From Morinoia aosen (taxonomy: Eukaryota > Arthropoda > Malacostraca > Amphipoda > Talitridae), in assembly GCA_030386875.1 (NCBI GenBank), contig CM059563.1:46158102-46222101 (forward strand): a stretch of 64,000 nt of DNA. The letters are read 5' to 3'. Shown here in pieces: positions 1-64,000 of this stretch (position 1 is its first letter; the number at the start of each line of letters is the position of its first letter). The translations under genes were made by a program, and so were the position numbers. The notes beneath the pieces are model-generated. The model saw nothing but the letters and a program-made list of their open reading frames with translations. It had not been told where the DNA came from and ran no database searches.

Positions 1-2154
1 CATGGTATTGAAATTCTAAAAAGGTATAATTCTAATTTTTTTTAAAGAAATCACTTATTATATGCTAGGAATGCTAGAGAGTTAGATCGTTTTTGTAGCC
101 GAGAGCCATCCCGAATAAAATTTAGGAAGCAAAATTGTGATTTTCCGTTATGATTAGATTCAAGTCATTAAATCTAGCTGTTAAGTAAAATAAGCTAAAA
201 TAAAGTTGAAGATTACACTTCACTTTTTAAACTCAATTGCATTAGGTTTTAAATCGACAGACAACTGATTCCCAAGTGCCATCAATTGGTTTTAATCATG
301 CAAGTATAGTTTGAAATGCATTTTGTGACAAACGGAAGATCTGTTCCGATGAGAAAATTCCCTCTGTGAATACCGGTGGGTCAATTAGCATTCAACGTGT
401 TCAAGATTTTTAGTTAACATTTTCTTACCAATTTATCAAAGCTAAAGACCTATATAAAAATTTGATTGGCTCTATAAAATACAATGATAGATTTTCCTAA
501 TGTGAATAGGAAAGAAATCCATGTCTGTTTGCGAGAACCTTTGATAATTCGTTTAACTCAAATAGGAATAACAATGCCAAGAGGATTTGTGAGATTTTTT
601 AGATCTAGCAAGCAGATTTGTAAGACAACAGATGCTCGAATATATCTGAAGTTAGCAGCACTGAAGGAAGGGAACCTGACAAGGACGATCCTGTAACTTG
701 AGTTGACAGGGACAGGAATATCAAGCAAATCTTCACGCGATGATTGGCTCCGAAAGTCCCTATCGGAAATCGAAGTCCGCGACACATGGAGGTGGTGCGT
801 CCACCGCGAACGTTCAGTCTTCTCTACGCCATCCAGAACTCGAGCCTGTCAGATTACAGGACTATCTGTCGCATCTTAGTAGCCAAATATTATTATGAGG
901 TCCGAAAGTTAGTCGCGGTACTGTTTATGGAGTTGCAATGTTCAACCCTTGCTTCCCAACACTCAAATAGTTAAGGGAAAAGTTTTCTAAGATAATTGCA
1001 GTCATTACCCTGCAATATCGGCAAAATTGCCCTGGAAATTTTTTTCTGTTTTAGCAGGTGCTTAGTTCGTTTTAAACTGAAAAAAAATTTTGCTTTAAAA
1101 TTGTATGCTTCGATGCCAAAAAAATCGTCTAAAATTTTGTGAAAAAATATCAATTCAGTTTAAGGTTAATTTCACCAGTAAATACATGTACGTATGAAAA
1201 ACTTGCTCAAGTTAAATAAAAAAGGTATCAAATGTATTGCATAGACCAAGAAGCTTACACCGAGTGGATATCAATAGCAAACTGCACGTGTCAAACTTCT
1301 GGAATGTTTAAAAATTTTGTTGCAGGACTACTATTAATTGCCTTAATTCTGTCATTTAGTTAAAATTATTTCCCGACTAGTTGAATCACCCTGAAATTTT
1401 GTCAGTTTACCTAAACTGGAAGCACTAACCATCTGGGAACTGGAGTTCCCGTCGGGAGGCCAAGGGGTTAAAAAAAAGTTATCCCTGTTGTATGTAAACC
1501 TTATTGTATATTTTCAGCAGACTCTGCAAAGCCCTTTCTTCAATTCTCTTCGTTCAAATACCTGTAAAGTCTTCAGGTAAAGATATTTTCATGTAATTAC
1601 TGACCTCGCAACATTGATAATATTCTAGGCCCTTCATTTCACATTAAAATAGATTCAGCCGACACCCAATAGTCCTGGTGGATAATAAAGAGTCTTTATG
1701 GGAGGATGATGAGAAACATCATCTCCACATCCCCCTAAGCTGGATAATGAGCTTCTTCGAGCAAATGAGCTTGAGCCTCTGAGCTGTTTGCAGCGAGGCA
1801 GTCTTCAGATGAGCAGAATGTACAGAAGAAGCGCGGCAAGAGGATTACGAAAGTCTTCGCCGGCGTAGAGAGTGTGAGGCGTTTTGTTTGAATACATTCT
1901 TCATTAAACCTAAAGCAGTGGTTCGGAGGCTGAGCTTTCAGATGGTTCTTTGCGTGAATTACGGCCGAGAAAGAACTTTATTTTGCAATTCGTAGTATTT
2001 CAGAGCGACTACAATAGTTGTGTGAGTTCGATGAATATGAGGCTTGAATGCCGTTTATTCGAGTGCTAAATGGGTTTAATTCAGTCGTTTAAGTTCAACA
2101 AACAAAAATCACTACCTTGATACCATGTTATCATTCATGTTATGATCAATATCT
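1..2154. other. No recognisable gene
   Basis: AT-rich sequence with only short open frames (the longest near 484-696 and 744-974) that show no motif and have no splice or repeat context I recognise. Around 1680-1900 the sequence is somewhat richer in G and purines, but it gives no protein I can name. Nothing else is seen. Confidence 0.5.
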
Positions 2155-2181
2155 ATATTATTATTATTATTATTATTATTT
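2155..2181. repeat. (TTA)n microsatellite at the DIRS left edge
   Basis: About eight TTA/ATT units in a row lie directly against the left end of the DIRS element. The microsatellite may be the insertion target or may have grown afterwards. Confidence 0.85.
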
Positions 2182-2255
2182 GAATTCTTCGGGCCTTGTC
2201 ATAAGCTAGGCCTAAAGTGAGAGACGATCGTCCGGGCACGTGGTTAGCAGTCAGT
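2182..2255 (+). repeat. DIRS left inverted terminal repeat
   Basis: This stretch starts with GAATTCTTCGG and runs to GGTTAGCAGTCAGT. It is the inverse of 6564-6637, apart from a diverged block in the middle where the two ends differ (CATAAGCTAGGCC here, CATTGCGTGGC on the right). The right end carries about 47 further bases not present on the left. Unequal ends of this kind are usual in DIRS elements. Confidence 0.85.
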
Positions 2256-2290
2256 GATTGAAAATAATCATAATTAAAAAATTTACTGAA

Positions 2291-3478
2291 ATGGCTTCTC
2301 TTGCGGACCTGGTGGGAGTTGATCCACCTGAAGAAAGTGAAGCAAATTTGAGTGTGGCGGAAAAAGTAAAAATTAGTAAACGAAGCGAGAAGAATAAAGA
2401 TAATTCTGTGTCCCAAGAGAGGAAAAAAGATGCTGAAATTTCTAAAAGTGACAAAGCTGGCTCTTCCGCGGGTCCCAGTCATGTAAAGAGTGCTGCGGGG
2501 AAAAGGAAGAATTTGGAGGGGAATGGTGATTTGGACAAGATCTGCGAAGTTATGATGGATGGGTTTGCCAAAATGAATGAAAATATTTCTAAATTAGGGA
2601 ATTCTATAGCTCAGAATATAACTGCCGAAATTATGCCTATGTTCGAATTGTCTAATGAAGAGCAATGTTTTGAAGAGGATTCTCTGGAAATTGAACAAGA
2701 GAGCGTTGAGGAATCTCTTTTGAGCAAGATTGAAAGAGAATTTGAGAACGCAGAATTAACTGGTCCCAATATTAATGATGAAGTTTCTTCATTGATCGCG
2801 TCGATGATTTCCAAATCTAGCTCTGAAAATTCTAAAAAACGAAGAGAAGAAACTCATGTGAGACCGGAAAATTGTTCCTTCTTAGAAGTTCCTAAACTGA
2901 ATCCGGAAGTTTTTAACTATTTACCCGCAAAAACTAAGCAACGTGAATGCGAGTTGCAGAAAATTCAAAAGAGCATCCTAACGAGTTTGACCCCAATTGG
3001 CAAATGCATGGAAAAAATCTTTGGAGCCATTAAAGAAGATTCTCAGGATAATCTTGATTTAACTCAGATTATTAAAGACCTTTCAGATTCAGTTGCTTTT
3101 ATTGGAACTGCTAACTTGGACCTGGTCAACTGCAGAAAGGAGGCTATGAAGCCTGATTTGCCTTCCAATTGGGCAAAGCTCTGTAAAAGGGAAGAAAATT
3201 TTTCTGGCCTTTGGTTACTAGGAGAAAATTTCAGTCAGAAAGTGAAGGAAATTACGGAGTTGAATAAAATTTCTGCTCACATTGGGCAAGATAAGTTTTA
3301 TAGAGGTAATTTTCAAAGCAGAAGCAGAGGAGCAAGTTCTAGATTTCCCAGTTTAAGAGCAAGGTGTAGCTCCACTGGAAGAAGAACGGGTAGATTTAGT
3401 CCTTACCAAGTACAACGCTCGGGAAACGGTCGGCGCCCCTCCGGACACGCTCGGAAGCAAAGGGGCAGAAATTATTAG
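2291..3478 (+). CDS. DIRS ORF1, gag-like protein
   Basis: The frame is open from 2258, but the ATG at 2291 (MASLADLVGVDPP) is a more natural start, because the codons before it lie in AT-rich leader. It encodes about 395 residues. The first 90 are charged and serine-rich, the middle is acidic, and the C-terminus is basic (RSRG, SSRFPSLRARC, RTGRFSPYQ), as expected for a nucleic-acid-binding gag-like protein. I see no CCHC zinc knuckle. It would package element RNA in the cytoplasm. The RT frame begins close behind it in another frame and stays open back into its tail, so the two overlap as is usual in this family. Function is inferred from position and composition rather than from a domain. 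Confidence 0.75.
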   Translation: MASLADLVGVDPPEESEANLSVAEKVKISKRSEKNKDNSVSQERKKDAEISKSDKAGSSAGPSHVKSAAGKRKNLEGNGDLDKICEVMMDGFAKMNENISKLGNSIAQNITAEIMPMFELSNEEQCFEEDSLEIEQESVEESLLSKIEREFENAELTGPNINDEVSSLIASMISKSSSENSKKRREETHVRPENCSFLEVPKLNPEVFNYLPAKTKQRECELQKIQKSILTSLTPIGKCMEKIFGAIKEDSQDNLDLTQIIKDLSDSVAFIGTANLDLVNCRKEAMKPDLPSNWAKLCKREENFSGLWLLGENFSQKVKEITELNKISAHIGQDKFYRGNFQSRSRGASSRFPSLRARCSSTGRRTGRFSPYQVQRSGNGRRPSGHARKQRGRNY

Positions 3479-3543
3479 AACAGGTTAGTTCTCCTGTAAA
3501 GACTTGTGGTTTCAATGCTGGCAATATTAAAAATTTTTCAAAG

Positions 3544-5523
3544 GTGTGGAGTACCTTAACGACAGATAAATTCATTATAGATCTTGTATCTGGTTGTGAA
3601 ATTGAATTTTCTGATAAAGTGCCCTTGCGTGTAATCCCTCCTAAAGAAATAGAATTTTCGATGAAAGAGTCCAAGCTTGTTGACGAAAAAATTAAAGAAT
3701 TCCTTAAAACGGGGGTAATTGAACCTGCTGTTCATTCTGCTTTTCAGTTTGTGTCCAAAATATTTACGCGTCCGAAACGCGATGGTGGGATCAGAATAAT
3801 TTTAGACCTTGCAGAATTAAATAAGTATGTAACTTACAAGAAATTTAAAATGGAAACTTTGCAAACCACTCTTGGTTTAATTGAGCAAGGAAATTTTCTG
3901 GCGTCGGTGGACTTAAAAAATGCATATTTTACTGTCCCTGTTGCTAATAGATTCAGGTGTTTTTTACGTTTCACCTGGATGAATCAGCTGTATCAGTTCG
4001 CGTGCTTACCGAATGGGCTCTCTTGTGCGCCCAGACTCTTCACGAAATTGTTGAAGCCGGTTTTTGCTTCATTACGGTCTCGAGGGTTTCTGTCAACGTA
4101 TTACCTGGATGATTCACTGTTGATTGGTACTTCTTATCAGGAGTGTTTGACTAATGTCGCATCGACCATTGAACTTTTTGAGAGTCTTGGGTTTGTGATC
4201 AATCATGATAAGTCAAATTTAATCCCTTCTCGAAATATTCAATTCTTAGGGTTTCGTATCGATACAGTCAACATGAAAGTTTATTTGACGGACGAGAAAA
4301 AAGTGAAGATTTATAATCAGTCACTCGAGCTTCATACTAAGTCTAGAATTAGCATTAGAGACTTGGCAATGTATATTGGATGCTTGGTATCTTGCTTTCC
4401 TGGAGTGCAGTTTGGAGCTCTCAACTATAGGTCTCTTGAGCAGAACAAAAACTTTGGGCTAAAACTAAGTCGAGGTGAATTTGATGCTTCTGTTGAACTA
4501 TCAGAAAACTCAAAAATTGATATAAGATGGTGGATTGAGAATGTGTTTAAATCTTTTTGTCCTATCAAGCATGAAGAGTTTAAAGTAGTGATATACACTG
4601 ACGCGAGTTCAAGCGGATGGGGGGTGTGCCGAGATGGTAATTGCGATGGTGGCCCATGGTCTGAGATTGATAGTTGCCTGCATATCAATGCACTTGAGAT
4701 GAAAGCAATCTTGAATGGGCTAAATAGTTCATGTAAAAATGAAAAGAATTGCCATATTCGAATTAAAAGCGATAACATGACAGCTATTCAATATATCAAT
4801 CATATGGGAGGTTTGAGTTCCCTCATTTGCAACAAGATTTCGAAAGAAATATGGAATTGGGCTATTAGAGGCAATATTTGGATATCGGCAGAATTTATTC
4901 AAGGCTCGGAAAATGTGCTAGCGGATAAAGCTAGTAGGGTATTTCATCACGCTACTGAATGGAGTATCCCTCAAGAAGTTTTCCAACAAATTACGGATTA
5001 TTTAGGTGTCCCAAATATTGACCTCTTTGCATCGAAACTAAACTTCAAACTTGAAAGTTATGTAGCATGGAAACCGGATCCTAATGCTATCTTCATAAAT
5101 GCCTTTAGTGAGAGTTGGAGTAAACTAAATTTTTATGCGTTTCCTCCTTTCAGCATGATCATGAAAACTCTGAAGAAGATAGTGGAGGAAAAAGCAGAAG
5201 GGATTGTAGTTGTCCCTCTCTGGCACACGCAAGCGTGGTTCCCGAAACTCCTGAGCCTATTGGTAATGCCTCCACTTCTTCTCCCCAAACATGTATTGAA
5301 ACTCCCTTTCTCGGAGAATCATCATGCTCTCCATTCTCAGATGAGACTGATTGGAGGTCGCGTATCAGGGGATTGTGCGAAAAGAGAGGCTTTTCGGAAG
5401 ACGTTACCAACACTATCATGTGCTCCTGGAGACCTTCAACCCATAAGCAGTACAAAACATATATTGGAAAGTGGATACGTTTCTGTATTTCAAGGAAAAT
5501 TGATCCCCTTGAATACAATTTGA
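3544..5523 (+). CDS. DIRS reverse transcriptase / RNase H polyprotein
   Basis: About 660 residues. The RT domain is clear: RPKRDGG near residue 76, ASVDLKNAYF near 120, LPNGLSCAPRLF near 155, and the catalytic YLDD at about 187-190. RNase H follows with YTDASSSGWG near 350, an E in INALEMKA near 383, SDNMTA near 409 and NVLADKASR near 458. The stretch from about 480 to 600 (DLFASKLN, YVAWKPDP, FYAFPPFSMI, VVPLWHTQAWF) is the part DIRS elements carry after RNase H, often described as methyltransferase-like. The enzyme would copy element RNA into DNA. The first codon given is GTG and the frame stays open upstream, so the true start is uncertain. The last 290 bases overlap the recombinase frame. 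Confidence 0.93.
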   Translation: MWSTLTTDKFIIDLVSGCEIEFSDKVPLRVIPPKEIEFSMKESKLVDEKIKEFLKTGVIEPAVHSAFQFVSKIFTRPKRDGGIRIILDLAELNKYVTYKKFKMETLQTTLGLIEQGNFLASVDLKNAYFTVPVANRFRCFLRFTWMNQLYQFACLPNGLSCAPRLFTKLLKPVFASLRSRGFLSTYYLDDSLLIGTSYQECLTNVASTIELFESLGFVINHDKSNLIPSRNIQFLGFRIDTVNMKVYLTDEKKVKIYNQSLELHTKSRISIRDLAMYIGCLVSCFPGVQFGALNYRSLEQNKNFGLKLSRGEFDASVELSENSKIDIRWWIENVFKSFCPIKHEEFKVVIYTDASSSGWGVCRDGNCDGGPWSEIDSCLHINALEMKAILNGLNSSCKNEKNCHIRIKSDNMTAIQYINHMGGLSSLICNKISKEIWNWAIRGNIWISAEFIQGSENVLADKASRVFHHATEWSIPQEVFQQITDYLGVPNIDLFASKLNFKLESYVAWKPDPNAIFINAFSESWSKLNFYAFPPFSMIMKTLKKIVEEKAEGIVVVPLWHTQAWFPKLLSLLVMPPLLLPKHVLKLPFSENHHALHSQMRLIGGRVSGDCAKREAFRKTLPTLSCAPGDLQPISSTKHILESGYVSVFQGKLIPLNTI

Positions 5524-6344
5524 ATTCTGTTCTGAATTTCTTGCAAAACTTGTTCAATGATGATGCAAGTTATAGCGCCGTCAACTCTGCGAGGTCGGCC
5601 TTATCAAACTTTATACTTCCGTTAAACGACATTAGTATCGGAGAGAACAAAATTGTGACGAGATTTATGAAAGGCATTTTCGAAAAATCTCCACTGAAGG
5701 CTAAATATGAAGTCATTTGGGATGCCAGTATTGTGCTGAATTATTTAAAAAACTTACATCCAATATGGGAGCTTGATCTTAAAACTCTAACGCACAAACT
5801 TGTTATGTTGCTGGCTCTCATTACGGCCCAGAGAGTACAAAGTTTGTCTCTGTTAAAAATAGACAAAATGAAACGGGGCGACTCTTCGATTTCATTTTTT
5901 ATCAAAAGTCATTTGAAACGTCACTCTCATCGGAATAATAGAAATAGAATAATAACTCTTAAATCATACAATGAACCTTCATTATGTGTATATAAAACTT
6001 TATCAGAATATCTCGAACGCACGAAGAAGCTCCGTAAGGGAGAAAATCAGATGTTAATAAGTTATCAAGCTCCTCATGCTAAAATTGGTACAAGCACCAT
6101 TAGTAGGTGGCTAAAGAAAGTTCTATATGAAAGTGGAGTGGATGTCGACTTCTATGGAGCACATAGTACCAGATCTGCCGCTGTTTCTAAAGTCTATAAT
6201 GAAATTGGGAACTTGGATAATGTACTCAAAACTGCAGGATGGAAGAATTGTGTGACATTCGCCACTTTCTACAACAAGCCCATCACGACTGATGAATTTG
6301 CCGAAATTGTTCTAAACTCGGGGCAAACATATAACTCTCTTTAA
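5235..6344 (+). CDS. DIRS tyrosine recombinase
   Basis: About 370 residues with a phage-integrase-type catalytic half. It has an N-terminal helical core-binding part (WRPSTHKQYKTYIGKWIRFC near residue 64), the first catalytic arginine in TAQRVQSLSL near 200, the box II HSTRSA near 308 and a tyrosine near 345 in TFYNKPI. In DIRS this enzyme is thought to join circular element DNA to the chromosome by site-specific-type recombination, instead of an integrase or endonuclease. The first codon listed is GTG and lies within the RT frame; DIRS recombinase frames commonly overlap this way, so the start is not settled. The stop lies two bases before the internal complementary region. Confidence 0.93.
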   Translation: MVPETPEPIGNASTSSPQTCIETPFLGESSCSPFSDETDWRSRIRGLCEKRGFSEDVTNTIMCSWRPSTHKQYKTYIGKWIRFCISRKIDPLEYNLNSVLNFLQNLFNDDASYSAVNSARSALSNFILPLNDISIGENKIVTRFMKGIFEKSPLKAKYEVIWDASIVLNYLKNLHPIWELDLKTLTHKLVMLLALITAQRVQSLSLLKIDKMKRGDSSISFFIKSHLKRHSHRNNRNRIITLKSYNEPSLCVYKTLSEYLERTKKLRKGENQMLISYQAPHAKIGTSTISRWLKKVLYESGVDVDFYGAHSTRSAAVSKVYNEIGNLDNVLKTAGWKNCVTFATFYNKPITTDEFAEIVLNSGQTYNSL

Positions 6345-6346
6345 AA

Positions 6347-6466
6347 TCTCACTTTAGGCCTAGCTTATGACAAGGCCCGAATAATTAGACAGTTAAACGA
6401 CACTTACCTGTAAGTGGATGTTTGACTTGAATTCTTCGGCGCCTTGTCATTGCGTGGCATAAAGTG
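6347..6466. repeat. DIRS internal complementary region
   Basis: 6347-6381 is the exact reverse complement of the left end (2188-2222), and 6382-6466 is the exact reverse complement of the right end (6600-6684). The two pieces meet as ...GGCCCGAA then TAATTAGAC..., which reads as the end-to-end junction of a circular form. This is the template structure DIRS elements use to restore their ends during copying. Confidence 0.9.
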
Positions 6467-6563
6467 CCCGCCCATGTTAATTTAAGAGAGTTATCAATTA
6501 TCACCCATCCCTGCTATGCCACGCAATGGAGTTATTATTTGCCCCGGACATCTAACTTTGAAG

Positions 6564-6684
6564 ACTGACTGCTAACCACGTGCCCGGACGATCGTCTCTC
6601 ACTTTATGCCACGCAATGACAAGGCGCCGAAGAATTCAAGTCAAACATCCACTTACAGGTAAGTGTCGTTTAACTGTCTAATTA
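6564..6684 (-). repeat. DIRS right inverted terminal repeat
   Basis: The inner part (6564-6637) is the inverse of the left end. The outer part (6638-6684, up to GTCTAATTA) occurs elsewhere only in the internal complementary region. The end carries CAGGTAAGT at about 6655-6663, matching a splice-donor consensus. Confidence 0.85.
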
Positions 6685-6750
6685 GTCTAGAACTCCATAG
6701 CTCCTTCAAAGGCGATCTCAAAAGACCGAAGAGTCCACTTAAAATGAACT

Positions 6751-6920
6751 GTGGAAACGGAATTCCAACCATAGGTGTGTTCCCACACAGAATACCCTGC
6801 TCACAGAATCACCAAGTTAAAAGAGAAGAAGAAAACTAAATGACAATGTGAGGGCGAAGAAGGCGAGTAAGCTGGAAGAAGCTAAGTGAACAGGAAAGAT
6901 AGACGTCCCGTGCGCCCATC
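6751..6920 (+). repeat. Dispersed repeat, subfamily B copy 1
   Basis: It shares a core with 22195-22365 and 17795-17975: GGTGTGTT, then AATACCCTGCTCACA, a purine-rich GAAGAAGAAAACTAAATGA run, and a closing GACGTCCCGTGCGCCC. The copies are diverged and carry no coding signal. The class is not known to me. Confidence 0.55.
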
Positions 6921-7849
6921 CATTGCTGAGGTAGCTTAACACGTTCACTGCGATGGATTAAACTTCAATAAACAACTCAAATTCAACAATTCTTAGTGGC
7001 ATTATATATTCAGTGTCCTCCATGGAGCTAGGATATATGGAGGGAGAATAGCGCACTCCGATCGAGCTCAATTTGGCTGCAAAAGTTGAAACACTCGGGC
7101 ACTGTCAAGGCCTGCGACGTCTCAATTCTGAGCCAACCACAGACGCTTGGCTGAAGTTGCTCCACCCACCTTCCCTACAACCCCTCCCTCTCATTTTCCA
7201 AAGCAAGATTAGTACCACATCACATGTCAAGGGGTGAGGTGTGCGTGCAAGTCGCTCTAATTTGTTATAATCAAGGGCCTGTAATCTTTATAGTTTTCAA
7301 CTCTTAATGTATCTTTGCTAGTAATTTTGATATTATTAAGTGTCCTCAAGTGAGGAAACACAATTTATTATCTTTTGGAGTCTTAGAATCCCAAACTAAT
7401 CATTAACGATGACGCGATTAACTGAACAGCTGGAAGAGCATTCAGCGAGCGTGTGCACACTCTAGCGTAGTCAGTCAGGTAACTGGCTTCCGTGCTGACG
7501 TGAAACTTGCGAGACGGCTATTGGTTACCACAGACAGAGGAGAAATCTCAAAAACTGGTTCTCTTCACAGACGGCTATGCTCCCTCCATATATACTCCCT
7601 CCACGGTGTCCTCAGTGACTCCGTGTGGTGAGGATGTGTGTTGCGCTCGCTCCGAAACAAAGCGCCTATTGTTAGAAAGAATGTACTTCTAACCTAAATG
7701 GGTACCCACTCTCGCCACGAGTATTGAAATGTGATTTAAATACCCGATACATAAAAAATGATCAAACTAAGAGTATAATATTCCCTCAAAAAGTGTGAAA
7801 GTATTCAACCCTCGTTTACACAACGAACCAAACTCCCTCAACCTTCAAG
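6921..7849. other. Spacer with MITE end and short inverted repeat
   Basis: At 6938 TTAACACGTTCACTGCGATGG matches the end motif of the TTAA MITEs elsewhere in the window. 7026-7047 (GATATATGGAGGGAGAATAG) and 7576-7598 (inverse, CTATGCTCCCTCCATATATA) form a 22-bp inverted pair about 530 bp apart. This may bound a short element or belong to the LINE 5' leader. The only open frame (7507-7692) spans this repeat and looks spurious. Confidence 0.4.
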
Positions 7850-8683
7850 ATGGCACCTAACAAACGACTCTGTACCAACAACAGCAGCAACAACAGCAGT
7901 GAGTTTCAGCCGAAGTTTGGTCAATATCCTGACGTGTCTAGGCTAACGAAAGACGGTAAGAAAGGCGTTTCTGTCCTAATAAATTACTTCGAAATAAGTG
8001 ATGACAAAATTTAATAGTGATATTGATATAATGCAAAATGAAATAAACCACCTTAAAACGCTATTTGAAACAATGGCAGGAAAAAAAGCAGAACACAAAA
8101 AAATTCTCGAAGAACAGAATGAGAAAATAGATAATTTAGCCTCCCGTCTCGACCAGTTGGAAAAAAATGATCAGCGCCAAGACATTGAAGACAAAAAATG
8201 CGCTCTCGTCATTTCTGGAAGGAAACTACCGCAATCTCACATAAACGAAATGTCTAAGGATACAGTCTGCCAGCTCCTGAAGGACAATATCAACATTGAC
8301 CTTTGCGACACTGATATTACTTCAGCTACAAGAATGGGGAAAAACCAGTAACTGGGAGCGCTGATCGAAGAAACAGTGCATTTGAACTAAAAAATTATAG
8401 CAAGAAACGTGAAATTCTCACCGCCTGCCGAGAAAAGAAACCAAAGTTCTTTATAAATGAATACCTCATACTTTCACGAGCTAACGCTATGTACATCCTT
8501 AGAATGGTCAAAAGGAAATTCCCGGAAAAAATCGGAATCCCGAGAACACAAGACGGAAGCATCTTCGTATTTAACCCCGAAAACCCAAATTCGAGACGCC
8601 GCGAGATCAACACACCGGAAGTCCTCGAGCAATACCTGATGCAACAATTGAACATGTCATCGAAACAGGTCATGGGTGACTAG
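7850..8683 (+). pseudogene. LINE ORF1 remnant, coiled-coil nucleic-acid-binding protein
   Basis: Three consecutive pieces in different frames read as one protein. They are 7850-8014 (MAPNKRLCTNNSSNNSS...), 7998-8351 and about 8340-8683. The second has a strong coiled coil (NEINHLKTLFETMAGKK, EEQNEKIDNLASRLDQLEK) followed by a fold start (CALVISGRKLPQ). The third reads YILRMVKRKFPEKIGIPRTQ... and stops at 8683. The order of coiled coil then RRM-like or C-terminal domain is typical of LINE ORF1 proteins, which bind element RNA. At least two frameshifts separate the pieces. The start ATG sits in AAGATGG, a good initiation context. Confidence 0.7.
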
Positions 8684-9199
8684 ACTGGGTGATCACCTCA
8701 ATTAGACATGTCAGTTTCATGTCAGTCACCTCAATTAGATATCAGTTTAACCTCAATCTTGACAAATATGTAACAGATGTGTGTGAACATTTATGACAGC
8801 TGTATGTGAACTTTTATAACAACGCAATCAGCAATTTTTTACCTACCAATGTTACTGTGAATTATTTTTTTTACCACTAAAGGTATTATTACGCGTAAAC
8901 CATATTAGCTGATTATATCATTGTCGTTATTATCTTTAAAACTTATTACCTGTTATATGTGAACTTGTGAAAACGCTCTCATGCGGCAATCTGTTTACAC
9001 CAATGTTGTGATATTGAACTCCAATATTATTCGCTCATGGACTGAGTTTGTGTATACTCACGAAATCGCGCTAGAATTTTTCTTTATTCTCTCGTACTTC
9101 ATAAGCTAGTTTTTTAGACAGAAATATCCCTTAAAGCTTGACTCTGTATTTCGTTTTTAAGCTCTATAGTACCTACTTCTTACCGTTTACTAATTTTAA

Positions 9200-12121
9200 A
9201 TGACTGATCACGCCGAGATATTCGAGGAAATCGACCCAGATCTCAATCATTTGAACAGAATATATCCAAACCTAAACGACTCTCATGAGTGTAGGTATAC
9301 TAATATATCAAAATTCAACGAAACTATACGAATAACTCGCCGTGATTTCTCACTCTTGTTTTGGAACTGTAGGTCACTCTATCCAAAATTGGAAGAGATA
9401 CAATGTACTATTACTGAACTTAAATATAACCTAGACGTGATTAGCTTCACCGAAAGCTGGCTAGATGACATGACCAAAGACATGATTCGATTTGAAAATT
9501 ATCATAGTTACCATTCACTACGAAAAAAACAGAGAGGCGGAGGCATCAGCACATTTATAACTAACCACATAGACTCGAGAATCATGGCTAGTGTAACAAT
9601 GAATCAGGATCACCTAGAATCACTCTTCGTAGAACTGTCTAGAGATGGTAAACGCATTGTGCTTGGAACGGTGTATAGGCCTCCTACAGCCTGTCCTATA
9701 TCCTTCCTGAATGAGCTAAATCTTATTATTTCTCAGTTCAACAGGCACTTATACAACGACATATTAATATGCGATGACTTCAATTATGTTCTACTAACAT
9801 GAAAGCTATGAACCAATCTCTAAATTCCTAACAATTTTTCAGTCTCAATCCTTCCTTCCAAACATCACAAAGCCTACGCGAATAACCTCTGAATCTACTA
9901 TGCTGCTTGACAATATCTTTATGATAGACCCAAGTGATTTTCTTTCTGGAATCATTACCTCTGACTTATCAGATCATTTTCCAATTTTTCTTGTTAAGAA
10001 AAATGTCTATATTGCTTGCACCAAGCCACGGGCTGAAACTTACTCATTTCGTAAAGTAAACGAACAAAGAGCATTGATAAAGCAATAGTAAAGTTGACTG
10101 CAAATATAATGGCCGCATACAATCCACGTTGCCCAATTGTAACTCGTACAGTTACCCCGAAAAATAAACAAAAGCCCTGGATTACTGGTGACATCGTGAT
10201 GAACATAAAGAAACGTCAAGCGTACCTAGCCCTCCTTTGCGAAGGGCGAATATCTAGAGAAACATATAACCGATTCAAAAACTATGCGACAACTCAGATA
10301 AGGACATCAAAAAAAGAACTACTTCACGCGTAAGTTTACTCAATTTAAAGCTGACGTTAAAAAGACTTGGCTCCTCCTTAACTCTTGCAGTAAACCGAAT
10401 AACGCCGATAAAAAGAAAATTAAACATTTTGTTCGAGATAATGTAAAATACCATGAGAAGAAAGAAATTGCTAACCTCTTTAACAATTTCTTCTTAAACG
10501 TAGGGAAAACTATAGCTGATGGTATTCCAAGTGAACCTGCTGATCACCTGGAATACATGGATCATATTCGAGAATAAAATTCCTTTTTCTTTACGCCTAC
10601 CAACTCATCCGATGTAGTTGCGTGCATAAACAACCTGAAAATAAATCGAGAGGTCTACAAACGTTTTCGACAAAAATACTTGAAATAATTGCTGATTTTG
10701 TAGCCCCGCTGATATCCAATCTTATTAACCATTCTCTCTTCCTAGGCACTTTCTCGAACTCCCTCAAAGGTGCTAGAGTAACCCCTATCTTTAAAAATGG
10801 TGAAAAAACCTGTGTAAACAACTATCGACCTATCTTCGTACTACCAATTATTGGCAAAGTATTCGGAAAAATTGTGTATAAAAAAGTGTACTCTTATTTC
10901 GAACAAAAATAATTTCTCTAAGATAAACAATACGGCGTTCGCTCTAAAAAATCAACAACACTGGTTATATTTAATCATTTACAATTCCTCTATTCTAATA
11001 TAAATGAAAGAAAGCCTGTCTTCCCGGTATTTCTTGACTTTCGAAAAGCATTGGATTGTGTGGACCATAAAATACTACTCTCGAAACTACACTGTTATGG
11101 CATTCGAGGGATTGCCCAGGATTGGTTCAGATGATGCGTAACAAATCGGAAGCAATACGTTGTCATTGACGACGCAAAATCAGACCCACAGACAATTAGC
11201 CATGGAGTTCCACAAGGATCTGTTCTTGGGCCTCTCCTATTTCTGATTTTTATCAATGATATTATAAAATCTACATCATTCTTCAAATTCATACTATTTG
11301 CCGATGACGGTACGCTTTCTGCAGTCTTTCCGAACCAAAATCCCGCTATGATTGCGGAGATAATAAATAATGAACTTCATAAGGTTTCATTGTGGCTCAA
11401 AGCTAATAAAATAAGGCTTAATATTGATAAAACAAATCATATTTCATTCTCATACAATAAAAATGTATCGCTCCCACGCATTAAAATTGGCGAAGGTGAA
11501 ATCGAAGAAACCAACTCATGTGAGTTTCTGGGCATCATAATAGATAAACATCTGACCTTCAAAGAGCACATCACTCATATTAGTTGTAAATTATCAAAAT
11601 CCATCGGAATACTCAATAAAGTTAAAAAATTTCTGCCTGAAACAGCTTTACAAATGCTCTACCGAACGCTCATTTCTCCATACTTGCAATACGGAATAGA
11701 AGCATGGCACGGAACTGATAAAAATAAAACCAACAAAATTTTTACTCTTCAGAAAAGTGCTCTCAGAGCGGTAAAGAACCTAGAATATAATGCTCACACA
11801 AATGATTCATTCAAAAATTTACAAATACTTAAACTTTCGGATCTCTACAAAATCTCCATGCGTAATTTCATTTACAAAACATTAAGAAATGATGTCGACA
11901 ATAGCCTAAAACAATTAACTGCGCAAACTGGTCATCACGACCATTTAACCCGAAATAGATGTAAATTCATGCTTCCTTACTATTCAAAGGCCCGGTCGCA
12001 ACACAGTATCCTCTTCGTTGGAACTAAAACTTGGAACTCAATACGTGCGGAGATCCGTGAAAGTAATTCGTACAAAGTATTCAAAAGACATCTTGAGTCT
12101 CACTTCCTATTAGAATACTAG
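9200..12121 (+). pseudogene. LINE ORF2 remnant, endonuclease plus reverse transcriptase
   Basis: 9200-9802 gives the APE-like endonuclease: LFWNCRSLYPKLEEIQ, SFTESWLDD with the catalytic E, TVYRPP, then ICDDFN where family members have GDFN. The SDHFPIF box is at about 9975 in the next piece (9900-10088). RT motifs follow: TPIFKNGEKTCVNNYRPIFV near 10780, [16 protein letters not shown] near 11030, HGVPQGSVLGPLLFLIFIND near 11200 and the catalytic FADD near 11298. The intact C-terminal piece (11348-12121) has the thumb and the ISPYLQYGIEAWHG signature of the CR1/L2 group. There are frameshifts between endonuclease and RT and a TGA in the RT just after AQDWFR near 11133, so the copy is dead. 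It is in the same orientation as the DIRS element but independent of it. Confidence 0.85.
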
Positions 12122-12525
12122 TCTTGTAAGATCACCATGTCAAACCTTGCCTCCAACATTTCTGGTCCTAATAATGTAACTTGCCATGGGTAACATAACC
12201 GATCTTCAGTCAGCTCTTAAATCGTTTTATCGAATATACTGTTAAATATAGCCGATTTGACCTATGTTGTAAAATACAGCATAAAATATCGAGTTAATTA
12301 TCTCAATGATCAGTCTAATGCGAAACTAGGTTACGTGAACTAGGTTAAACATTATTGTACACCCTAGAATAATGTAATGGTAGGATGCCCTAGAAGTCTT
12401 TGAACTTGTTCGGGCCCACAGGTAGCTATACTCTAGTTTGACCAATGTACTAGAATTAAGAAACATTCACCTCTGTATCACCTGTGGTAAATAAATTTTT
12501 TAAATTGTTTAAAATTGTTTAAATT
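12122..12525 (+). other. LINE 3' untranslated region and short-repeat tail
   Basis: AT-rich non-coding tail following the ORF2 stop. It ends in repeated TTTAAATTG-like units (about 12492-12525), which I take as the 3' terminus. Confidence 0.6.
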
Positions 12526-12789
12526 TCAAACATCAACTGGATTCATTAAATAATATTAATTTTAGATGATTGCCAACATTTTCCAAACGACCCACCAAAG
12601 GGTCATATCGCAAGACACGTACAAAGGTATCCTCCCTGGGGGCGCCGGTTCCCACAGTATTGGATGGACAAACCTAGCTAACTTGAGGCTATTGCCTGTC
12701 CTATCGTCTAAGGGGCCTCGACCCCATAGGCATTTTAATTGTCACTCGTATGAAATACAGACATTGATTGATTATAAGAAAGTTTTAGC

Positions 12790-13122
12790 CTCCCTTTACC
12801 ACAACAAAGATGTTCAAAGAGAGAAGGATGAAGGCACCATTTAGTATGGAATTAGGGAACGCGAAATCTACGTACAAGGTGCATAATACGGTAAACTAAG
12901 AAAGAAGTTCATGAAACAAAATAAAAGTTGAAGATGCAAGAAGTAGGTGCTGATGAACAGTACAGCAGTGAACCGGAAAAAACGGTCCCTAACAAAACAA
13001 AAAACCTTCTCTATTTAAACAAAAAGAAGGCGTACCTAACCTTCAACTCGGGACCTCAAAAAAATTCCATGGGAGTGCTAATTCCCATAGATACAACAGT
13101 TGTATCGCCTTAAGGAGCAATA
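12790..13122 (+). repeat. Dispersed repeat, subfamily A copy 1
   Basis: It starts near ACAACAAAGATGTTCAAAGA, passes through GGCACCATTTAGTATGG, a purine-rich middle and CCTAACCTTCAACTCGGGACC, and ends at GATACAACAGTTGTATC (13089-13105), a perfect short palindrome. Related copies lie at 15361-15690, 19676-19905 and 21672-21985. No coding signal is seen. A 3' hairpin would fit a non-autonomous Helitron, but the CTRR end was not found, so the class stays open. Confidence 0.7.
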
Positions 13123-13493
13123 CCTACTTTTGCCAACGAGTTTCAGTTCGAATTTCAATATAAAGTAATTTGCTGAACATGCATGAAGAACAACTGTTTA
13201 CGTTGCCTTTCGACACAGAGCTTAATTAAGAAATATTTTGCATTGGTCGTGCTAATTGCGCCAATCAGCAAAAGTTTGGTGTGAGAACAGATTTTGTCTA
13301 AGTTTTCAATGCCCCCGTTTGCTAAATTATGGCAATTCATTCATAACATGCGCCCCCGAATATTATGCACGAAAAAAGTATATGTCATGATTACACACGA
13401 GACTATCTAGATAACAATAATATGTTACTGAGAAAGAAAATAAAAAGAATCATGGAGGCAATGAGCTTTTGTACTTTGTTATTACGTTCTTAA

Positions 13494-13751
13494 CCCGTTG
13501 ATCCCGTTTGTGCGGTGGCTACGGTCGGTTTGGTTAGGTTGGAAGATGCAGAACTTAAAAGCCAACTTTAATGCTTGATAACATTTTTATTATTCCCAAC
13601 AAGCGGGAAAATTATAATTGTGCGATAACATTTAAACATATACATCATTTTCCAATAAAAATAAAAATAGGGATATCAGTCTATTGGTACGGGTACGTGA
13701 ATGAGCAATTTACCAAGTGGTGCACATATGTAACAATATGTAGTGAACGTG
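13494..13751. mobile_element. TTAA-flanked MITE, family 1 copy 1 (piggyBac-like)
   Basis: The element is flanked by TTAA at 13490-13493 and 13752-13755. Its left end reads CCCGTTGATCCC and its right end, inverted, CACGTTCACT. Internally GGTCGGTTTGGTTAGG matches the other copy at 33426-33689 in inverted orientation. TTAA target duplications are the mark of piggyBac-type transposases, which must be supplied from elsewhere. The element is 258 bp and has no coding capacity. Confidence 0.75.
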
Positions 13752-13755
13752 TTAA

Positions 13756-15360
13756 ATGAAATATAGAGTAAAACAAAGTGGCATTACCCCATCCTGTTAG
13801 AGCAGATTTCGATAAAATGTTTTTCGCAGTTACAAAAGCTTGGCTAAGCTTCGAAATATTCTATTTTGATCGAGAACTCCAATATTACTGAAAATAACGT
13901 CAAAGGAAAGTTCATTGAAAGCATTTGCCTCCAACATGAACACGAAGCTTCGTGATTGCTGAGAGGAAAATGTCGCGTCAACTCAACTGAAGATTTTTCA
14001 TATGACTTGTTCTTGTGCTTTTGATTGAGGCAGGTTGTTTGTGGAGGTGTGATTCATCACATATCTTACAGAACTAAATCCCTCCTTCGAATTATCGCAC
14101 CTAAAGCATCGAACGACCAAACAGAGTTCATGCGAAGAAATCTTCCGAACAAAAACTGTCAAAAATCGAGTTCTTTCCTCTTCTCAAATAGTTTCGAAAA
14201 AAACTTATCACGATACAGATGGAACTGTAGGTTATATACAACCTTCTCATTGTTTTTCTTAAATTCTCAATTCTAAGACGAACAAGCCCAACCTTTCAAG
14301 GTTAGTTTTAATCTCGATAGGTATTTTCAACTAACCTTAGTCTCGCAAATTAATTTATTTTCAAAGTACAAAGTTCTTCCTGAGCCGTATGAAATATAAT
14401 AGAACTAACAAGTTTACAAGGAGGCCTTAATTTCCGCAGTTTACATAGGATGTTTGATGAACGCCAAGTTCAGTCGGAGAGTTACAAACCAGACTAGAAA
14501 TGCACTAATGAGACGCCGCGTCAATATTAGTCTACCCTGCTAGATAAATTCTAAGGAAAGCAATTTTGGCTCCGTTGATCGACCGTAGAGCAAAGAAGCT
14601 CATATAGGGAATACATCAATGCTAAGAAAGATAATTACGTCCCTAGGGTTCCATAAAAAAAACGAAATTTTTCTTCACACGATGTAACAATAGTTAGAAA
14701 AGCTAATTTCGTCCTTACAGTTCTATTAAAGGAATGTTAATTAATCTTCACGTTCGAATTCCTGCATAGTTTATTTCCATAGTGACAATGATTTCATAAT
14801 GAAGCAGCATTTGCTGTACAGTTTCTCATTTTGAAAAACTAGTAATCATTCAACAGCCACGCTTCTATACACTAATAGGCGTAAAATATGTATTCAATTG
14901 AGCTATAAAATTTTCAATTTTCAACATCGAACAGTTTTAAACGATTTCGTACAAATATTGTCCATACGTATTAATATTTTAGGTAAAATATGGGCAATTA
15001 TTTCCATCGGCAAGGCAATTTTCTTTGACAAACATTCGAAACTAGCGAACTTTTTCAGGTACCTTTTACCGAGAAAAGACAGGGCTCATGACTACAGAAA
15101 TTCCTCCGATATTTTTCGCATTAGATGTAACATAAGAAATGCAAATTGAGTAAAAATGAAGGGCTTGACGTCCCGCAAAATTTCTGTCTTCGTCTCAATC
15201 AATTCAACTATTCACGTTTGCACATAATTTCACATATTTTCTTCGAGAATGACCGTATTAATCTTAGCTTATCAAAATGTAGAAATAGCTTAGAAGAGGA
15301 GAGTTTTCTTTTAGCGTATGGTTTAAAACAAAGATTGATCAGATTGACCATAAATTTGTT
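13756..15360. other. No recognisable gene
   Basis: AT-rich DNA. Short open frames (14025-14276, 14898-15149, 15146-15421) lack motifs and codon order. I see no RNA gene or clear repeat here. Confidence 0.45.
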
Positions 15361-15690
15361 TTGCCCGCCCTTTAACACAACAAAGATATTCAAAGAGAGG
15401 AAGGATCAAGGCACCATTTAGTATGGAGTTAAGGGAACGTAGAATCTATGCACAAAGCGTATTCCGCAAAGGATCCAGAGCGCATAGAAACAGTTAGATA
15501 AGAAGGAAAGTTATTAAACAAGGTAAAAGTTGAAGAAGAAAGTCAGAGGTGCTGAAAAACAGTAAAGCAGTGAACCGAAAAAAGGCAGTCCTTTTACAAA
15601 ACAAGAAAAATCAATTTCAACCAAAAGAAGGTCCACCTAACCCTCAACTCAGGACCTCACATTTCCCCCTGGGAGGGCTAATTCCGGTTT
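15361..15690 (+). repeat. Dispersed repeat, subfamily A copy 2
   Basis: It aligns over its length with 12790-13122, sharing the CAACAAAGATATTCAAAGAG start, GGCACCATTTAGTATGG and CCTAACCCTCAACTCAGGAC. It then diverges before the terminal palindrome. It has an extra block, AAGGATCCAGAGCGCATAG, that copy 1 lacks. Confidence 0.7.
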
Positions 15691-16534
15691 AATACAGAGG
15701 TTCAAAACACTCTTGTCGCTATCTCGACTCAGGCAATGCTGCGTCAGCATCACAACTCAAAGCGCGAATAATAAGACAAGCAAATATTCAAAATATTTCA
15801 TTCCTTATAATCGCATTTAAAACCTTTCATTGGCTTATAACCTTTCCACTTCTATTGAGAGACAATGCCAACTAAATTCATTCAATACTATTCACATGTA
15901 TGGTATAACAAGGAGACAATTTATTTTATATTTTGAGGCTCAGCCTTTCACAAAATATATTGGGAATTTTTACATTTTGCCGACAGCTTATAATACGCAA
16001 GGTTAGGAACACAGAAGCAATACCTGCATTAACGGCAAAAATTATTCAGCGATGAAAACGTTAACGTTCGAATCTCCGTGCACGGATATCCACAGCAGGC
16101 GAAGACTGGAAGTTGATAGCGTTATATAAAATATGAAATCCCAAGTTCACTAATTTATTCCCTCACTTGGGATCGGAAATGACACTCCTAAATGAACAGC
16201 AAAGCCATGAAAACTAGCGCGTGAAAAAAGTCGTGTACTCAGAAGCGCTTGTACAGTTGATAGAAAAACAAAAAATATTCAGACTGCGACGGAAATTAAT
16301 GCAAACAACGACAGAAAAAAATGATTTGAAGAGCAGCCTGTGGGACACGATAAACACAGCCAATACGGACGGAGTTTCAAATATCGCTGCGCAGTTAAAT
16401 TTTCACAGAAATTCAGCACAGAATATTGGATGAAAATGTGAACTGTTATTATAGAGCATGTTGAAGAGGACCTCGGAACATTAATACTGGCTAAAATTGT
16501 ACTGAATTAATTTATTGCCATTGACGTATCTCTG
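15691..16534. other. No firm gene; one short helical open frame
   Basis: The open frame 16221-16433 could encode 70 residues (ALVQLIEKQKIFRLRRKLMQ, later WDTINTANTDG) and reads as plausible helical protein, but I recognise no family and see no flanking splice signals. The rest is AT-rich with no recognisable feature. Confidence 0.3.
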
Positions 16535-16538
16535 TTAA

Positions 16539-17362
16539 CCCGCGCACGGTCGCGCATCCCTCAGAAAAGTAGTCAATTTACCCGCGTTACTCTGCCGTTC
16601 CCTGTTCACTTACCGTAATAGGCAGAGATGTAAAAATATGAAGTAATGAGTAAAAAATGTTGCTTTACACTTTGATGTTGTCAGATTTTTGATAACTTGA
16701 ACCGTTTCTTTGTAATATGGAGTCAAACTCCGTCGATTTTTGCACAACATTGCTTCAAAGAGATCAATGGCCATTTTTGTGTTTTGGAAACAATGTAATG
16801 TTTTTCACTGCTATTTTATGCAGAAAATCCTTCCAAACCTGCTGATGTTTTTATTTTTCCTCTACAACAATTAGAAAAAAAGTTATGACCATTCATGTCT
16901 ACTAGGTGTTATCCATTCTTCGTTTTAGTTCCTACATAAATGCATGTTTGCATGTCTGGTTATATTACTGTAAGTATAGTGTTTCGAAACTTGTAATTTT
17001 CACACAATATGAATAAAATACTGCTCTACACGCTACTGACTTTAGATTTGTCTTATTTGCCATTTTTACGAAATAAGGCGAAATAAGGCCCTGAGTAGTT
17101 TCGCTGGTAACTGAGGCTGCCACTGACTGTTCGCACGCACACCCTCTCACGGTCGCCTCATTTACCACACTGACTGTGCTTACCCCTCCCAACTTCCAAG
17201 TGGTTGGAGCTCTGCCTTAACCCCCACAATGTGGGGGTTTCTGGCTCCAGCTGTGTAGCACTCGCTGAGACGATCATTTTGGTGTATAACAACTTGGGGT
17301 TATGCCTTACGTCTGGCAACCAGTGAGCCTGGTAAATGAGGCGACCAGTTACAGTGCGCGGG
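16539..17362. mobile_element. piggyBac-like non-autonomous element, 824 bp
   Basis: TTAA at 16535-16538 and 17363-17366 flank inverted ends CCCGCGCAC / GTGCGCGGG. Ends beginning CCC next to TTAA are characteristic of piggyBac transposons. GGTCGC follows a few bases inside each end in inverted order. The interior carries no transposase. Near the right end CCCCCACAATGTGGGGG (17221-17237) forms a tight hairpin. Confidence 0.8.
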
Positions 17363-17366
17363 TTAA

Positions 17367-17794
17367 TGAAAATGGGACATGAGAGGTATCTTAATTATTA
17401 TGACGATGTAAGACTTCCACCGTAATGGGAATTAGGAATACGAGTTTTCCCTGTGAACTTATGGAATGGAAACTTATCGATAAAACTTGTCTCATATTCA
17501 GGACACCAAGTAGCATTTATTTTTTAGACATGCCATCACGGACCACAGCTTCGCGCTTTGTGCCCTAAGGGGAACTCTCAGTATAAAAACTTAGCAAATG
17601 CCGTGGAAGCAGGTCATGAAATATTTTCCCCTTTTACGGGCTGAATACCCTAAACACAAACGAATTTAAACTGTATATTAGGTATCATCATTATTATTAC
17701 TATATTATTTATTTTAAGATTTCCTAGTGACAAGAAATATGATTTCAAGAGAGCGTAGTAAAAGAACCAGCAAATTTGGATTATATAAAATAGT
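17367..17794. other. No recognisable gene
   Basis: Unique-looking AT-rich sequence with no open frame of note. Confidence 0.4.
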
Positions 17795-17975
17795 TATTAT
17801 ATGCACAAGTTATATTCCTACACATTATACCTTGTGCTCTGAAACAGTGAGTTGTTAAGGAAGGAAAAAAAAGATAATGAAGAAGGCTGGAAAGAGGGTG
17901 GAAATGATAGAAGTCCCGAAAGCCCATCTGTAGATGAAGCGACCCAGCTATATCTTCCCTCCGTAATGCCAATCC
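17795..17975 (+). repeat. Dispersed repeat, subfamily B copy 2
   Basis: It shares ATACCTTGTGC, the purine-rich AAGGAAGGAAAAAAAAGATA run and AGAAGTCCCGAAAGCCCATC with 22195-22365 and 6751-6920. Diverged and non-coding. Confidence 0.5.
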
Positions 17976-18395
17976 CCTGCATAGGATAAGCAAACCTTAA
18001 CTGAGCTTTTTGTCCCTCTTATGCATGAACGATGGGGATAATTTTATAATATTTATGAAGGATAATTTTTTCAAAAAAGCGTATGAAACTTTTGAAATGA
18101 ACTTGTCCGCATCCTGCTTAGGTTGACATACGGTGATTTTTTATTAAATAGAACTCTTAGAACGTTTTCGGTTGGCGGAAATTATGAACGAATTCGGAAA
18201 CATATTTTACGTTAAATTTCTGAAAGCAAGGCTGGACATGCTCATTAAAACGTTTTTCTTTTCGGCGACCAGAAAGTTTCGCATTTTTATGAAAGCTTTC
18301 GTTTTCATTTACTTAGTGCTTCCAGAATGACTCGAGCATAATAACAACAGGAACACTACGACCAGGTATAGCACGTACAAAAACGCTCGCTCTAA
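17976..18395. other. No recognisable gene
   Basis: AT-rich stretch without open frames or clear repeats. Confidence 0.4.
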
Positions 18396-18399
18396 AGTG

Positions 18400-18700
18400 A
18401 AAGAGCCTCATTGAGGCGCCTACGCCGGGCCTTTCGCATGAGAAAAAGTTGTTTACCCTAAACAAAACATGGCACCCCGCAAATTGGCTGCACAATTTTT
18501 GGCGCACTCATTACGAGGTGTTCCAGCAGATAGCAGCTCTGAACACCGACCATTGTGGTGCCATTTGCATACTCTCTCTGCGGTGGCCAATATGGCGGAC
18601 AAACACGGAGGCAAACATGCGGCCGAGTTTGATGAGAATGCGGCGTTCCGTTCTAACGCGTGCACACTCTAAGAAACGGGGGCGTCATCGGCACGCTTCT
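18400..18700 (+). promoter_or_regulatory. CpG-rich patch, possible promoter or first exon
   Basis: This 300-bp patch is clearly richer in C, G and CpG than its surroundings and has CCAATATGGCGGAC near 18588, where ATG lies in a good initiation context within a YY1-like ATGGCGG. The frame from this ATG gives MADKHGGKHAAEFDENAAFR, which looks protein-like but stops after 26 residues; no strong splice donor was found. An overlapping frame (18469-18672) includes the same residues. It could be a gene start, a non-coding exon, or a repeat edge. The 100-bp minisatellite begins just after it. Confidence 0.22.
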
Positions 18701-18719
18701 GGCCTGGTTTTCACTGACT

Positions 18720-19190
18720 TTGTTGTGGTTCCTGACGCTGGTGTGAAAGTTATTTGCGGTGTGTGGAGGAAATATCGTGGGGGTTTCTGTCGCAGGTGGG
18801 GCAGGTATGTGAGAAGAATATTTTGTTGTGGTTCCTGACGCTGGTGTGAAAGTTATTTGCGGTGTGAGGAGGAAATATCGTAGTGGGTTCTGTCGCAGGT
18901 ATGGGAGAAGAATATTATTTTGCGGTTCCTAACGCTGGTGTGAAAGTTATTTGCGGTGTGTGGAGGTAATATCGTGGGGGGTTCTAGCGCAGGTGGGGCA
19001 GGTATGTGAGAAGAATATTTTGTTGTGGTTCCTGGCCTTGCAGTAAAAGTTATTTGTAGGTGTGTAGAGGAAACATCGTTGCAACTTCTGGCGTTGATGT
19101 AAAAGGTATTTGTGGGTGTGTGGAGAACAATGCGTTGTGGTTATTTGACTTTGGCGTGATAGTTTTTTGAGGGTATGTGGGAAAAGACTT
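18720..19190 (+). repeat. Minisatellite, about 100-bp unit
   Basis: Three good copies begin at about 18720, 18823 and 18918, each with GTGAAAGTTATTTGCGGTGT, a GGAGG(A/T)AATATCGT block and GTGAGAAGAATAT. A fourth and more degenerate units run to about 19190. The unit is G/T-rich on the + strand. The open frame running into it (18449-18838) is a by-product. Confidence 0.8.
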
Positions 19191-19675
19191 CCTAGTGATT
19201 TTCGACACACGTGGCCCAGCTAGGTATAAAGAAATTGTTGCAGTTTCTCAAGTTGCTATGGAAGTTATTTGTTAATTGTTTGAAAAAACTGAGGTAGTTG
19301 CGAATTAAATTAGGAAAGTTTCGTTCGGATAGAATTTTATTCTGGTTTTCATCGTTGGTATTAATTTTATTTGCGGATGTTGAGAGAAAACTTTGCCTTT
19401 CGTGACAGCAAAATTTTGTCAGTCATCGTGATGGACGTTGGAAAGCCATGTATTTATTTTAGCATCTCATCGGTAAACTTTTTTAACAGATGTTTCATCC
19501 TTCTGATGGCAAGATACACTACCACCAAACCAAGCAACATCAAAAATATTCAAGCCAATTGGATTTTCGGAAGAAGTTTCGAATTCTTGGTGGATTTTGC
19601 AATTATAAAAATAAAAATCAGCAAAATTCATCACAACAAAGTTTCCACGTATTTCCACCCAAGATCCCCTGCAAT
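19191..19675. other. No recognisable gene
   Basis: The open frame 19371-19724 (117 residues) is lysine, isoleucine and phenylalanine rich, as chance frames in AT-rich DNA are, and runs into a repeat copy. No motif is seen. Confidence 0.4.
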
Positions 19676-19905
19676 TAAAAACAGTGAGTTAAGAAGGAAG
19701 TTTATAGAACAAGATAAAAATTGAAGAAAAAATGTAATGAACTTAATTACAATTATAAAAATATAAAGCTAAAAAACAGGACCGGAGTGAACTGAAAAAG
19801 GTCCTAAATGAAACAAACTATACTGCATTAACAACAAAAAAATAGATCTAACTCCCAACTCTGGACCTCGCATTTCCCCTATAAGCGCTGATTTCCCTAC
19901 ATGAA
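19676..19905 (+). repeat. Dispersed repeat, subfamily A copy 3 (partial)
   Basis: It retains GTTAAGAAGGAAGTTTATAG, the GTGAACTGAAAAAGG block and CAACTCTGGACCTCGCATTT before the end region. The first third of the repeat is missing. Confidence 0.55.
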
Positions 19906-20271
19906 ACATGTATGACACTTGAAGGGAAAAATTCTGTGAGAATCTATAAATGCAACTAGCAAAATCTGAACCCGTCATACATAGGTTAATCAGTTTTAAA
20001 TTGAGTAAATTTGTGTGTAAAGTAGTTTTTTCGATATCCTCATCTGGTACGCCACATTGATGTAACATTTACCAAGCAGCCGTAACTCCAAGGGAACTTT
20101 GTTCGCAAGGATTCGTTCCGATCATTTCCGCAGCAACCGGCCTGACGCGTTCGTGCCGATCTTCATCATTTGCTTTCTCTGAACCTGAATGACCAGTGGT
20201 CTAAATTTTCAAATCATTTGCAATTGGTTGACACGCTAGCTGTGCTCTAATGTAACTCTAAAATTTGTCTC
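19906..20271. other. No recognisable gene
   Basis: Mixed-composition spacer with no feature I can support. Confidence 0.4.
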
Positions 20272-20275
20272 TTAA

Positions 20276-20495
20276 CTCCTTTCCTACGATGGGTTAAACT
20301 GAAGTTCAATATTCAATTCAAATTTAAAGTAATTTGTAGTTGGCAATTTTGAAAATAGCGAACATTAGCTGGATCACGCCTTCATTTAGATTTTATTAAG
20401 TATTTATAAAAACTGAGTTAGCGACTGCAGGTCGGTCACCAGCATTATAAAATTCCCTTCAGTGACCACCGATGGGTCCCTTCGCACGAAACATG
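20276..20495. mobile_element. TTAA MITE, family 2 copy 1
   Basis: TTAA at 20272-20275 flanks the left end and TTAG at 20496-20499 the right. It shares GATGGGTTAAACTGAAGTTC with 31703 onward, and its second half (CGTGCCTTTATTTAG-like block, GGTCGGTCACCAGCAT) with 32425-32639. It is about 220 bp with no coding capacity. The TTAA and the CACGTT-like ends link it to piggyBac-mobilised MITEs. Confidence 0.6.
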
Positions 20496-20499
20496 TTAG

Positions 20500-21671
20500 A
20501 GCCTTTTCTACACGGCGCTTGATTTAGGTTTATGAAAAGACCACAATATCCCACTAACAAAGGTGAAGCTTCACCTTTTCCCTCAGTGATTCACTGGAGG
20601 CAGACACAGAGCGAGAGTGGGCACTATGCATTCCTGTAACCTGGGAAGTGCAGCAATCACCGGGCATCACCAAGCGTGAACGGATCAACTCCCGTACCTC
20701 AAGCTGGGTCAATCAGCCCATCTCAACGCTATAATATAAGACGTAACATTTTTGCAGGGAATATTTCAAGTCTTCGTAGGAACTATTCGATCAACAGCCA
20801 AATTTAAGCTAACAAATGTATAAATTTTGAGGTATAGTTCTACGAGTGTGCATGAATAAAACAATCCGTTTTGTATTTGAAAATACAGTTAGCACATGGA
20901 ACTTACGAACTTGTGTTCTTTACAGGTAGTGCCAGATTATTGTAACACGCAAAACTGCTATCTTAGCTACGTGTACTTGCATATACACGCCGTAACTAAC
21001 AAAGTTTGTCATACACATCGAAGTTCGGACAAATTTCCCTCTTTAATTTGCTTCCATTCTCTTATTTGGGTAGTGTTTGATCCGCATCTGAAACACACCC
21101 CGTACAGAACTTCAGTTTCAATTTAATTCAGCATTAATTTAGGTAGAGATTTACAACTTTTTTTCTCGAACCCACCCCATCAGTATCGTGCCACTATTTG
21201 GTTACTTCGCATGAGGAGAAAAAGGGGTCACCGAAGAGAGCCAAAAACGTTTTCTCATGTGCAGTTCGAAATTTTCAATGTATCTGCCTTGTAACTATGC
21301 TTATTTTTCACAAAAGTGCAAGTATCACCCTAGGTTAACGATGGTGTAACAGCCCCTACGTAGTTTGTGTTCTACGGTTAAGCGTCCAAACTTCCTTATA
21401 TGCTGTATGAAAATTATATATTTTAGTAGGGCAAAATGAATAAAAACTCACGTCGAACGAATGTATCAATTTGCTCGAATAAACTACAGTTTTTTTTTTT
21501 TGAATTGTTCAATTTGAAAATGTAAAGGTAACTTTCGCAGAAGAAGACAGACAATTTATCATCTTACAGCGTTTTGGTGTCTAGACTGTCTCCACAGTCG
21601 TAAATTGAGCATTTGAATGCGACAAGCAATGAACGAACGCGACAGATTAGATTAGAGTATTAGTTAGTTTG
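20500..21671. other. No recognisable gene
   Basis: AT-rich, with a poly-T run at 21490-21501. The open frame 20896-21126 has no motif. Confidence 0.4.
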
Positions 21672-21985
21672 AGCCTCCAAAGAGAGGAAGGAGGAAGGCA
21701 CCATTTAGTATGGAGTTTAAAGAACGCGGAATCTATGCAGGAAGGGCATAGAAACAGTAAGTTGAGAAATAAGTTCATGAAACAAGATCAAAGGTGACGA
21801 AGAAAGTAGTAGGTGCGGAAAAACAGGACAGCTGTGAACTGAAAAAAAGATGATCCTTAACATAACAAAAACATTTTATTTCCAAAAATACAAGGCCTAC
21901 CTAACTCTCAGCTTGGGCCTCATATTGTCCCCCTGGGAGCGCTAATTCCCATAGATACAATAGTTGTATTCCCTTGAGAGGAACG
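21672..21985 (+). repeat. Dispersed repeat, subfamily A copy 4
   Basis: A nearly full copy from AAAGAGAGGAAGGAGGAAGG to the terminal ATACAATAGTTGTAT palindrome (near 21956). It lacks the AAGGATCCAGAG insertion of copy 2. Confidence 0.7.
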
Positions 21986-22194
21986 AACGTGGCAAGAAGT
22001 CTAAAACGTTAACCTAAAAATTTAATTTTGAATCACTGGCTTGCATTAGGATGACGCATAGAAAACAACCGTTATTAGAGAAATTCAGCATGTAATTCGA
22101 ATAATTATTATTTCAGAAGGGTTCAAGACTTCCCAGCCACAACAAAGGCCATCTCATCTCAAGAGCGCAAAGAGGAGGGACCATTTATTCTGTC

Positions 22195-22365
22195 CTGTAA
22201 AAAAGGAACCGGGAATCTATGTCCAAGGTGTGTTTCTAAACAGGATACCTTGCACATAAAAACTCACTTAGTAATGAAGAGAAAGAAAAGACAAATATGA
22301 GGTAGCGAAGGGAGCATGAGAACAGAAAGAAGCAAAGTATGCAAGGGAGATAAAAGTCCCGAAGG
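22195..22365 (+). repeat. Dispersed repeat, subfamily B copy 3
   Basis: It begins like subfamily A (CAAAGAGGAGGGACCATTTA, GGGAATCTATG just upstream), then follows the B core with GGTGTGTTTCTAAACAGGAT and AAAGTCCCGAAGGCGTAC. It therefore links the A and B groups as one superfamily. Confidence 0.55.
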
Positions 22366-22401
22366 CGTACAAACAAACAAACTTTAACATAAGATAAAGA
22401 G

Positions 22402-23175
22402 GTCAATGTTCAGCGCGATGCAATCAAAGGAAATGGGAATTTTATTCCAAAGAATCATTAAAGGAACCCATCTAAGAACGTTTTACATGAATGACATTCT
22501 GCTCTCTGATGCGTTATTTTTGAATTATTCGACTTTGAAATTAGCTTCCGCGTGCCAAAGGAAGCGAGTGCACCATCCAGAATTTCATTAATAACGGAAG
22601 TTAACCCCCATTACAAACGTAAAGAGGTTGGGTCGTGAGGGGTAGCCACAGTTCTTCTAGTGAGAATTATAAATGAAGGTTGAAAGCAACCCATTAAGGT
22701 CATGTTAACAATTGTGTTTACATCTGCTCCATGATGGCGGCGACCGTACCGGGTGGCGCCATCTATGAGCTGACTGTAAAGGTGACGACGTAATAATGAC
22801 AACTAAAAAAAAGTAAAAAGAACCAAATACGAGAAATAGTACGTTAACTTTTTTGTGTTATTAATTGAGAACAATATTTCTTATTATTTTATTAACAATT
22901 TCTATCATTCTTTTATTTCTACGAAGTTATGGTGAAAAATTTAACACCTCATGATCCGAACTTTGCCTTTCCCGACCCAACCTAGTCGTACTCTGTGTTC
23001 CACATTTTGCGCGGGAAAGCGATTTTACGTATAACTTCAAAGCTGAATAATTCATAAATAACGCATCAGAGAGCAGAATGTCATTCGTGTAAAACGTTCT
23101 TAAATGGGTTCCGTTGGCGATTCTTGGGAATAAAGTTCCCATTTCCTTCGATTGCATCACGCTGAACATTGACCG
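22402..23175. mobile_element. Foldback element FB-I, copy 1
   Basis: Arms 22402-22541 and 23030-23175 are inverse copies, with outer GTCAATGTTCAGCG / CGCTGAACATTGAC and inner CTGATGCGTTAT. The inner left part contains GTAAAGAGGTTGGGTCGTGA and the apex motif ATGATGGCGGCGACC (22731), both shared with copy 2; the matching right inner arm is much less similar. No transposase is encoded, so it is non-autonomous. Confidence 0.8.
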
Positions 23176-23417
23176 ATTAAGACAGTTAAAATAAACACTT
23201 TTCAATGATCGTTAAGTCTAAAATGCATGAAAAGGTTACAAGGACTTGAAATTTAAAACGTATTGCAGAAACATTCGTACTTTAAGAGTGGCATTAAAAT
23301 AAAGTGCTGAAGTTATGGAAGAACCGGAACTTGAAAAACGCCATGCGTGGAAATGCGTCAATTAATATTTTCGCCTAGAATATAAATCGCATAATCTAAA
23401 TCTTTGAGATTAAGATT

Positions 23418-23969
23418 TTGGTAAATGTGTAGCGTTGGTCAGTAATCGATTTTCCACTTTTTGGTGTCCAATCGTAGTTAATTAGATCGAAATGAACAAG
23501 CTTTCTTCTATGCACTTTCCGTCGTAAATGAATATTTTACAGGTTATAGCGGTAAATTACTGACCGCAACTCCAGTGTTTGAAGCGGAAAGTAATTCAAG
23601 CAGCACGTTGGACGGCAACACTGTAATGCCGTCTCACTTCCAGCCCGATCGTCATCAAGGCGAAACCAAACCCACCGCTATACCTCGTTAAATACTCATT
23701 TGACGAAAAAAGTGTATAGATAAAAAGTTGTTTATTTTGATGTTATTACCATGATTCAAGCAAGAAAATTTCAAAAATCGATGAGTAGCTGTTTATTCGA
23801 GCGCATTCGTCATCAAAGACGAAACTAAATCTACCGCCATAACTCGTTAAATACTCATTTGAGATGGAAAGTGCATAGAAGAGAAATTGTTTATTTAGAT
23901 CTAATTACCTATTTATAGGCACCGAAAAGTGGAAAATCGATTACTGACCAACGCTACACATTTACCAAG
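23418..23969. mobile_element. Foldback element FB-II
   Basis: The terminal inverted repeat TTGGTAAATGTGTAGCGTTG (23418) / inverse ending 23969 is almost perfect for about 50 bp, and weaker similarity extends the arms to about 150 bp. The interior has a direct duplication of about 95 bp (23661-23755 and 23811-23905) around CTCGTTAAATACTCATTTGA. No open frame is present. It lies between two FB-I copies. Confidence 0.8.
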
Positions 23970-24713
23970 ATTTTAGTAGGAACAGATTGATGAATTTCTG
24001 GAATAGATGCAAAGTTTTTAGTTACTACTGAGAATAGATTTAGCCTCGTCTCACCAACGCCTGCTCTAAAACTCCTAAATTCCAGAATTTAGCTCATTAT
24101 ACCAATGTTACGTCGGCATTAGATAACTTAAAATGTCATTGTAAAAATAGGGATCAACATTGAATTTTAACGGAACTCCGCGAAATTTTTTGAGCTGACA
24201 ATAATTACGTTAAAAATTCCCTTCAAGTTTTATCACTATTATACGTAAATGTTAGGTACTCACGTTTTAAAATCTTTCAAAACCAAGTTTCTTTTTTGGG
24301 CAGGGCAACAATTCTTTTTCATTGAAAATTAATGTGTTATTTAACTGAATTGTTAATTGTTTATGAGAGGAGAGTCGTTTGAGTTCCTTTGCGCTGAAGA
24401 ACTATTTATATTGTTGCGTACTGCTAAGTTGAGGCACCAGCAACTTGCCCATTTGTTCATAATGTTTATCCGAGTCAAAGTGTTGTCTCATAGATTCAGG
24501 AAAAGATAGAAACAAAAACTTTCTAAACTACATCACTAAGGCTCGGCAATTGTGTTAACCACGATTAACCACTAAGAAACTAGGATTTACGTTCCACTTT
24601 ATAAATTTTGATTGACCAAATTATCATAGCTTTACGGAGTTAAGAATAATTTGAATATTGCTACCTGTTAGCTTAAGTTGAATGCACGTTAAATTTATGA
24701 GAAAACAGAGATG

Positions 24714-25404
24714 AAAATTTCGGTCAATGTGAAGTTTCATGCAATCACGGAAATTGATAATGATATTCCAAACAATCACTAAAGGAACCCATTTAAGAAC
24801 GTTTTTCAAGGACGACATTTTGCTCGCTGATGCGTTATTTTCGAATTATTGAACTTTGAAGTTGGCCGTCGCGCGCCCAAGGAAGCGAGCGTAATTTAAT
24901 TAAAAACGGAAGCTAACCCCCTATTACAAACGTAAAGAGGTTGGGTCGTGAGGGGTAGCCACAGTTCTTTTAGTGAAAAGTATAAATAAAGCTTCTAAAC
25001 CACCCATTAGGATGACGACCGCAATCTTGTTTACATCGGGTCTAACATGGCGACCACCATGGGCGCCGCCATTTTGGACCCGATGTCAACAAGATTGCGG
25101 TCGTCACCCTAATGGGTGGGTTAGAAGCTTTATTTATAATTTTCACTAGAAGAACTGTGCCTCCCCCTCACGACCCAACCTCTTTACGTTTGTAATAGCT
25201 TCCGTTATTAATTAAATTACGTTTCACGCGCTCGCTTCCTTTGGCGCCAAGGCCAACTTCAAAGTTCAATTATTCGAAAATAACGCATCAGCGAGCAGAA
25301 TGTCATTCTTGTAAAACGTTCTGAAATGTGTTCCTTTAGTGATTCCTGGGATCGGCATTATTATTTTCCGTGATTGCATGAAACTTCACATTGACCAAAA
25401 TTTC
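24714..25404. mobile_element. Foldback element FB-I, copy 2, nearly perfect hairpin
   Basis: The left arm (24714 to about 25055) and right arm (about 25065-25404) are inverse copies for roughly 340 bp with few differences. Outer ends read GGTCAATGTGAAGTTTCATG and its complement; inner parts share GAGGTTGGGTCGTGAGGGG, and CATCGGGTC / GACCCGATG close the apex. The apex contains GCCGCCATTTTGG (25065-25077), a YY1-like motif. Nothing is encoded. Such palindromic MITEs can yield long double-stranded RNA hairpins when transcribed. Confidence 0.9.
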
Positions 25405-27329
25405 GAACTGCAAACCTTTCAATTCAGAAGATCGGTCGACGAGCAGAACGCGTAGTTTCGTTGCCGATTCAGACGTATATTTGCTGCGAAGATTATTCTC
25501 CAGATGTTTAAATTATTCCTCGAAGTTGACAAAGCGTCGACGATGAGCTTGGATTGACTCGGAGAAGCTCGGTAAGACTTTGGTATTGACTTGCGCACGG
25601 TCGCCTAGCTGGATGGTAATCCTTGCTAGACGGTATTTATGACTTATTGGAACTAGTAGCAGTTAGGATTCCTAGCTAATTTATTCCGCCTGGCTGGCTG
25701 GTATTCAGAACTTTCTTCACGGGTAGGTACTAATCTTAGAGAATAAGACTGGTTCCCAGTTACACTATCACTAAAATTGAACGCGTGCACCGAGGAGAAA
25801 CTGTAGCAGTCATCACTATACCGACAATAAGAAGAACTACACCAACACACTCGACGTCACTGGAACGTTAGTTTCTGCATTCGCCAGGCCTATCGAAATT
25901 GCGCCCCTCGAAAATTACGTTCCACTTGTCATAATAAGAAAGATTGCTAAAAAATCAAGTGAGTTCTCACAGAATCATACACGCAATATTTGAAACGTTT
26001 GAAATACGACACTGGTTTTCGAAAAAAAAGGAAGGCGAGTAAATTTATCTGCTACGTGATCAGAGTTAGAGATCTTGCAGCGCACAACCTATGAACAATT
26101 TTTTTAAAGTTGCCGGAACTTTAGTTTTCTTGTACTTCAACTTCAAACTTCAAGATATTAATATGTTGACAGGAGAACCGAGAAGAAAGTACGCACGCAC
26201 TCGCATAAATTTATCACAAGTTGACTAGAACATAAATTTTTACCCTTTGGCTTCGAGGAAATAAAACCAGAAAATAGCTATTGAGGGGAATGGGTCAGTG
26301 TACTTTTAGCACATCTCTTTTCACTTTAAAGCTGCACACGAACACTTACGAATAAGTTTCAAAAGAATAAGACATCATTACAGGGTAACGGAACACTTCA
26401 TTTACTGCTAACACTGACACATGAAATCAGCACTGCACTGGAATTTTCTACAAGAACCACTGCACTGCTTCTCAAAAAGCCTCACTGCAGTGCATTCCTC
26501 TACGGGCTGGACACGATGACGCAACGCATCAGTAACGCACTACCGCCCTCCGGCACAGCTTTCGCAGAACTGAGGGATGCTGCATGGAAGCTGCCAATCT
26601 GAGGGATCCCCTCCTGGCCTGTATCTCCCTCCCTCTTTTTATACCTTTTTCGGAGAGCATCTTTTTCTCAAATTTTGCGGCTTTTCCTCCTGGTCGTGGC
26701 AGCATGATTTACCGAATTTCGATGAATTAATTTCGTTTCATTTTAGTGTGGTTTTCAAAGCTTGTTTCACCGAAAACTTTCACTTGGCAAGTTAGCAATA
26801 CCTGTTTACGTAGGGAAAAAACAAAACGCAAACTGCCGAGGTTCAGGAAATTTCCCGTAAGTTTTTAAATTGTTTGCTGTTTAAAATTGAGCTTGGAATT
26901 TTCTTTTCGTGTATTATGAAATTGTTTCACATGTTGAACTTTTATACTTATTTTTCAGTTTTTCCACATTGGCAAGGTTTTAGTCCTGTTTTTTCCCATT
27001 TTTACGCAATCGCACCGATAAAAAATAAACTGGCCATTGGGTTGCATAAACATTTGATTTGAAGTTGAAAAACTTTTATTTCCATTATCATTTCATGCAA
27101 AGGTTGAAATTCGATTTTTGCTATCAACATTTAATTTCGGTGACGAATATTTCCCATACTTAATTTTGCACGCAGAGGTGAATTCCAGTTTCTACTAGAA
27201 ATTTAAAGAACATGTTTGGTAAGTTTCCCATGTGCGGTATTTTATCTCTCATGCCGAGGTAGAACGTCGTTTTCTGCCCAATTTATATCACCTATTTGGT
27301 CGATTTCACGTGTATTGTGATTACCTTAC
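25405..27329. other. No recognisable gene
   Basis: 25587-25610 has TGCGCACGGTCGCC, similar to the piggyBac-like end at 16539, but without the TTAA. Short open frames at 25653, 26577 and 26874 have no motifs. A somewhat GC-richer patch at 26440-26600 does not resolve into an exon. Confidence 0.4.
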
Positions 27330-27720
27330 CATTCACAGGATGAATCCGGTACTTTTGCAACAAAAAAATTATTATTAACTTCAAGTAAGTGGCCATTCAC
27401 AGGATGAATCTGGTACTTATGCAACAAAAAAAAATTATAATTAACTTCAAGTAAGTGGCCATTCAGAGGATGAATCTGGTACTTTTGCAACAAAAAAAAT
27501 TATAATTAACTTCAAGTAAGTGGCCATTCAGAGGATGAATCTGGTACTTTTGCAACAAAAAAAATTATAATTAACTTCAAGTAAGTGGCCATTCAAAGGA
27601 TGAATTTGGTATCTTTTGCAACATATATAACCATGATTAACTTCGCGTAAGTAGACATTAAGAGGATGAAATGGTATCTTTTGCAAGATATACAAAATAA
27701 GATTAACTTCACACAAGTGG
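27330..27720 (+). repeat. Minisatellite, six units of about 64 bp
   Basis: Units start near 27330, 27393, 27459, 27523, 27589 and 27653. Each has CCATTCA(C/G)AGGATGAAT, GGTACTTTTGCAAC, an A-run and TTAACTTCAAGTAAGTGG. The first four or five are close to identical and the last two are diverged, giving a gradient along the array. Confidence 0.9.
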
Positions 27721-29340
27721 TGTGACCACACCGCACCACGCGACACCAACACGCACCATACAGGTCTCGACGCTCGGGCCTCCGTTTTTTTGCGGTTTTC
27801 ACTTTCCTTCGCGTAGCAGGACCCAGATAATTGGAAATATTTAACGGACTAGCACAAATTAAGGAGAGAAAAATTTTAATTAATATCTATAGTTATGCAT
27901 GAAAGATTTGTTCAACACGGCTTCACATAAAATTCTGCTAATATGGTTCTGGTTAGCCCCTGTATTTAAATTTTGGGAAGTTGCTCCTTCACATACGATT
28001 GAGCTTGATCGAACATGAATTTTTAAAACACTTATTCTGTTGTAGCGATGACAAATATAATTTACAGGAAATTTTACGGCCGACTAGATTGTTGAAAATG
28101 CCCAAAATTTTGTTATCTGTGAAAATTTCAGGGTATCAGAAAGGAAATTGCTTGCTTCACAGATGATGATCGTAAGGTGATGGGATGATCCAACGAAGCA
28201 GAAGAATACTTACTGCCGTCTTACACGACTTTACAATCTAAACAACTCCCCAGGGTTGATTTTTTTCTAAAATTATCATTTTAGTAACAGAAATCACCCT
28301 CTCGATTGTTTCGTTTCATTTCATTATTAATTCATTTTTTACGGGATAGTTTTCTCTCAATTATATACACGACCTACATGACGCTACTGAGTTTTCTGAT
28401 CGCAAGTTCCATGATAACAATACTCGGCCTTTGCTCGGAGAGAATCATTTTTCTTCTGAGGAATGCCATTGATTCATTTTTTCAGCAGCGAAAATATCTG
28501 TAAATCCTTGAGTTCAAACGCATAAATTCCTCTCCATAGGACAAAGCTGAAAACAAAAAACATTTTAAAGTGAATAAATTGTCATCTCAATTTTAAAAAG
28601 TTTATTGACGTACCCCATATTCATGCAATAACCTTCATTGTGTGATGGAAAATTTAATGCTTTAAGAGCCAAGCAGATTTTAATTTTACTATAAGTATCA
28701 ATCTCAAACATTGCAGAAGTTGTGTTCCTAATTACACTAAGTACAGCGTTATATATTTATTGCGAAAGGTTCTCTACATTAAAATAAATAATTGTCTGCC
28801 ATGTTTTTCAAATGAACATTTTTATTGCTTTTGAAAGCTGTTGATGGGTAGAGAAGAGTTGCAGTTTTCTTACAGACTCCATTGACGGTAGTTCTTCGCT
28901 TCAAGTCCAAGATCACTTACGTTAGGTACTTCGAGGAATGATAACTGACTGTGTGTGCACAATCGATGTTCATGTCGTAGTCCTTGTTATGGAGCTGATA
29001 AAAGATGTTTCGACTTAGTTCACTATTGCACTTTTTTGGTCATTTTCCCACCTCAGCATCTCATTTGTATGAGAGATGTATTCGATACTCCTTTAAATTA
29101 GATTCACAATTTCACCGTTCCATTTGTATCCTAATGTACGTGGAATTGAAATTTATCTTCTTTGCTCATGCACACACTCTCCAACGAGTCATCTCAACTT
29201 GATTTTAAATACGAAATTTGAAAGTTGATAATCTTTAATTTATAAAAATTCAGTTAACTCTCTCTCGTATTATTGTATTCGCTAAAGCAATATTCATGAG
29301 TGAAAACATGACAACATTTTCTGAATTTCGCTCACGTCGT
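27721..29340. other. No recognisable gene
   Basis: Mostly AT-rich. A short C/G-rich patch directly follows the minisatellite (27721-27830). Open frames at 27981, 28306 and 29005 are hydrophobic chance frames. Confidence 0.4.
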
Positions 29341-29359
29341 GTGACTTAGTTGTGTTTAC

Positions 29360-29490
29360 GGTTACTTCATCTCACTTGGCAGCGAATACGCTTACCTCAC
29401 ACCTCACATGACTTTGCAGCGCTTACGCTTACCTCATATGACTTTTTTTCGTTAACATTTACTTCATCTCTCATCGTAGCGTTTAAGCAC
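29360..29490 (+). repeat. Short degenerate tandem repeat
   Basis: About three to four imperfect units of 35-40 bp share GCTTACCTCACATGACTTTG and CAGCGCTTACG-like blocks. This drives the open frame 29350-29616. Confidence 0.5.
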
Positions 29491-29619
29491 CCTTATTTGA
29501 TATACAGTATAGTAGCGTATTCGTCTTCATTATCTAATATTTATCGTTTACTTCTACCTTATCTAACTTCGTACAATCTTTGTTCACTTTACAGTTCAAT
29601 GTTTATAACAAAGTAAAAC

Positions 29620-31130
29620 CTAAAAAACTACATATTAAGCTCCTCATAGATATCCCTTGGCTTTGCTGTAATCAACGCACTGTGCGATAACAAATACGAT
29701 ATTTACTTTACGCTTCCTTCTGTTAAAGGAACACTGGCTTTCAACTTTCGCTTACGATATTTTGATTTTGCGAGAGTCTCATTTTCGAGTTTAGGTTTTG
29801 CACAAAACAATTGCCGCAACCGCAAAGCTTTAAAAGAAAAATTGCGCAGAATAATGCCCAGCTGCTCGCTAGCGAGCGCCACCCACGGAAACCGCCGCAT
29901 AAAATCGTCCAAAAGCCCGCACGGAAGGTTCATTAAGGGGCTGGAATATTTATGCGTGCGCTCTCATCAACACAATTAAAGAAATTATTTATTCACGGGT
30001 TTTGCTCGTTGCGTTCATTTCACGAATACTTTCGGCTTCGATGTAGCTCAACCCTCGTATTATAAATTAGAGATCGATTGCAACGTACTCATGTGAACCA
30101 AGTAGTATAGGTGAGGTTTAGTAATTGATGAGCTTATTCAATTTTTTTTTCTGTAGGGCATGGCTGTTTTTTACGAACACAAATTTGGAGCATTCAAGCT
30201 AATAATGGGCGATTTTTAGGTAGATAAAAATTTTCCTTCAGTTTCATAGGCTGAATGATAAGCTACACTGTTCTATGTTCTATTAATTATAATCTGGCGC
30301 TCTATTATAAATGAACCGAAATGAAAAGTTGATTATAATGAGTAAACAAACCACGGTATTGACGGTAAATTCGAGCGACTGAAAACATCGTTCTTTTGCG
30401 TTCTTTTTTCATCGTTCCATCACATTCCACCTGTACTGCATGGAGGGAACACAAATCCTTCCTTGCGGCTGTACGGAAATTCCTTCGATGCTTCATTAAT
30501 TAAGCACATATGGACCGAAATAGAAGATTTGAACTCGTAAAACTTTGCAAATATGGGCTAGAAATACTAAACGTACTTGCAATAATTGCACGTGTAACAA
30601 TGGTTCGAGCGTAAAAGAGTTTAGTAAATACGTTTCTGATCTAAACAAGCGGAAAACTAACAACTTCTGAAATTGAACAATACGAATCGTGAAAAAATTG
30701 AAGTATAATTTTTATTTTTTGACTTTATGAATCTAATTATTGTCCAACTAAATTTAAGGGAGCTTTAAATGTTCATTTTATTAAAATATGCAAGGCCAAG
30801 AGAGAGTCAATAAATTATTATTTTGTTCCTCTAAGGCCCCGCGTGAGAATAGAATTGAACTATTCATGGCCAACCCGAACAACGTTAACTTGTTTGAAGT
30901 ACTTCATTCACAGTTTGAGTGTTTGAAATTTGAGTTGTATTGCAAATACTGTGTGCGTACCGCCGTAACAAATATTTCTAGATCTGATCTCCCTCATTCT
31001 CAAAGTTTCAAGCACGGACGGAAATAACATCGATGCTAATATTTTGTGTTTTATAACCTTTGGATTGATCGAAGTGTTTATTGAAAATTGCGCCGGTCAA
31101 TTTTTACTTCAGTACGCTCATGGAATTTAA
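29620..31130. other. No recognisable gene
   Basis: AT-rich. The reverse-strand frame 29703-29933 is basic and spans a slightly GC-richer patch near 29850-29935, but shows no family motif. Nothing else is supported. Confidence 0.4.
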
Positions 31131-31137
31131 AAATTTA

Positions 31138-31600
31138 GTTCTCTATAATCACTAATGGAGCACATTTAAAAACGTTTTACATAAATGACATATTGCTCGC
31201 TGATGCGTAATTTCCAAGCTATTCAACTTTGAAGTTATAAGAGCGTCGTATATGAAAGTGATGAAACGGACACACAAATATGCTATAATACGGTATTGAG
31301 GTAACGATAGTTGAGGTTAGGTGATGTTAAGTTAATAAACTAAGCTAAACAAACCTGAAATAACTTAACATTACTTAGCCTTACCGAGGCTGCTGTTCTG
31401 CCGCCAAGATTGTGTGCGTGTTTCAACAATGCAGTGATTACGCAACCGACTATATAATGTTATTCCTACCTGAACGTTATTAATGTTATGTCTCGAAAAT
31501 TACGCATTAGCGAGCAAAATGTTATTCATGTAAAACGTCTTCAAATGAGTTCTTTTATCGATTCTTGGGAACAAAATTACTAAAATCTTTTGAGCGCATT
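31138..31600. mobile_element. Foldback element FB-I, copy 3
   Basis: The left arm (31138-31255) has AATCACTAATGGAGCACATT and GCTCGCTGATGCGTAATTT. The right arm (31492-31600) carries their inverse (AATTACGCATTAGCGAGC, ATGAGTTCTTTTATCGATT). Both match the arms of FB-I copies 1 and 2 but are more diverged, and the loop is different sequence with its own short inverted repeat (AGGTTAGGTGATGTTAAG). Confidence 0.75.
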
Positions 31601-31677
31601 AGAGTAAAATTTGACCTTTGAGCCTCCCATCGCAAATTGGAGAAGTTGAGCGCCGCGGACTAGCACGTTGCTTGTGA

Positions 31678-31699
31678 TACGACCCATCGATGGGTCGTA
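31678..31699. repeat. Perfect 22-bp palindrome
   Basis: TACGACCCATCGATGGGTCG continues with TA and equals its own reverse complement. It abuts the start of a TTAA MITE family 2 copy, and AGCACGTTG occurs on both sides. Confidence 0.85.
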
Positions 31700-31702
31700 C
31701 TT

Positions 31703-31870
31703 AATTAGCACGTTGATCCCGATGGGTTGAACTGAAGTTCAATATTCAACTTGAATTGAAAGCCATTGTAGTAAAAAATATTGAAAATAGGAAATATTAC
31801 TTACATCGGGCCTTCATCTAGCTTTGATGAATAATTGTTGTTTGATTGAAGTTGTTTATTTTATCATTCT
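31703..31870. mobile_element. TTAA MITE, family 2 copy 2 (partial)
   Basis: It begins AGCACGTTGATCCCGATGGG after TTAAT and shares GAACTGAAGTTCAATATTCA and CCTTCATCTAG with 20276-20495. The right end is not recognisable. Confidence 0.5.
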
Positions 31871-32424
31871 AGTGAGCCTTAATTAAAAAATAACATCGCT
31901 TAGGACTTTCGCAAGAGGCAATTGCTTTGGGCATTCCTCGAGAGGCAATAGCTGAAATTAAATAGGTAGAATAATTACTTAAGTTTAACTCTAGGAGTTT
32001 CATATCCAGTCCTTATTGAGACTTCTAGAACACCTAAGCAACCTAAACCTTTACTAATATTTCTGTATCGCTGAAAGAGTAGATCCCTCATTGAGGAGAA
32101 ATTTCTTGAACTGCAAACTATAATCTGAATCATCGATCTTCATATTTATGTTTTCATTCCCCATGTTTCGCCATTTCAATGTATATTATTTATTCTTATA
32201 CGATATAACTCCCTCGCTGTTCTCGCTTCTATTCTTACCGGGCAACCTCTGTCCCCTATGTCCTGCTGGAATTAACTTTCCCCACCAAATGAAGAACTTT
32301 CTTAGAGTGAGGGTGCGAAATTCTGTTACACACTTGTTGTAACTGTGCACGTAAGTCTGAGCTACATTTATACTTCCCATCGCAAATAAATAACGAATTT
32401 CTTGTCTCCTCTTGCAGCAGCCCC
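31871..32424. other. No recognisable gene
   Basis: Spacer between two MITE copies. Frames at 32148 and 32186 have no motifs. Confidence 0.35.
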
Positions 32425-32639
32425 TTTACTCTGTAACTACGGCGGGTTTCATTGGAGTTTAATAGAGTTTAAATTAAAGTTAATTCAAGTAATTTAAAAA
32501 AATCGTCATAAAATGAATCGTGCCTTTATTTAGTTTTGATTGAGTATTTATGTTTATTGAGTTTGTGACTACTGGTCGGTCAACAGCATCATAAAAATCT
32601 CCTTAGTACCCACTAGTAGATCACGCCGGAGTTAACGTG
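32425..32639. mobile_element. TTAA MITE, family 2 copy 3
   Basis: Its right end GTTAACGTG is followed by TTAA at 32640-32643. The body shares GAATCGTGCCTTTATTTAG and GGTCGGTCAACAGCAT with 20276-20495. The left end is diverged. Confidence 0.55.
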
Positions 32640-32643
32640 TTAA

Positions 32644-33180
32644 TTCGACGATGCTCGACCAAAATCTATCGACTCTTCGCATCATCAGAGACGAAATAGA
32701 GACGCACGCCAAGAGACCACGCTTATCGAGTCGAGTTTCTCATTGACTAGTGCTGAGAAGTGGGAGAGTGCATGCTCCCCACATGGAGTTGTTTCGTCTG
32801 GTTCACTGCTCTGGAGCTTGTAAAGTCTGGACATCGAAGAGTCACTGCCGAGCAAACTATGAACTACGCCAGTAGGAACGGGAATCGTATTCTGGCTTAC
32901 GATGTTTCGTGCTGCCATAGTACGCTTCCCATCTTCGTGTCCGTCGAGCAAATAAAATCAATGTAAAAACTGCAGTGAGTGTTATCCAGTTCTTGGCTTG
33001 ATCAGAAGGCGTCTTTTGTGTCGACATCGAACTTGCAATTTTTGCGAAGGCAACACAACGTAATTGTAACGAATTTTCAATCTCTTTGAAATTTTTATGT
33101 GAACTGTTGCTTCAAAATGTAATGTCCATGGTCAAGAGTTACACATGACAGATGCTTAATTCATATTATGAGTCAAACCT
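32644..33180. other. No recognisable gene
   Basis: 32690-32960 is GC-richer and open in overlapping frames on both strands (32760-32966 forward, 32685-32951 reverse). I recognise neither product. Confidence 0.35.
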
Positions 33181-33188
33181 TGAGCTGG

Positions 33189-33292
33189 CTGGTAAATATG
33201 ACTGTTGTCTTAAGAGTTGACATGATCCCGTGAGCTGGCTGGTAAATATAATGTTCTTTTAAGAGATGACATGACACGTCCGTTTTTTAAAT
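33189..33292 (+). repeat. Tandem duplication of about 52 bp
   Basis: GAGCTGGCTGGTAAATAT and TTAAGAG(T/A)TGACATGA occur twice in the same order, with small differences. Confidence 0.8.
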
Positions 33293-33425
33293 GCTTTTTA
33301 TTAGGCTGGAGTTTAATCATGAAAGGCTGGAATGCATTTTTACAGTTTTTTCCTTCTCTGATCGCTGATCTTTTCGACTGCGTCATGCGGCATTCTCCCT
33401 ACCAGACCTGAGGCCCCGTTTAACA

Positions 33426-33689
33426 CTTTGACTCCGAAGTGGTACGTATGTGTACCACTAGGTAAATTGTTCATTTACGTACCGGAATATACAAATAACA
33501 TTTCAACTATTTTGCAACCTTTTCCGAAAAAAATTTTAGAGCAAAAGGTAACACATTATGGTTCAAGTGTATTCTTTATACTTTCAAAAAGGGTAAAAAT
33601 GTATTAGAGCAGAAAAGCCGGTTTTTCAAAACAACTTCTTCTAGCCTAACCAAACTGACCGTAGCAACCACACAATCGTAGTCAACGTG
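33426..33689. mobile_element. TTAA-flanked MITE, family 1 copy 2 (piggyBac-like)
   Basis: TTAA flanks it at 33422-33425 and 33690-33693. The left end CACTTTGACTCCGA and right end (inverted) CACGTTGACTACGA form the inverted repeat. GGTAAATTG and the inverted GGTCAGTTTGGTTAGG block match 13494-13751, which is inserted in the opposite orientation. It is 264 bp and non-coding. Confidence 0.8.
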
Positions 33690-33693
33690 TTAA

Positions 33694-34340
33694 ACCTCAA
33701 AGTTAATTCAAACACATGGGGGCGGGCGTTTGTAATAGCTAAACATGAAGTTTGACCGCGATTGGTAGAAAATCTTGATTTTGTGACGCATTTTTTCACA
33801 TTCTTAACCAAAAAAAAAAAATTAGGTACAGTGGTATGGTAGCAGATTCAAAAATTCTGTACAGCAGTCTTGTAGGGTTAACAAACCACGGCTTACTGTA
33901 CCAACCTGCATCATGTATAAACATTCGTTGATTACAAGATGTTGCCTCATTTTGCCAGTGACGCACATTCTTGGGAATCACTTTTTGGACCGGCCTTACT
34001 GTGTATCTAGTATAATTTTTCTAATACGCTAGTCGTACTCGGTACTTTCTCAGACAGAGCAGTCCTCAACCTCTCCTATCTCTGGATCAGCACAAGTTAG
34101 TGTCAATTGAAATTAGATGCAAGGAGAGTTTAATTGCTATTTTTTAAATAGGGTTTAAGGGTTTAAGTGTTGAGAATAAATCAACCAGTTGAGTTCATAC
34201 CCTCTTAGCATCATAGGTTCTTAGTTGTGTTTCGTGTTATTTACTGCATTTTTACTTTTTATTTTATTTCACTTTTGATTCCGTGTTTATGTCTGTTTGT
34301 ACATCTACGTTCATTCCTATTTCAGTGATATATGTCAGAT
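33694..34340. other. No recognisable gene; possible Penelope-like leader
   Basis: A-rich run at 33810-33822. The sequence just before the hammerhead-like motif at 34348 may belong to a Penelope-like tail, but no ORF part was identified. Confidence 0.35.
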
Positions 34341-34347
34341 TCTATTA

Positions 34348-34385
34348 CTGAGATGATGATGGGTATTAGCCCGAAACGTTCTCAG
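34348..34385 (+). ncRNA. Hammerhead-like motif of a Penelope-like element
   Basis: TGATGA, a GGG/CCC helix with a TATTA loop, and GAAACGTT lie inside a closing CTGAGA / TCTCAG pair. This is the general layout of the hammerhead ribozyme motifs carried by Penelope-like elements. The base before TGATGA is A where active hammerheads have C, so activity is doubtful. It marks an old element tail; its boundaries are not visible. Confidence 0.45.
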
Positions 34386-34399
34386 TATAATGAAATTTT

Positions 34400-36250
34400 T
34401 ATCAGTGATTTTTGCTCTTCTATTTTTATTGAAATTGAAAAAAATCCGGAAAAAATTACCTGAATTAATTCTGATACAGGAAGGCTTAATAAGGAAACAA
34501 ACATAATACTCAACATTTTAAAGTGTTTGCTTCCACATGAATAAAGTGGCTTTCCATTCAGGACACGAACGTTGTGCATCAAGAGCATCCTTTGAAATTT
34601 GCCTAAAAGGTTTTCAATTTATTGATTATTTATTGTTATTGACTCATTTATTGTTCCCCATGAGATGCTTGATAGTTCATCTGATGGATGTACTGTTCGA
34701 TAGAGTTTGGCTAGCATTTTGCGCTCGTCCTGCCTGCAGATGTCGCACAGAGAAAAGAGAGACATGTACTACATAATTCTTGTTCAGCTGTTTGATGTTC
34801 AACGGTGTTTAATTTTTTTATCTAAGTAATTATAAAACTGTGGTAGCTTTGTTTGTTGGTTCATTCGTTAGTTTGCATGATTGATTGGTTGAAGCCGTCC
34901 AAATTATGCTGGTAGAAATCACATATTTCAAAATTCGGTATCCTTCTTCAAATGATGATACAGGACAAAATTTCCTTACCGTCGTTGGGTACTAAAAAGC
35001 GGCACCTGAAGAATATTTTACTAAAATTAGTTTTTATGAGTGAGAAAAACGATGTGGTGATTTTATAGGCTGATGAAAGATAATCTATTACTGTTATAAA
35101 AAACATTGAACATACGTAAATTAGATGGTGTGAATTGCATAGATTGAGGTTTTGAAAATCTGATCACTCTTGTTGCGATCGCTAATGTCAACTCAGGTTT
35201 GGAGTCTTTTTCGGAAGTTTGTCAAGGCCATTTGAATTATGTTCCTTGAAACATAGCTTTTGCGAGTTATTGCTTCCTTCACATGTTATATATTCGCATT
35301 GTGACCAAGTCAAAAAATGACCTGGAAGCATGTGCAGGATTCCGCAAGAACGTGAGAGACGTGCAATGTTGTGACGTTTTGAGTGAACCATAGACCATTA
35401 GGATCATGAATGACGTTAAATTCAACCACTCTCAAGCATATATTAGCGGATCTTCTAGATCAATCATATCACAGTAACGCGTTCTCATCGAAAACAAGTT
35501 GGCTACGCACGCCATAATCTTCCTTGGTACAGATAACTTTCGCAGAGTGCGGTGGTCGTTAGTACTTTTCTCGAAGAATACTGTCATTTGAAGGTTTTAT
35601 TTATTGAAGAATGCCGATGAATGGACGCGTGCTTCATCGCAGCAGATCAAATCGACTTTTCGAGAGATGTTCTAGATTTTGTTCCGACACAAAGTTGTGT
35701 GGGTTCCCTATTTCCCTCGTCTAATTCTTGTTTACCAGAATTGCATTCAGTGTACAGCACATTGGTTGAAGTATTTTCTTGTAACGTTAGAAATTTCTTA
35801 TTTGAAACATTCAAACTTTGCGGGCAGTGAGCGAATCAACTGACGTGTTGTACAGTATAATATTGAACTATGACAATCTTGTTTGTTGGGTTGTACGGCC
35901 GTCACAGTATACACTTTGTTTTCTGTTGAATCGAGGAAAAATTGATAACCTCATATTTGGAAACATGGGTGAAAATTCAAATGTGTTCATAAGATTGCGA
36001 TCCATTCAAATATTTCACTAACACGTAGAGAAAAATTCCCACTTACATGCCATTTTGTACATAAGATCTGGTGGTAATATAAAGATTAAGAAGCATATTT
36101 CCCAGCGAATATTTACAAAATGGGAGAGAAAAGTTTTTTCTTATTTGTTCATTTGACTCATAAGAAGCGAGATTGGACAGACTGATGATCTTCAATTCAA
36201 TTTCGTGGTTAAAAAAAATAGTTCCATAAGTAACCTGACTCAACGGGTCT
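34400..36250. other. No recognisable gene
   Basis: AT-rich. Frames at 34537, 35621 and 35818 are short and unrecognised. Confidence 0.4.
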
Positions 36251-36257
36251 GTTTTTT

Positions 36258-36393
36258 GAAAAGCATACAGAAAACTAGAACTCCATGATGATTATCCCAA
36301 GTTCTAGTTTTTTTGAACAGCATACAGAAAACTAGAACTTGAGAGAATCTTCATATTCTAGTTTTCTGTATGCAGTTCAAAAACTAGAACTTA
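36258..36393. repeat. Inverted repeat cluster
   Basis: AGCATACAGAAAACTAGAAC occurs at 36262 and 36320 and again, inverted, at 36356-36380. The last two, with flanking TTCTAGTTTTTTTGAAC, form a hairpin with arms of about 37 bp and an 18-nt loop. Confidence 0.85.
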
Positions 36394-36926
36394 AGAAAAT
36401 CTCCATGAAGGCTCATCAGTTGTTCCAAATCAAGTTCATCAGAAACCGTTGGGTAAAATGTCTGACAGCGATCAATAGAATATAGTCTCTAAATAACAGC
36501 GCAACCATAAATGATTGAGTGTTACGCTCATTGTAACTTCATATAGACCTGTAAAATAAAAACATTTTGTTTAAATCTGCCTCGTGGAGACGAACAACTC
36601 ACAGCAACGCTGCTTCATTGAGAATTTGCATTCAGTTCACAATTCGATGAAGATGATCATTCTTGTCTCTATCTCTCACATAGCACTTGCATTCAGCGGT
36701 CGACACATGAACTTCCACTTCATCTCGACGTTCATCCATCACAGAAAGTTTTCTGATGAAGTTGGCCGGAAAAGATCAAAACTCATTAGAGCTCAAAGAC
36801 GAGAACCTCTCCGGGCCTGATGGAGCAAAGACAAGGGATACATAGCAGCTTTGCCCTAGCTAGTCAACCTCCTGCTTCAATTAGGGAATACGCTAGATTT
36901 TCTGAGCTTCGTAAATTTCGTTACAG
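36394..36926. other. No firm gene
   Basis: The frame 36584-36820 contains an internal MKMIILVSISHIALAFS that reads like a secretion signal, followed by basic residues to a stop. There is no family match and no clear splice site, so it is not called. Confidence 0.3.
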
Positions 36927-37345
36927 ATTAGACTTCCTAACAACTATAAATTTTGCCCTGCACTAAGCTTTCCAACAACTATGAAGTCGTTATGAACAAG
37001 ACTTCATGATAACTATAAATTGTGTTATCAACTAACCGTTTAAATAACTTTAAATTGCTATTAACTAGATTTAATAATACCTATAAATTTAGTTATTGAC
37101 AAGACTTTCAAATAATTATTAATTTGGCTTCAAACTAGGCTTCCAAATAACTACAAATTTTTTCATATACTATGCTTATTAATAACAATACATAAAATTT
37201 GTTAAAAACTACAATTCCTAATAGTTATAACTTTTGCTATACTCTATAATTCATACCACCTATAATTTATAAATAACCTAGACTGCATTGAAAACTATAT
37301 GAACTGATATTAACTAGACTACAGAAAAATTATAAATTATTTAAA
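36927..37345 (+). repeat. Degenerate satellite, about 35-bp unit, block 1
   Basis: About twelve imperfect units of the form ACTTCCAAATAACTATAAAT followed by TTGTTAT and AACTA. The similarity is moderate but the spacing is regular. Block 2 lies at 38686-38885. Confidence 0.65.
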
Positions 37346-38000
37346 ATGTAAGGAAATCACACACTGCAAGGTTTTCAAAAGTTTTTAAATTGGTAACGTA
37401 AACGAAGACAAGAACGTAGAAGTTTTACAATGATTGAGGCAGGAAAGGAATCGAATTCCGTTAAGAAATTGGTTGATGAGGCCTCGCTTCCTCCTAGCTT
37501 GCGAGTGTTCGGAGAGAGAGTGGAGGTACCGTTTTCAGGTATTGAATGGTACCTCCAGAAGGGTAGGAACCTCGGACAAATTAGTCAGATGGGCGCTCAA
37601 CAAGAATTTAGCGGGACCGAATTGACACCCTCATCTGCTGTCGGGTTGGAAGCAGACCGGACCCGGCGGTAGTTGCGGTATACGAGTACTGCGCAAAAGA
37701 AAACGGTAATAAGCTTGCGAAATACACAAAACTAGCAAGTTTCTTTCAGTTATTTCAATAACAGTGGAATGTAGAGCACAAATCTAAGTTCAAAATAAGT
37801 GAAGTCCTGATAACCCTCGCCTAAGGAATTACTTCCCGAGTGAAGCCATTGGAGCTTCTTTTAGAAAGAGGTTAGGTGAGAGATCGAAAAATAACGAAAA
37901 GACGATAGTGGAAGAATGCCATTCAGAGCAAGCATCAATAAGAGTTAACGTTTTTAAGGATGGCCCAACGGGCTCTTAATACACGAGCGTAGCTTGACAG
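37346..38000. other. GC-richer segment between satellite blocks
   Basis: It holds the open frame 37430-37672 (80 residues, LVDEASLPPSLRVFGERVEV, then PFSGIEWYLQKG), which reads like protein but matches nothing I know. GGAGGTACC at 37523 and GGTACCTCC at 37547 form an inverted repeat inside it. It may be part of an insertion that split the satellite. Confidence 0.35.
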
Positions 38001-38271
38001 CTAAGTAAGTACGGCTCAACAGAACCGGCAAGTAAGTAAGTACGTACGGCTCAACTGAACCGGCAAGTAAGTAAGTACGGCTCAACAGAACCGGCAAGTA
38101 AGTAAGTACGGCTCAACTGAACCGGCAAGTAAGTAGGTACGGCTCAACAGAACCGGCAAGTAAGTAAGTACGGCTCAACTGAACCGGCAAGTAAGTAAGT
38201 ACGTACGGCTCAACTGAACCGGCAAGTAAGTAAGTACGTACAGCTCAACTGAACCGGTAAGTAAGTAAGTA
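38001..38271 (+). repeat. Minisatellite, about 31-bp unit, eight copies
   Basis: ACGGCTCAAC(A/T)GAACCGGCAA recurs eight times, separated by AGTAAGTAAGT runs of variable length (extra GTAC blocks in some units). Unit lengths vary between about 30 and 36 bp. A and T alternate at one position between units, which suggests a higher-order pattern. Confidence 0.92.
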
Positions 38272-38685
38272 ATGTTAGAGGCGGCTAGAAAGCCTAGGAA
38301 TTATTAATACCGCTCTGAAAGGCTAGTTGAACAAAATAAACATGAAACACACATTCACACAAACCAAATCAAGAGTACGGTCAAAGAAAGGGACCAAGAT
38401 TGCGAGAATGTTGTCGAATGCACAGGCGAAGTGCAGCACTCTGTTGTTCCACGTTACTCCTTTAAGCTACACAGGACGAGTACATAGTACAGTTCAAGTC
38501 CGTCGTGTAATGGTAAATATTAAGCCTCTAAGCCTCTAAGCCTCTTGGCCTCTTTTTCCTTTTCTTCCTTTTTAATATATAAAAATATCTCACCGACATA
38601 GCTTCCTCCTCCGCCCCCGGTCAGCTGAAAGCCTTTAAATTGCAAACTGACAAGTACCTGAGAGGCGCACACGGTAATTCTCAAC
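38272..38685. other. No recognisable gene
   Basis: Includes a short GCCTCTAAGCCTCTAAG run near 38524. The frame 38327-38539 has no motif. Confidence 0.4.
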
Positions 38686-38885
38686 AAAAAACTAGACTAT
38701 CTAAATACGCGTACTATAAACCATGAATTAACATGGAGTACATTAATTTATAAGCTATAAATGAACTAAGCTGCTATAAAACTATGAATTATGATACATA
38801 CGAAACTACCTAAAACTATATATTACGAAATGGACTTAAAGGTCCCAAAAACTTTAAATTATATAACAAAATAGAAGAAAATTAT
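38686..38885 (+). repeat. Degenerate satellite, block 2
   Basis: Four to five units with the same AACTATAAATTA-type core as 36927-37345, in the same orientation. Confidence 0.5.
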
Positions 38886-40570
38886 GGAATGAACAATACC
38901 CTCTTGTGTCAGATCGCTTAGACAACTAATTTTTAATCTATAAGTTTTGTCGCAGCTACTGAAACGATAACTTGAATCATACACAATGAAACAGTAATTC
39001 GTATCAGATCGTCCTCACAATAGAGGTTGTAAGCTCAATTTTATTCGATAATATTGTCCTGTCTCATAACTTAAAGCAGGAGACGTACGGCATGGTAGGC
39101 AGACGGTGAGACGCATGCCAAAAAGTCTGCGTAATATGTATGATGGTGTATGATACTTTTAATTTTTTATGCCATCAGTTGAGAATAAAACGTATTTAAC
39201 CTAACAGTTCATATACAATTTGACGAGCAGAAGCGTACTCTTTGTGCCCGCAGGAGTAAACAGCTCAACAATTTCGCTGAGAGAAACGAGTCTTGTTCTA
39301 ACTGAATTATTCACAATTCAGTAGTAATTAAACAGCCAAGAACGGATACTTTTCTACTATAAATATTAACAATTGCACAATAAGTTGACTATCGGTTCCG
39401 TGCACACAATCAGCAACGGTTAATTTTTACCTAAAACACCAAAATTCATCAATCTGACAATAATCATAAACGCGTGCTTTTTACCCAAACCACAATTACG
39501 CAATCTGACAATTAGAAACGTATATTTTTCTAGCTCATAATTTGACCAAATCTCGAGAACAAGTCACAGATAATCATGCTTTAGCTCAATGAGGGAATGC
39601 TCAGCTCATTAAGAAAAATCCATGCACAGCTTCTCGACTGCAACGCTGTGTCATCCGTGAGAAAATGACCGATATTTTACGCTGTGAAAAATTGGCCTCT
39701 GGAACTTGAGGCACTCAGTGGTAAAATTATGTGATTGAATTCTAATTAAGCATTTCGGGGAATCGTTTGAGTAATTTTAATGGTAATGCTTTTATTCTCT
39801 CTTGATTTCACATTTAAAAGGCTCTAATATTTTTCAAGTGTTCAAGTTGAAACCTTTGTAATGATTGTAGAAAGTATTATTTTTCAGACCAAGCTTATTC
39901 TTTACTCTAGAGTAATTGGACCTTGGAATGTAACTTTGAAATTATCTCACCCAGCTGATGTTCCAAAGAGAAAGATTAAAAAATTCGCTCGAGTTGTTTT
40001 AAAATGCACCCGAGAGTTTTACTGTAAAACTTTGCAGAACTTTAGATAGACTTCACCTCGCTCTCTAAGCAAGAAATAGAGAAATAGAGATAGAGTATCG
40101 CAAACTTTCTGGACGCAAATGTTATAGTTCAGCGGGGGTTTCAAAAACGTTAAGGTGCTTCAAAAACGATGAGGCGAACAATTTTCTATTAAATTTGAGG
40201 CATTTTTCTCCTTCAATAGTGAAGGAAAATCTGTTGAGAGGATATTTAGACGTAATGGGTATCCGATTTCACTACATGGGAAGTACGCACGGTGTGCCTT
40301 TGTTAGACTTTATGCCTGATGGCTTCTTATAAAGTTATTCTTAACTTGAGAATGTGCGAAACAGACACCGGCCAACCAGTCATTGGGCAATTAGAATGTT
40401 CAAGATACATTTCCCAAAAAGCGCTATATGTGCCAGAAATCATGTTTAGTGAAAGGAATGACTGCGAAATACCGAGTGCTTCGACCATAATGTTTGTTGG
40501 ACGTCAGAGCCAACACATTAATTTTCATGTCTATCTTACGGCGCGGTGGCTGACGGACATAACATTTGAC
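38886..40570. other. No firm gene
   Basis: The frame 40319-40612 (97 residues) has mixed composition and no family signature; its end overlaps the next repeat. The rest is AT-rich. Confidence 0.35.
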
Positions 40571-40573
40571 ATA

Positions 40574-40715
40574 GACGTAAAGTCTAATGAGCGTAATGCC
40601 GACCACAGATGAACATTTTGCATGATAAGTGTAATGATATGAATGAATGTAAAGTCTAATAAACGTATTGCCTACCATGGTCATAAAGTTAAATGAGCTT
40701 AATGCCTACCATGGA
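40574..40715 (+). repeat. Three spaced direct repeats
   Basis: GTAAAGTCTAATGAGCGTAA-like units ending TGCC(T/G)ACCA recur at 40577, 40649 and 40685, the last two nearly adjacent. Confidence 0.65.
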
Positions 40716-40719
40716 TATT

Positions 40720-42500
40720 AAATTTGATGGACTCAACTTTAGTAACATTTCCGAAATTCGGTAACGAAAAGTGGGTGATTGGGTTGGTGTATAATCAGTT
40801 GTATTGAGAAGGAATTTTATCATCTAGCGCATTAAAATTACCGAAGACATCGATAATTTGCTTTCAACCCATCATCTATCGCTCGATGGTTTTCTTTTTT
40901 TTGCTGCACCTGCCACGTGTCGCTGGAAATTAGCTAGGCGTTGTAGTAGACCTGAATTCATAAAATGATAATCTGAGTGTTGGTTTAATAGTTCGGCTGA
41001 ATTATGTTGAAAATACTATATTACAATTAGTGAAATGTAAGACATACATTGGGCACTGTTTGCGATGACTAGATCGATCTCGAGAAGTTCAGAAGTAACG
41101 CTGCTTTTACGAGATATTAATGTCTGCGGATATCGTACTTTGATGACAGTTTTGAGGGTAAAAAGGAAGACCCACGTAGCTAAAAAAATCATGATAAAAA
41201 AATATTTGGAATCATAAAAAAAGTATCTTCATTGCTCTGAAAAAAAAAATAAATCAAGACGTATACATTTTCTTATTAAACTCTAACTTTCTTCCGAATA
41301 AACTAAAAACAGAATGTTGACGTTAAAAATACATAATATAAAATTAAACAAAAAGATCCTGCAAACAATGCTATGAATTGCCGTCAAGTCACATTCTTTT
41401 ATAGACGAAAGGTTTTTTAAAACGTGCATCGACCCTTAAATGCGTAGATCAGACAATTTTGGGGTCGAATTTAAAATGTTAAGTTAGTAAATATGATAAT
41501 TATTTAATAGTACTCTCATACAAACGAGTTGAATGGCTCAGTCAGGTTATTGCCAGTGCGAAAGGAGACTCCCTTGTGTTGTGCACACTTCACTTCAACA
41601 TCTCACGCCTCAGGTTTGAGGTGTGCACACCTCACACTTCCCAGTGCTTCTAATGTAAGATCGCTCGCAGCGGTCACATGTATGTTGATATATCATGCAA
41701 CGAGTTGCGCAACATCACGTCTGGAATACCTCTTCGTTTAAAGTATGGACCGATTTACCTATCATTTTTGAAGTATTCACATGTGTTTATTCGAGAAAAA
41801 CCTTCTAACTGTTGACAATACAACTTTACTTTTCATTCTCTCGGTACGGGCACCTATAAAAGGTAGCTGAAAATCCAAGCTTAACCTCGGCGCGATTTGA
41901 ATTCTTTGCTTCGCTGTGAACTTTCTTCTCAACAATATCCGTTATTGCTTAGTCTTTGTAAATATCTCATTTCTATATGGAACAATTTGTCGGACGATGA
42001 AATTCAAAAGCTCCATGAATGAGTGTTACTATCCCTGAAATTTAATATATGTAAATATTGCTAACAAATTTGTCTCCCAATCCCGCAAAACTTGTTTTTT
42101 TAGAACACAGAAGTCGTCAATTTGTTTTCAGCTTTCGTAACTTTCACATTTAAAAATGACAATTCCCATTACATTCTAATTTACACATGACTTGGACATT
42201 CCTATGATCTATGATAGAAATATTGAAAGAAAAGCTCAGAATCTCGACTGTCTTTCAAAAGCCTAAGCGTATCATCAAGATATGTCCAACATGGATTTAA
42301 AATTATCTGGAGACAGTTTTAAAACTTCCCTTCAAAACTGTTTGCAAAGATATTAGCCACAATGGGGATAAAGCAGATCTCATTGCTAAACCATCAACTT
42401 TTTTATAAAGTTTATTACTTAACTAGAAGAATGCGTTCTTAAGTGTTAGCTCGAGCAATTGTTTCGTAGTTTATTGGGATAAAACTGCATAGACTATAAG
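40720..42500. other. No recognisable gene
   Basis: AT-rich. A perfect 16-bp palindrome GAGGTGTGCACACCTC lies at 41618-41633 within T/C-rich DNA. The frame 41529-41741 spans it and is not convincing. Confidence 0.4.
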
Positions 42501-42504
42501 GGGT

Positions 42505-42745
42505 TCTGTGAATTCGTCATATGCTTGTTGCTGACATCGAAAAGTGTTATGAATTTATTCGTCCAAATCAAATGGAATTTATCGTACAATAAACCACTAT
42601 ATCGTACAATCATCGTCTCTTAATTAAACGAATTACTCCACCATTCGTGTTTACTTCATACAAGAACAATATTTTTCTCAAAATACGAGTATCAAACTTG
42701 AACAAAGTATTGCAAAAAACGAAATAGAACAAAAATAGTCGCACC
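42505..42745 (+). repeat. Dispersed repeat C, copy 1
   Basis: It aligns with 48497-48735, sharing TATGCTTGTT, CATTCGTCCAAA-like, CATTCGTGTTTACTT and AACAATATTTTTCTCA blocks in the same order. Class unknown. It contains an extra ATCGTACAAT duplication. Confidence 0.7.
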
Positions 42746-43844
42746 TGTTTCGATCGCTTTGCAGAGATTTATGAACTCTATCCCTACTAATATCAGGTTT
42801 TAGCTAGTTTCAGTCTAATTTCTCTAGAATACATATAAAACCCTCAATATCGTGACTTATTCTAACTACGGGAATTTATCCTTCACAAGAACGTTCACAA
42901 CGGCGAGGAAAATTTAGTCTTTGGTTTCATTCCGATTTTGTTGCTGCATTTTAATTAATTTACCCACTTTAACAATAGTTAATATTCTACGAGTGGTGAA
43001 GATTTGTTCGACCACAAATGCTCAAAGATCAATTTTGGAAGCTTTAGTTTCTGAACGGTCACTCCCTCGGCAATTCCCGGAAGCTCTGGAATACAATCGT
43101 AACCCACTAAAGACACAACACTTCGAGGGGCAAAAGTCCTGAAATTTTCTTGTCCCGGCGCGGCGCGCTAAGTGGGTATGCTAATGGGCCGGCAGAGCGG
43201 ATCACTGATTTTAGAATCATTGAGGAAATCGCTTCAATTGAAATTCAGCGACATGTTCCTCAAGTTTTGGGGCCACGTCCAATACTGCGATGATAGTTGC
43301 AGAGTTGCAAACGAAATCAGACTGCGTGCATAAAAAACTTATTCTTAATGAAATGAGGCAATAACACGAGGAGCAAAGTTAGATGTTCTGTTCTCTAAAT
43401 TCCTTAGTTTAACAACAGAAATTCTGTTTTGATGTTCAGATCTTTCGCGACTATATTTTTCTCTGGAGGAACACATAATGAGCACAATTAATTTTTCTTA
43501 GTAATGGACGTTAACAATGGTACATATTTAAGCTTAAGAAAGAGAGGTTGACATTGCAAAAATATACAGTCTGTCTAATTAATATTTGATACATGGTCCT
43601 ATACAGAAAATATCCTGTTCACGGTACACAATTGGAAAATAATTGCAAATTTAACATCTTGTGTAATTTTGTACGCTGAGTACCAATTCGGTATTTAGAA
43701 TTCACAAACAGTAAACTGATACCACACAAAATATCAAATGATCCTTGCGAAAAATATTCACTACATCAATCAGAAGCAAATATTATTTGGTGGCTAGACC
43801 TTTCTCTGCCCTCGTACAGTGTCAGGCTATTGTCAGAGATGCCG
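42746..43844. other. No recognisable gene
   Basis: A short GC-rich run GGCGCGGCGCGC lies near 43155. The frame 42921-43142 is unrecognised. Confidence 0.4.
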
Positions 43845-43854
43845 ACTACAGCTT

Positions 43855-44091
43855 TTTAACTTTAATTTTAAAAAGTTCAAGTTCAATTCAAAAAAGCTCA
43901 AGTTTAATTTAAAAAAGGTCAAGTTCAATTTAAAAAAGCTCAAGTTCAATTTAACAAAGCTCAATTTTAATTTAAAAAAGATCAAGTTTAATTTAAAAAA
44001 AAATCAAGTTTAATTTAAAAAAGCTGAAGTTTACTTTAAAATAGATCAAGTTTAATTTAAAAAGATCAAGTTTAATTGAAAAAGTCTCAAG
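43855..44091 (+). repeat. 21-bp repeat array, left arm
   Basis: Ten to eleven units of AAAAAGCTCAAGTTTAATTT plus one A, with GCTC varying to GGTC, GATC or GTTC. The 21-bp period is seven codons, which is why 43819-44013 stays open and reads as KKLKFNL heptads; that frame is not a gene. Confidence 0.92.
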
Positions 44092-44775
44092 CAGACTATA
44101 TTTAGAAAAAGGTCATTTTCAATTTTGAAAAGCTTATGTTTCTAAAATTGCATACTTAAGTAATAATGATAGTATAATTAAAGTTTATTCACGAGAATGC
44201 ATATTCATTTAAAAGTACTGGCACTGAAAATAGAGTAAATCGAATATCAGACAAACCAAGCTGCTGTAATTTTGTACTCAATTTGACATTCTTTAAGTTT
44301 TACCTATGAATCATTTGCTAAACAGGTCATCGGTACTTTCAACTATTGACAAAAATGGTTCGAATAAACTTCATGTAATAAGTAACTGTAGGACAATTAG
44401 CAAACTGCACTGACTGAAAAATTGAACATTACTGAGCTTCAACTTTTCAGTCAGTGCATATTGCTAATTGTCCCACAGTTACTTATTGAATAAAGCTTAT
44501 TTGCATTATTTTGGTCAATAGAAATAAGAACCGATGATCTGTTTAGCAAATGATTAATAGGTAAAACTTGAAGAATGCCAAATTAAGTCCATCACAGCAG
44601 CTTGCCTTGTCTGATATTCGATTTACTCTATTTTCAGGGCCAATACTTTTAAATTAATATGCCGTCTGACAAATAAACTTTACTTATATTATTATTACAT
44701 AAGTATGAAATTTTAGAAACATAAGCTTTTCAAAATTGAAATTCATCTTTTTTAAATGCTTAGAGACTTTTAAAT

Positions 44776-45146
44776 TAAAAAGCAAGGCGAAAATCGCTAC
44801 ACGTAAAGTCATTTTTATTACAAATGATCAAATAAAACTGAACGTTTCTAACTAACTGTCCATCTTCAGCAAGAAAATTTCTGTAAAACGAAAGCAAATA
44901 AGAGGAATCAAAGCACTAAAGTATTATATATACAAAATCTAAACTTTGAAAAAACACAAACAACGTTAAAAAAAATATGTAAAAGATAAAGGGAAAACTG
45001 AATTACGTATTGGCAACATGAAGCGGGAAAGCACTTTGGGTGTCATTGAGAGCAGGTTTAATTCTGTAAGTATACAAAGATTCGAGAAGGTGCAGATCTG
45101 TTCTGTAAGAGGTTTCATTCTCAAGCTGAGAAGCATCAATGATGGA
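44776..45146 (-). mobile_element. Penelope-like element fragment (3' part)
   Basis: On the reverse strand 45003-45143 reads as the end of a Penelope-like protein (LHLLESLYTYRIKPALN, then QSAFPLHV and a stop). This matches the C-terminal end of the GIY-YIG endonuclease domain. About 130 bp beyond lies TGAAGATGG...GAAACGTTCAG (44838-44870), a hammerhead-like motif as found in the untranslated parts of these elements. ACTTTTAAATTAAA before and ACTTTTTAAATTAAA after the fragment may be a target duplication or just array units. Only the element tail is present. Confidence 0.75.
44838..44870 (-). ncRNA. Hammerhead-like motif in the Penelope-like fragment
   Basis: On the reverse strand CTGAAGATGG leads into a degenerate helix and GAAACGTTCAG. 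CTGA and TCAG can close the structure. The core deviates from the active consensus, so it is probably a relic. Confidence 0.4.
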
Positions 45147-45404
45147 CTTTTTAAATTAAACTTGATCTTTTTTAAATTAAACTTGAGCTTTTTTAAATTG
45201 ACCTTGAACTTTTTTAAATTTAACTTGAGCTTTTTTAATTTGAACTTGACCTTTTTTAAATTAAACTTGAGCTTTTTTAAATTAAACTTGACCTTTTTTA
45301 AATTTAATTTAACTTGGCCTTTTTTAAATTAAACATGAGCTTTTTTAAAGTGAACTTGAGCTTTTTTAAATTGAACTTGAGCTTTTTTAAATTTAAGTTA
45401 AAAA
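45147..45404 (-). repeat. 21-bp repeat array, right arm
   Basis: About twelve units, the inverse of the left array (CTTTTTTAAATTAAACTTGA on the + strand), with one 11-bp expansion near 45300. The forward frame 45018-45332 (FFKLNLS heptads) is produced by the period and is not a gene. Confidence 0.92.
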
Positions 45405-45412
45405 GCTGTAGT

Positions 45413-46283
45413 GCCTTGTAATTTCGCAAGAGGAAAAATAATTCTCTCGCAAATAATCGAACTGGCGTATCACAGATACTCGCGAACCATATACCCGTCT
45501 CAGATTTCAAAATTTCAAGAGCTTGATTTTTATATCGGCTCAAATTTCGCAGCTCGAATTTCATTTCGGCTCTAACTTTCGACGCCTGCATTACTAGCGT
45601 GAAAAGCTCGTAGCTTATTCATCTCGACTCAAATTTCGAAAGCTTGAAAACCAGCTCAAATCTTCAAACCTTGTAACCCGATCGGACCCCGAAAATTACT
45701 GAATAATATTCGCAACTTGGAAACTGTTGAAAATCCCTCGCCTTAATAAAATAAATACTCAGCAACTGACTTCTCTCATATCCCTGAAAAATCAGGAAGA
45801 TTCTCCGGAATAAAAGCCTTGGAACTTACGGCCCTCAGAACCCTAAAATAGGGAAACTATCTAACTTTTGGCGCCCAAGACGATACAGCCTAACTAAAAT
45901 ATCCAACATACAGCTTTCCTCATTTGTGATGTTTACTTAAAAATTTCTTGCAAATATTTACTTGCAAACTGATAGGAATTATATATAATTAGTGTACACG
46001 ACCCATCATAAATGATGGGATTCGATATTTTTTTAAAACAAAAATCTATCCCCTCACCAATATATTTCTATTTGACACCGCAACCATCCAACTGTTTAGT
46101 TCTGATATAAGGTTCCGTTATAATATGTACATGCATCGGTCAGTGGATACATTTTTTTTAGACATCCTATATATTAATCCTAAGAGTGTCCGCAAATAAA
46201 ATATTAAGTCACTTGTGTACACTTGTGAAACTCGCATCACAGATACAGTCATTAAGCATCCTTATGAGCATGCCAGAGAAACG
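45413..46283. other. No recognisable gene
   Basis: AT-rich. 45500-45680 has repeated CTCAAATTTCG(A/C) and AGCTTG phrases suggesting a very degenerate short repeat. Nothing coding. Confidence 0.4.
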
Positions 46284-46349
46284 GAATCTGGTACGGGAAG
46301 CTGCTGCTTCCACAAGGTTGTGGAAGCAGCAGCTTCCCGTACCAGATTC
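46284..46349. repeat. Perfect 32-bp hairpin
   Basis: 46284-46315 (GAATCTGGTACGGGAAGCTG onward) is the exact inverse of 46318-46349, with a 2-base loop (GG). The right half is also the start of the tandem unit that follows. Confidence 0.95.
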
Positions 46350-46485
46350 ATTAACTGTTTCTGGGGGGTGACTTGACTATGAGCTCTCGATACATAAGGG
46401 AATAAAATATATCTGTCGGGCCAAGCGTGTGCCTGCTTTCACTGTGCCACAAGCATTGCTTTCGTTGTGCTTTGATCACCTTTTA

Positions 46486-46556
46486 GGGTGGTCGATAGCG
46501 CGGTCGATAGCTTGCCGGCGCGGTGATTTATTGTCCTGAGTTCGAGTCTCGGAACT
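46486..46556 (+). repeat. tRNA-derived SINE-like sequence, copy 1
   Basis: It has an A-box-like TAGCGCGGTCGA and a T-arm CTGAG-TTCGAGT-CTCGG with a 5-bp stem and 7-base loop (B box GTTCGAGTC). The acceptor and anticodon stems do not pair well, so it is a tRNA-derived repeat and not a working tRNA gene. It could still serve as a Pol III promoter. Confidence 0.65.
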
Positions 46557-46752
46557 CCTCGTACATTTATTTGTTAGAAAAACCTTGTAGAAGCAGCAGC
46601 TTCCTGTACCAGATTCATAAAATGTTTCTGGGGGTGACTTGACTATGAGCTCTCGATACATAAGGGAATAAAATATATCTGTCGGGCCAAGCGTGTGCCT
46701 GCTTTCACTTTGCCACAAGCATTGCTTTCGTTGTGCTTCGATCACCTTTTAG

Positions 46753-46823
46753 GGTGGTCGATAGCGCGGTCGATAGCGTGCCGGCGCGTTGATTTATAGT
46801 CCTGAGTTCGAGTCTCGGAACTC
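46753..46823 (+). repeat. tRNA-derived SINE-like sequence, copy 2
   Basis: The same as copy 1 in the second tandem unit, with a few substitutions (TAGCGTGCC for TAGCTTGCC). The A and B boxes are retained. Confidence 0.65.
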
Positions 46824-46836
46824 CTCGTACATTTTC

Positions 46837-48496
46837 TTCAACATTCCTGTCAGGTATACAATTAAAGACTTATTATGGTCTTTGCTGAATTAACTTTGTG
46901 GGTATGTTGGGTTATTTTCAACGCGATGATCTAACACTTTAGTGATATCAAATCAAGTCTTTTTTACTAATGTAAATCATTGATATTTGTTATAAGAATA
47001 CATATTTAACTCGTGTACTTTTATAGAAAATTTTGTTAAGCGTGCAAAAAGACAAAAGATGCTTAGTTTTGCATTTCTTCACTTGTGCAACGTTTGCAAG
47101 TACATTTTTATTGTTGATCGGAAATTATTTTCGTCTACTGCATTTCGTTGTTCAGTGATGCTTTCTCGATAAGAAGATTAGGGCCTAAGCTCAGCATTTG
47201 AAAAGTAAGTATGAGAGCTGCCAACGCGATAATAATGATTTCGACCATTCTTTCTGAATTACGTTGAGTTTAACATTACTAGCGCTTGTGTAATTTGATT
47301 TGGCCTCATTTAACATAAATTTCAACGGGAATAAAACCAATTGTAAACTACAATTCCCCAACCCAAGTATCGACAAATTATAACTACATCTTAGCACCTA
47401 CGCATCGTAAAAAACTCCCTGTACTTGAAGGGATTCGGTAAGCTCAAGTAAGTCAGCGAAGTCAAATTTTAAAAAATAACCCCACAAATGGATATATTTT
47501 CTTGGTGAGGAAGGCAAATGGAGACTAGCCAATTTCCGCAGCCCTGCGTCGAGGGCGCTCCTGCCAGCGAAGTGACACTTGAGCGTCGGTCGTACACGTT
47601 CTCTTCAGACTAGACTCTCAGAAATATACCTCGACTACACGGTGCTCTCAGCGAACTCCACTCTACAGCTCAAGCACCAATCTTCTCTTCTGCTCTTTTC
47701 TTCCGAGGATTAAGCCAAGACCGAATTAAAATCCTGAGCTGTATTGTTTCGTTCGTTGCTGCAATGTAGAACTGCGCTGAAGGCAAGTCATGAGGCAAGG
47801 GTTTTGTTGTAATTCTGTTGTGTCGCTCGAGTGCGTGTGTTTTTGTGACGCGTCTTAGTGAAATTCTATTTTGAATGTAATTTTCGTGTTGCATTTTTAG
47901 TTCTGAGAAACCACCAAATGTGGAAGACGTTGCAATATTTTCTGTACCTACCTTTAAGAAAAGACAGTTTTTCACAAGTTACCATCCTCACCAAATTATA
48001 AGAAACCAGTGAACGATGATGATTTGTTTCAAGTGATATGACGGAATTTTTTCCATTTTCTTTTGGAATGAAGTATACGTGTAATTAAAAATCACTAACT
48101 CATTGTGAGGATATCATTAAAGTTAAAAACTTACACATTGACTCTGGAAATTGTTGTCGAATATTTTCCGTGCTGTTCACCTTATAGTAGAAATTATTCA
48201 TCTTATGCTATAAGACGTCAGAAAGTCTCATATGAAATACATTTCAAGGACTTGAAATTTCCCCCTCCCTTATTAAGATCTAAACAACTTCCTTAACTGT
48301 TCCTCTTGTTTCAAACTCAAGAATTATTATCATAATATTTGAAAACATCAGATGACCATCTGGAATATAGTTGCCTAAACTTCTCTCGGTTGAAATAATT
48401 TTGATGATACAGTAAGCGTTCCACGAAAATTTGATGGGTTCCATGAAAGATGACATGATAGCTAAAATTACTTAACATATATACTTAAAACTTAAA
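46837..48496. other. No recognisable gene
   Basis: 47520-47720 is GC-richer and lacks a convincing frame; the reverse frame 47670-47975 (101 residues) has no motif. The rest is AT-rich. Confidence 0.4.
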
Positions 48497-48735
48497 TTGA
48501 CATCTGGAAAATTTGTGGTATGCTTGTTTCTGACCCTGAAAAGTATTAAGCATTCATTCGTCCAAACCAAAGAGAATTTACCGTACAATGAACCATCTTC
48601 GTGTCTTAATTTAACGAATTACTCTACCATTCGTGTTTACTTTATACAGGAACAATATTTTTCTCAGAGAGCAATTATCAAACTTGAAAAAAGCATTGGA
48701 AAACACATAAGAGAAGAAAAATAGCCTTACCTTTC
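48497..48735 (+). repeat. Dispersed repeat C, copy 2
   Basis: The partner of 42505-42745, in the same orientation, diverged by perhaps a fifth of positions. Confidence 0.7.
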
Positions 48736-50591
48736 ACGAACACTTTCTAATGACTTTCGAACCAGAACCCTAGTTCATATAATTACACCTATTCAGCAAG
48801 AACGAAGACCACAAAGCATATAGAGTACTTGGGCGAAAATTTCAAAGAATTTTCGTCATCTTTTTTGAGAAGTAACAGATCAATCCGTGGGAGCTCGGTG
48901 CATCGCGTGATGAATTTGAGCAATTTTACGAAAGGCTTCCGAGCAGAAGTTCGGAGCACATTCGATCGACCTCGCGATTGGATGCTATGAAATGTGTCAG
49001 AAGGCTCCATTGGTTCAAAGTTTTCTGCAAAGCCCATGAGAAGTCGTCTGTCAATGTTAATCAACGAAAGGACATCTTTCAGACATCTGGACAAGTTCAT
49101 CAAAACAAATTCGGAAGTTCTCGGTAAAATTTAAATTTATCAATATCTTCGAGGTGAGTTTTCTTTTGGAGTTGGAGTGGTTGGTGAATTACTCTGATGA
49201 CTGAATAAGACGGTCATGACCTCGTCTTCGAGCTACCTCATCCTGTCGGAGGTGAAGTTTGTTTCAGTGAGGCTTTGATGAATGACTTTTGAAGGCCGAG
49301 TTCGGAAGCTGATATTTTTACAACTACTCAATTTTAATGGAACTATCAGGAAATGTAAAATGACAGCCTTGTGGTGTATGGACAGTTACAGATATGGAAT
49401 AAATAACTCCTACTACTACTGCGACATTACGTGTATAATTACGTGAGAGAACTCTTAGTAGGAAAGTCATGGATAAGTTGTGAATGGATGCTCGATGTCT
49501 AGGAAATGGGAGAAATCGCCGTTACGACACATAAACCGAATGGTTTCATCGTACGTACGAAGTTTTTTTACCAATGCATAAACAGTAAGTGAAAAATACA
49601 TGTTGATTCATATTCGTGGAATAAAGTTTTAAATGAAATGAAACTGTCTCTTGAGTTACGCACCAAAAGCTTGAAGCCCCTCATGCCATCATTGTTCGTC
49701 CAGAAACGTACGTTCCTCTAAACACACACACACGCGCACACACACACAAAAAAAACAAATAAATTGCTGAGTGTCATCGGGAAAAAAACTCCACGTAAAC
49801 CATTCCTGCAACTCTTATTCAGTGCAATTTGTTACAATTGATTTAACTAAAAGATACATTGGTAAATTAATTTTTCTATCACTTATGCCGTAAAAGAGAG
49901 CAGTAAAAGAGTCCCCTCCATGCATCAATGTTGGTTTTACCTGTGTCCTTTAATATTATTGTTACTGCTGCAACTTTTAATTTCCATACCATATTGCCAG
50001 TAGATTAGGTGTGTAGTTTATTTTCAGCAGCCAAAGTTGAATTCCTAAACTAACGCAGTTTTTTCTGAAGAAGAAATTTACAGTATGGGGAAGAAAAATT
50101 TTACTGATCGACGTCGATTAATCGACGTCTTTAAGTCATGTTGCCTTCGGAAAAATTATAACTGAGGGAGAAGCTCCTTTGAAAAAAAATAACCAAAATT
50201 ATTGACAATTATGAAATTAGAGAAACGTTCCATTTAGTGAAAAATAGGAAACCAAAAGAAAGAAAGCCTAAAGTAAAGCCTGCTGATGTTGGTACAGAAA
50301 GACGAATTGCAGTTTTACTCTTGAATAATTAGTAAATACCTATGCGTAATTGTTTCTGCATTACGATTTCATAATTAATGATGGGAGTTCTTATAACTGA
50401 CGGCGTTGGGTTTTTGGTCTCAGAAAATCGCAAAAAAGAGACGCAGTCTTCGCTTAATGAGCAACATCTGAGTAACAAACTGTTACTGGCTGGGTGTTAA
50501 TTTCTATGTATTTTTCACTAACACTAGGCAACGTTGCCTCATTTTCTCGCCTAGATGTGGCACCATTTTGAGGTTTAATTTATCAGGGAAA
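48736..50591. other. No firm gene; CA microsatellite and a palindrome
   Basis: A CA/CG dinucleotide run lies at 49720-49748. A perfect 20-bp palindrome GACGTCGATTAATCGACGTC lies at 50110-50129. The reverse frame 48789-49103 (104 residues) has no motif. A donor-like CGAGGTGAGTT near 49150 has no coding stretch before it. Confidence 0.4.
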
Positions 50592-51290
50592 TCACTATTA
50601 TAAAAAGAGCCGCGTCCGTCCGTTCGTCCCTTCGTCCTTCCGTGTGACCTCCTCTTGATTATGGTATCCAGAATGCGAAATCGGCTTATTTTTACAAATA
50701 GAAATTTTCTTTGGAGCTTTCTCGGTTGAAATTCATCATGTCGCTTTGATATTTTTAATAGAGAATGCGAAAAAAAAACTTTTAAATTCATTTGACCAGT
50801 AACCTGGATAACACTTGTATAAAGCCAAAGATTTTGGAACTTGAGTTATCGTTTTCGAAATCGTGATTTCCTTGAAAAGCTTCGAAAAGATAATAGACGA
50901 CATTTCAGAATGAAATTCCGTCAAAAGAGGCCACCATAGATAGAAATGTGTCCAGCCGCATGAGAGAAGTAGCAAGACTTCGACAGCGAGAAAAATGCCT
51001 AAGACGATCGGATGAACAACGCGAAATGGCAAGACGAAGCAATGCTGCTCGCCAACGAGAAGCTAAAACTAAATTGACCCTAAACGGCGTTTGGAAATTC
51101 TACGGAATAATGCAGAGCAACATCGAGTAGAGAGAGAGAGCTTAACCCATGAAAGAAGCGAGGAAATTCTTCGGCTTAACGCTGGACAACATCGAGTGGC
51201 ACGAGAGAATTTAACTCAAGAAAGAAGGGATGAAATTCTGCAGATTATTGCCCACCAGCCCATGTGCGCTAGCATGAAATAATGACTACT
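50592..51290 (+). mobile_element. Helitron-like relic with STPR-repeat coding piece
   Basis: It starts with TC in CACTATTATAAAAAGAGCCG followed by repeated CGTCCGTCC, a pattern I associate with the 5' ends of arthropod Helitrons (TC start, TATATAAAAG, CGTCC run). A coding piece with 23-residue repeats follows. The Rep and helicase parts and the 3' hairpin were not found, so this would be a truncated or internally deleted copy. The class call rests on recalled resemblance. Confidence 0.4.
50948..51282 (+). pseudogene. STPR-like 23-residue repeat protein fragment
   Basis: Two frames continue one another. The first (50948-51130) is basic (RLRQREKCLRRSDEQREMAR). The second (51091-51282) has 23-residue repeats of the form EEILRLNAGQHRVARENLTQ, twice in full and once in part. 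This matches the score-and-three (STPR) repeat seen in silkworm FMBP-1-type DNA-binding proteins and in N-terminal parts of proteins encoded by arthropod Helitrons. One frameshift lies between the frames and the frame ends soon after, so it is a broken copy. Repeats of this kind are basic helices that bind AT-rich DNA. Confidence 0.55.
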
Positions 51291-53014
51291 CGAGGCTCCA
51301 CATTGTTTCTGACAAACGTAATTATTGACGAAGGTGATGCAATATGGAATGAAATTATGTTAAAAATGGTGCTAGGTATCATATGCACAGAAAAATTTAA
51401 TTAGTGCTGGTATGAAAAACCATCACGTATCCAGGAAGACAATAAATGCATCGTTCAGACCTGAAATATTATTGTTATCAGACATGAACTATTTCATAAA
51501 ATATAATTTCATGAGGGACATGAAACATAATTTGGGAGTCCACACTAGTAATACACGGGCTGCGCATAGGCAGGACAGGCTTCTGGTGTAATGTCACTTA
51601 GATCATGTGATATTTTGACCTCTGGGTGCGAAGAACTTCAAGAGATAAAGGTTGTGGATGCGCTATATTTAGCGTTCATTCTGTTTATTTTGTGAAACAT
51701 TTAATACGCTCGATGATCTCAGTATTTTTTCAGGTGTTTATCAATACCATCCAAGTACCTTAATTATTTTCGAACATACTAAATGAAGCTTATCTATCAA
51801 TTTTTAATCACTAAAAGCTTCGAAACAATTTACTTCTCATTTTTCAATAATATATCAAACTAGCCTTCAATCCTTCACTGCATGAGCTTATTAAACACGC
51901 AAGAATATTTTCTGGAAAAGGTAATTGAATGCCTCTTTTGCTGCATGAATATTTCATGTTCACATCGAAAAATGCGAATGTGCTGAACGTTAAACGTAGA
52001 GAAAATTCAAGCCATTCAATTTCAAAAGAGGTTTAATCTAATAGAAATGTTTTTCAGTTGCACCTGTAGGATTCTCTAATTAAAAGCAGAATATCTCGTA
52101 CGCATTTATTAGTTTTATCGTGAAACGTTCGAATTACTTCGAAAGGTAAATTCTTTCAGAGAAGCAACTTTCTTTTATCGAGTAATAGAAATTCATATTT
52201 GACATGATACTCGTACTTGAGGGAGAAAGTCTTTGTTTATTTGAGCTAGATATCAGTAAAAATTATTCTGTTGAATCATTTTAAGTACCTATTATGATGA
52301 CATAAATTTCCCTTAAGTTATGTATTTCGAATTCCTACGTGCCATATAAAATTGGATGCAAGACTCAATTCTCCAAACAATCTTTCAGAAATATCTAACT
52401 CAAACTCCTCGCCAGGCCGCAACCGTGCACCAACGCATCTCCCATATCATCTTTGTTATGAAAACCGAAGGTGCCTGCAACCAACATATTTTCTTTTATT
52501 TCTACTGGAAGCAGCAATGAAGCAAAACTCCCACTAAATGTTCGACACTGCCAGACCAATAACACCATCACCATCCACCTGCCGGAGTCTAAGAAACCGT
52601 CGAGTGTTTTCTAAGGGAGTATTTTTTCGCGTACGCGGCACGATCGCACGGCTAAAAGGGCAATCATGCCACACGAAGAGCTGTGCCCTCAAGCTAACAC
52701 TACAGCAACGCCTCCTGAAGCGCGGAAGCCGTGGCTTCAAGCGAGCAAATTAAAGAGACAGCTTTAGAGGAGGTGCTCTGGGGCTCACTGCAAGCTGAAT
52801 ACAAATGCACTGACTTCTTACCCAACTGATAAAGTAACGGGGGAAATTAAGTAAGCTTCCTCGGGAGGTATGTGTGACATGTCAGATGGCAATGGGATAT
52901 AGCTTCTACATAGATTATTTTAAGAAAGATAATCGAACTTAAACTTTGTTTTCCTTTAGCTAAGATAATCAACATTAGTTCTTCAAATAGGTGAACTGGA
53001 ATGCCTGTCAAAAA
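51291..53014. other. No firm gene
   Basis: AT-rich to 52340. 52540-52760 is GC-richer and open on both strands (52538-52753 forward, 52534-52740 reverse) but neither product is recognised. Confidence 0.4.
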
Positions 53015-54266
53015 CAAGGTAACCAAAAATGTTCTGTCCGCTTTTGAAGGAAAAAAGAAAAGCTTCCCATTATGTGTAATTCATATTGAGTTTTTGAAGT
53101 AGTCACAATCGACATCCAGCACCTTCTGCCAACGTGTCTCCAGCTCTTCAATCTCCTTGCGGTAAAACTGGAGGGTTTTGAACTCAAAGAAGTTCTTTAG
53201 GGCTTGGCGCAAGTCTGCTTGTTGGTGAAGAATTTCCCACGAAGCTGATTATCCAGGGAGTTGAAGAGATGGTAATCGGATTGCGCAAAGTCAGGTTAAA
53301 AATGTGGATGGCACAAAGTCTCCCACCAAATTGCAGTATGGTATCTCTGACCACTCGCGACACACGGCCTGGGCTTGTCATGGAGGAAAAAGCAAACCTT
53401 CGCGATTCATCAGTGCTGCCTCCTTCTGGCGTAATTGCCTGTTGCACACGATCCAGCTGCTGTGAGTATAAGTCTCCAGGGACCATTTGGCCCGTTCGTA
53501 GCAGCTCATAATGAACCACTTGACGACCTGTCCTCCAGATACAAAGCACCATTTTATGTGAGTGCGTAGGCGGTCTTGCAGTGCTAGGGACAGCATCCTG
53601 AGGTGACAACCAATGTCTGGAACGTTTGGGAGTTTCGTACAGAACCCACTTTTTATCTCTGGTAAGCACTCGATTGAACAAGGATGCAGTACGGTGGCGA
53701 AAAAGCAGCGATACGCCGGCTGCCATTCTATGTCTCTCGTGGGCTCCAACAACGTGTACGGAACCCATGCAGTTGCTCAGTTTGTACGCCTTACCTAGGA
53801 AGTGCAAGTGAAGCCTAACGGTTTCATCAGAAACGTTGAGCTGTTTTGCAAGTTCAGCGCACGTTAGACTACTATCCTGTTCAATGGCCGCATTCAGGAC
53901 TTCGTCATTCGAGACCTGTGGTCATCCACTGCGAGGCTCATCACGGAGGGACAAATCTCCCGGCTTGAATTTTTTAAACAAGTGCCTTGTTGCACGTTCA
54001 TTCACAGAACTATTCTCAAACGCTTGACATATGCGGCGACTTGATGCAGCTGTTGATAAGCCCACTTTGAAGTCGAAAAGCAGACAGCCAGAACGAGATC
54101 TGTAGACACTTCCCTCCTTTTTCACTGCTGTCGGCTTATAACTTATGGCCAAGCACGGTGTGCGTGTTTTTGTTACGTCTGATGATGCTACTTTCGGCTG
54201 TCCGAATCCGAAAATAATTGTTACATACATTGCGTGTATACTTCAACTTCATTTTTGGTAACCTTG
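53015..54266 (-). mobile_element. mariner transposon, broken copy
   Basis: The inverted ends CAAGGT(A/T)ACCAAAAATG lie at 53015-53031 and 54250-54266. TA follows directly on the right (54267-54268), while the left neighbour is AA, so the TA duplication is damaged on one side. The 1.25-kb length is normal for mariner. One transposase remnant fills it in reverse orientation. Confidence 0.9.
53060..54230 (-). pseudogene. mariner transposase pseudogene (DD34D type)
   Basis: It reads from about 54230 downward. The N-terminal DNA-binding region has ICQAFENSSVNERATRHLFK and FKPGDLSLRDEPRSG, followed by a TGA (near 53919-53921) where the family has arginine (a CGA to TGA change). The same frame resumes with the second helix-turn-helix and HFLGKAYKLSN. 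The catalytic part has the first D in LTRDKKWVLYE, then a frameshift near 53390. In the new frame come HDKPRP (family HDNARPH, second D) and PDFAQSDYHLF (third D), with a TAA in the C-terminal part. So all three aspartates remain, but at least two stops and one frameshift make it inactive. The terminal repeats would allow mobilisation only by a related enzyme. Confidence 0.88.
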
Positions 54267-54589
54267 TATCACATTTACCTACGCAGTATTGACTTCTTTT
54301 TATAAAAAAACTGAAAGTGGGAAATGTGCACGAATATCAGAAAGGCTTATTGTGTTTTCTTCACTGACTTGGAATAATTAATTTTTATCTGTAATGAGAG
54401 TAAAGAAAAAGAGAGTCAAAGTTACGGTGACGAAAATAAAACAGTGTGAGATGCACTCAATATAATAACACGCTGTAAACAGCTTGACAGAAATAACCTG
54501 ATGAGAATAAGCGAAGGGGAAAGAGGTTTAGCGAATACGTTAATAAATCTTGAGGATTAACTTAGGGTGGAATTCTAAGTTTTAGTGGA
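54267..54589. other. No recognisable gene
   Basis: AT-rich flank of the mariner copy. Confidence 0.4.
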
Positions 54590-54890
54590 ATAACTTAACA
54601 AAAATGGAGCTGATAGGAATAAAAAGTGCTTAGAAATGTTCAATAGAAATGTACCAACGGGAAAAAAGTTATTTGGATGAGCCAATGGGAATTGACTGAT
54701 GTGAATTAGCAATCGGAAATTAAACATAGGAAATAGGATAAAGTCATTGGAATGAGCCAATCCGAACAAGTGAGTGGCATGACCTAATGGGAGTGAATAC
54801 GTTAGAATGCGCTGTATGAAATGAGTTAACGGGAAGAAGTCAATCAGAATTTTCCAATGGAAATCACAATAGAAATACGATAAAGCAAAT
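54590..54890 (+). repeat. Very degenerate short tandem repeat
   Basis: Phrases such as GAGCCAATGGGAATTGA, GAGCCAATCCGAACAAG and ATGACCTAATGGGAGTGA recur every 25-35 bp. The divergence is high. Confidence 0.45.
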
Positions 54891-56887
54891 AAGTCTACGG
54901 TAGTTCCCGTGTTCAGCGCTGGTTTGGCTCTAAGGCGATTGTAACTGATCTGATCAGGAGGGAAGGAACTGAGAGATCTTTCCTTCAGACAGAGAGCTCT
55001 GTGATATGATCATATCAGTATCAAGACGAGGAAGCTCTATCTGCCACTACACCGAAAATGTAAAAATGAGAGAGTTATAAATGAGTATAGTGAATTAAAA
55101 AGTCTTCAGTTATTTGACAGCATGGAAATTCATTCAGGAATGTCACTAAACTTCATGAACCCATACGTAATTTTTATAAAATAGAAAAATTTGATAGACA
55201 CTGAAATATTTTAAATTTATCATGGATTTACATTTTAAGTGCCATTCATACCTCAAGGAGTACGCACAAATCTTCCATCGCGCTCAATATCATGGAAAAG
55301 AAGATTTCGCGACCATTTTTTGCAGTGAAATTACAGGATACCCATTTTCAAACCTGTCTATTTACTTCCCCATTCGCGTATTTTTTGGTGGTAGAAACTT
55401 CGCATGAGCGTGAGGGGCTTTTGCTCTGTAGAAAACGTTCTTTATGAAGGCATTGGCCACGAAAGAAGAAGAACAACTCGGCTTTCATTGGCGGTGTTAG
55501 GGGAAGTTTGAGAACCAGAAGAGCAGAAAATTGTATTACAAGCCTATTACAGAGTGTTTAATTATCTCCATCAAAACTTTAGTGTATGGCGAAAAGTTCA
55601 ACTTGCCTAAACTTTGGCATTAAAGCTACAAAAACTTAAACTCGATTCGAAAAGTTGCCATGAGGGTACCGGTAATGAGACCCTGCTTCCGGGGCTCCAA
55701 GATTGGTTAACAGTTTGGTTCCGAGCGAAGAAATTAGGGCGACGGAGGTCTGATCTTCTTCGTTTCAGCGCATAGGGATGAAGGTGCAAGAAAATACTAA
55801 ACATGAACAGGAGAACTTGAAATAACCTGTCGAAAAATCCATTACTGAGATCGAAAATAGCCATAGTCTCGTAGAGATGAAAACTAGCTGTTGAAATTAG
55901 TTCTAACTGAAATGACTTGAAAATACAAGATTACTGCCAATGTTCTTTTTTCTTCTTTGACTCACCATGTATCTAGAGTGCACGACAAACAAGATAAAAT
56001 GCGCAAATACCGCTTCTGTTAATTATCTGCATGACTTTTATGTACTCCCTGACTTCAGAATATGGCATGTAAACTACCTCAACGCATTGAAAATGCTCAT
56101 ATAATTTATTCCTTGTCGTATTTGTATCTATGAAGGCATGAATGTTCTCCACTAATGTTCTTGGTGAGGCCAATCTCAACGAATGTGTTTTGTATATTTG
56201 TCTTGGTCCTAGTCTCCCATGCTTGCATGAAGTTCTCACCGCAGTTATTGTCTCCTACTACGAGTAGACCACTCGTTATTCGTTTGCAGAGTGCTCTAAA
56301 ATTCCTGAATTTTTAAATAATCCATGTAGCACTTGCTGAAATAAGTGCTAGGAGTATTCCTCGTAAAATGAATATCAGCATCATATCGTGCTCACTATAA
56401 AGAATGTGTTCATAATTTTATCCTTGAAACACGGCTTGGCGGTGGAAAGCAAGGTATCAAGCCAACAGGTGCTCAGAATTTATAGTTAAACTTGTGTACT
56501 GTCACAGTTGCAAAAACGTAGGCGATACTTGAGTCGTGCTTAAATTCGTTTGTCAATGTTGTGCTTAGATAAATAATGTAAATGCACCAATTTATTAGTT
56601 CGATTCGTGTAGTTTTACATTAGGTACCAAAATGCATTTTGATCAATGTAAATCAACTACAATTCAGCGAGAAACAGATATTTGCAGTCATTTTTAGCGT
56701 CCAGTTTACAGGGTAGGAGAAGGGACGGACCAATTAACCTAGTATAAAATGTGCGAGGTAGCCAGTAATCGGGCACGCAAGTAATCGAGCAGGTAAGTTC
56801 GAAACCTAATGTTATTATGTCGAATAATTTACGCACATTATAATAGGCATAAGAAAAACGCACTGTTTTCCTGTAAAAAAAATTTAG
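54891..56887. other. No firm gene
   Basis: Contains the palindrome TGATATGATCATATCA (55002-55017). Frames at 55222, 55607 and 55973 have no recognised motif. Confidence 0.4.
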
Positions 56888-57023
56888 AGCGCCGAGGCTG
56901 CTGTACAAATGCTCCGTGAGACAGCTCCTTCGCGCGTGACGTTGACATGGAAACGGAACTTGCAGCTGTCTGTAGGAGCAGCTGCAGCGACATCTGCTGT
57001 AGCGGCAGCTATGCCAAAATATG
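56888..57023 (+). CDS. Candidate host exon, end of a PDZ-like domain
   Basis: Open frame of 45 codons plus one base, bounded by AATTTAG on the left and ATGGTAGGTG on the right. Stops lie in frame immediately outside both sites (TAG ending at 56887, TGA just after the donor), as expected of an internal exon. It reads SAEAAVQMLRETAPSRVTLT, then WKRNLQLS and an alanine-rich end (AAAATSAVAAAMPKYG). The first part resembles the final helix and strand of PDZ domains, which bind C-terminal peptides in scaffold proteins at membranes. The segment is GC-richer than its surroundings. The pyrimidine tract before the acceptor is weak and no partner exon was found, so this may be chance. The reverse frame over it (56884-57081) is probably its shadow. 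Confidence 0.35.
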
Positions 57024-57430
57024 GTAGGTGAAGCAAGAACAGGAAATCAAATTGCGACTGTGAGAACTGCAAGAAAAACATCGAGTCAAGACTAGAAGCA
57101 AAAGTTTGCTAATGGTAATTGTCACAGATACTATGCATTTTGGACAGCAACAGAACTGCGCAAGGTTCAAACCTTTGGGTCGATTATTGGAAGTGTTTCC
57201 AGCTCCTCTCGACAGAAATTCTTTTAGACTGCGCTTATTTGTTTTAGAAGCAGGCGAGGGGTATGCACAAAAGCAGGAGATGCTGTGTAAATTATTTGGG
57301 AGAATGCACTTATAAATACTTGCTTTGAGAAATTCGCCTTGATTTGTGCAAAGGGCTACCACCAATAATCTGAAAAAAAAATCTCCAGACCTGAAACTGG
57401 TTGCGACAAAAGTAATAATGTTCATCGAGC
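57024..57430. other. Uncertain open frames downstream of the candidate exon
   Basis: Forward frame 57106-57315 (GQQQNCARFKPLGRLLEV, FRLRLFVLEAGEGYAQK) and reverse frame 57009-57425 (138 residues, cysteine and serine rich) overlap. Neither has a recognised domain. The forward one could be a further exon, but no convincing splice acceptor was found. Confidence 0.25.
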
Positions 57431-58069
57431 AGTATTGAAAGAACGGTACTTGAACGAATAAGCAACACGGCGAGTAAGAATTACTGTAGGTCTAATGTTC
57501 TAGAACAAAGTTGGTTGATTACAGTGTACCAGCATTTCCGCTGATTTTATTTATTTTCATCGGCATTAGTTCACGATTGATTCCTGGGGTGTTGAATTTT
57601 ATTGACTAGCAAAACAACGCGTTTGTGTTGCTTTTAACGGGGGCTGCGAGACTTATAGGTCACGCTCTCGTGAATGGTTCTCTGACTCTCAACTCACTAC
57701 ATGAGTCTGAAAAGAAGGTAAAAGTCAGTCTCCACTTACTCTATCACACGAACTTTCGAATACGCAAACTTTGCTCATTTTTGAACCGGTGATTCACACA
57801 AACGGAGGAGCACACACCGAACATTTACCCTGTACATGCGACCATCGCAAAATTCTTAGCAGTAAAACAAACAGCAATAAAAAAACGGGCAACTAGCGTT
57901 TTGCTGTCAATCGTCACCACCATCTGTATGAACTTCAGGACCTAATACAGCAGCAATATCACCTACCGTGGCAGCTGTAGATGCAGAAGCGTAACTACTC
58001 AGAAACTTTGATAGCTTATGCACTGATCCTTCCAGATCGAAGAGATCATTCCGCTACAGCCTCGCAATG
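57431..58069. other. No recognisable gene
   Basis: Mixed-composition spacer without features I can support. Confidence 0.4.
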
Positions 58070-58119
58070 CAGCAGCCGAAGCACGATAGAGCTTTTGCTC
58101 TATCGTGCTTCAGCTGCTG
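58070..58119. repeat. 23-bp hairpin with TTTT loop
   Basis: CAGCAGCCGAAGCACGATAG then AGC (58070-58092) is the inverse of 58097-58119 with one mismatch. The stem of 22 paired bases is the size of a small-RNA precursor stem core, but there is no further pairing outside. Confidence 0.9.
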
Positions 58120-61100
58120 TGAGCTGGCAAACTGGAGACACGAGGTGCTGCGCGTAACATTGAATGTTTATGAAATGTTCACGGATTGAGAGTAATCGAA
58201 ATTTATTCTATGTTAAGATCAGTCTGGATATTTAGTGCCGCCCTTTCGTAAATCACTTGCTAAGAGATGTAACTTAACATATAAATATATGTTGGGCTAG
58301 ACGTTTTGAAAATTTATTGGAATACAGTTTTACGTACTTTACGTAAAAAAAGTGAAAAGACAAATTGACAAAAAATTCTGCACTTTGATCCCTTAAAATT
58401 TCCTAAAGAACCTAATACCTAAGAATCATTTCAAGCATCATTTGTGCAGAACATCGCTCTGAGAACAACACTTCTGTAATATTGTTTTCAGTTCCCACTC
58501 CAGGACCGTCAATGAGGCTGGTCTTTGGAATGTTTTCGAGATGTAAGGCTTTTTATTCGTGTCATATGCGGGGCTTCGTTCAGCATCCATTTCTATAGAT
58601 AGTTGCTCGGACCGTGCACAATTTAAAAAAGGCTTCGCAGGCCATCAAACACCATCAGGACGAACATTGCGAGACGTCAGTAAACAATAATGAAAGAACA
58701 TTCGAAGGCTTGGTCAGGCTCAGTGCAGACTGAAAGGTCCACTTGCAAAAGACTTCGATGGTTCGATGCATCAAATGAATTGGTAATGGAATTTTTTGAT
58801 CAGGAAGAGCTCGGTCAAATTAAGGCCGTTGACGTCGATAGAGGGCCGCATTTTTTTAGAAGGCTTGAGTAGTCAGATGCGACCGACGAACTTTTAATTT
58901 CTATTATTTCACGAACTTTTATTCATAGTGTACACCATTAAGAGAATGGATGTGCAATGTGTGATCTATTATAAAACTGACTGCTATTTTGAATATGTTT
59001 TGGAAATTTTCCTTTGAACAAGAGTTCTGATTTAACGTTTGAATTCAAACACATCCTATTGTTAATCCTCTCCATAATCTAACTGAAGCCTGCTTGAGCT
59101 ATTGACTTCTTATGTTCAATGGGTTATGTTCAAATTAGTAATGGTTGAGTTCGAGTAATGGTTACCTTTTAGTAATGGTGGAGTTCGAGAATGCGTCAGA
59201 GAAATATTACATGGTAACCCAAAATTCAAAACAATACATTTAATTTTGAATCAAGTCTTTTGATATATTTTCTTCTCGAATCTTATAACACTCCTCAGCT
59301 CAGTGCCCCATACCTGCCGATGCGAGAAAAGAAACTTTGCTGTGCATAAACATCTACGGATCAATTCAAGAGAGCAAGGACTTACGTTTAAAAAATCAAC
59401 GTAAACGCTAAAAACACACACGAATAAGAATAGCAGCGACAGCAAAAAAATCACCGAAGTAAGCCAATTTTGGCTCCCCACTAAATCCGTCAACATGTCC
59501 CCACGGAATCACTGAGCGAGGCACAGCGTCACTCACCTGCTTGATGAAATAACAAAGCACTTCAACTCAGGGGTATTTCCATGTAAAAATTTTTATCCTG
59601 GGTAACTATAAGCCCAGATAACTCCAGTCAATGTCAATCCTTTTGAATGAGATTCATCAACAGAAAACTCGAAGTCATTTTTAATGGACCGTGTGATTGA
59701 GCAGTCTAACATATTTTAAAATTTCATTCATTTGTTTCAACAAGTTAAGTGCAGCTTGGGAAAGACTAACTACAATAACTACCCTCTTGAATCACTGAAA
59801 CATTCAAGTTTTACGCAGCTGCTTTTCAATGTTAGAAAATTACCTGTGAATTTTAACTTGCTGTTTGAAATCAGCTGCAGAATTAATTGTAAAACAGAGT
59901 GATTTTAGGGATACGAATGTGCTGTTGTCATGACGTCAGTTCTTTCCAATTCCCAGATGATTATCGACGTTCCGTTGAAGCCATTGTAAAGTACTTGTAC
60001 TGGTGAGCTAGTTTCATATTCTAGAATTTTGTAAAGTAGAGAGAGAAATACCTGGCTGAACGTATTTCCAGCTATGTGCATGGTATGAAACTTAAATAGA
60101 CCTTAGTCCTCATCTAAAAAAACAAAAACAAGAAAAACGTAGTCTAATTTCACACCATTACTCCATAAACTCTCCATGTTACACAAGAGAAGCCTAAATT
60201 TTTATGTAGCCATAACGAGCTAACATTCATTTGGAACATTGTGTTTTGAGCCTTATTGGCGGAGCTACATTTTCCTTAAATTAGTTAAAAGACTTACAAC
60301 TTGCATACAAAGGAAACATAAGGGGTAAATCATTGGAAAATACACTTTAAAAGCCACTTTGTTATCACTTGATAAGCCTGAACAATATAGATAACTCCGT
60401 ATGTAAAAATCCCACTTGAATTTCAAGTAAATTAAAAGAAAAATTTAACCATTTTCGGTCACACACTCGTTGATTTGGCTACGTTACCGTACACACAAAT
60501 TATATATTATTGAAAGACCTCTCGTAGTTGATTAGGAACCAACGACCCTGGATCAAACGCGCTGTAATCACAATATGATTTAAACTTCACACATCTACGG
60601 CACGAGGTTTACCTCGTAGTATCACATTTGATTCGAAAAATATAATTAGAGGTAGATGAAATTTTTTTTTCTTACAAAATAAGTGACAGCCTCACTCTCA
60701 CTAAGAGCACAAGTTGTACTCGACGCTTACTAGGCACAAGTCAATTTTTTTAACTGTTTAGCAAAACGCCCTATGACTTTAAAACCAACGAATGTGGTAG
60801 GGAAGTACTTATCAAAAACCTATAAAATCAATTTCACCATAAAATTAAAGATTAAGTGATTTCAGCGTCAAACACGTTTTAGCCTTCACAAAGATTCTGT
60901 AAAGATTCTTGAAAATGCTGAAAAAACTCGAAAGTATCGGAAGTCGAGGTGTTACGAGCTTAATTCGGAAGTACGGGCGTAAAAACTGGCTTTTTGACGG
61001 TGCGAAATCATCTCAACCGTAAAGTGCAATGGACGCACTACTGGAGGAGGACCTGCATGGCAGAACGCTCTCAAAATTACCCGTCTCAACTTCTTAAAAG

Positions 61101-62427
61101 AGCACATGGAGAACATTCAAGTCAAACTTCACCAACTCTTGCGTTACGTTAAGACGAAACTTGAGTTGTTTAGTTTTAATGACCAATTATACGTTTAAAA
61201 GAAATCTTGGAAGGCATGCTTAAGAAAGAACTCTAGGTCTAGGACCAAACTGGGCACTTAAGTTCCTGCGCTGTATAAATCTTTCGGCCAATCTAGTGGC
61301 CCAGGAGTGCAAGACGCATGTACGCTGAGATGTCGACTGCTAGTTCAGTTCTTGGAAAGAAATGTGCAATTGTACACAATATTGTCAGTTCTTGATTATA
61401 GGCGCTTGTAAATAATGTCATCTGACAGACGAACTTCGTCAGCACATCAATTAACTGGAAAATTTTGTTCATTTTCGTTCTCAAAAGACTAATATCGCTC
61501 GAAACCTTGTGATATAATTTTTTCACTATATACACACACACAAAAAACCATGCATACGTACCACACACTCATGAACAGTGCATGCGCATAACGCTGTCCT
61601 AAAACTCGATGAACAACACTCAGTGAAAAACTGGAGCTTCCATCTCATCCAGTGGACTTATGCTCTCAAGGGTATGGAAAGAATTTCTTGAACGTCAATT
61701 GCATTCTCATGAGACTTTCGATTAGTCAAGTCGAGAATGATAGCAGGTTCCTGCGCTACTGGAAATTTTTTCAAGAAATAAAATAGAGAGTGATACCTGG
61801 AATAGTGATGCAATTTTCCGCAATGATAAATTGTTTCTTAAACAGAGTTGGCTTACATTAAGCTAATCATCTCTTTAAATGTTTCAATTCTTAAGCGCGA
61901 AAAGAAATAATTCTTTCTGTATTAACGTGTACTAAATTATCTCTTGACCACTATAAATTACATAAACTTGCATTCGTCAGGTTTTGCATTCCATTTGCAG
62001 TGTAAAAGTAATTATCTCTCTATGATCGATGCAGGGACGTGACGAACATGGTATAGCTCTTTTGAGTCACCAGGTAATTATGAAGAGATAGGATGTTAAG
62101 AAATATTTCTGTGAGACCATCTCGCAAAGTTATGCTTTTGTTAACTGAGCTTCACATGAGCATAGTACAAGAAGAGAATATTACTCTCGATAAAAATGAT
62201 ACAGCACTTTTGTTCTTTCCACCTGGATTTGATAAAATCTAGAAGAAATGCAATACAAACGCGGCTTCTACGCGAAGACTCGAGTTGCAGGCTTCAGTGC
62301 AAGAGACAGTCTCTGGTTCACTGACTGGAAGAGGAATAAAGAACTAAGCTCTCGAAAGCTTTTTTACAGTTAACGAAGTTTATTGAGACAACAAAACTAG
62401 CAACACTTTGAACTTTTCTACACAAAA
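58120..62427. other. No recognisable gene
   Basis: Short frames (58690-58872, 59251-59496, 61293-61568) have no motifs. A short CA run lies near 61530. Composition is uniform AT-rich with no clear repeat. Confidence 0.45.
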
Positions 62428-62475
62428 ACGACGTTTCGTTCCGACACGGGATCGTAAAAAAGGGACCATCAACGA
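62428..62475 (-). ncRNA. Second hammerhead-like Penelope motif
   Basis: On the reverse strand TTGATGGTCCC, an imperfect TCCCG / CGGAA helix with TGT loop, and GAAACGTCGTTTTTGTGTAG occur. This layout and the following AAAAGTTCAAAGTGTTGC tail recall Penelope-like untranslated regions. The upstream reverse-strand part (to about 62560, CACCAGAGGGCGCGCAACCC) may belong to the same remnant. No ORF part was seen. Confidence 0.4.
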
Positions 62476-62559
62476 AGGGTTGCGCGCCCTCTGGTGAATT
62501 GGACTACTGAGCAGCGCAGACTTCTGCAACCGGCTCCGTCCGAATGACAGGCTGCAGAG

Positions 62560-64000
62560 TTTGGCTTAGCTTTATTTTTGTTGTGTGTTACGCGTGGATA
62601 TTCGAAATTTTATTTAAGTTGCGGGCTAGGACTTTTTTGTTGCATGGGAGTATGTGTGACATGGTTTTGACTTTACATTTACAGTACAGATAACCGTATT
62701 GGTTAAATGAAGTGACATATGTAAAATTTCGAGTATTGTTATTACTTAACCTTACTCGTAATTTTTTCTTGATAAAATTCGCTGTAAAACATGATCAACA
62801 AGGCATAAATAAAAAAATACACTTAACGGCAATACTGATTTATGAATAGCCACAGAAATAATTTATTTGGTTTTTAATCAAGTCGGCAAATGCTTCGCTC
62901 AGAATTCCGTTTTCTTGCATAAACTACAGCATGCATTAAATTAAATCAACAGATTATTCCTTACAGTTACTCATGATAAAATTTCATAATTTAATCTGAA
63001 TAAACTCCTCACCATTAAAACCTCCATAGAAGCTTCCTCTCTTCTCTAACTTAAATCCGATCAAAACAAAATAAAGAATTTTTATTTATAATGCAAATTA
63101 ATGACGTGGAGCGACAACTGTCTCATTTTTCATCATCACGGTAATTCATTTTCTGGAAAATTTCCTTGCAGCAAAGAATTAGCGATCATACCAAAAACCT
63201 GTATCAATACGACAATTCAGTTATTGCTGTTTTTACTTTTCAGCATGCACGGCACTAAATCCCCTGCTGAGAATTCATCTGTACGCACGAGATCGACATC
63301 TGGAGGGAAACTTCAATCAAATGGGATTGCCAGGAGCGTGCTGGGAGAGAAAGCAGTTCGGCGATCGTTCTGAAGGTGCTGGCACGTTTCGGAAGAAGGT
63401 TGAAATTGTGAAACAAAAACGTCAATTTTTCTGTGTTGGTTGTGCTCACATTGTCCCGTCACCGAGCCCAAGACAGAAAAGAAAACCCGTTGGAGTAAAA
63501 CAGCAAAGGTGAACTGCAGGAACAGTCTGGTGGACTGAGCGAGAAAATCACTCGGCAAAAGCATTGTAGGAGACTCCACTGTGTGCCATTTCTACAGAAG
63601 AAGAGTTCGACGATATTATTGTGCCAGTCGCGAGGCTTACCTCTTGATAATTGATTCTGCTACTCATTGCAATGATCATTTATAATCGCTCTGCACAGGA
63701 GTCGTGCAAGGTCCGCAGGAAATCCCATTGCAGAGGATGATGGTAATAAGGAGATGAACCTTTGAACGCAGGTAATTCCCTAGGAACTTAACTCCCCGAC
63801 TTTTGGGTTTGTGTGCCTAAAGTTTCTTTCTTTAAATTTTACTATTTAAATTTTCATTTGAATGAGATTTTTTCTATGCAGAACACAAATTGCAGCAAAT
63901 ATTGAAGGGTGCTGGCAGGCCACACTTTGAAAGACTCAATTAGACGGTCTTTATAAGGGCCACTGCAGTCTGCTGTTTAATGCCTTAATTTTGACTTGAT
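62560..64000. other. No firm gene
   Basis: 63321-63512 has a basic stretch (FRKKVEIVKQKRQFFCVGCA) that ends before a donor-like AAAGGTGAAC, but it overlaps other open frames and matches no family I know. The rest is AT-rich. Confidence 0.35.

Follow-up and report, generated by a model that had tools for sequence, protein, structure and literature searches.

A palindromic stretch with mirrored 21 bp arrays as a probable foldback-type DNA transposon copy

Positions 43845–45412 of the stretch of genomic DNA analysed here (64 kb in all, referred to below as the window) form one large palindrome, and the question that this locus raises is whether the palindrome came to its present position as a mobile element or arose in place from host sequence. 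We favour the first answer: the stretch is probably a single foldback-type DNA transposon copy, old and non-coding, of the 'two-TIR' kind and mobilized in trans, a reading to which we give a probability of about 0.78. The observations that count most for this reading are the exact 18 bp inverted tips located outside the arrays and the mirrored arrays and palindromic core, which stand far above shuffled sequence. Counted against it are the single known copy and the lack of a convincing target duplication.

The stretch consists of inverted tips, two mirrored arrays, a unique core with a central loop and a secondary insertion. The left tip (ACTACAGCTTTTTAACTT, residing at 43845–43862 on the plus strand) matches the reverse complement of the right tip (45395–45412, minus strand) at 18 of 18 positions, in agreement with a preliminary description in which the outer 18 bp were regarded as inverted ends. 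A search of the 64 kb window with the tip 14-mer TACAGCTTTTTAAC, allowing up to two mismatches, returned only the two tips. The tip displays a weak likeness to the reversed array unit, and 212 of 5000 shuffled tips score equally high. The arrays are built from a unit of ∼21 bp in opposite orientations and were delimited by TRF and unit cutting as 11 units on the left (43859–44088, plus strand) and 12 units on the right (45145–45398, minus strand). TRF reports a period of 21 on both sides, as had been proposed, with 11.0 copies and 84% matches on the left (43861–44091) and 11.5 copies and 86% matches on the right (45148–45393), and the self-identity at lag 21 is 0.77 and 0.83, respectively. When the units are cut against a consensus that we supplied (AAGTTTAATTTAAAAAAGCTC), 16 of the 23 are exactly 21 bp in length. 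Tips and arrays taken together are identical between the left and right sides at 215 of 239 positions, with 29 additional gap columns; a single unit and a 5-base insertion set the two arrays apart. Left and right do not share the order of their inner units beyond what shuffling produces: the observed score is reached by 1130, 2326 and 3019 of 5000 shuffles with three gap costs. With the first and last units included in the shuffling, only 27, 70 and 84 of 5000 do so. This weak test hints that the array ends stayed in place during turnover of the inner units.

The core, with a span of ∼695 bp (∼680 bp of unique inverted repeat in the preliminary description), contains a left arm (44085–44426, plus strand) and a right arm (44438–44779, minus strand) that pair as an inverted repeat around a central loop of 11 nt (44427–44437). 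The left arm is identical to the reverse complement of 44438–44780 at 286 of 335 aligned positions, with 15 gap columns, and blastn gives 82.5% over 725 columns for the same arms. The divergence of the core arms (K2P = 0.163) implies that the copy is old or that the arms were already different before arrival. The core does not contain an open reading frame of at least 110 codons; two listed frames of 120 codons at 44969–45329 pass through the insertion and the right array. With the insertion of 365 bp removed from the 1568 bp, the element has a length of 1203 bp and is made up of two long TIRs of ∼582 and ∼611 bp that meet at the 11 nt loop. Long TIRs with internal tandem repeats, the structural hallmark of a foldback-type DNA transposon, are present at 43845–45412. 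The best inverted match in 43500–45700 scores 710 bits, compared with a maximum of 50 and a mean of 30.5 in 100 dinucleotide shuffles. Folded as single-stranded DNA with the insertion in place, the 1568 nt reach −424.5 kcal/mol, compared with −155.3 kcal/mol (s.d. 7.9) for 12 shuffles. The length of 1203 bp agrees with the 1.2 kb given in the preliminary description for the stretch without the insertion.

The secondary insertion (∼365 bp, ∼44780–45144, minus strand) separates the right core arm from the array on that side and has no equivalent at the left mirror position. Direct comparison places a direct repeat of 15/16 bp on its two sides, GACTTTTAAATTAAA at 44765–44779 and GACTTTTTAAATTAAA at 45145–45160 (both on the plus strand). 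The left mirror position holds the junction only once, and the palindrome was therefore formed first and the element inserted later. A target duplication of 15/16 bp has the length that retroelements typically leave when they insert by target priming. The minus strand of the insertion contains a 46-codon open frame (45006–45143) followed by a stop, which may resemble the end of a Penelope-like protein; Pfam and PDB gave no support, with nothing above the cut-off in the former (best AcMNPV_P18, E = 0.047) and no match for this frame in the latter. A hammerhead, which was sought in connection with the Penelope-like idea, gave no match in a lax Rfam search (E up to 5) of 43600–45700.

The extreme ends bear on the question of the superfamily. 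Each tip contains TACAG, with a candidate target TA before CAG on the left (43847–43848) and after CTG on the right (45409–45410), an arrangement (TA-CAG...CTG-TA) that fits a Tc1/mariner end. The fit is weak, as a self-complementary TA within an inverted repeat necessarily recurs on the other side. Furthermore, the inverted repeat extends two bases past the TA (AC/GT; 1/16 by chance), whereas a TA-ended element should stop at TA. No target duplication of 7–10 bp was found at the element ends over offsets of −2 to +5, where the best matches are 3/7, 4/8, 4/9 and 5/10. Shorter flank matches over these offsets include CC/CC at offset −1, 3/4 at offset 0 and 4/6, the first two of which equal TA/TA in quality. 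A wider scan produced an 8 bp flank pair with 6/8 identities at offset 11, which was rejected as a by-product that sits inside the inverted repeat; TA/TA and the other offset-scan matches inside the inverted repeat are a consequence of self-complementarity. The missing 7–10 bp duplication speaks against Mutator and P, and we lean, tentatively and at somewhat less than even odds, towards a Tc1/mariner-like affiliation over a Mutator-like affiliation, which is unlikely.

No second copy of the 1568 bp stretch is present in the 64 kb window (only the self-match is returned at E = 1e-3). Exact tip, array and core patterns gave 0 matches in viral_contigs and genome_contigs, and blastn of the whole stretch gave 0 matches in phage and plasmid collections. 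All of these collections were designed for prokaryotes, viruses or plasmids rather than for eukaryotes, so the negative results carry little weight. Among the eight of 23 listed open reading frames of the window that were scanned against Pfam, none encodes a transposase with matching ends, and the only DNA transposase remnant found is a mariner at 53014–54267 with different ends (ACAAGGTAACC). Between its 18 bp inverted ends (ACAAGGTAACCAAAAATG, 94%), this remnant matches Transposase_1 on the minus strand.

The window also contains other palindromic elements. Three related foldback/MITE-like copies with ends GGTCAA/TTGACC are located at 22401–23174, 24722–25396 and 31095–31616, and have 8 bp flanking pairs that agree at 7/8, 8/8 and 6/8 positions, respectively; in the flank scan of the last copy, a 5 bp match inside the repeat outscored the 6/8 pair. 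The copy at 24722–25396 is palindromic over its entire 675 bp. A further palindromic element (23420–23966) has ends GGTAAATG and CATTTACC and a perfect 8 bp duplication (AAGATTTT, 8/8). These four flanked copies in two families show that palindromic elements move in the source genome. A blastn comparison of 43845–45412 with the other palindromes of the window returned only matches of 14 and 22 bp (E = 0.04 and 0.48). Palindromic elements are likewise known from Caenorhabditis elegans (Tc4 and Tc6), although these are not used as evidence here.

Foldback-type elements of such a design are already known. The architecture assigned to the locus in the preliminary description (inverted tips, mirrored arrays and a palindromic core) was recovered, but its restriction to a few families (FB and Galileo) is incorrect, with Tetris, Tm1, Muta1 and Mcmar as precedents. 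The cited account of Aedes aegypti describes the TIR of Muta1, a type 2 foldback in its authors' terms, as a terminal motif plus nine copies of 12 bp, and reports tandem-repeat TIRs in ten of 12 long-TIR Mutator-like families and many non-autonomous derivatives of Muta1 and these long-TIR elements (PMC5225508). The likeness to the present stretch is in the terminal motif followed by a short tandem array within the TIR. The Aedes elements differ in their 8–9 bp target duplication and 9–15 bp units, compared with no duplication found and 21 bp here, and the cited passages do not mention a palindromic unique core for them, whereas the core here is palindromic (PMC5225508). Tm1 of root-knot nematodes is described as having composite TIRs with 1–9 short tandem units that differ in number between the ends (PMC3169594), as do the 11 and 12 units here; its 9 bp target duplications, asymmetric 7 bp terminal motifs and units of mostly 14 bp, rather than 21 bp, set it apart.

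Galileo, a member of the P superfamily, has TIRs of 0.5–1.2 kb, some with tandem repeats, and its class 2T comprises copies that consist of two TIRs only, without transposase (PMC3688188, PMC3573991). By description, long TIRs with tandem repeats and two-TIR copies are features that it shares with 43845–45412, whereas its 7 bp target duplications and the ∼210 bp repeats of subfamily F, whose two ends hold different numbers of units, are set apart by description (PMC3688188, PMC3573991). The THAP domain of Galileo is reported to protect a site at +63 to +80 in the TIR (footprint) and, in EMSA, to bind sites that are present in two of the four direct repeats and missing from the other two (PMC3688188, PMC3573991). 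Tetris of Drosophila virilis is presented as a non-autonomous, non-coding foldback with tandem-repeat TIRs, like 43845–45412, but with repeats of ∼220 bp and target duplications of 8–10 bp (PMC4079207), compared with 21 bp and none found here. Mcmar of Meloidogyne chitwoodi is Tc1/mariner-like, with 355 bp TIRs of direct repeats and palindromes according to the Tm1 paper (PMC3169594); with these long repeat-built TIRs, compared by description only, it would be a precedent for the TA-CAG reading. The same paper also cites FARE and Tnr8 as tandem-repeat-TIR elements, and its authors point out that elements of this sort need not share a common ancestry (PMC3169594).

The known systems bear on an alternative in which the stretch is a Mutator-like foldback of the Phantom, Muta1, Tm1 or Tetris kind that has lost its 8–10 bp target duplication. 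Its layout is nearest to that of Muta1 as described, with a terminal motif and then a short-tandem-repeat array (PMC5225508), and the Tetris authors state that the majority of foldback elements appear Mutator-like (PMC4079207). Recombination can erase a duplication, as illustrated in the cited accounts by 12 chimeric Galileo copies whose flanks do not match; 11 of these are two-TIR copies (PMC3688188, PMC3573991). Against this, the best 8–9 bp flank match here is 4/8 or 4/9 over eight end offsets, and at a per-base identity of 85%, as in the arms, a match of 4/8 or less has a chance of ∼0.02 (hand calculation); the 21 bp unit is also outside the 9–15 bp reported for the Aedes families (PMC5225508). 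We consider this alternative unlikely. A different origin, by local inverted duplication, would have one stretch with a 21 bp minisatellite copied in inverted orientation, for example through a template switch over a short spacer, without any later movement. The single copy in the window, the lack of a target duplication, the 11 nt spacer and the similar identity in the core (286/335) and in the tips and arrays (215/239) would all agree with such an event, but the inverted match stops on both sides just beyond the array, at an exact 18 bp tip distinct from the array units, and the four other palindromes of the window, in two families with 8 bp flanking duplications, indicate that palindromes here tend to be mobile. 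We regard local duplication as improbable, more so than a Mutator-like origin.

The strong folding could also be the trait for which the locus was kept, as a host source of long hairpin RNA (a source of siRNA or a microRNA-like precursor). The lax Rfam search (E up to 5, 43600–45700) returned 14 matches, 13 of them to microRNA models, with 12 on the inner hairpin at 44316–44548. None of these matches reaches the gathering score of its family, and any good hairpin yields such matches; moreover, arms that have drifted to 85% and a right side split by an insertion are unlike preserved pairing. We regard this role as highly improbable. No Rfam family reaches its gathering score anywhere in the window, and no tRNA was found.

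On the preferred reading, a foldback-type transposon copy, the following mechanism is proposed. A transposase encoded elsewhere in the genome would bind the repeated 21 bp units, pair both ends and cut at the tips beside ACTACAGC, and the segment would have been moved by cut and paste. By analogy with Galileo, whose THAP binding data are the chief argument for this view, the arrays may represent repeated transposase-binding sites. Two turns of the DNA helix correspond to 21 bp, and a spacing of this length would place the bound proteins on one face of the DNA. The arrays would have gained or lost units through slippage or unequal exchange, which could explain why the unit number differs between the sides. 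The 365 bp segment inserted later, where the core meets the right array, and left its 15/16 bp target duplication. It is possible, although doubtful, that the copy represents an undescribed Tc1/mariner-type foldback family in which TA-CAG ends were expanded into same-face 21 bp arrays, with only the ends and the palindromic core left. A single undated copy by itself changes nothing in the field. If further copies exist, they would represent another independent origin of long, internally repeated ends, and the helix-phased 21 bp unit would lend itself to clean tests of the joint action of repeated transposase sites in foldback ends. In addition, long palindromes are known to give rise to rearrangements.

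Several other features were observed in the window. A DIRS-like retroelement (2180–6687) contains long frames with reverse transcriptase and tyrosine recombinase domains and a weak Dam methylase match below the cut-off; its inverted repeats are located at 6379–6466/6600–6687 (98.9%) and 2180–2255/6564–6639 (92%). The Pfam scan identified a second reverse transcriptase in the window. The DIRS-like element, the second reverse transcriptase and the mariner remnant lead us to infer that the window is eukaryotic. A direct repeat of 181 bp with 78% identity (42606–42786 and 48592–48772) flanks the region of the element. A near-perfect palindrome of 66 bp (46284–46349, 97%) overlaps a 266 bp unit repeated 1.9 times at 96% (46318–46834), and a hairpin-like inverted repeat of ACTAGAAC-type motifs is located at 36253–36410. 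Other tandem arrays are found at 38002–38271 (31 bp unit, 8.3 copies) and 27329–27711 (65 bp unit, 5.5 copies).
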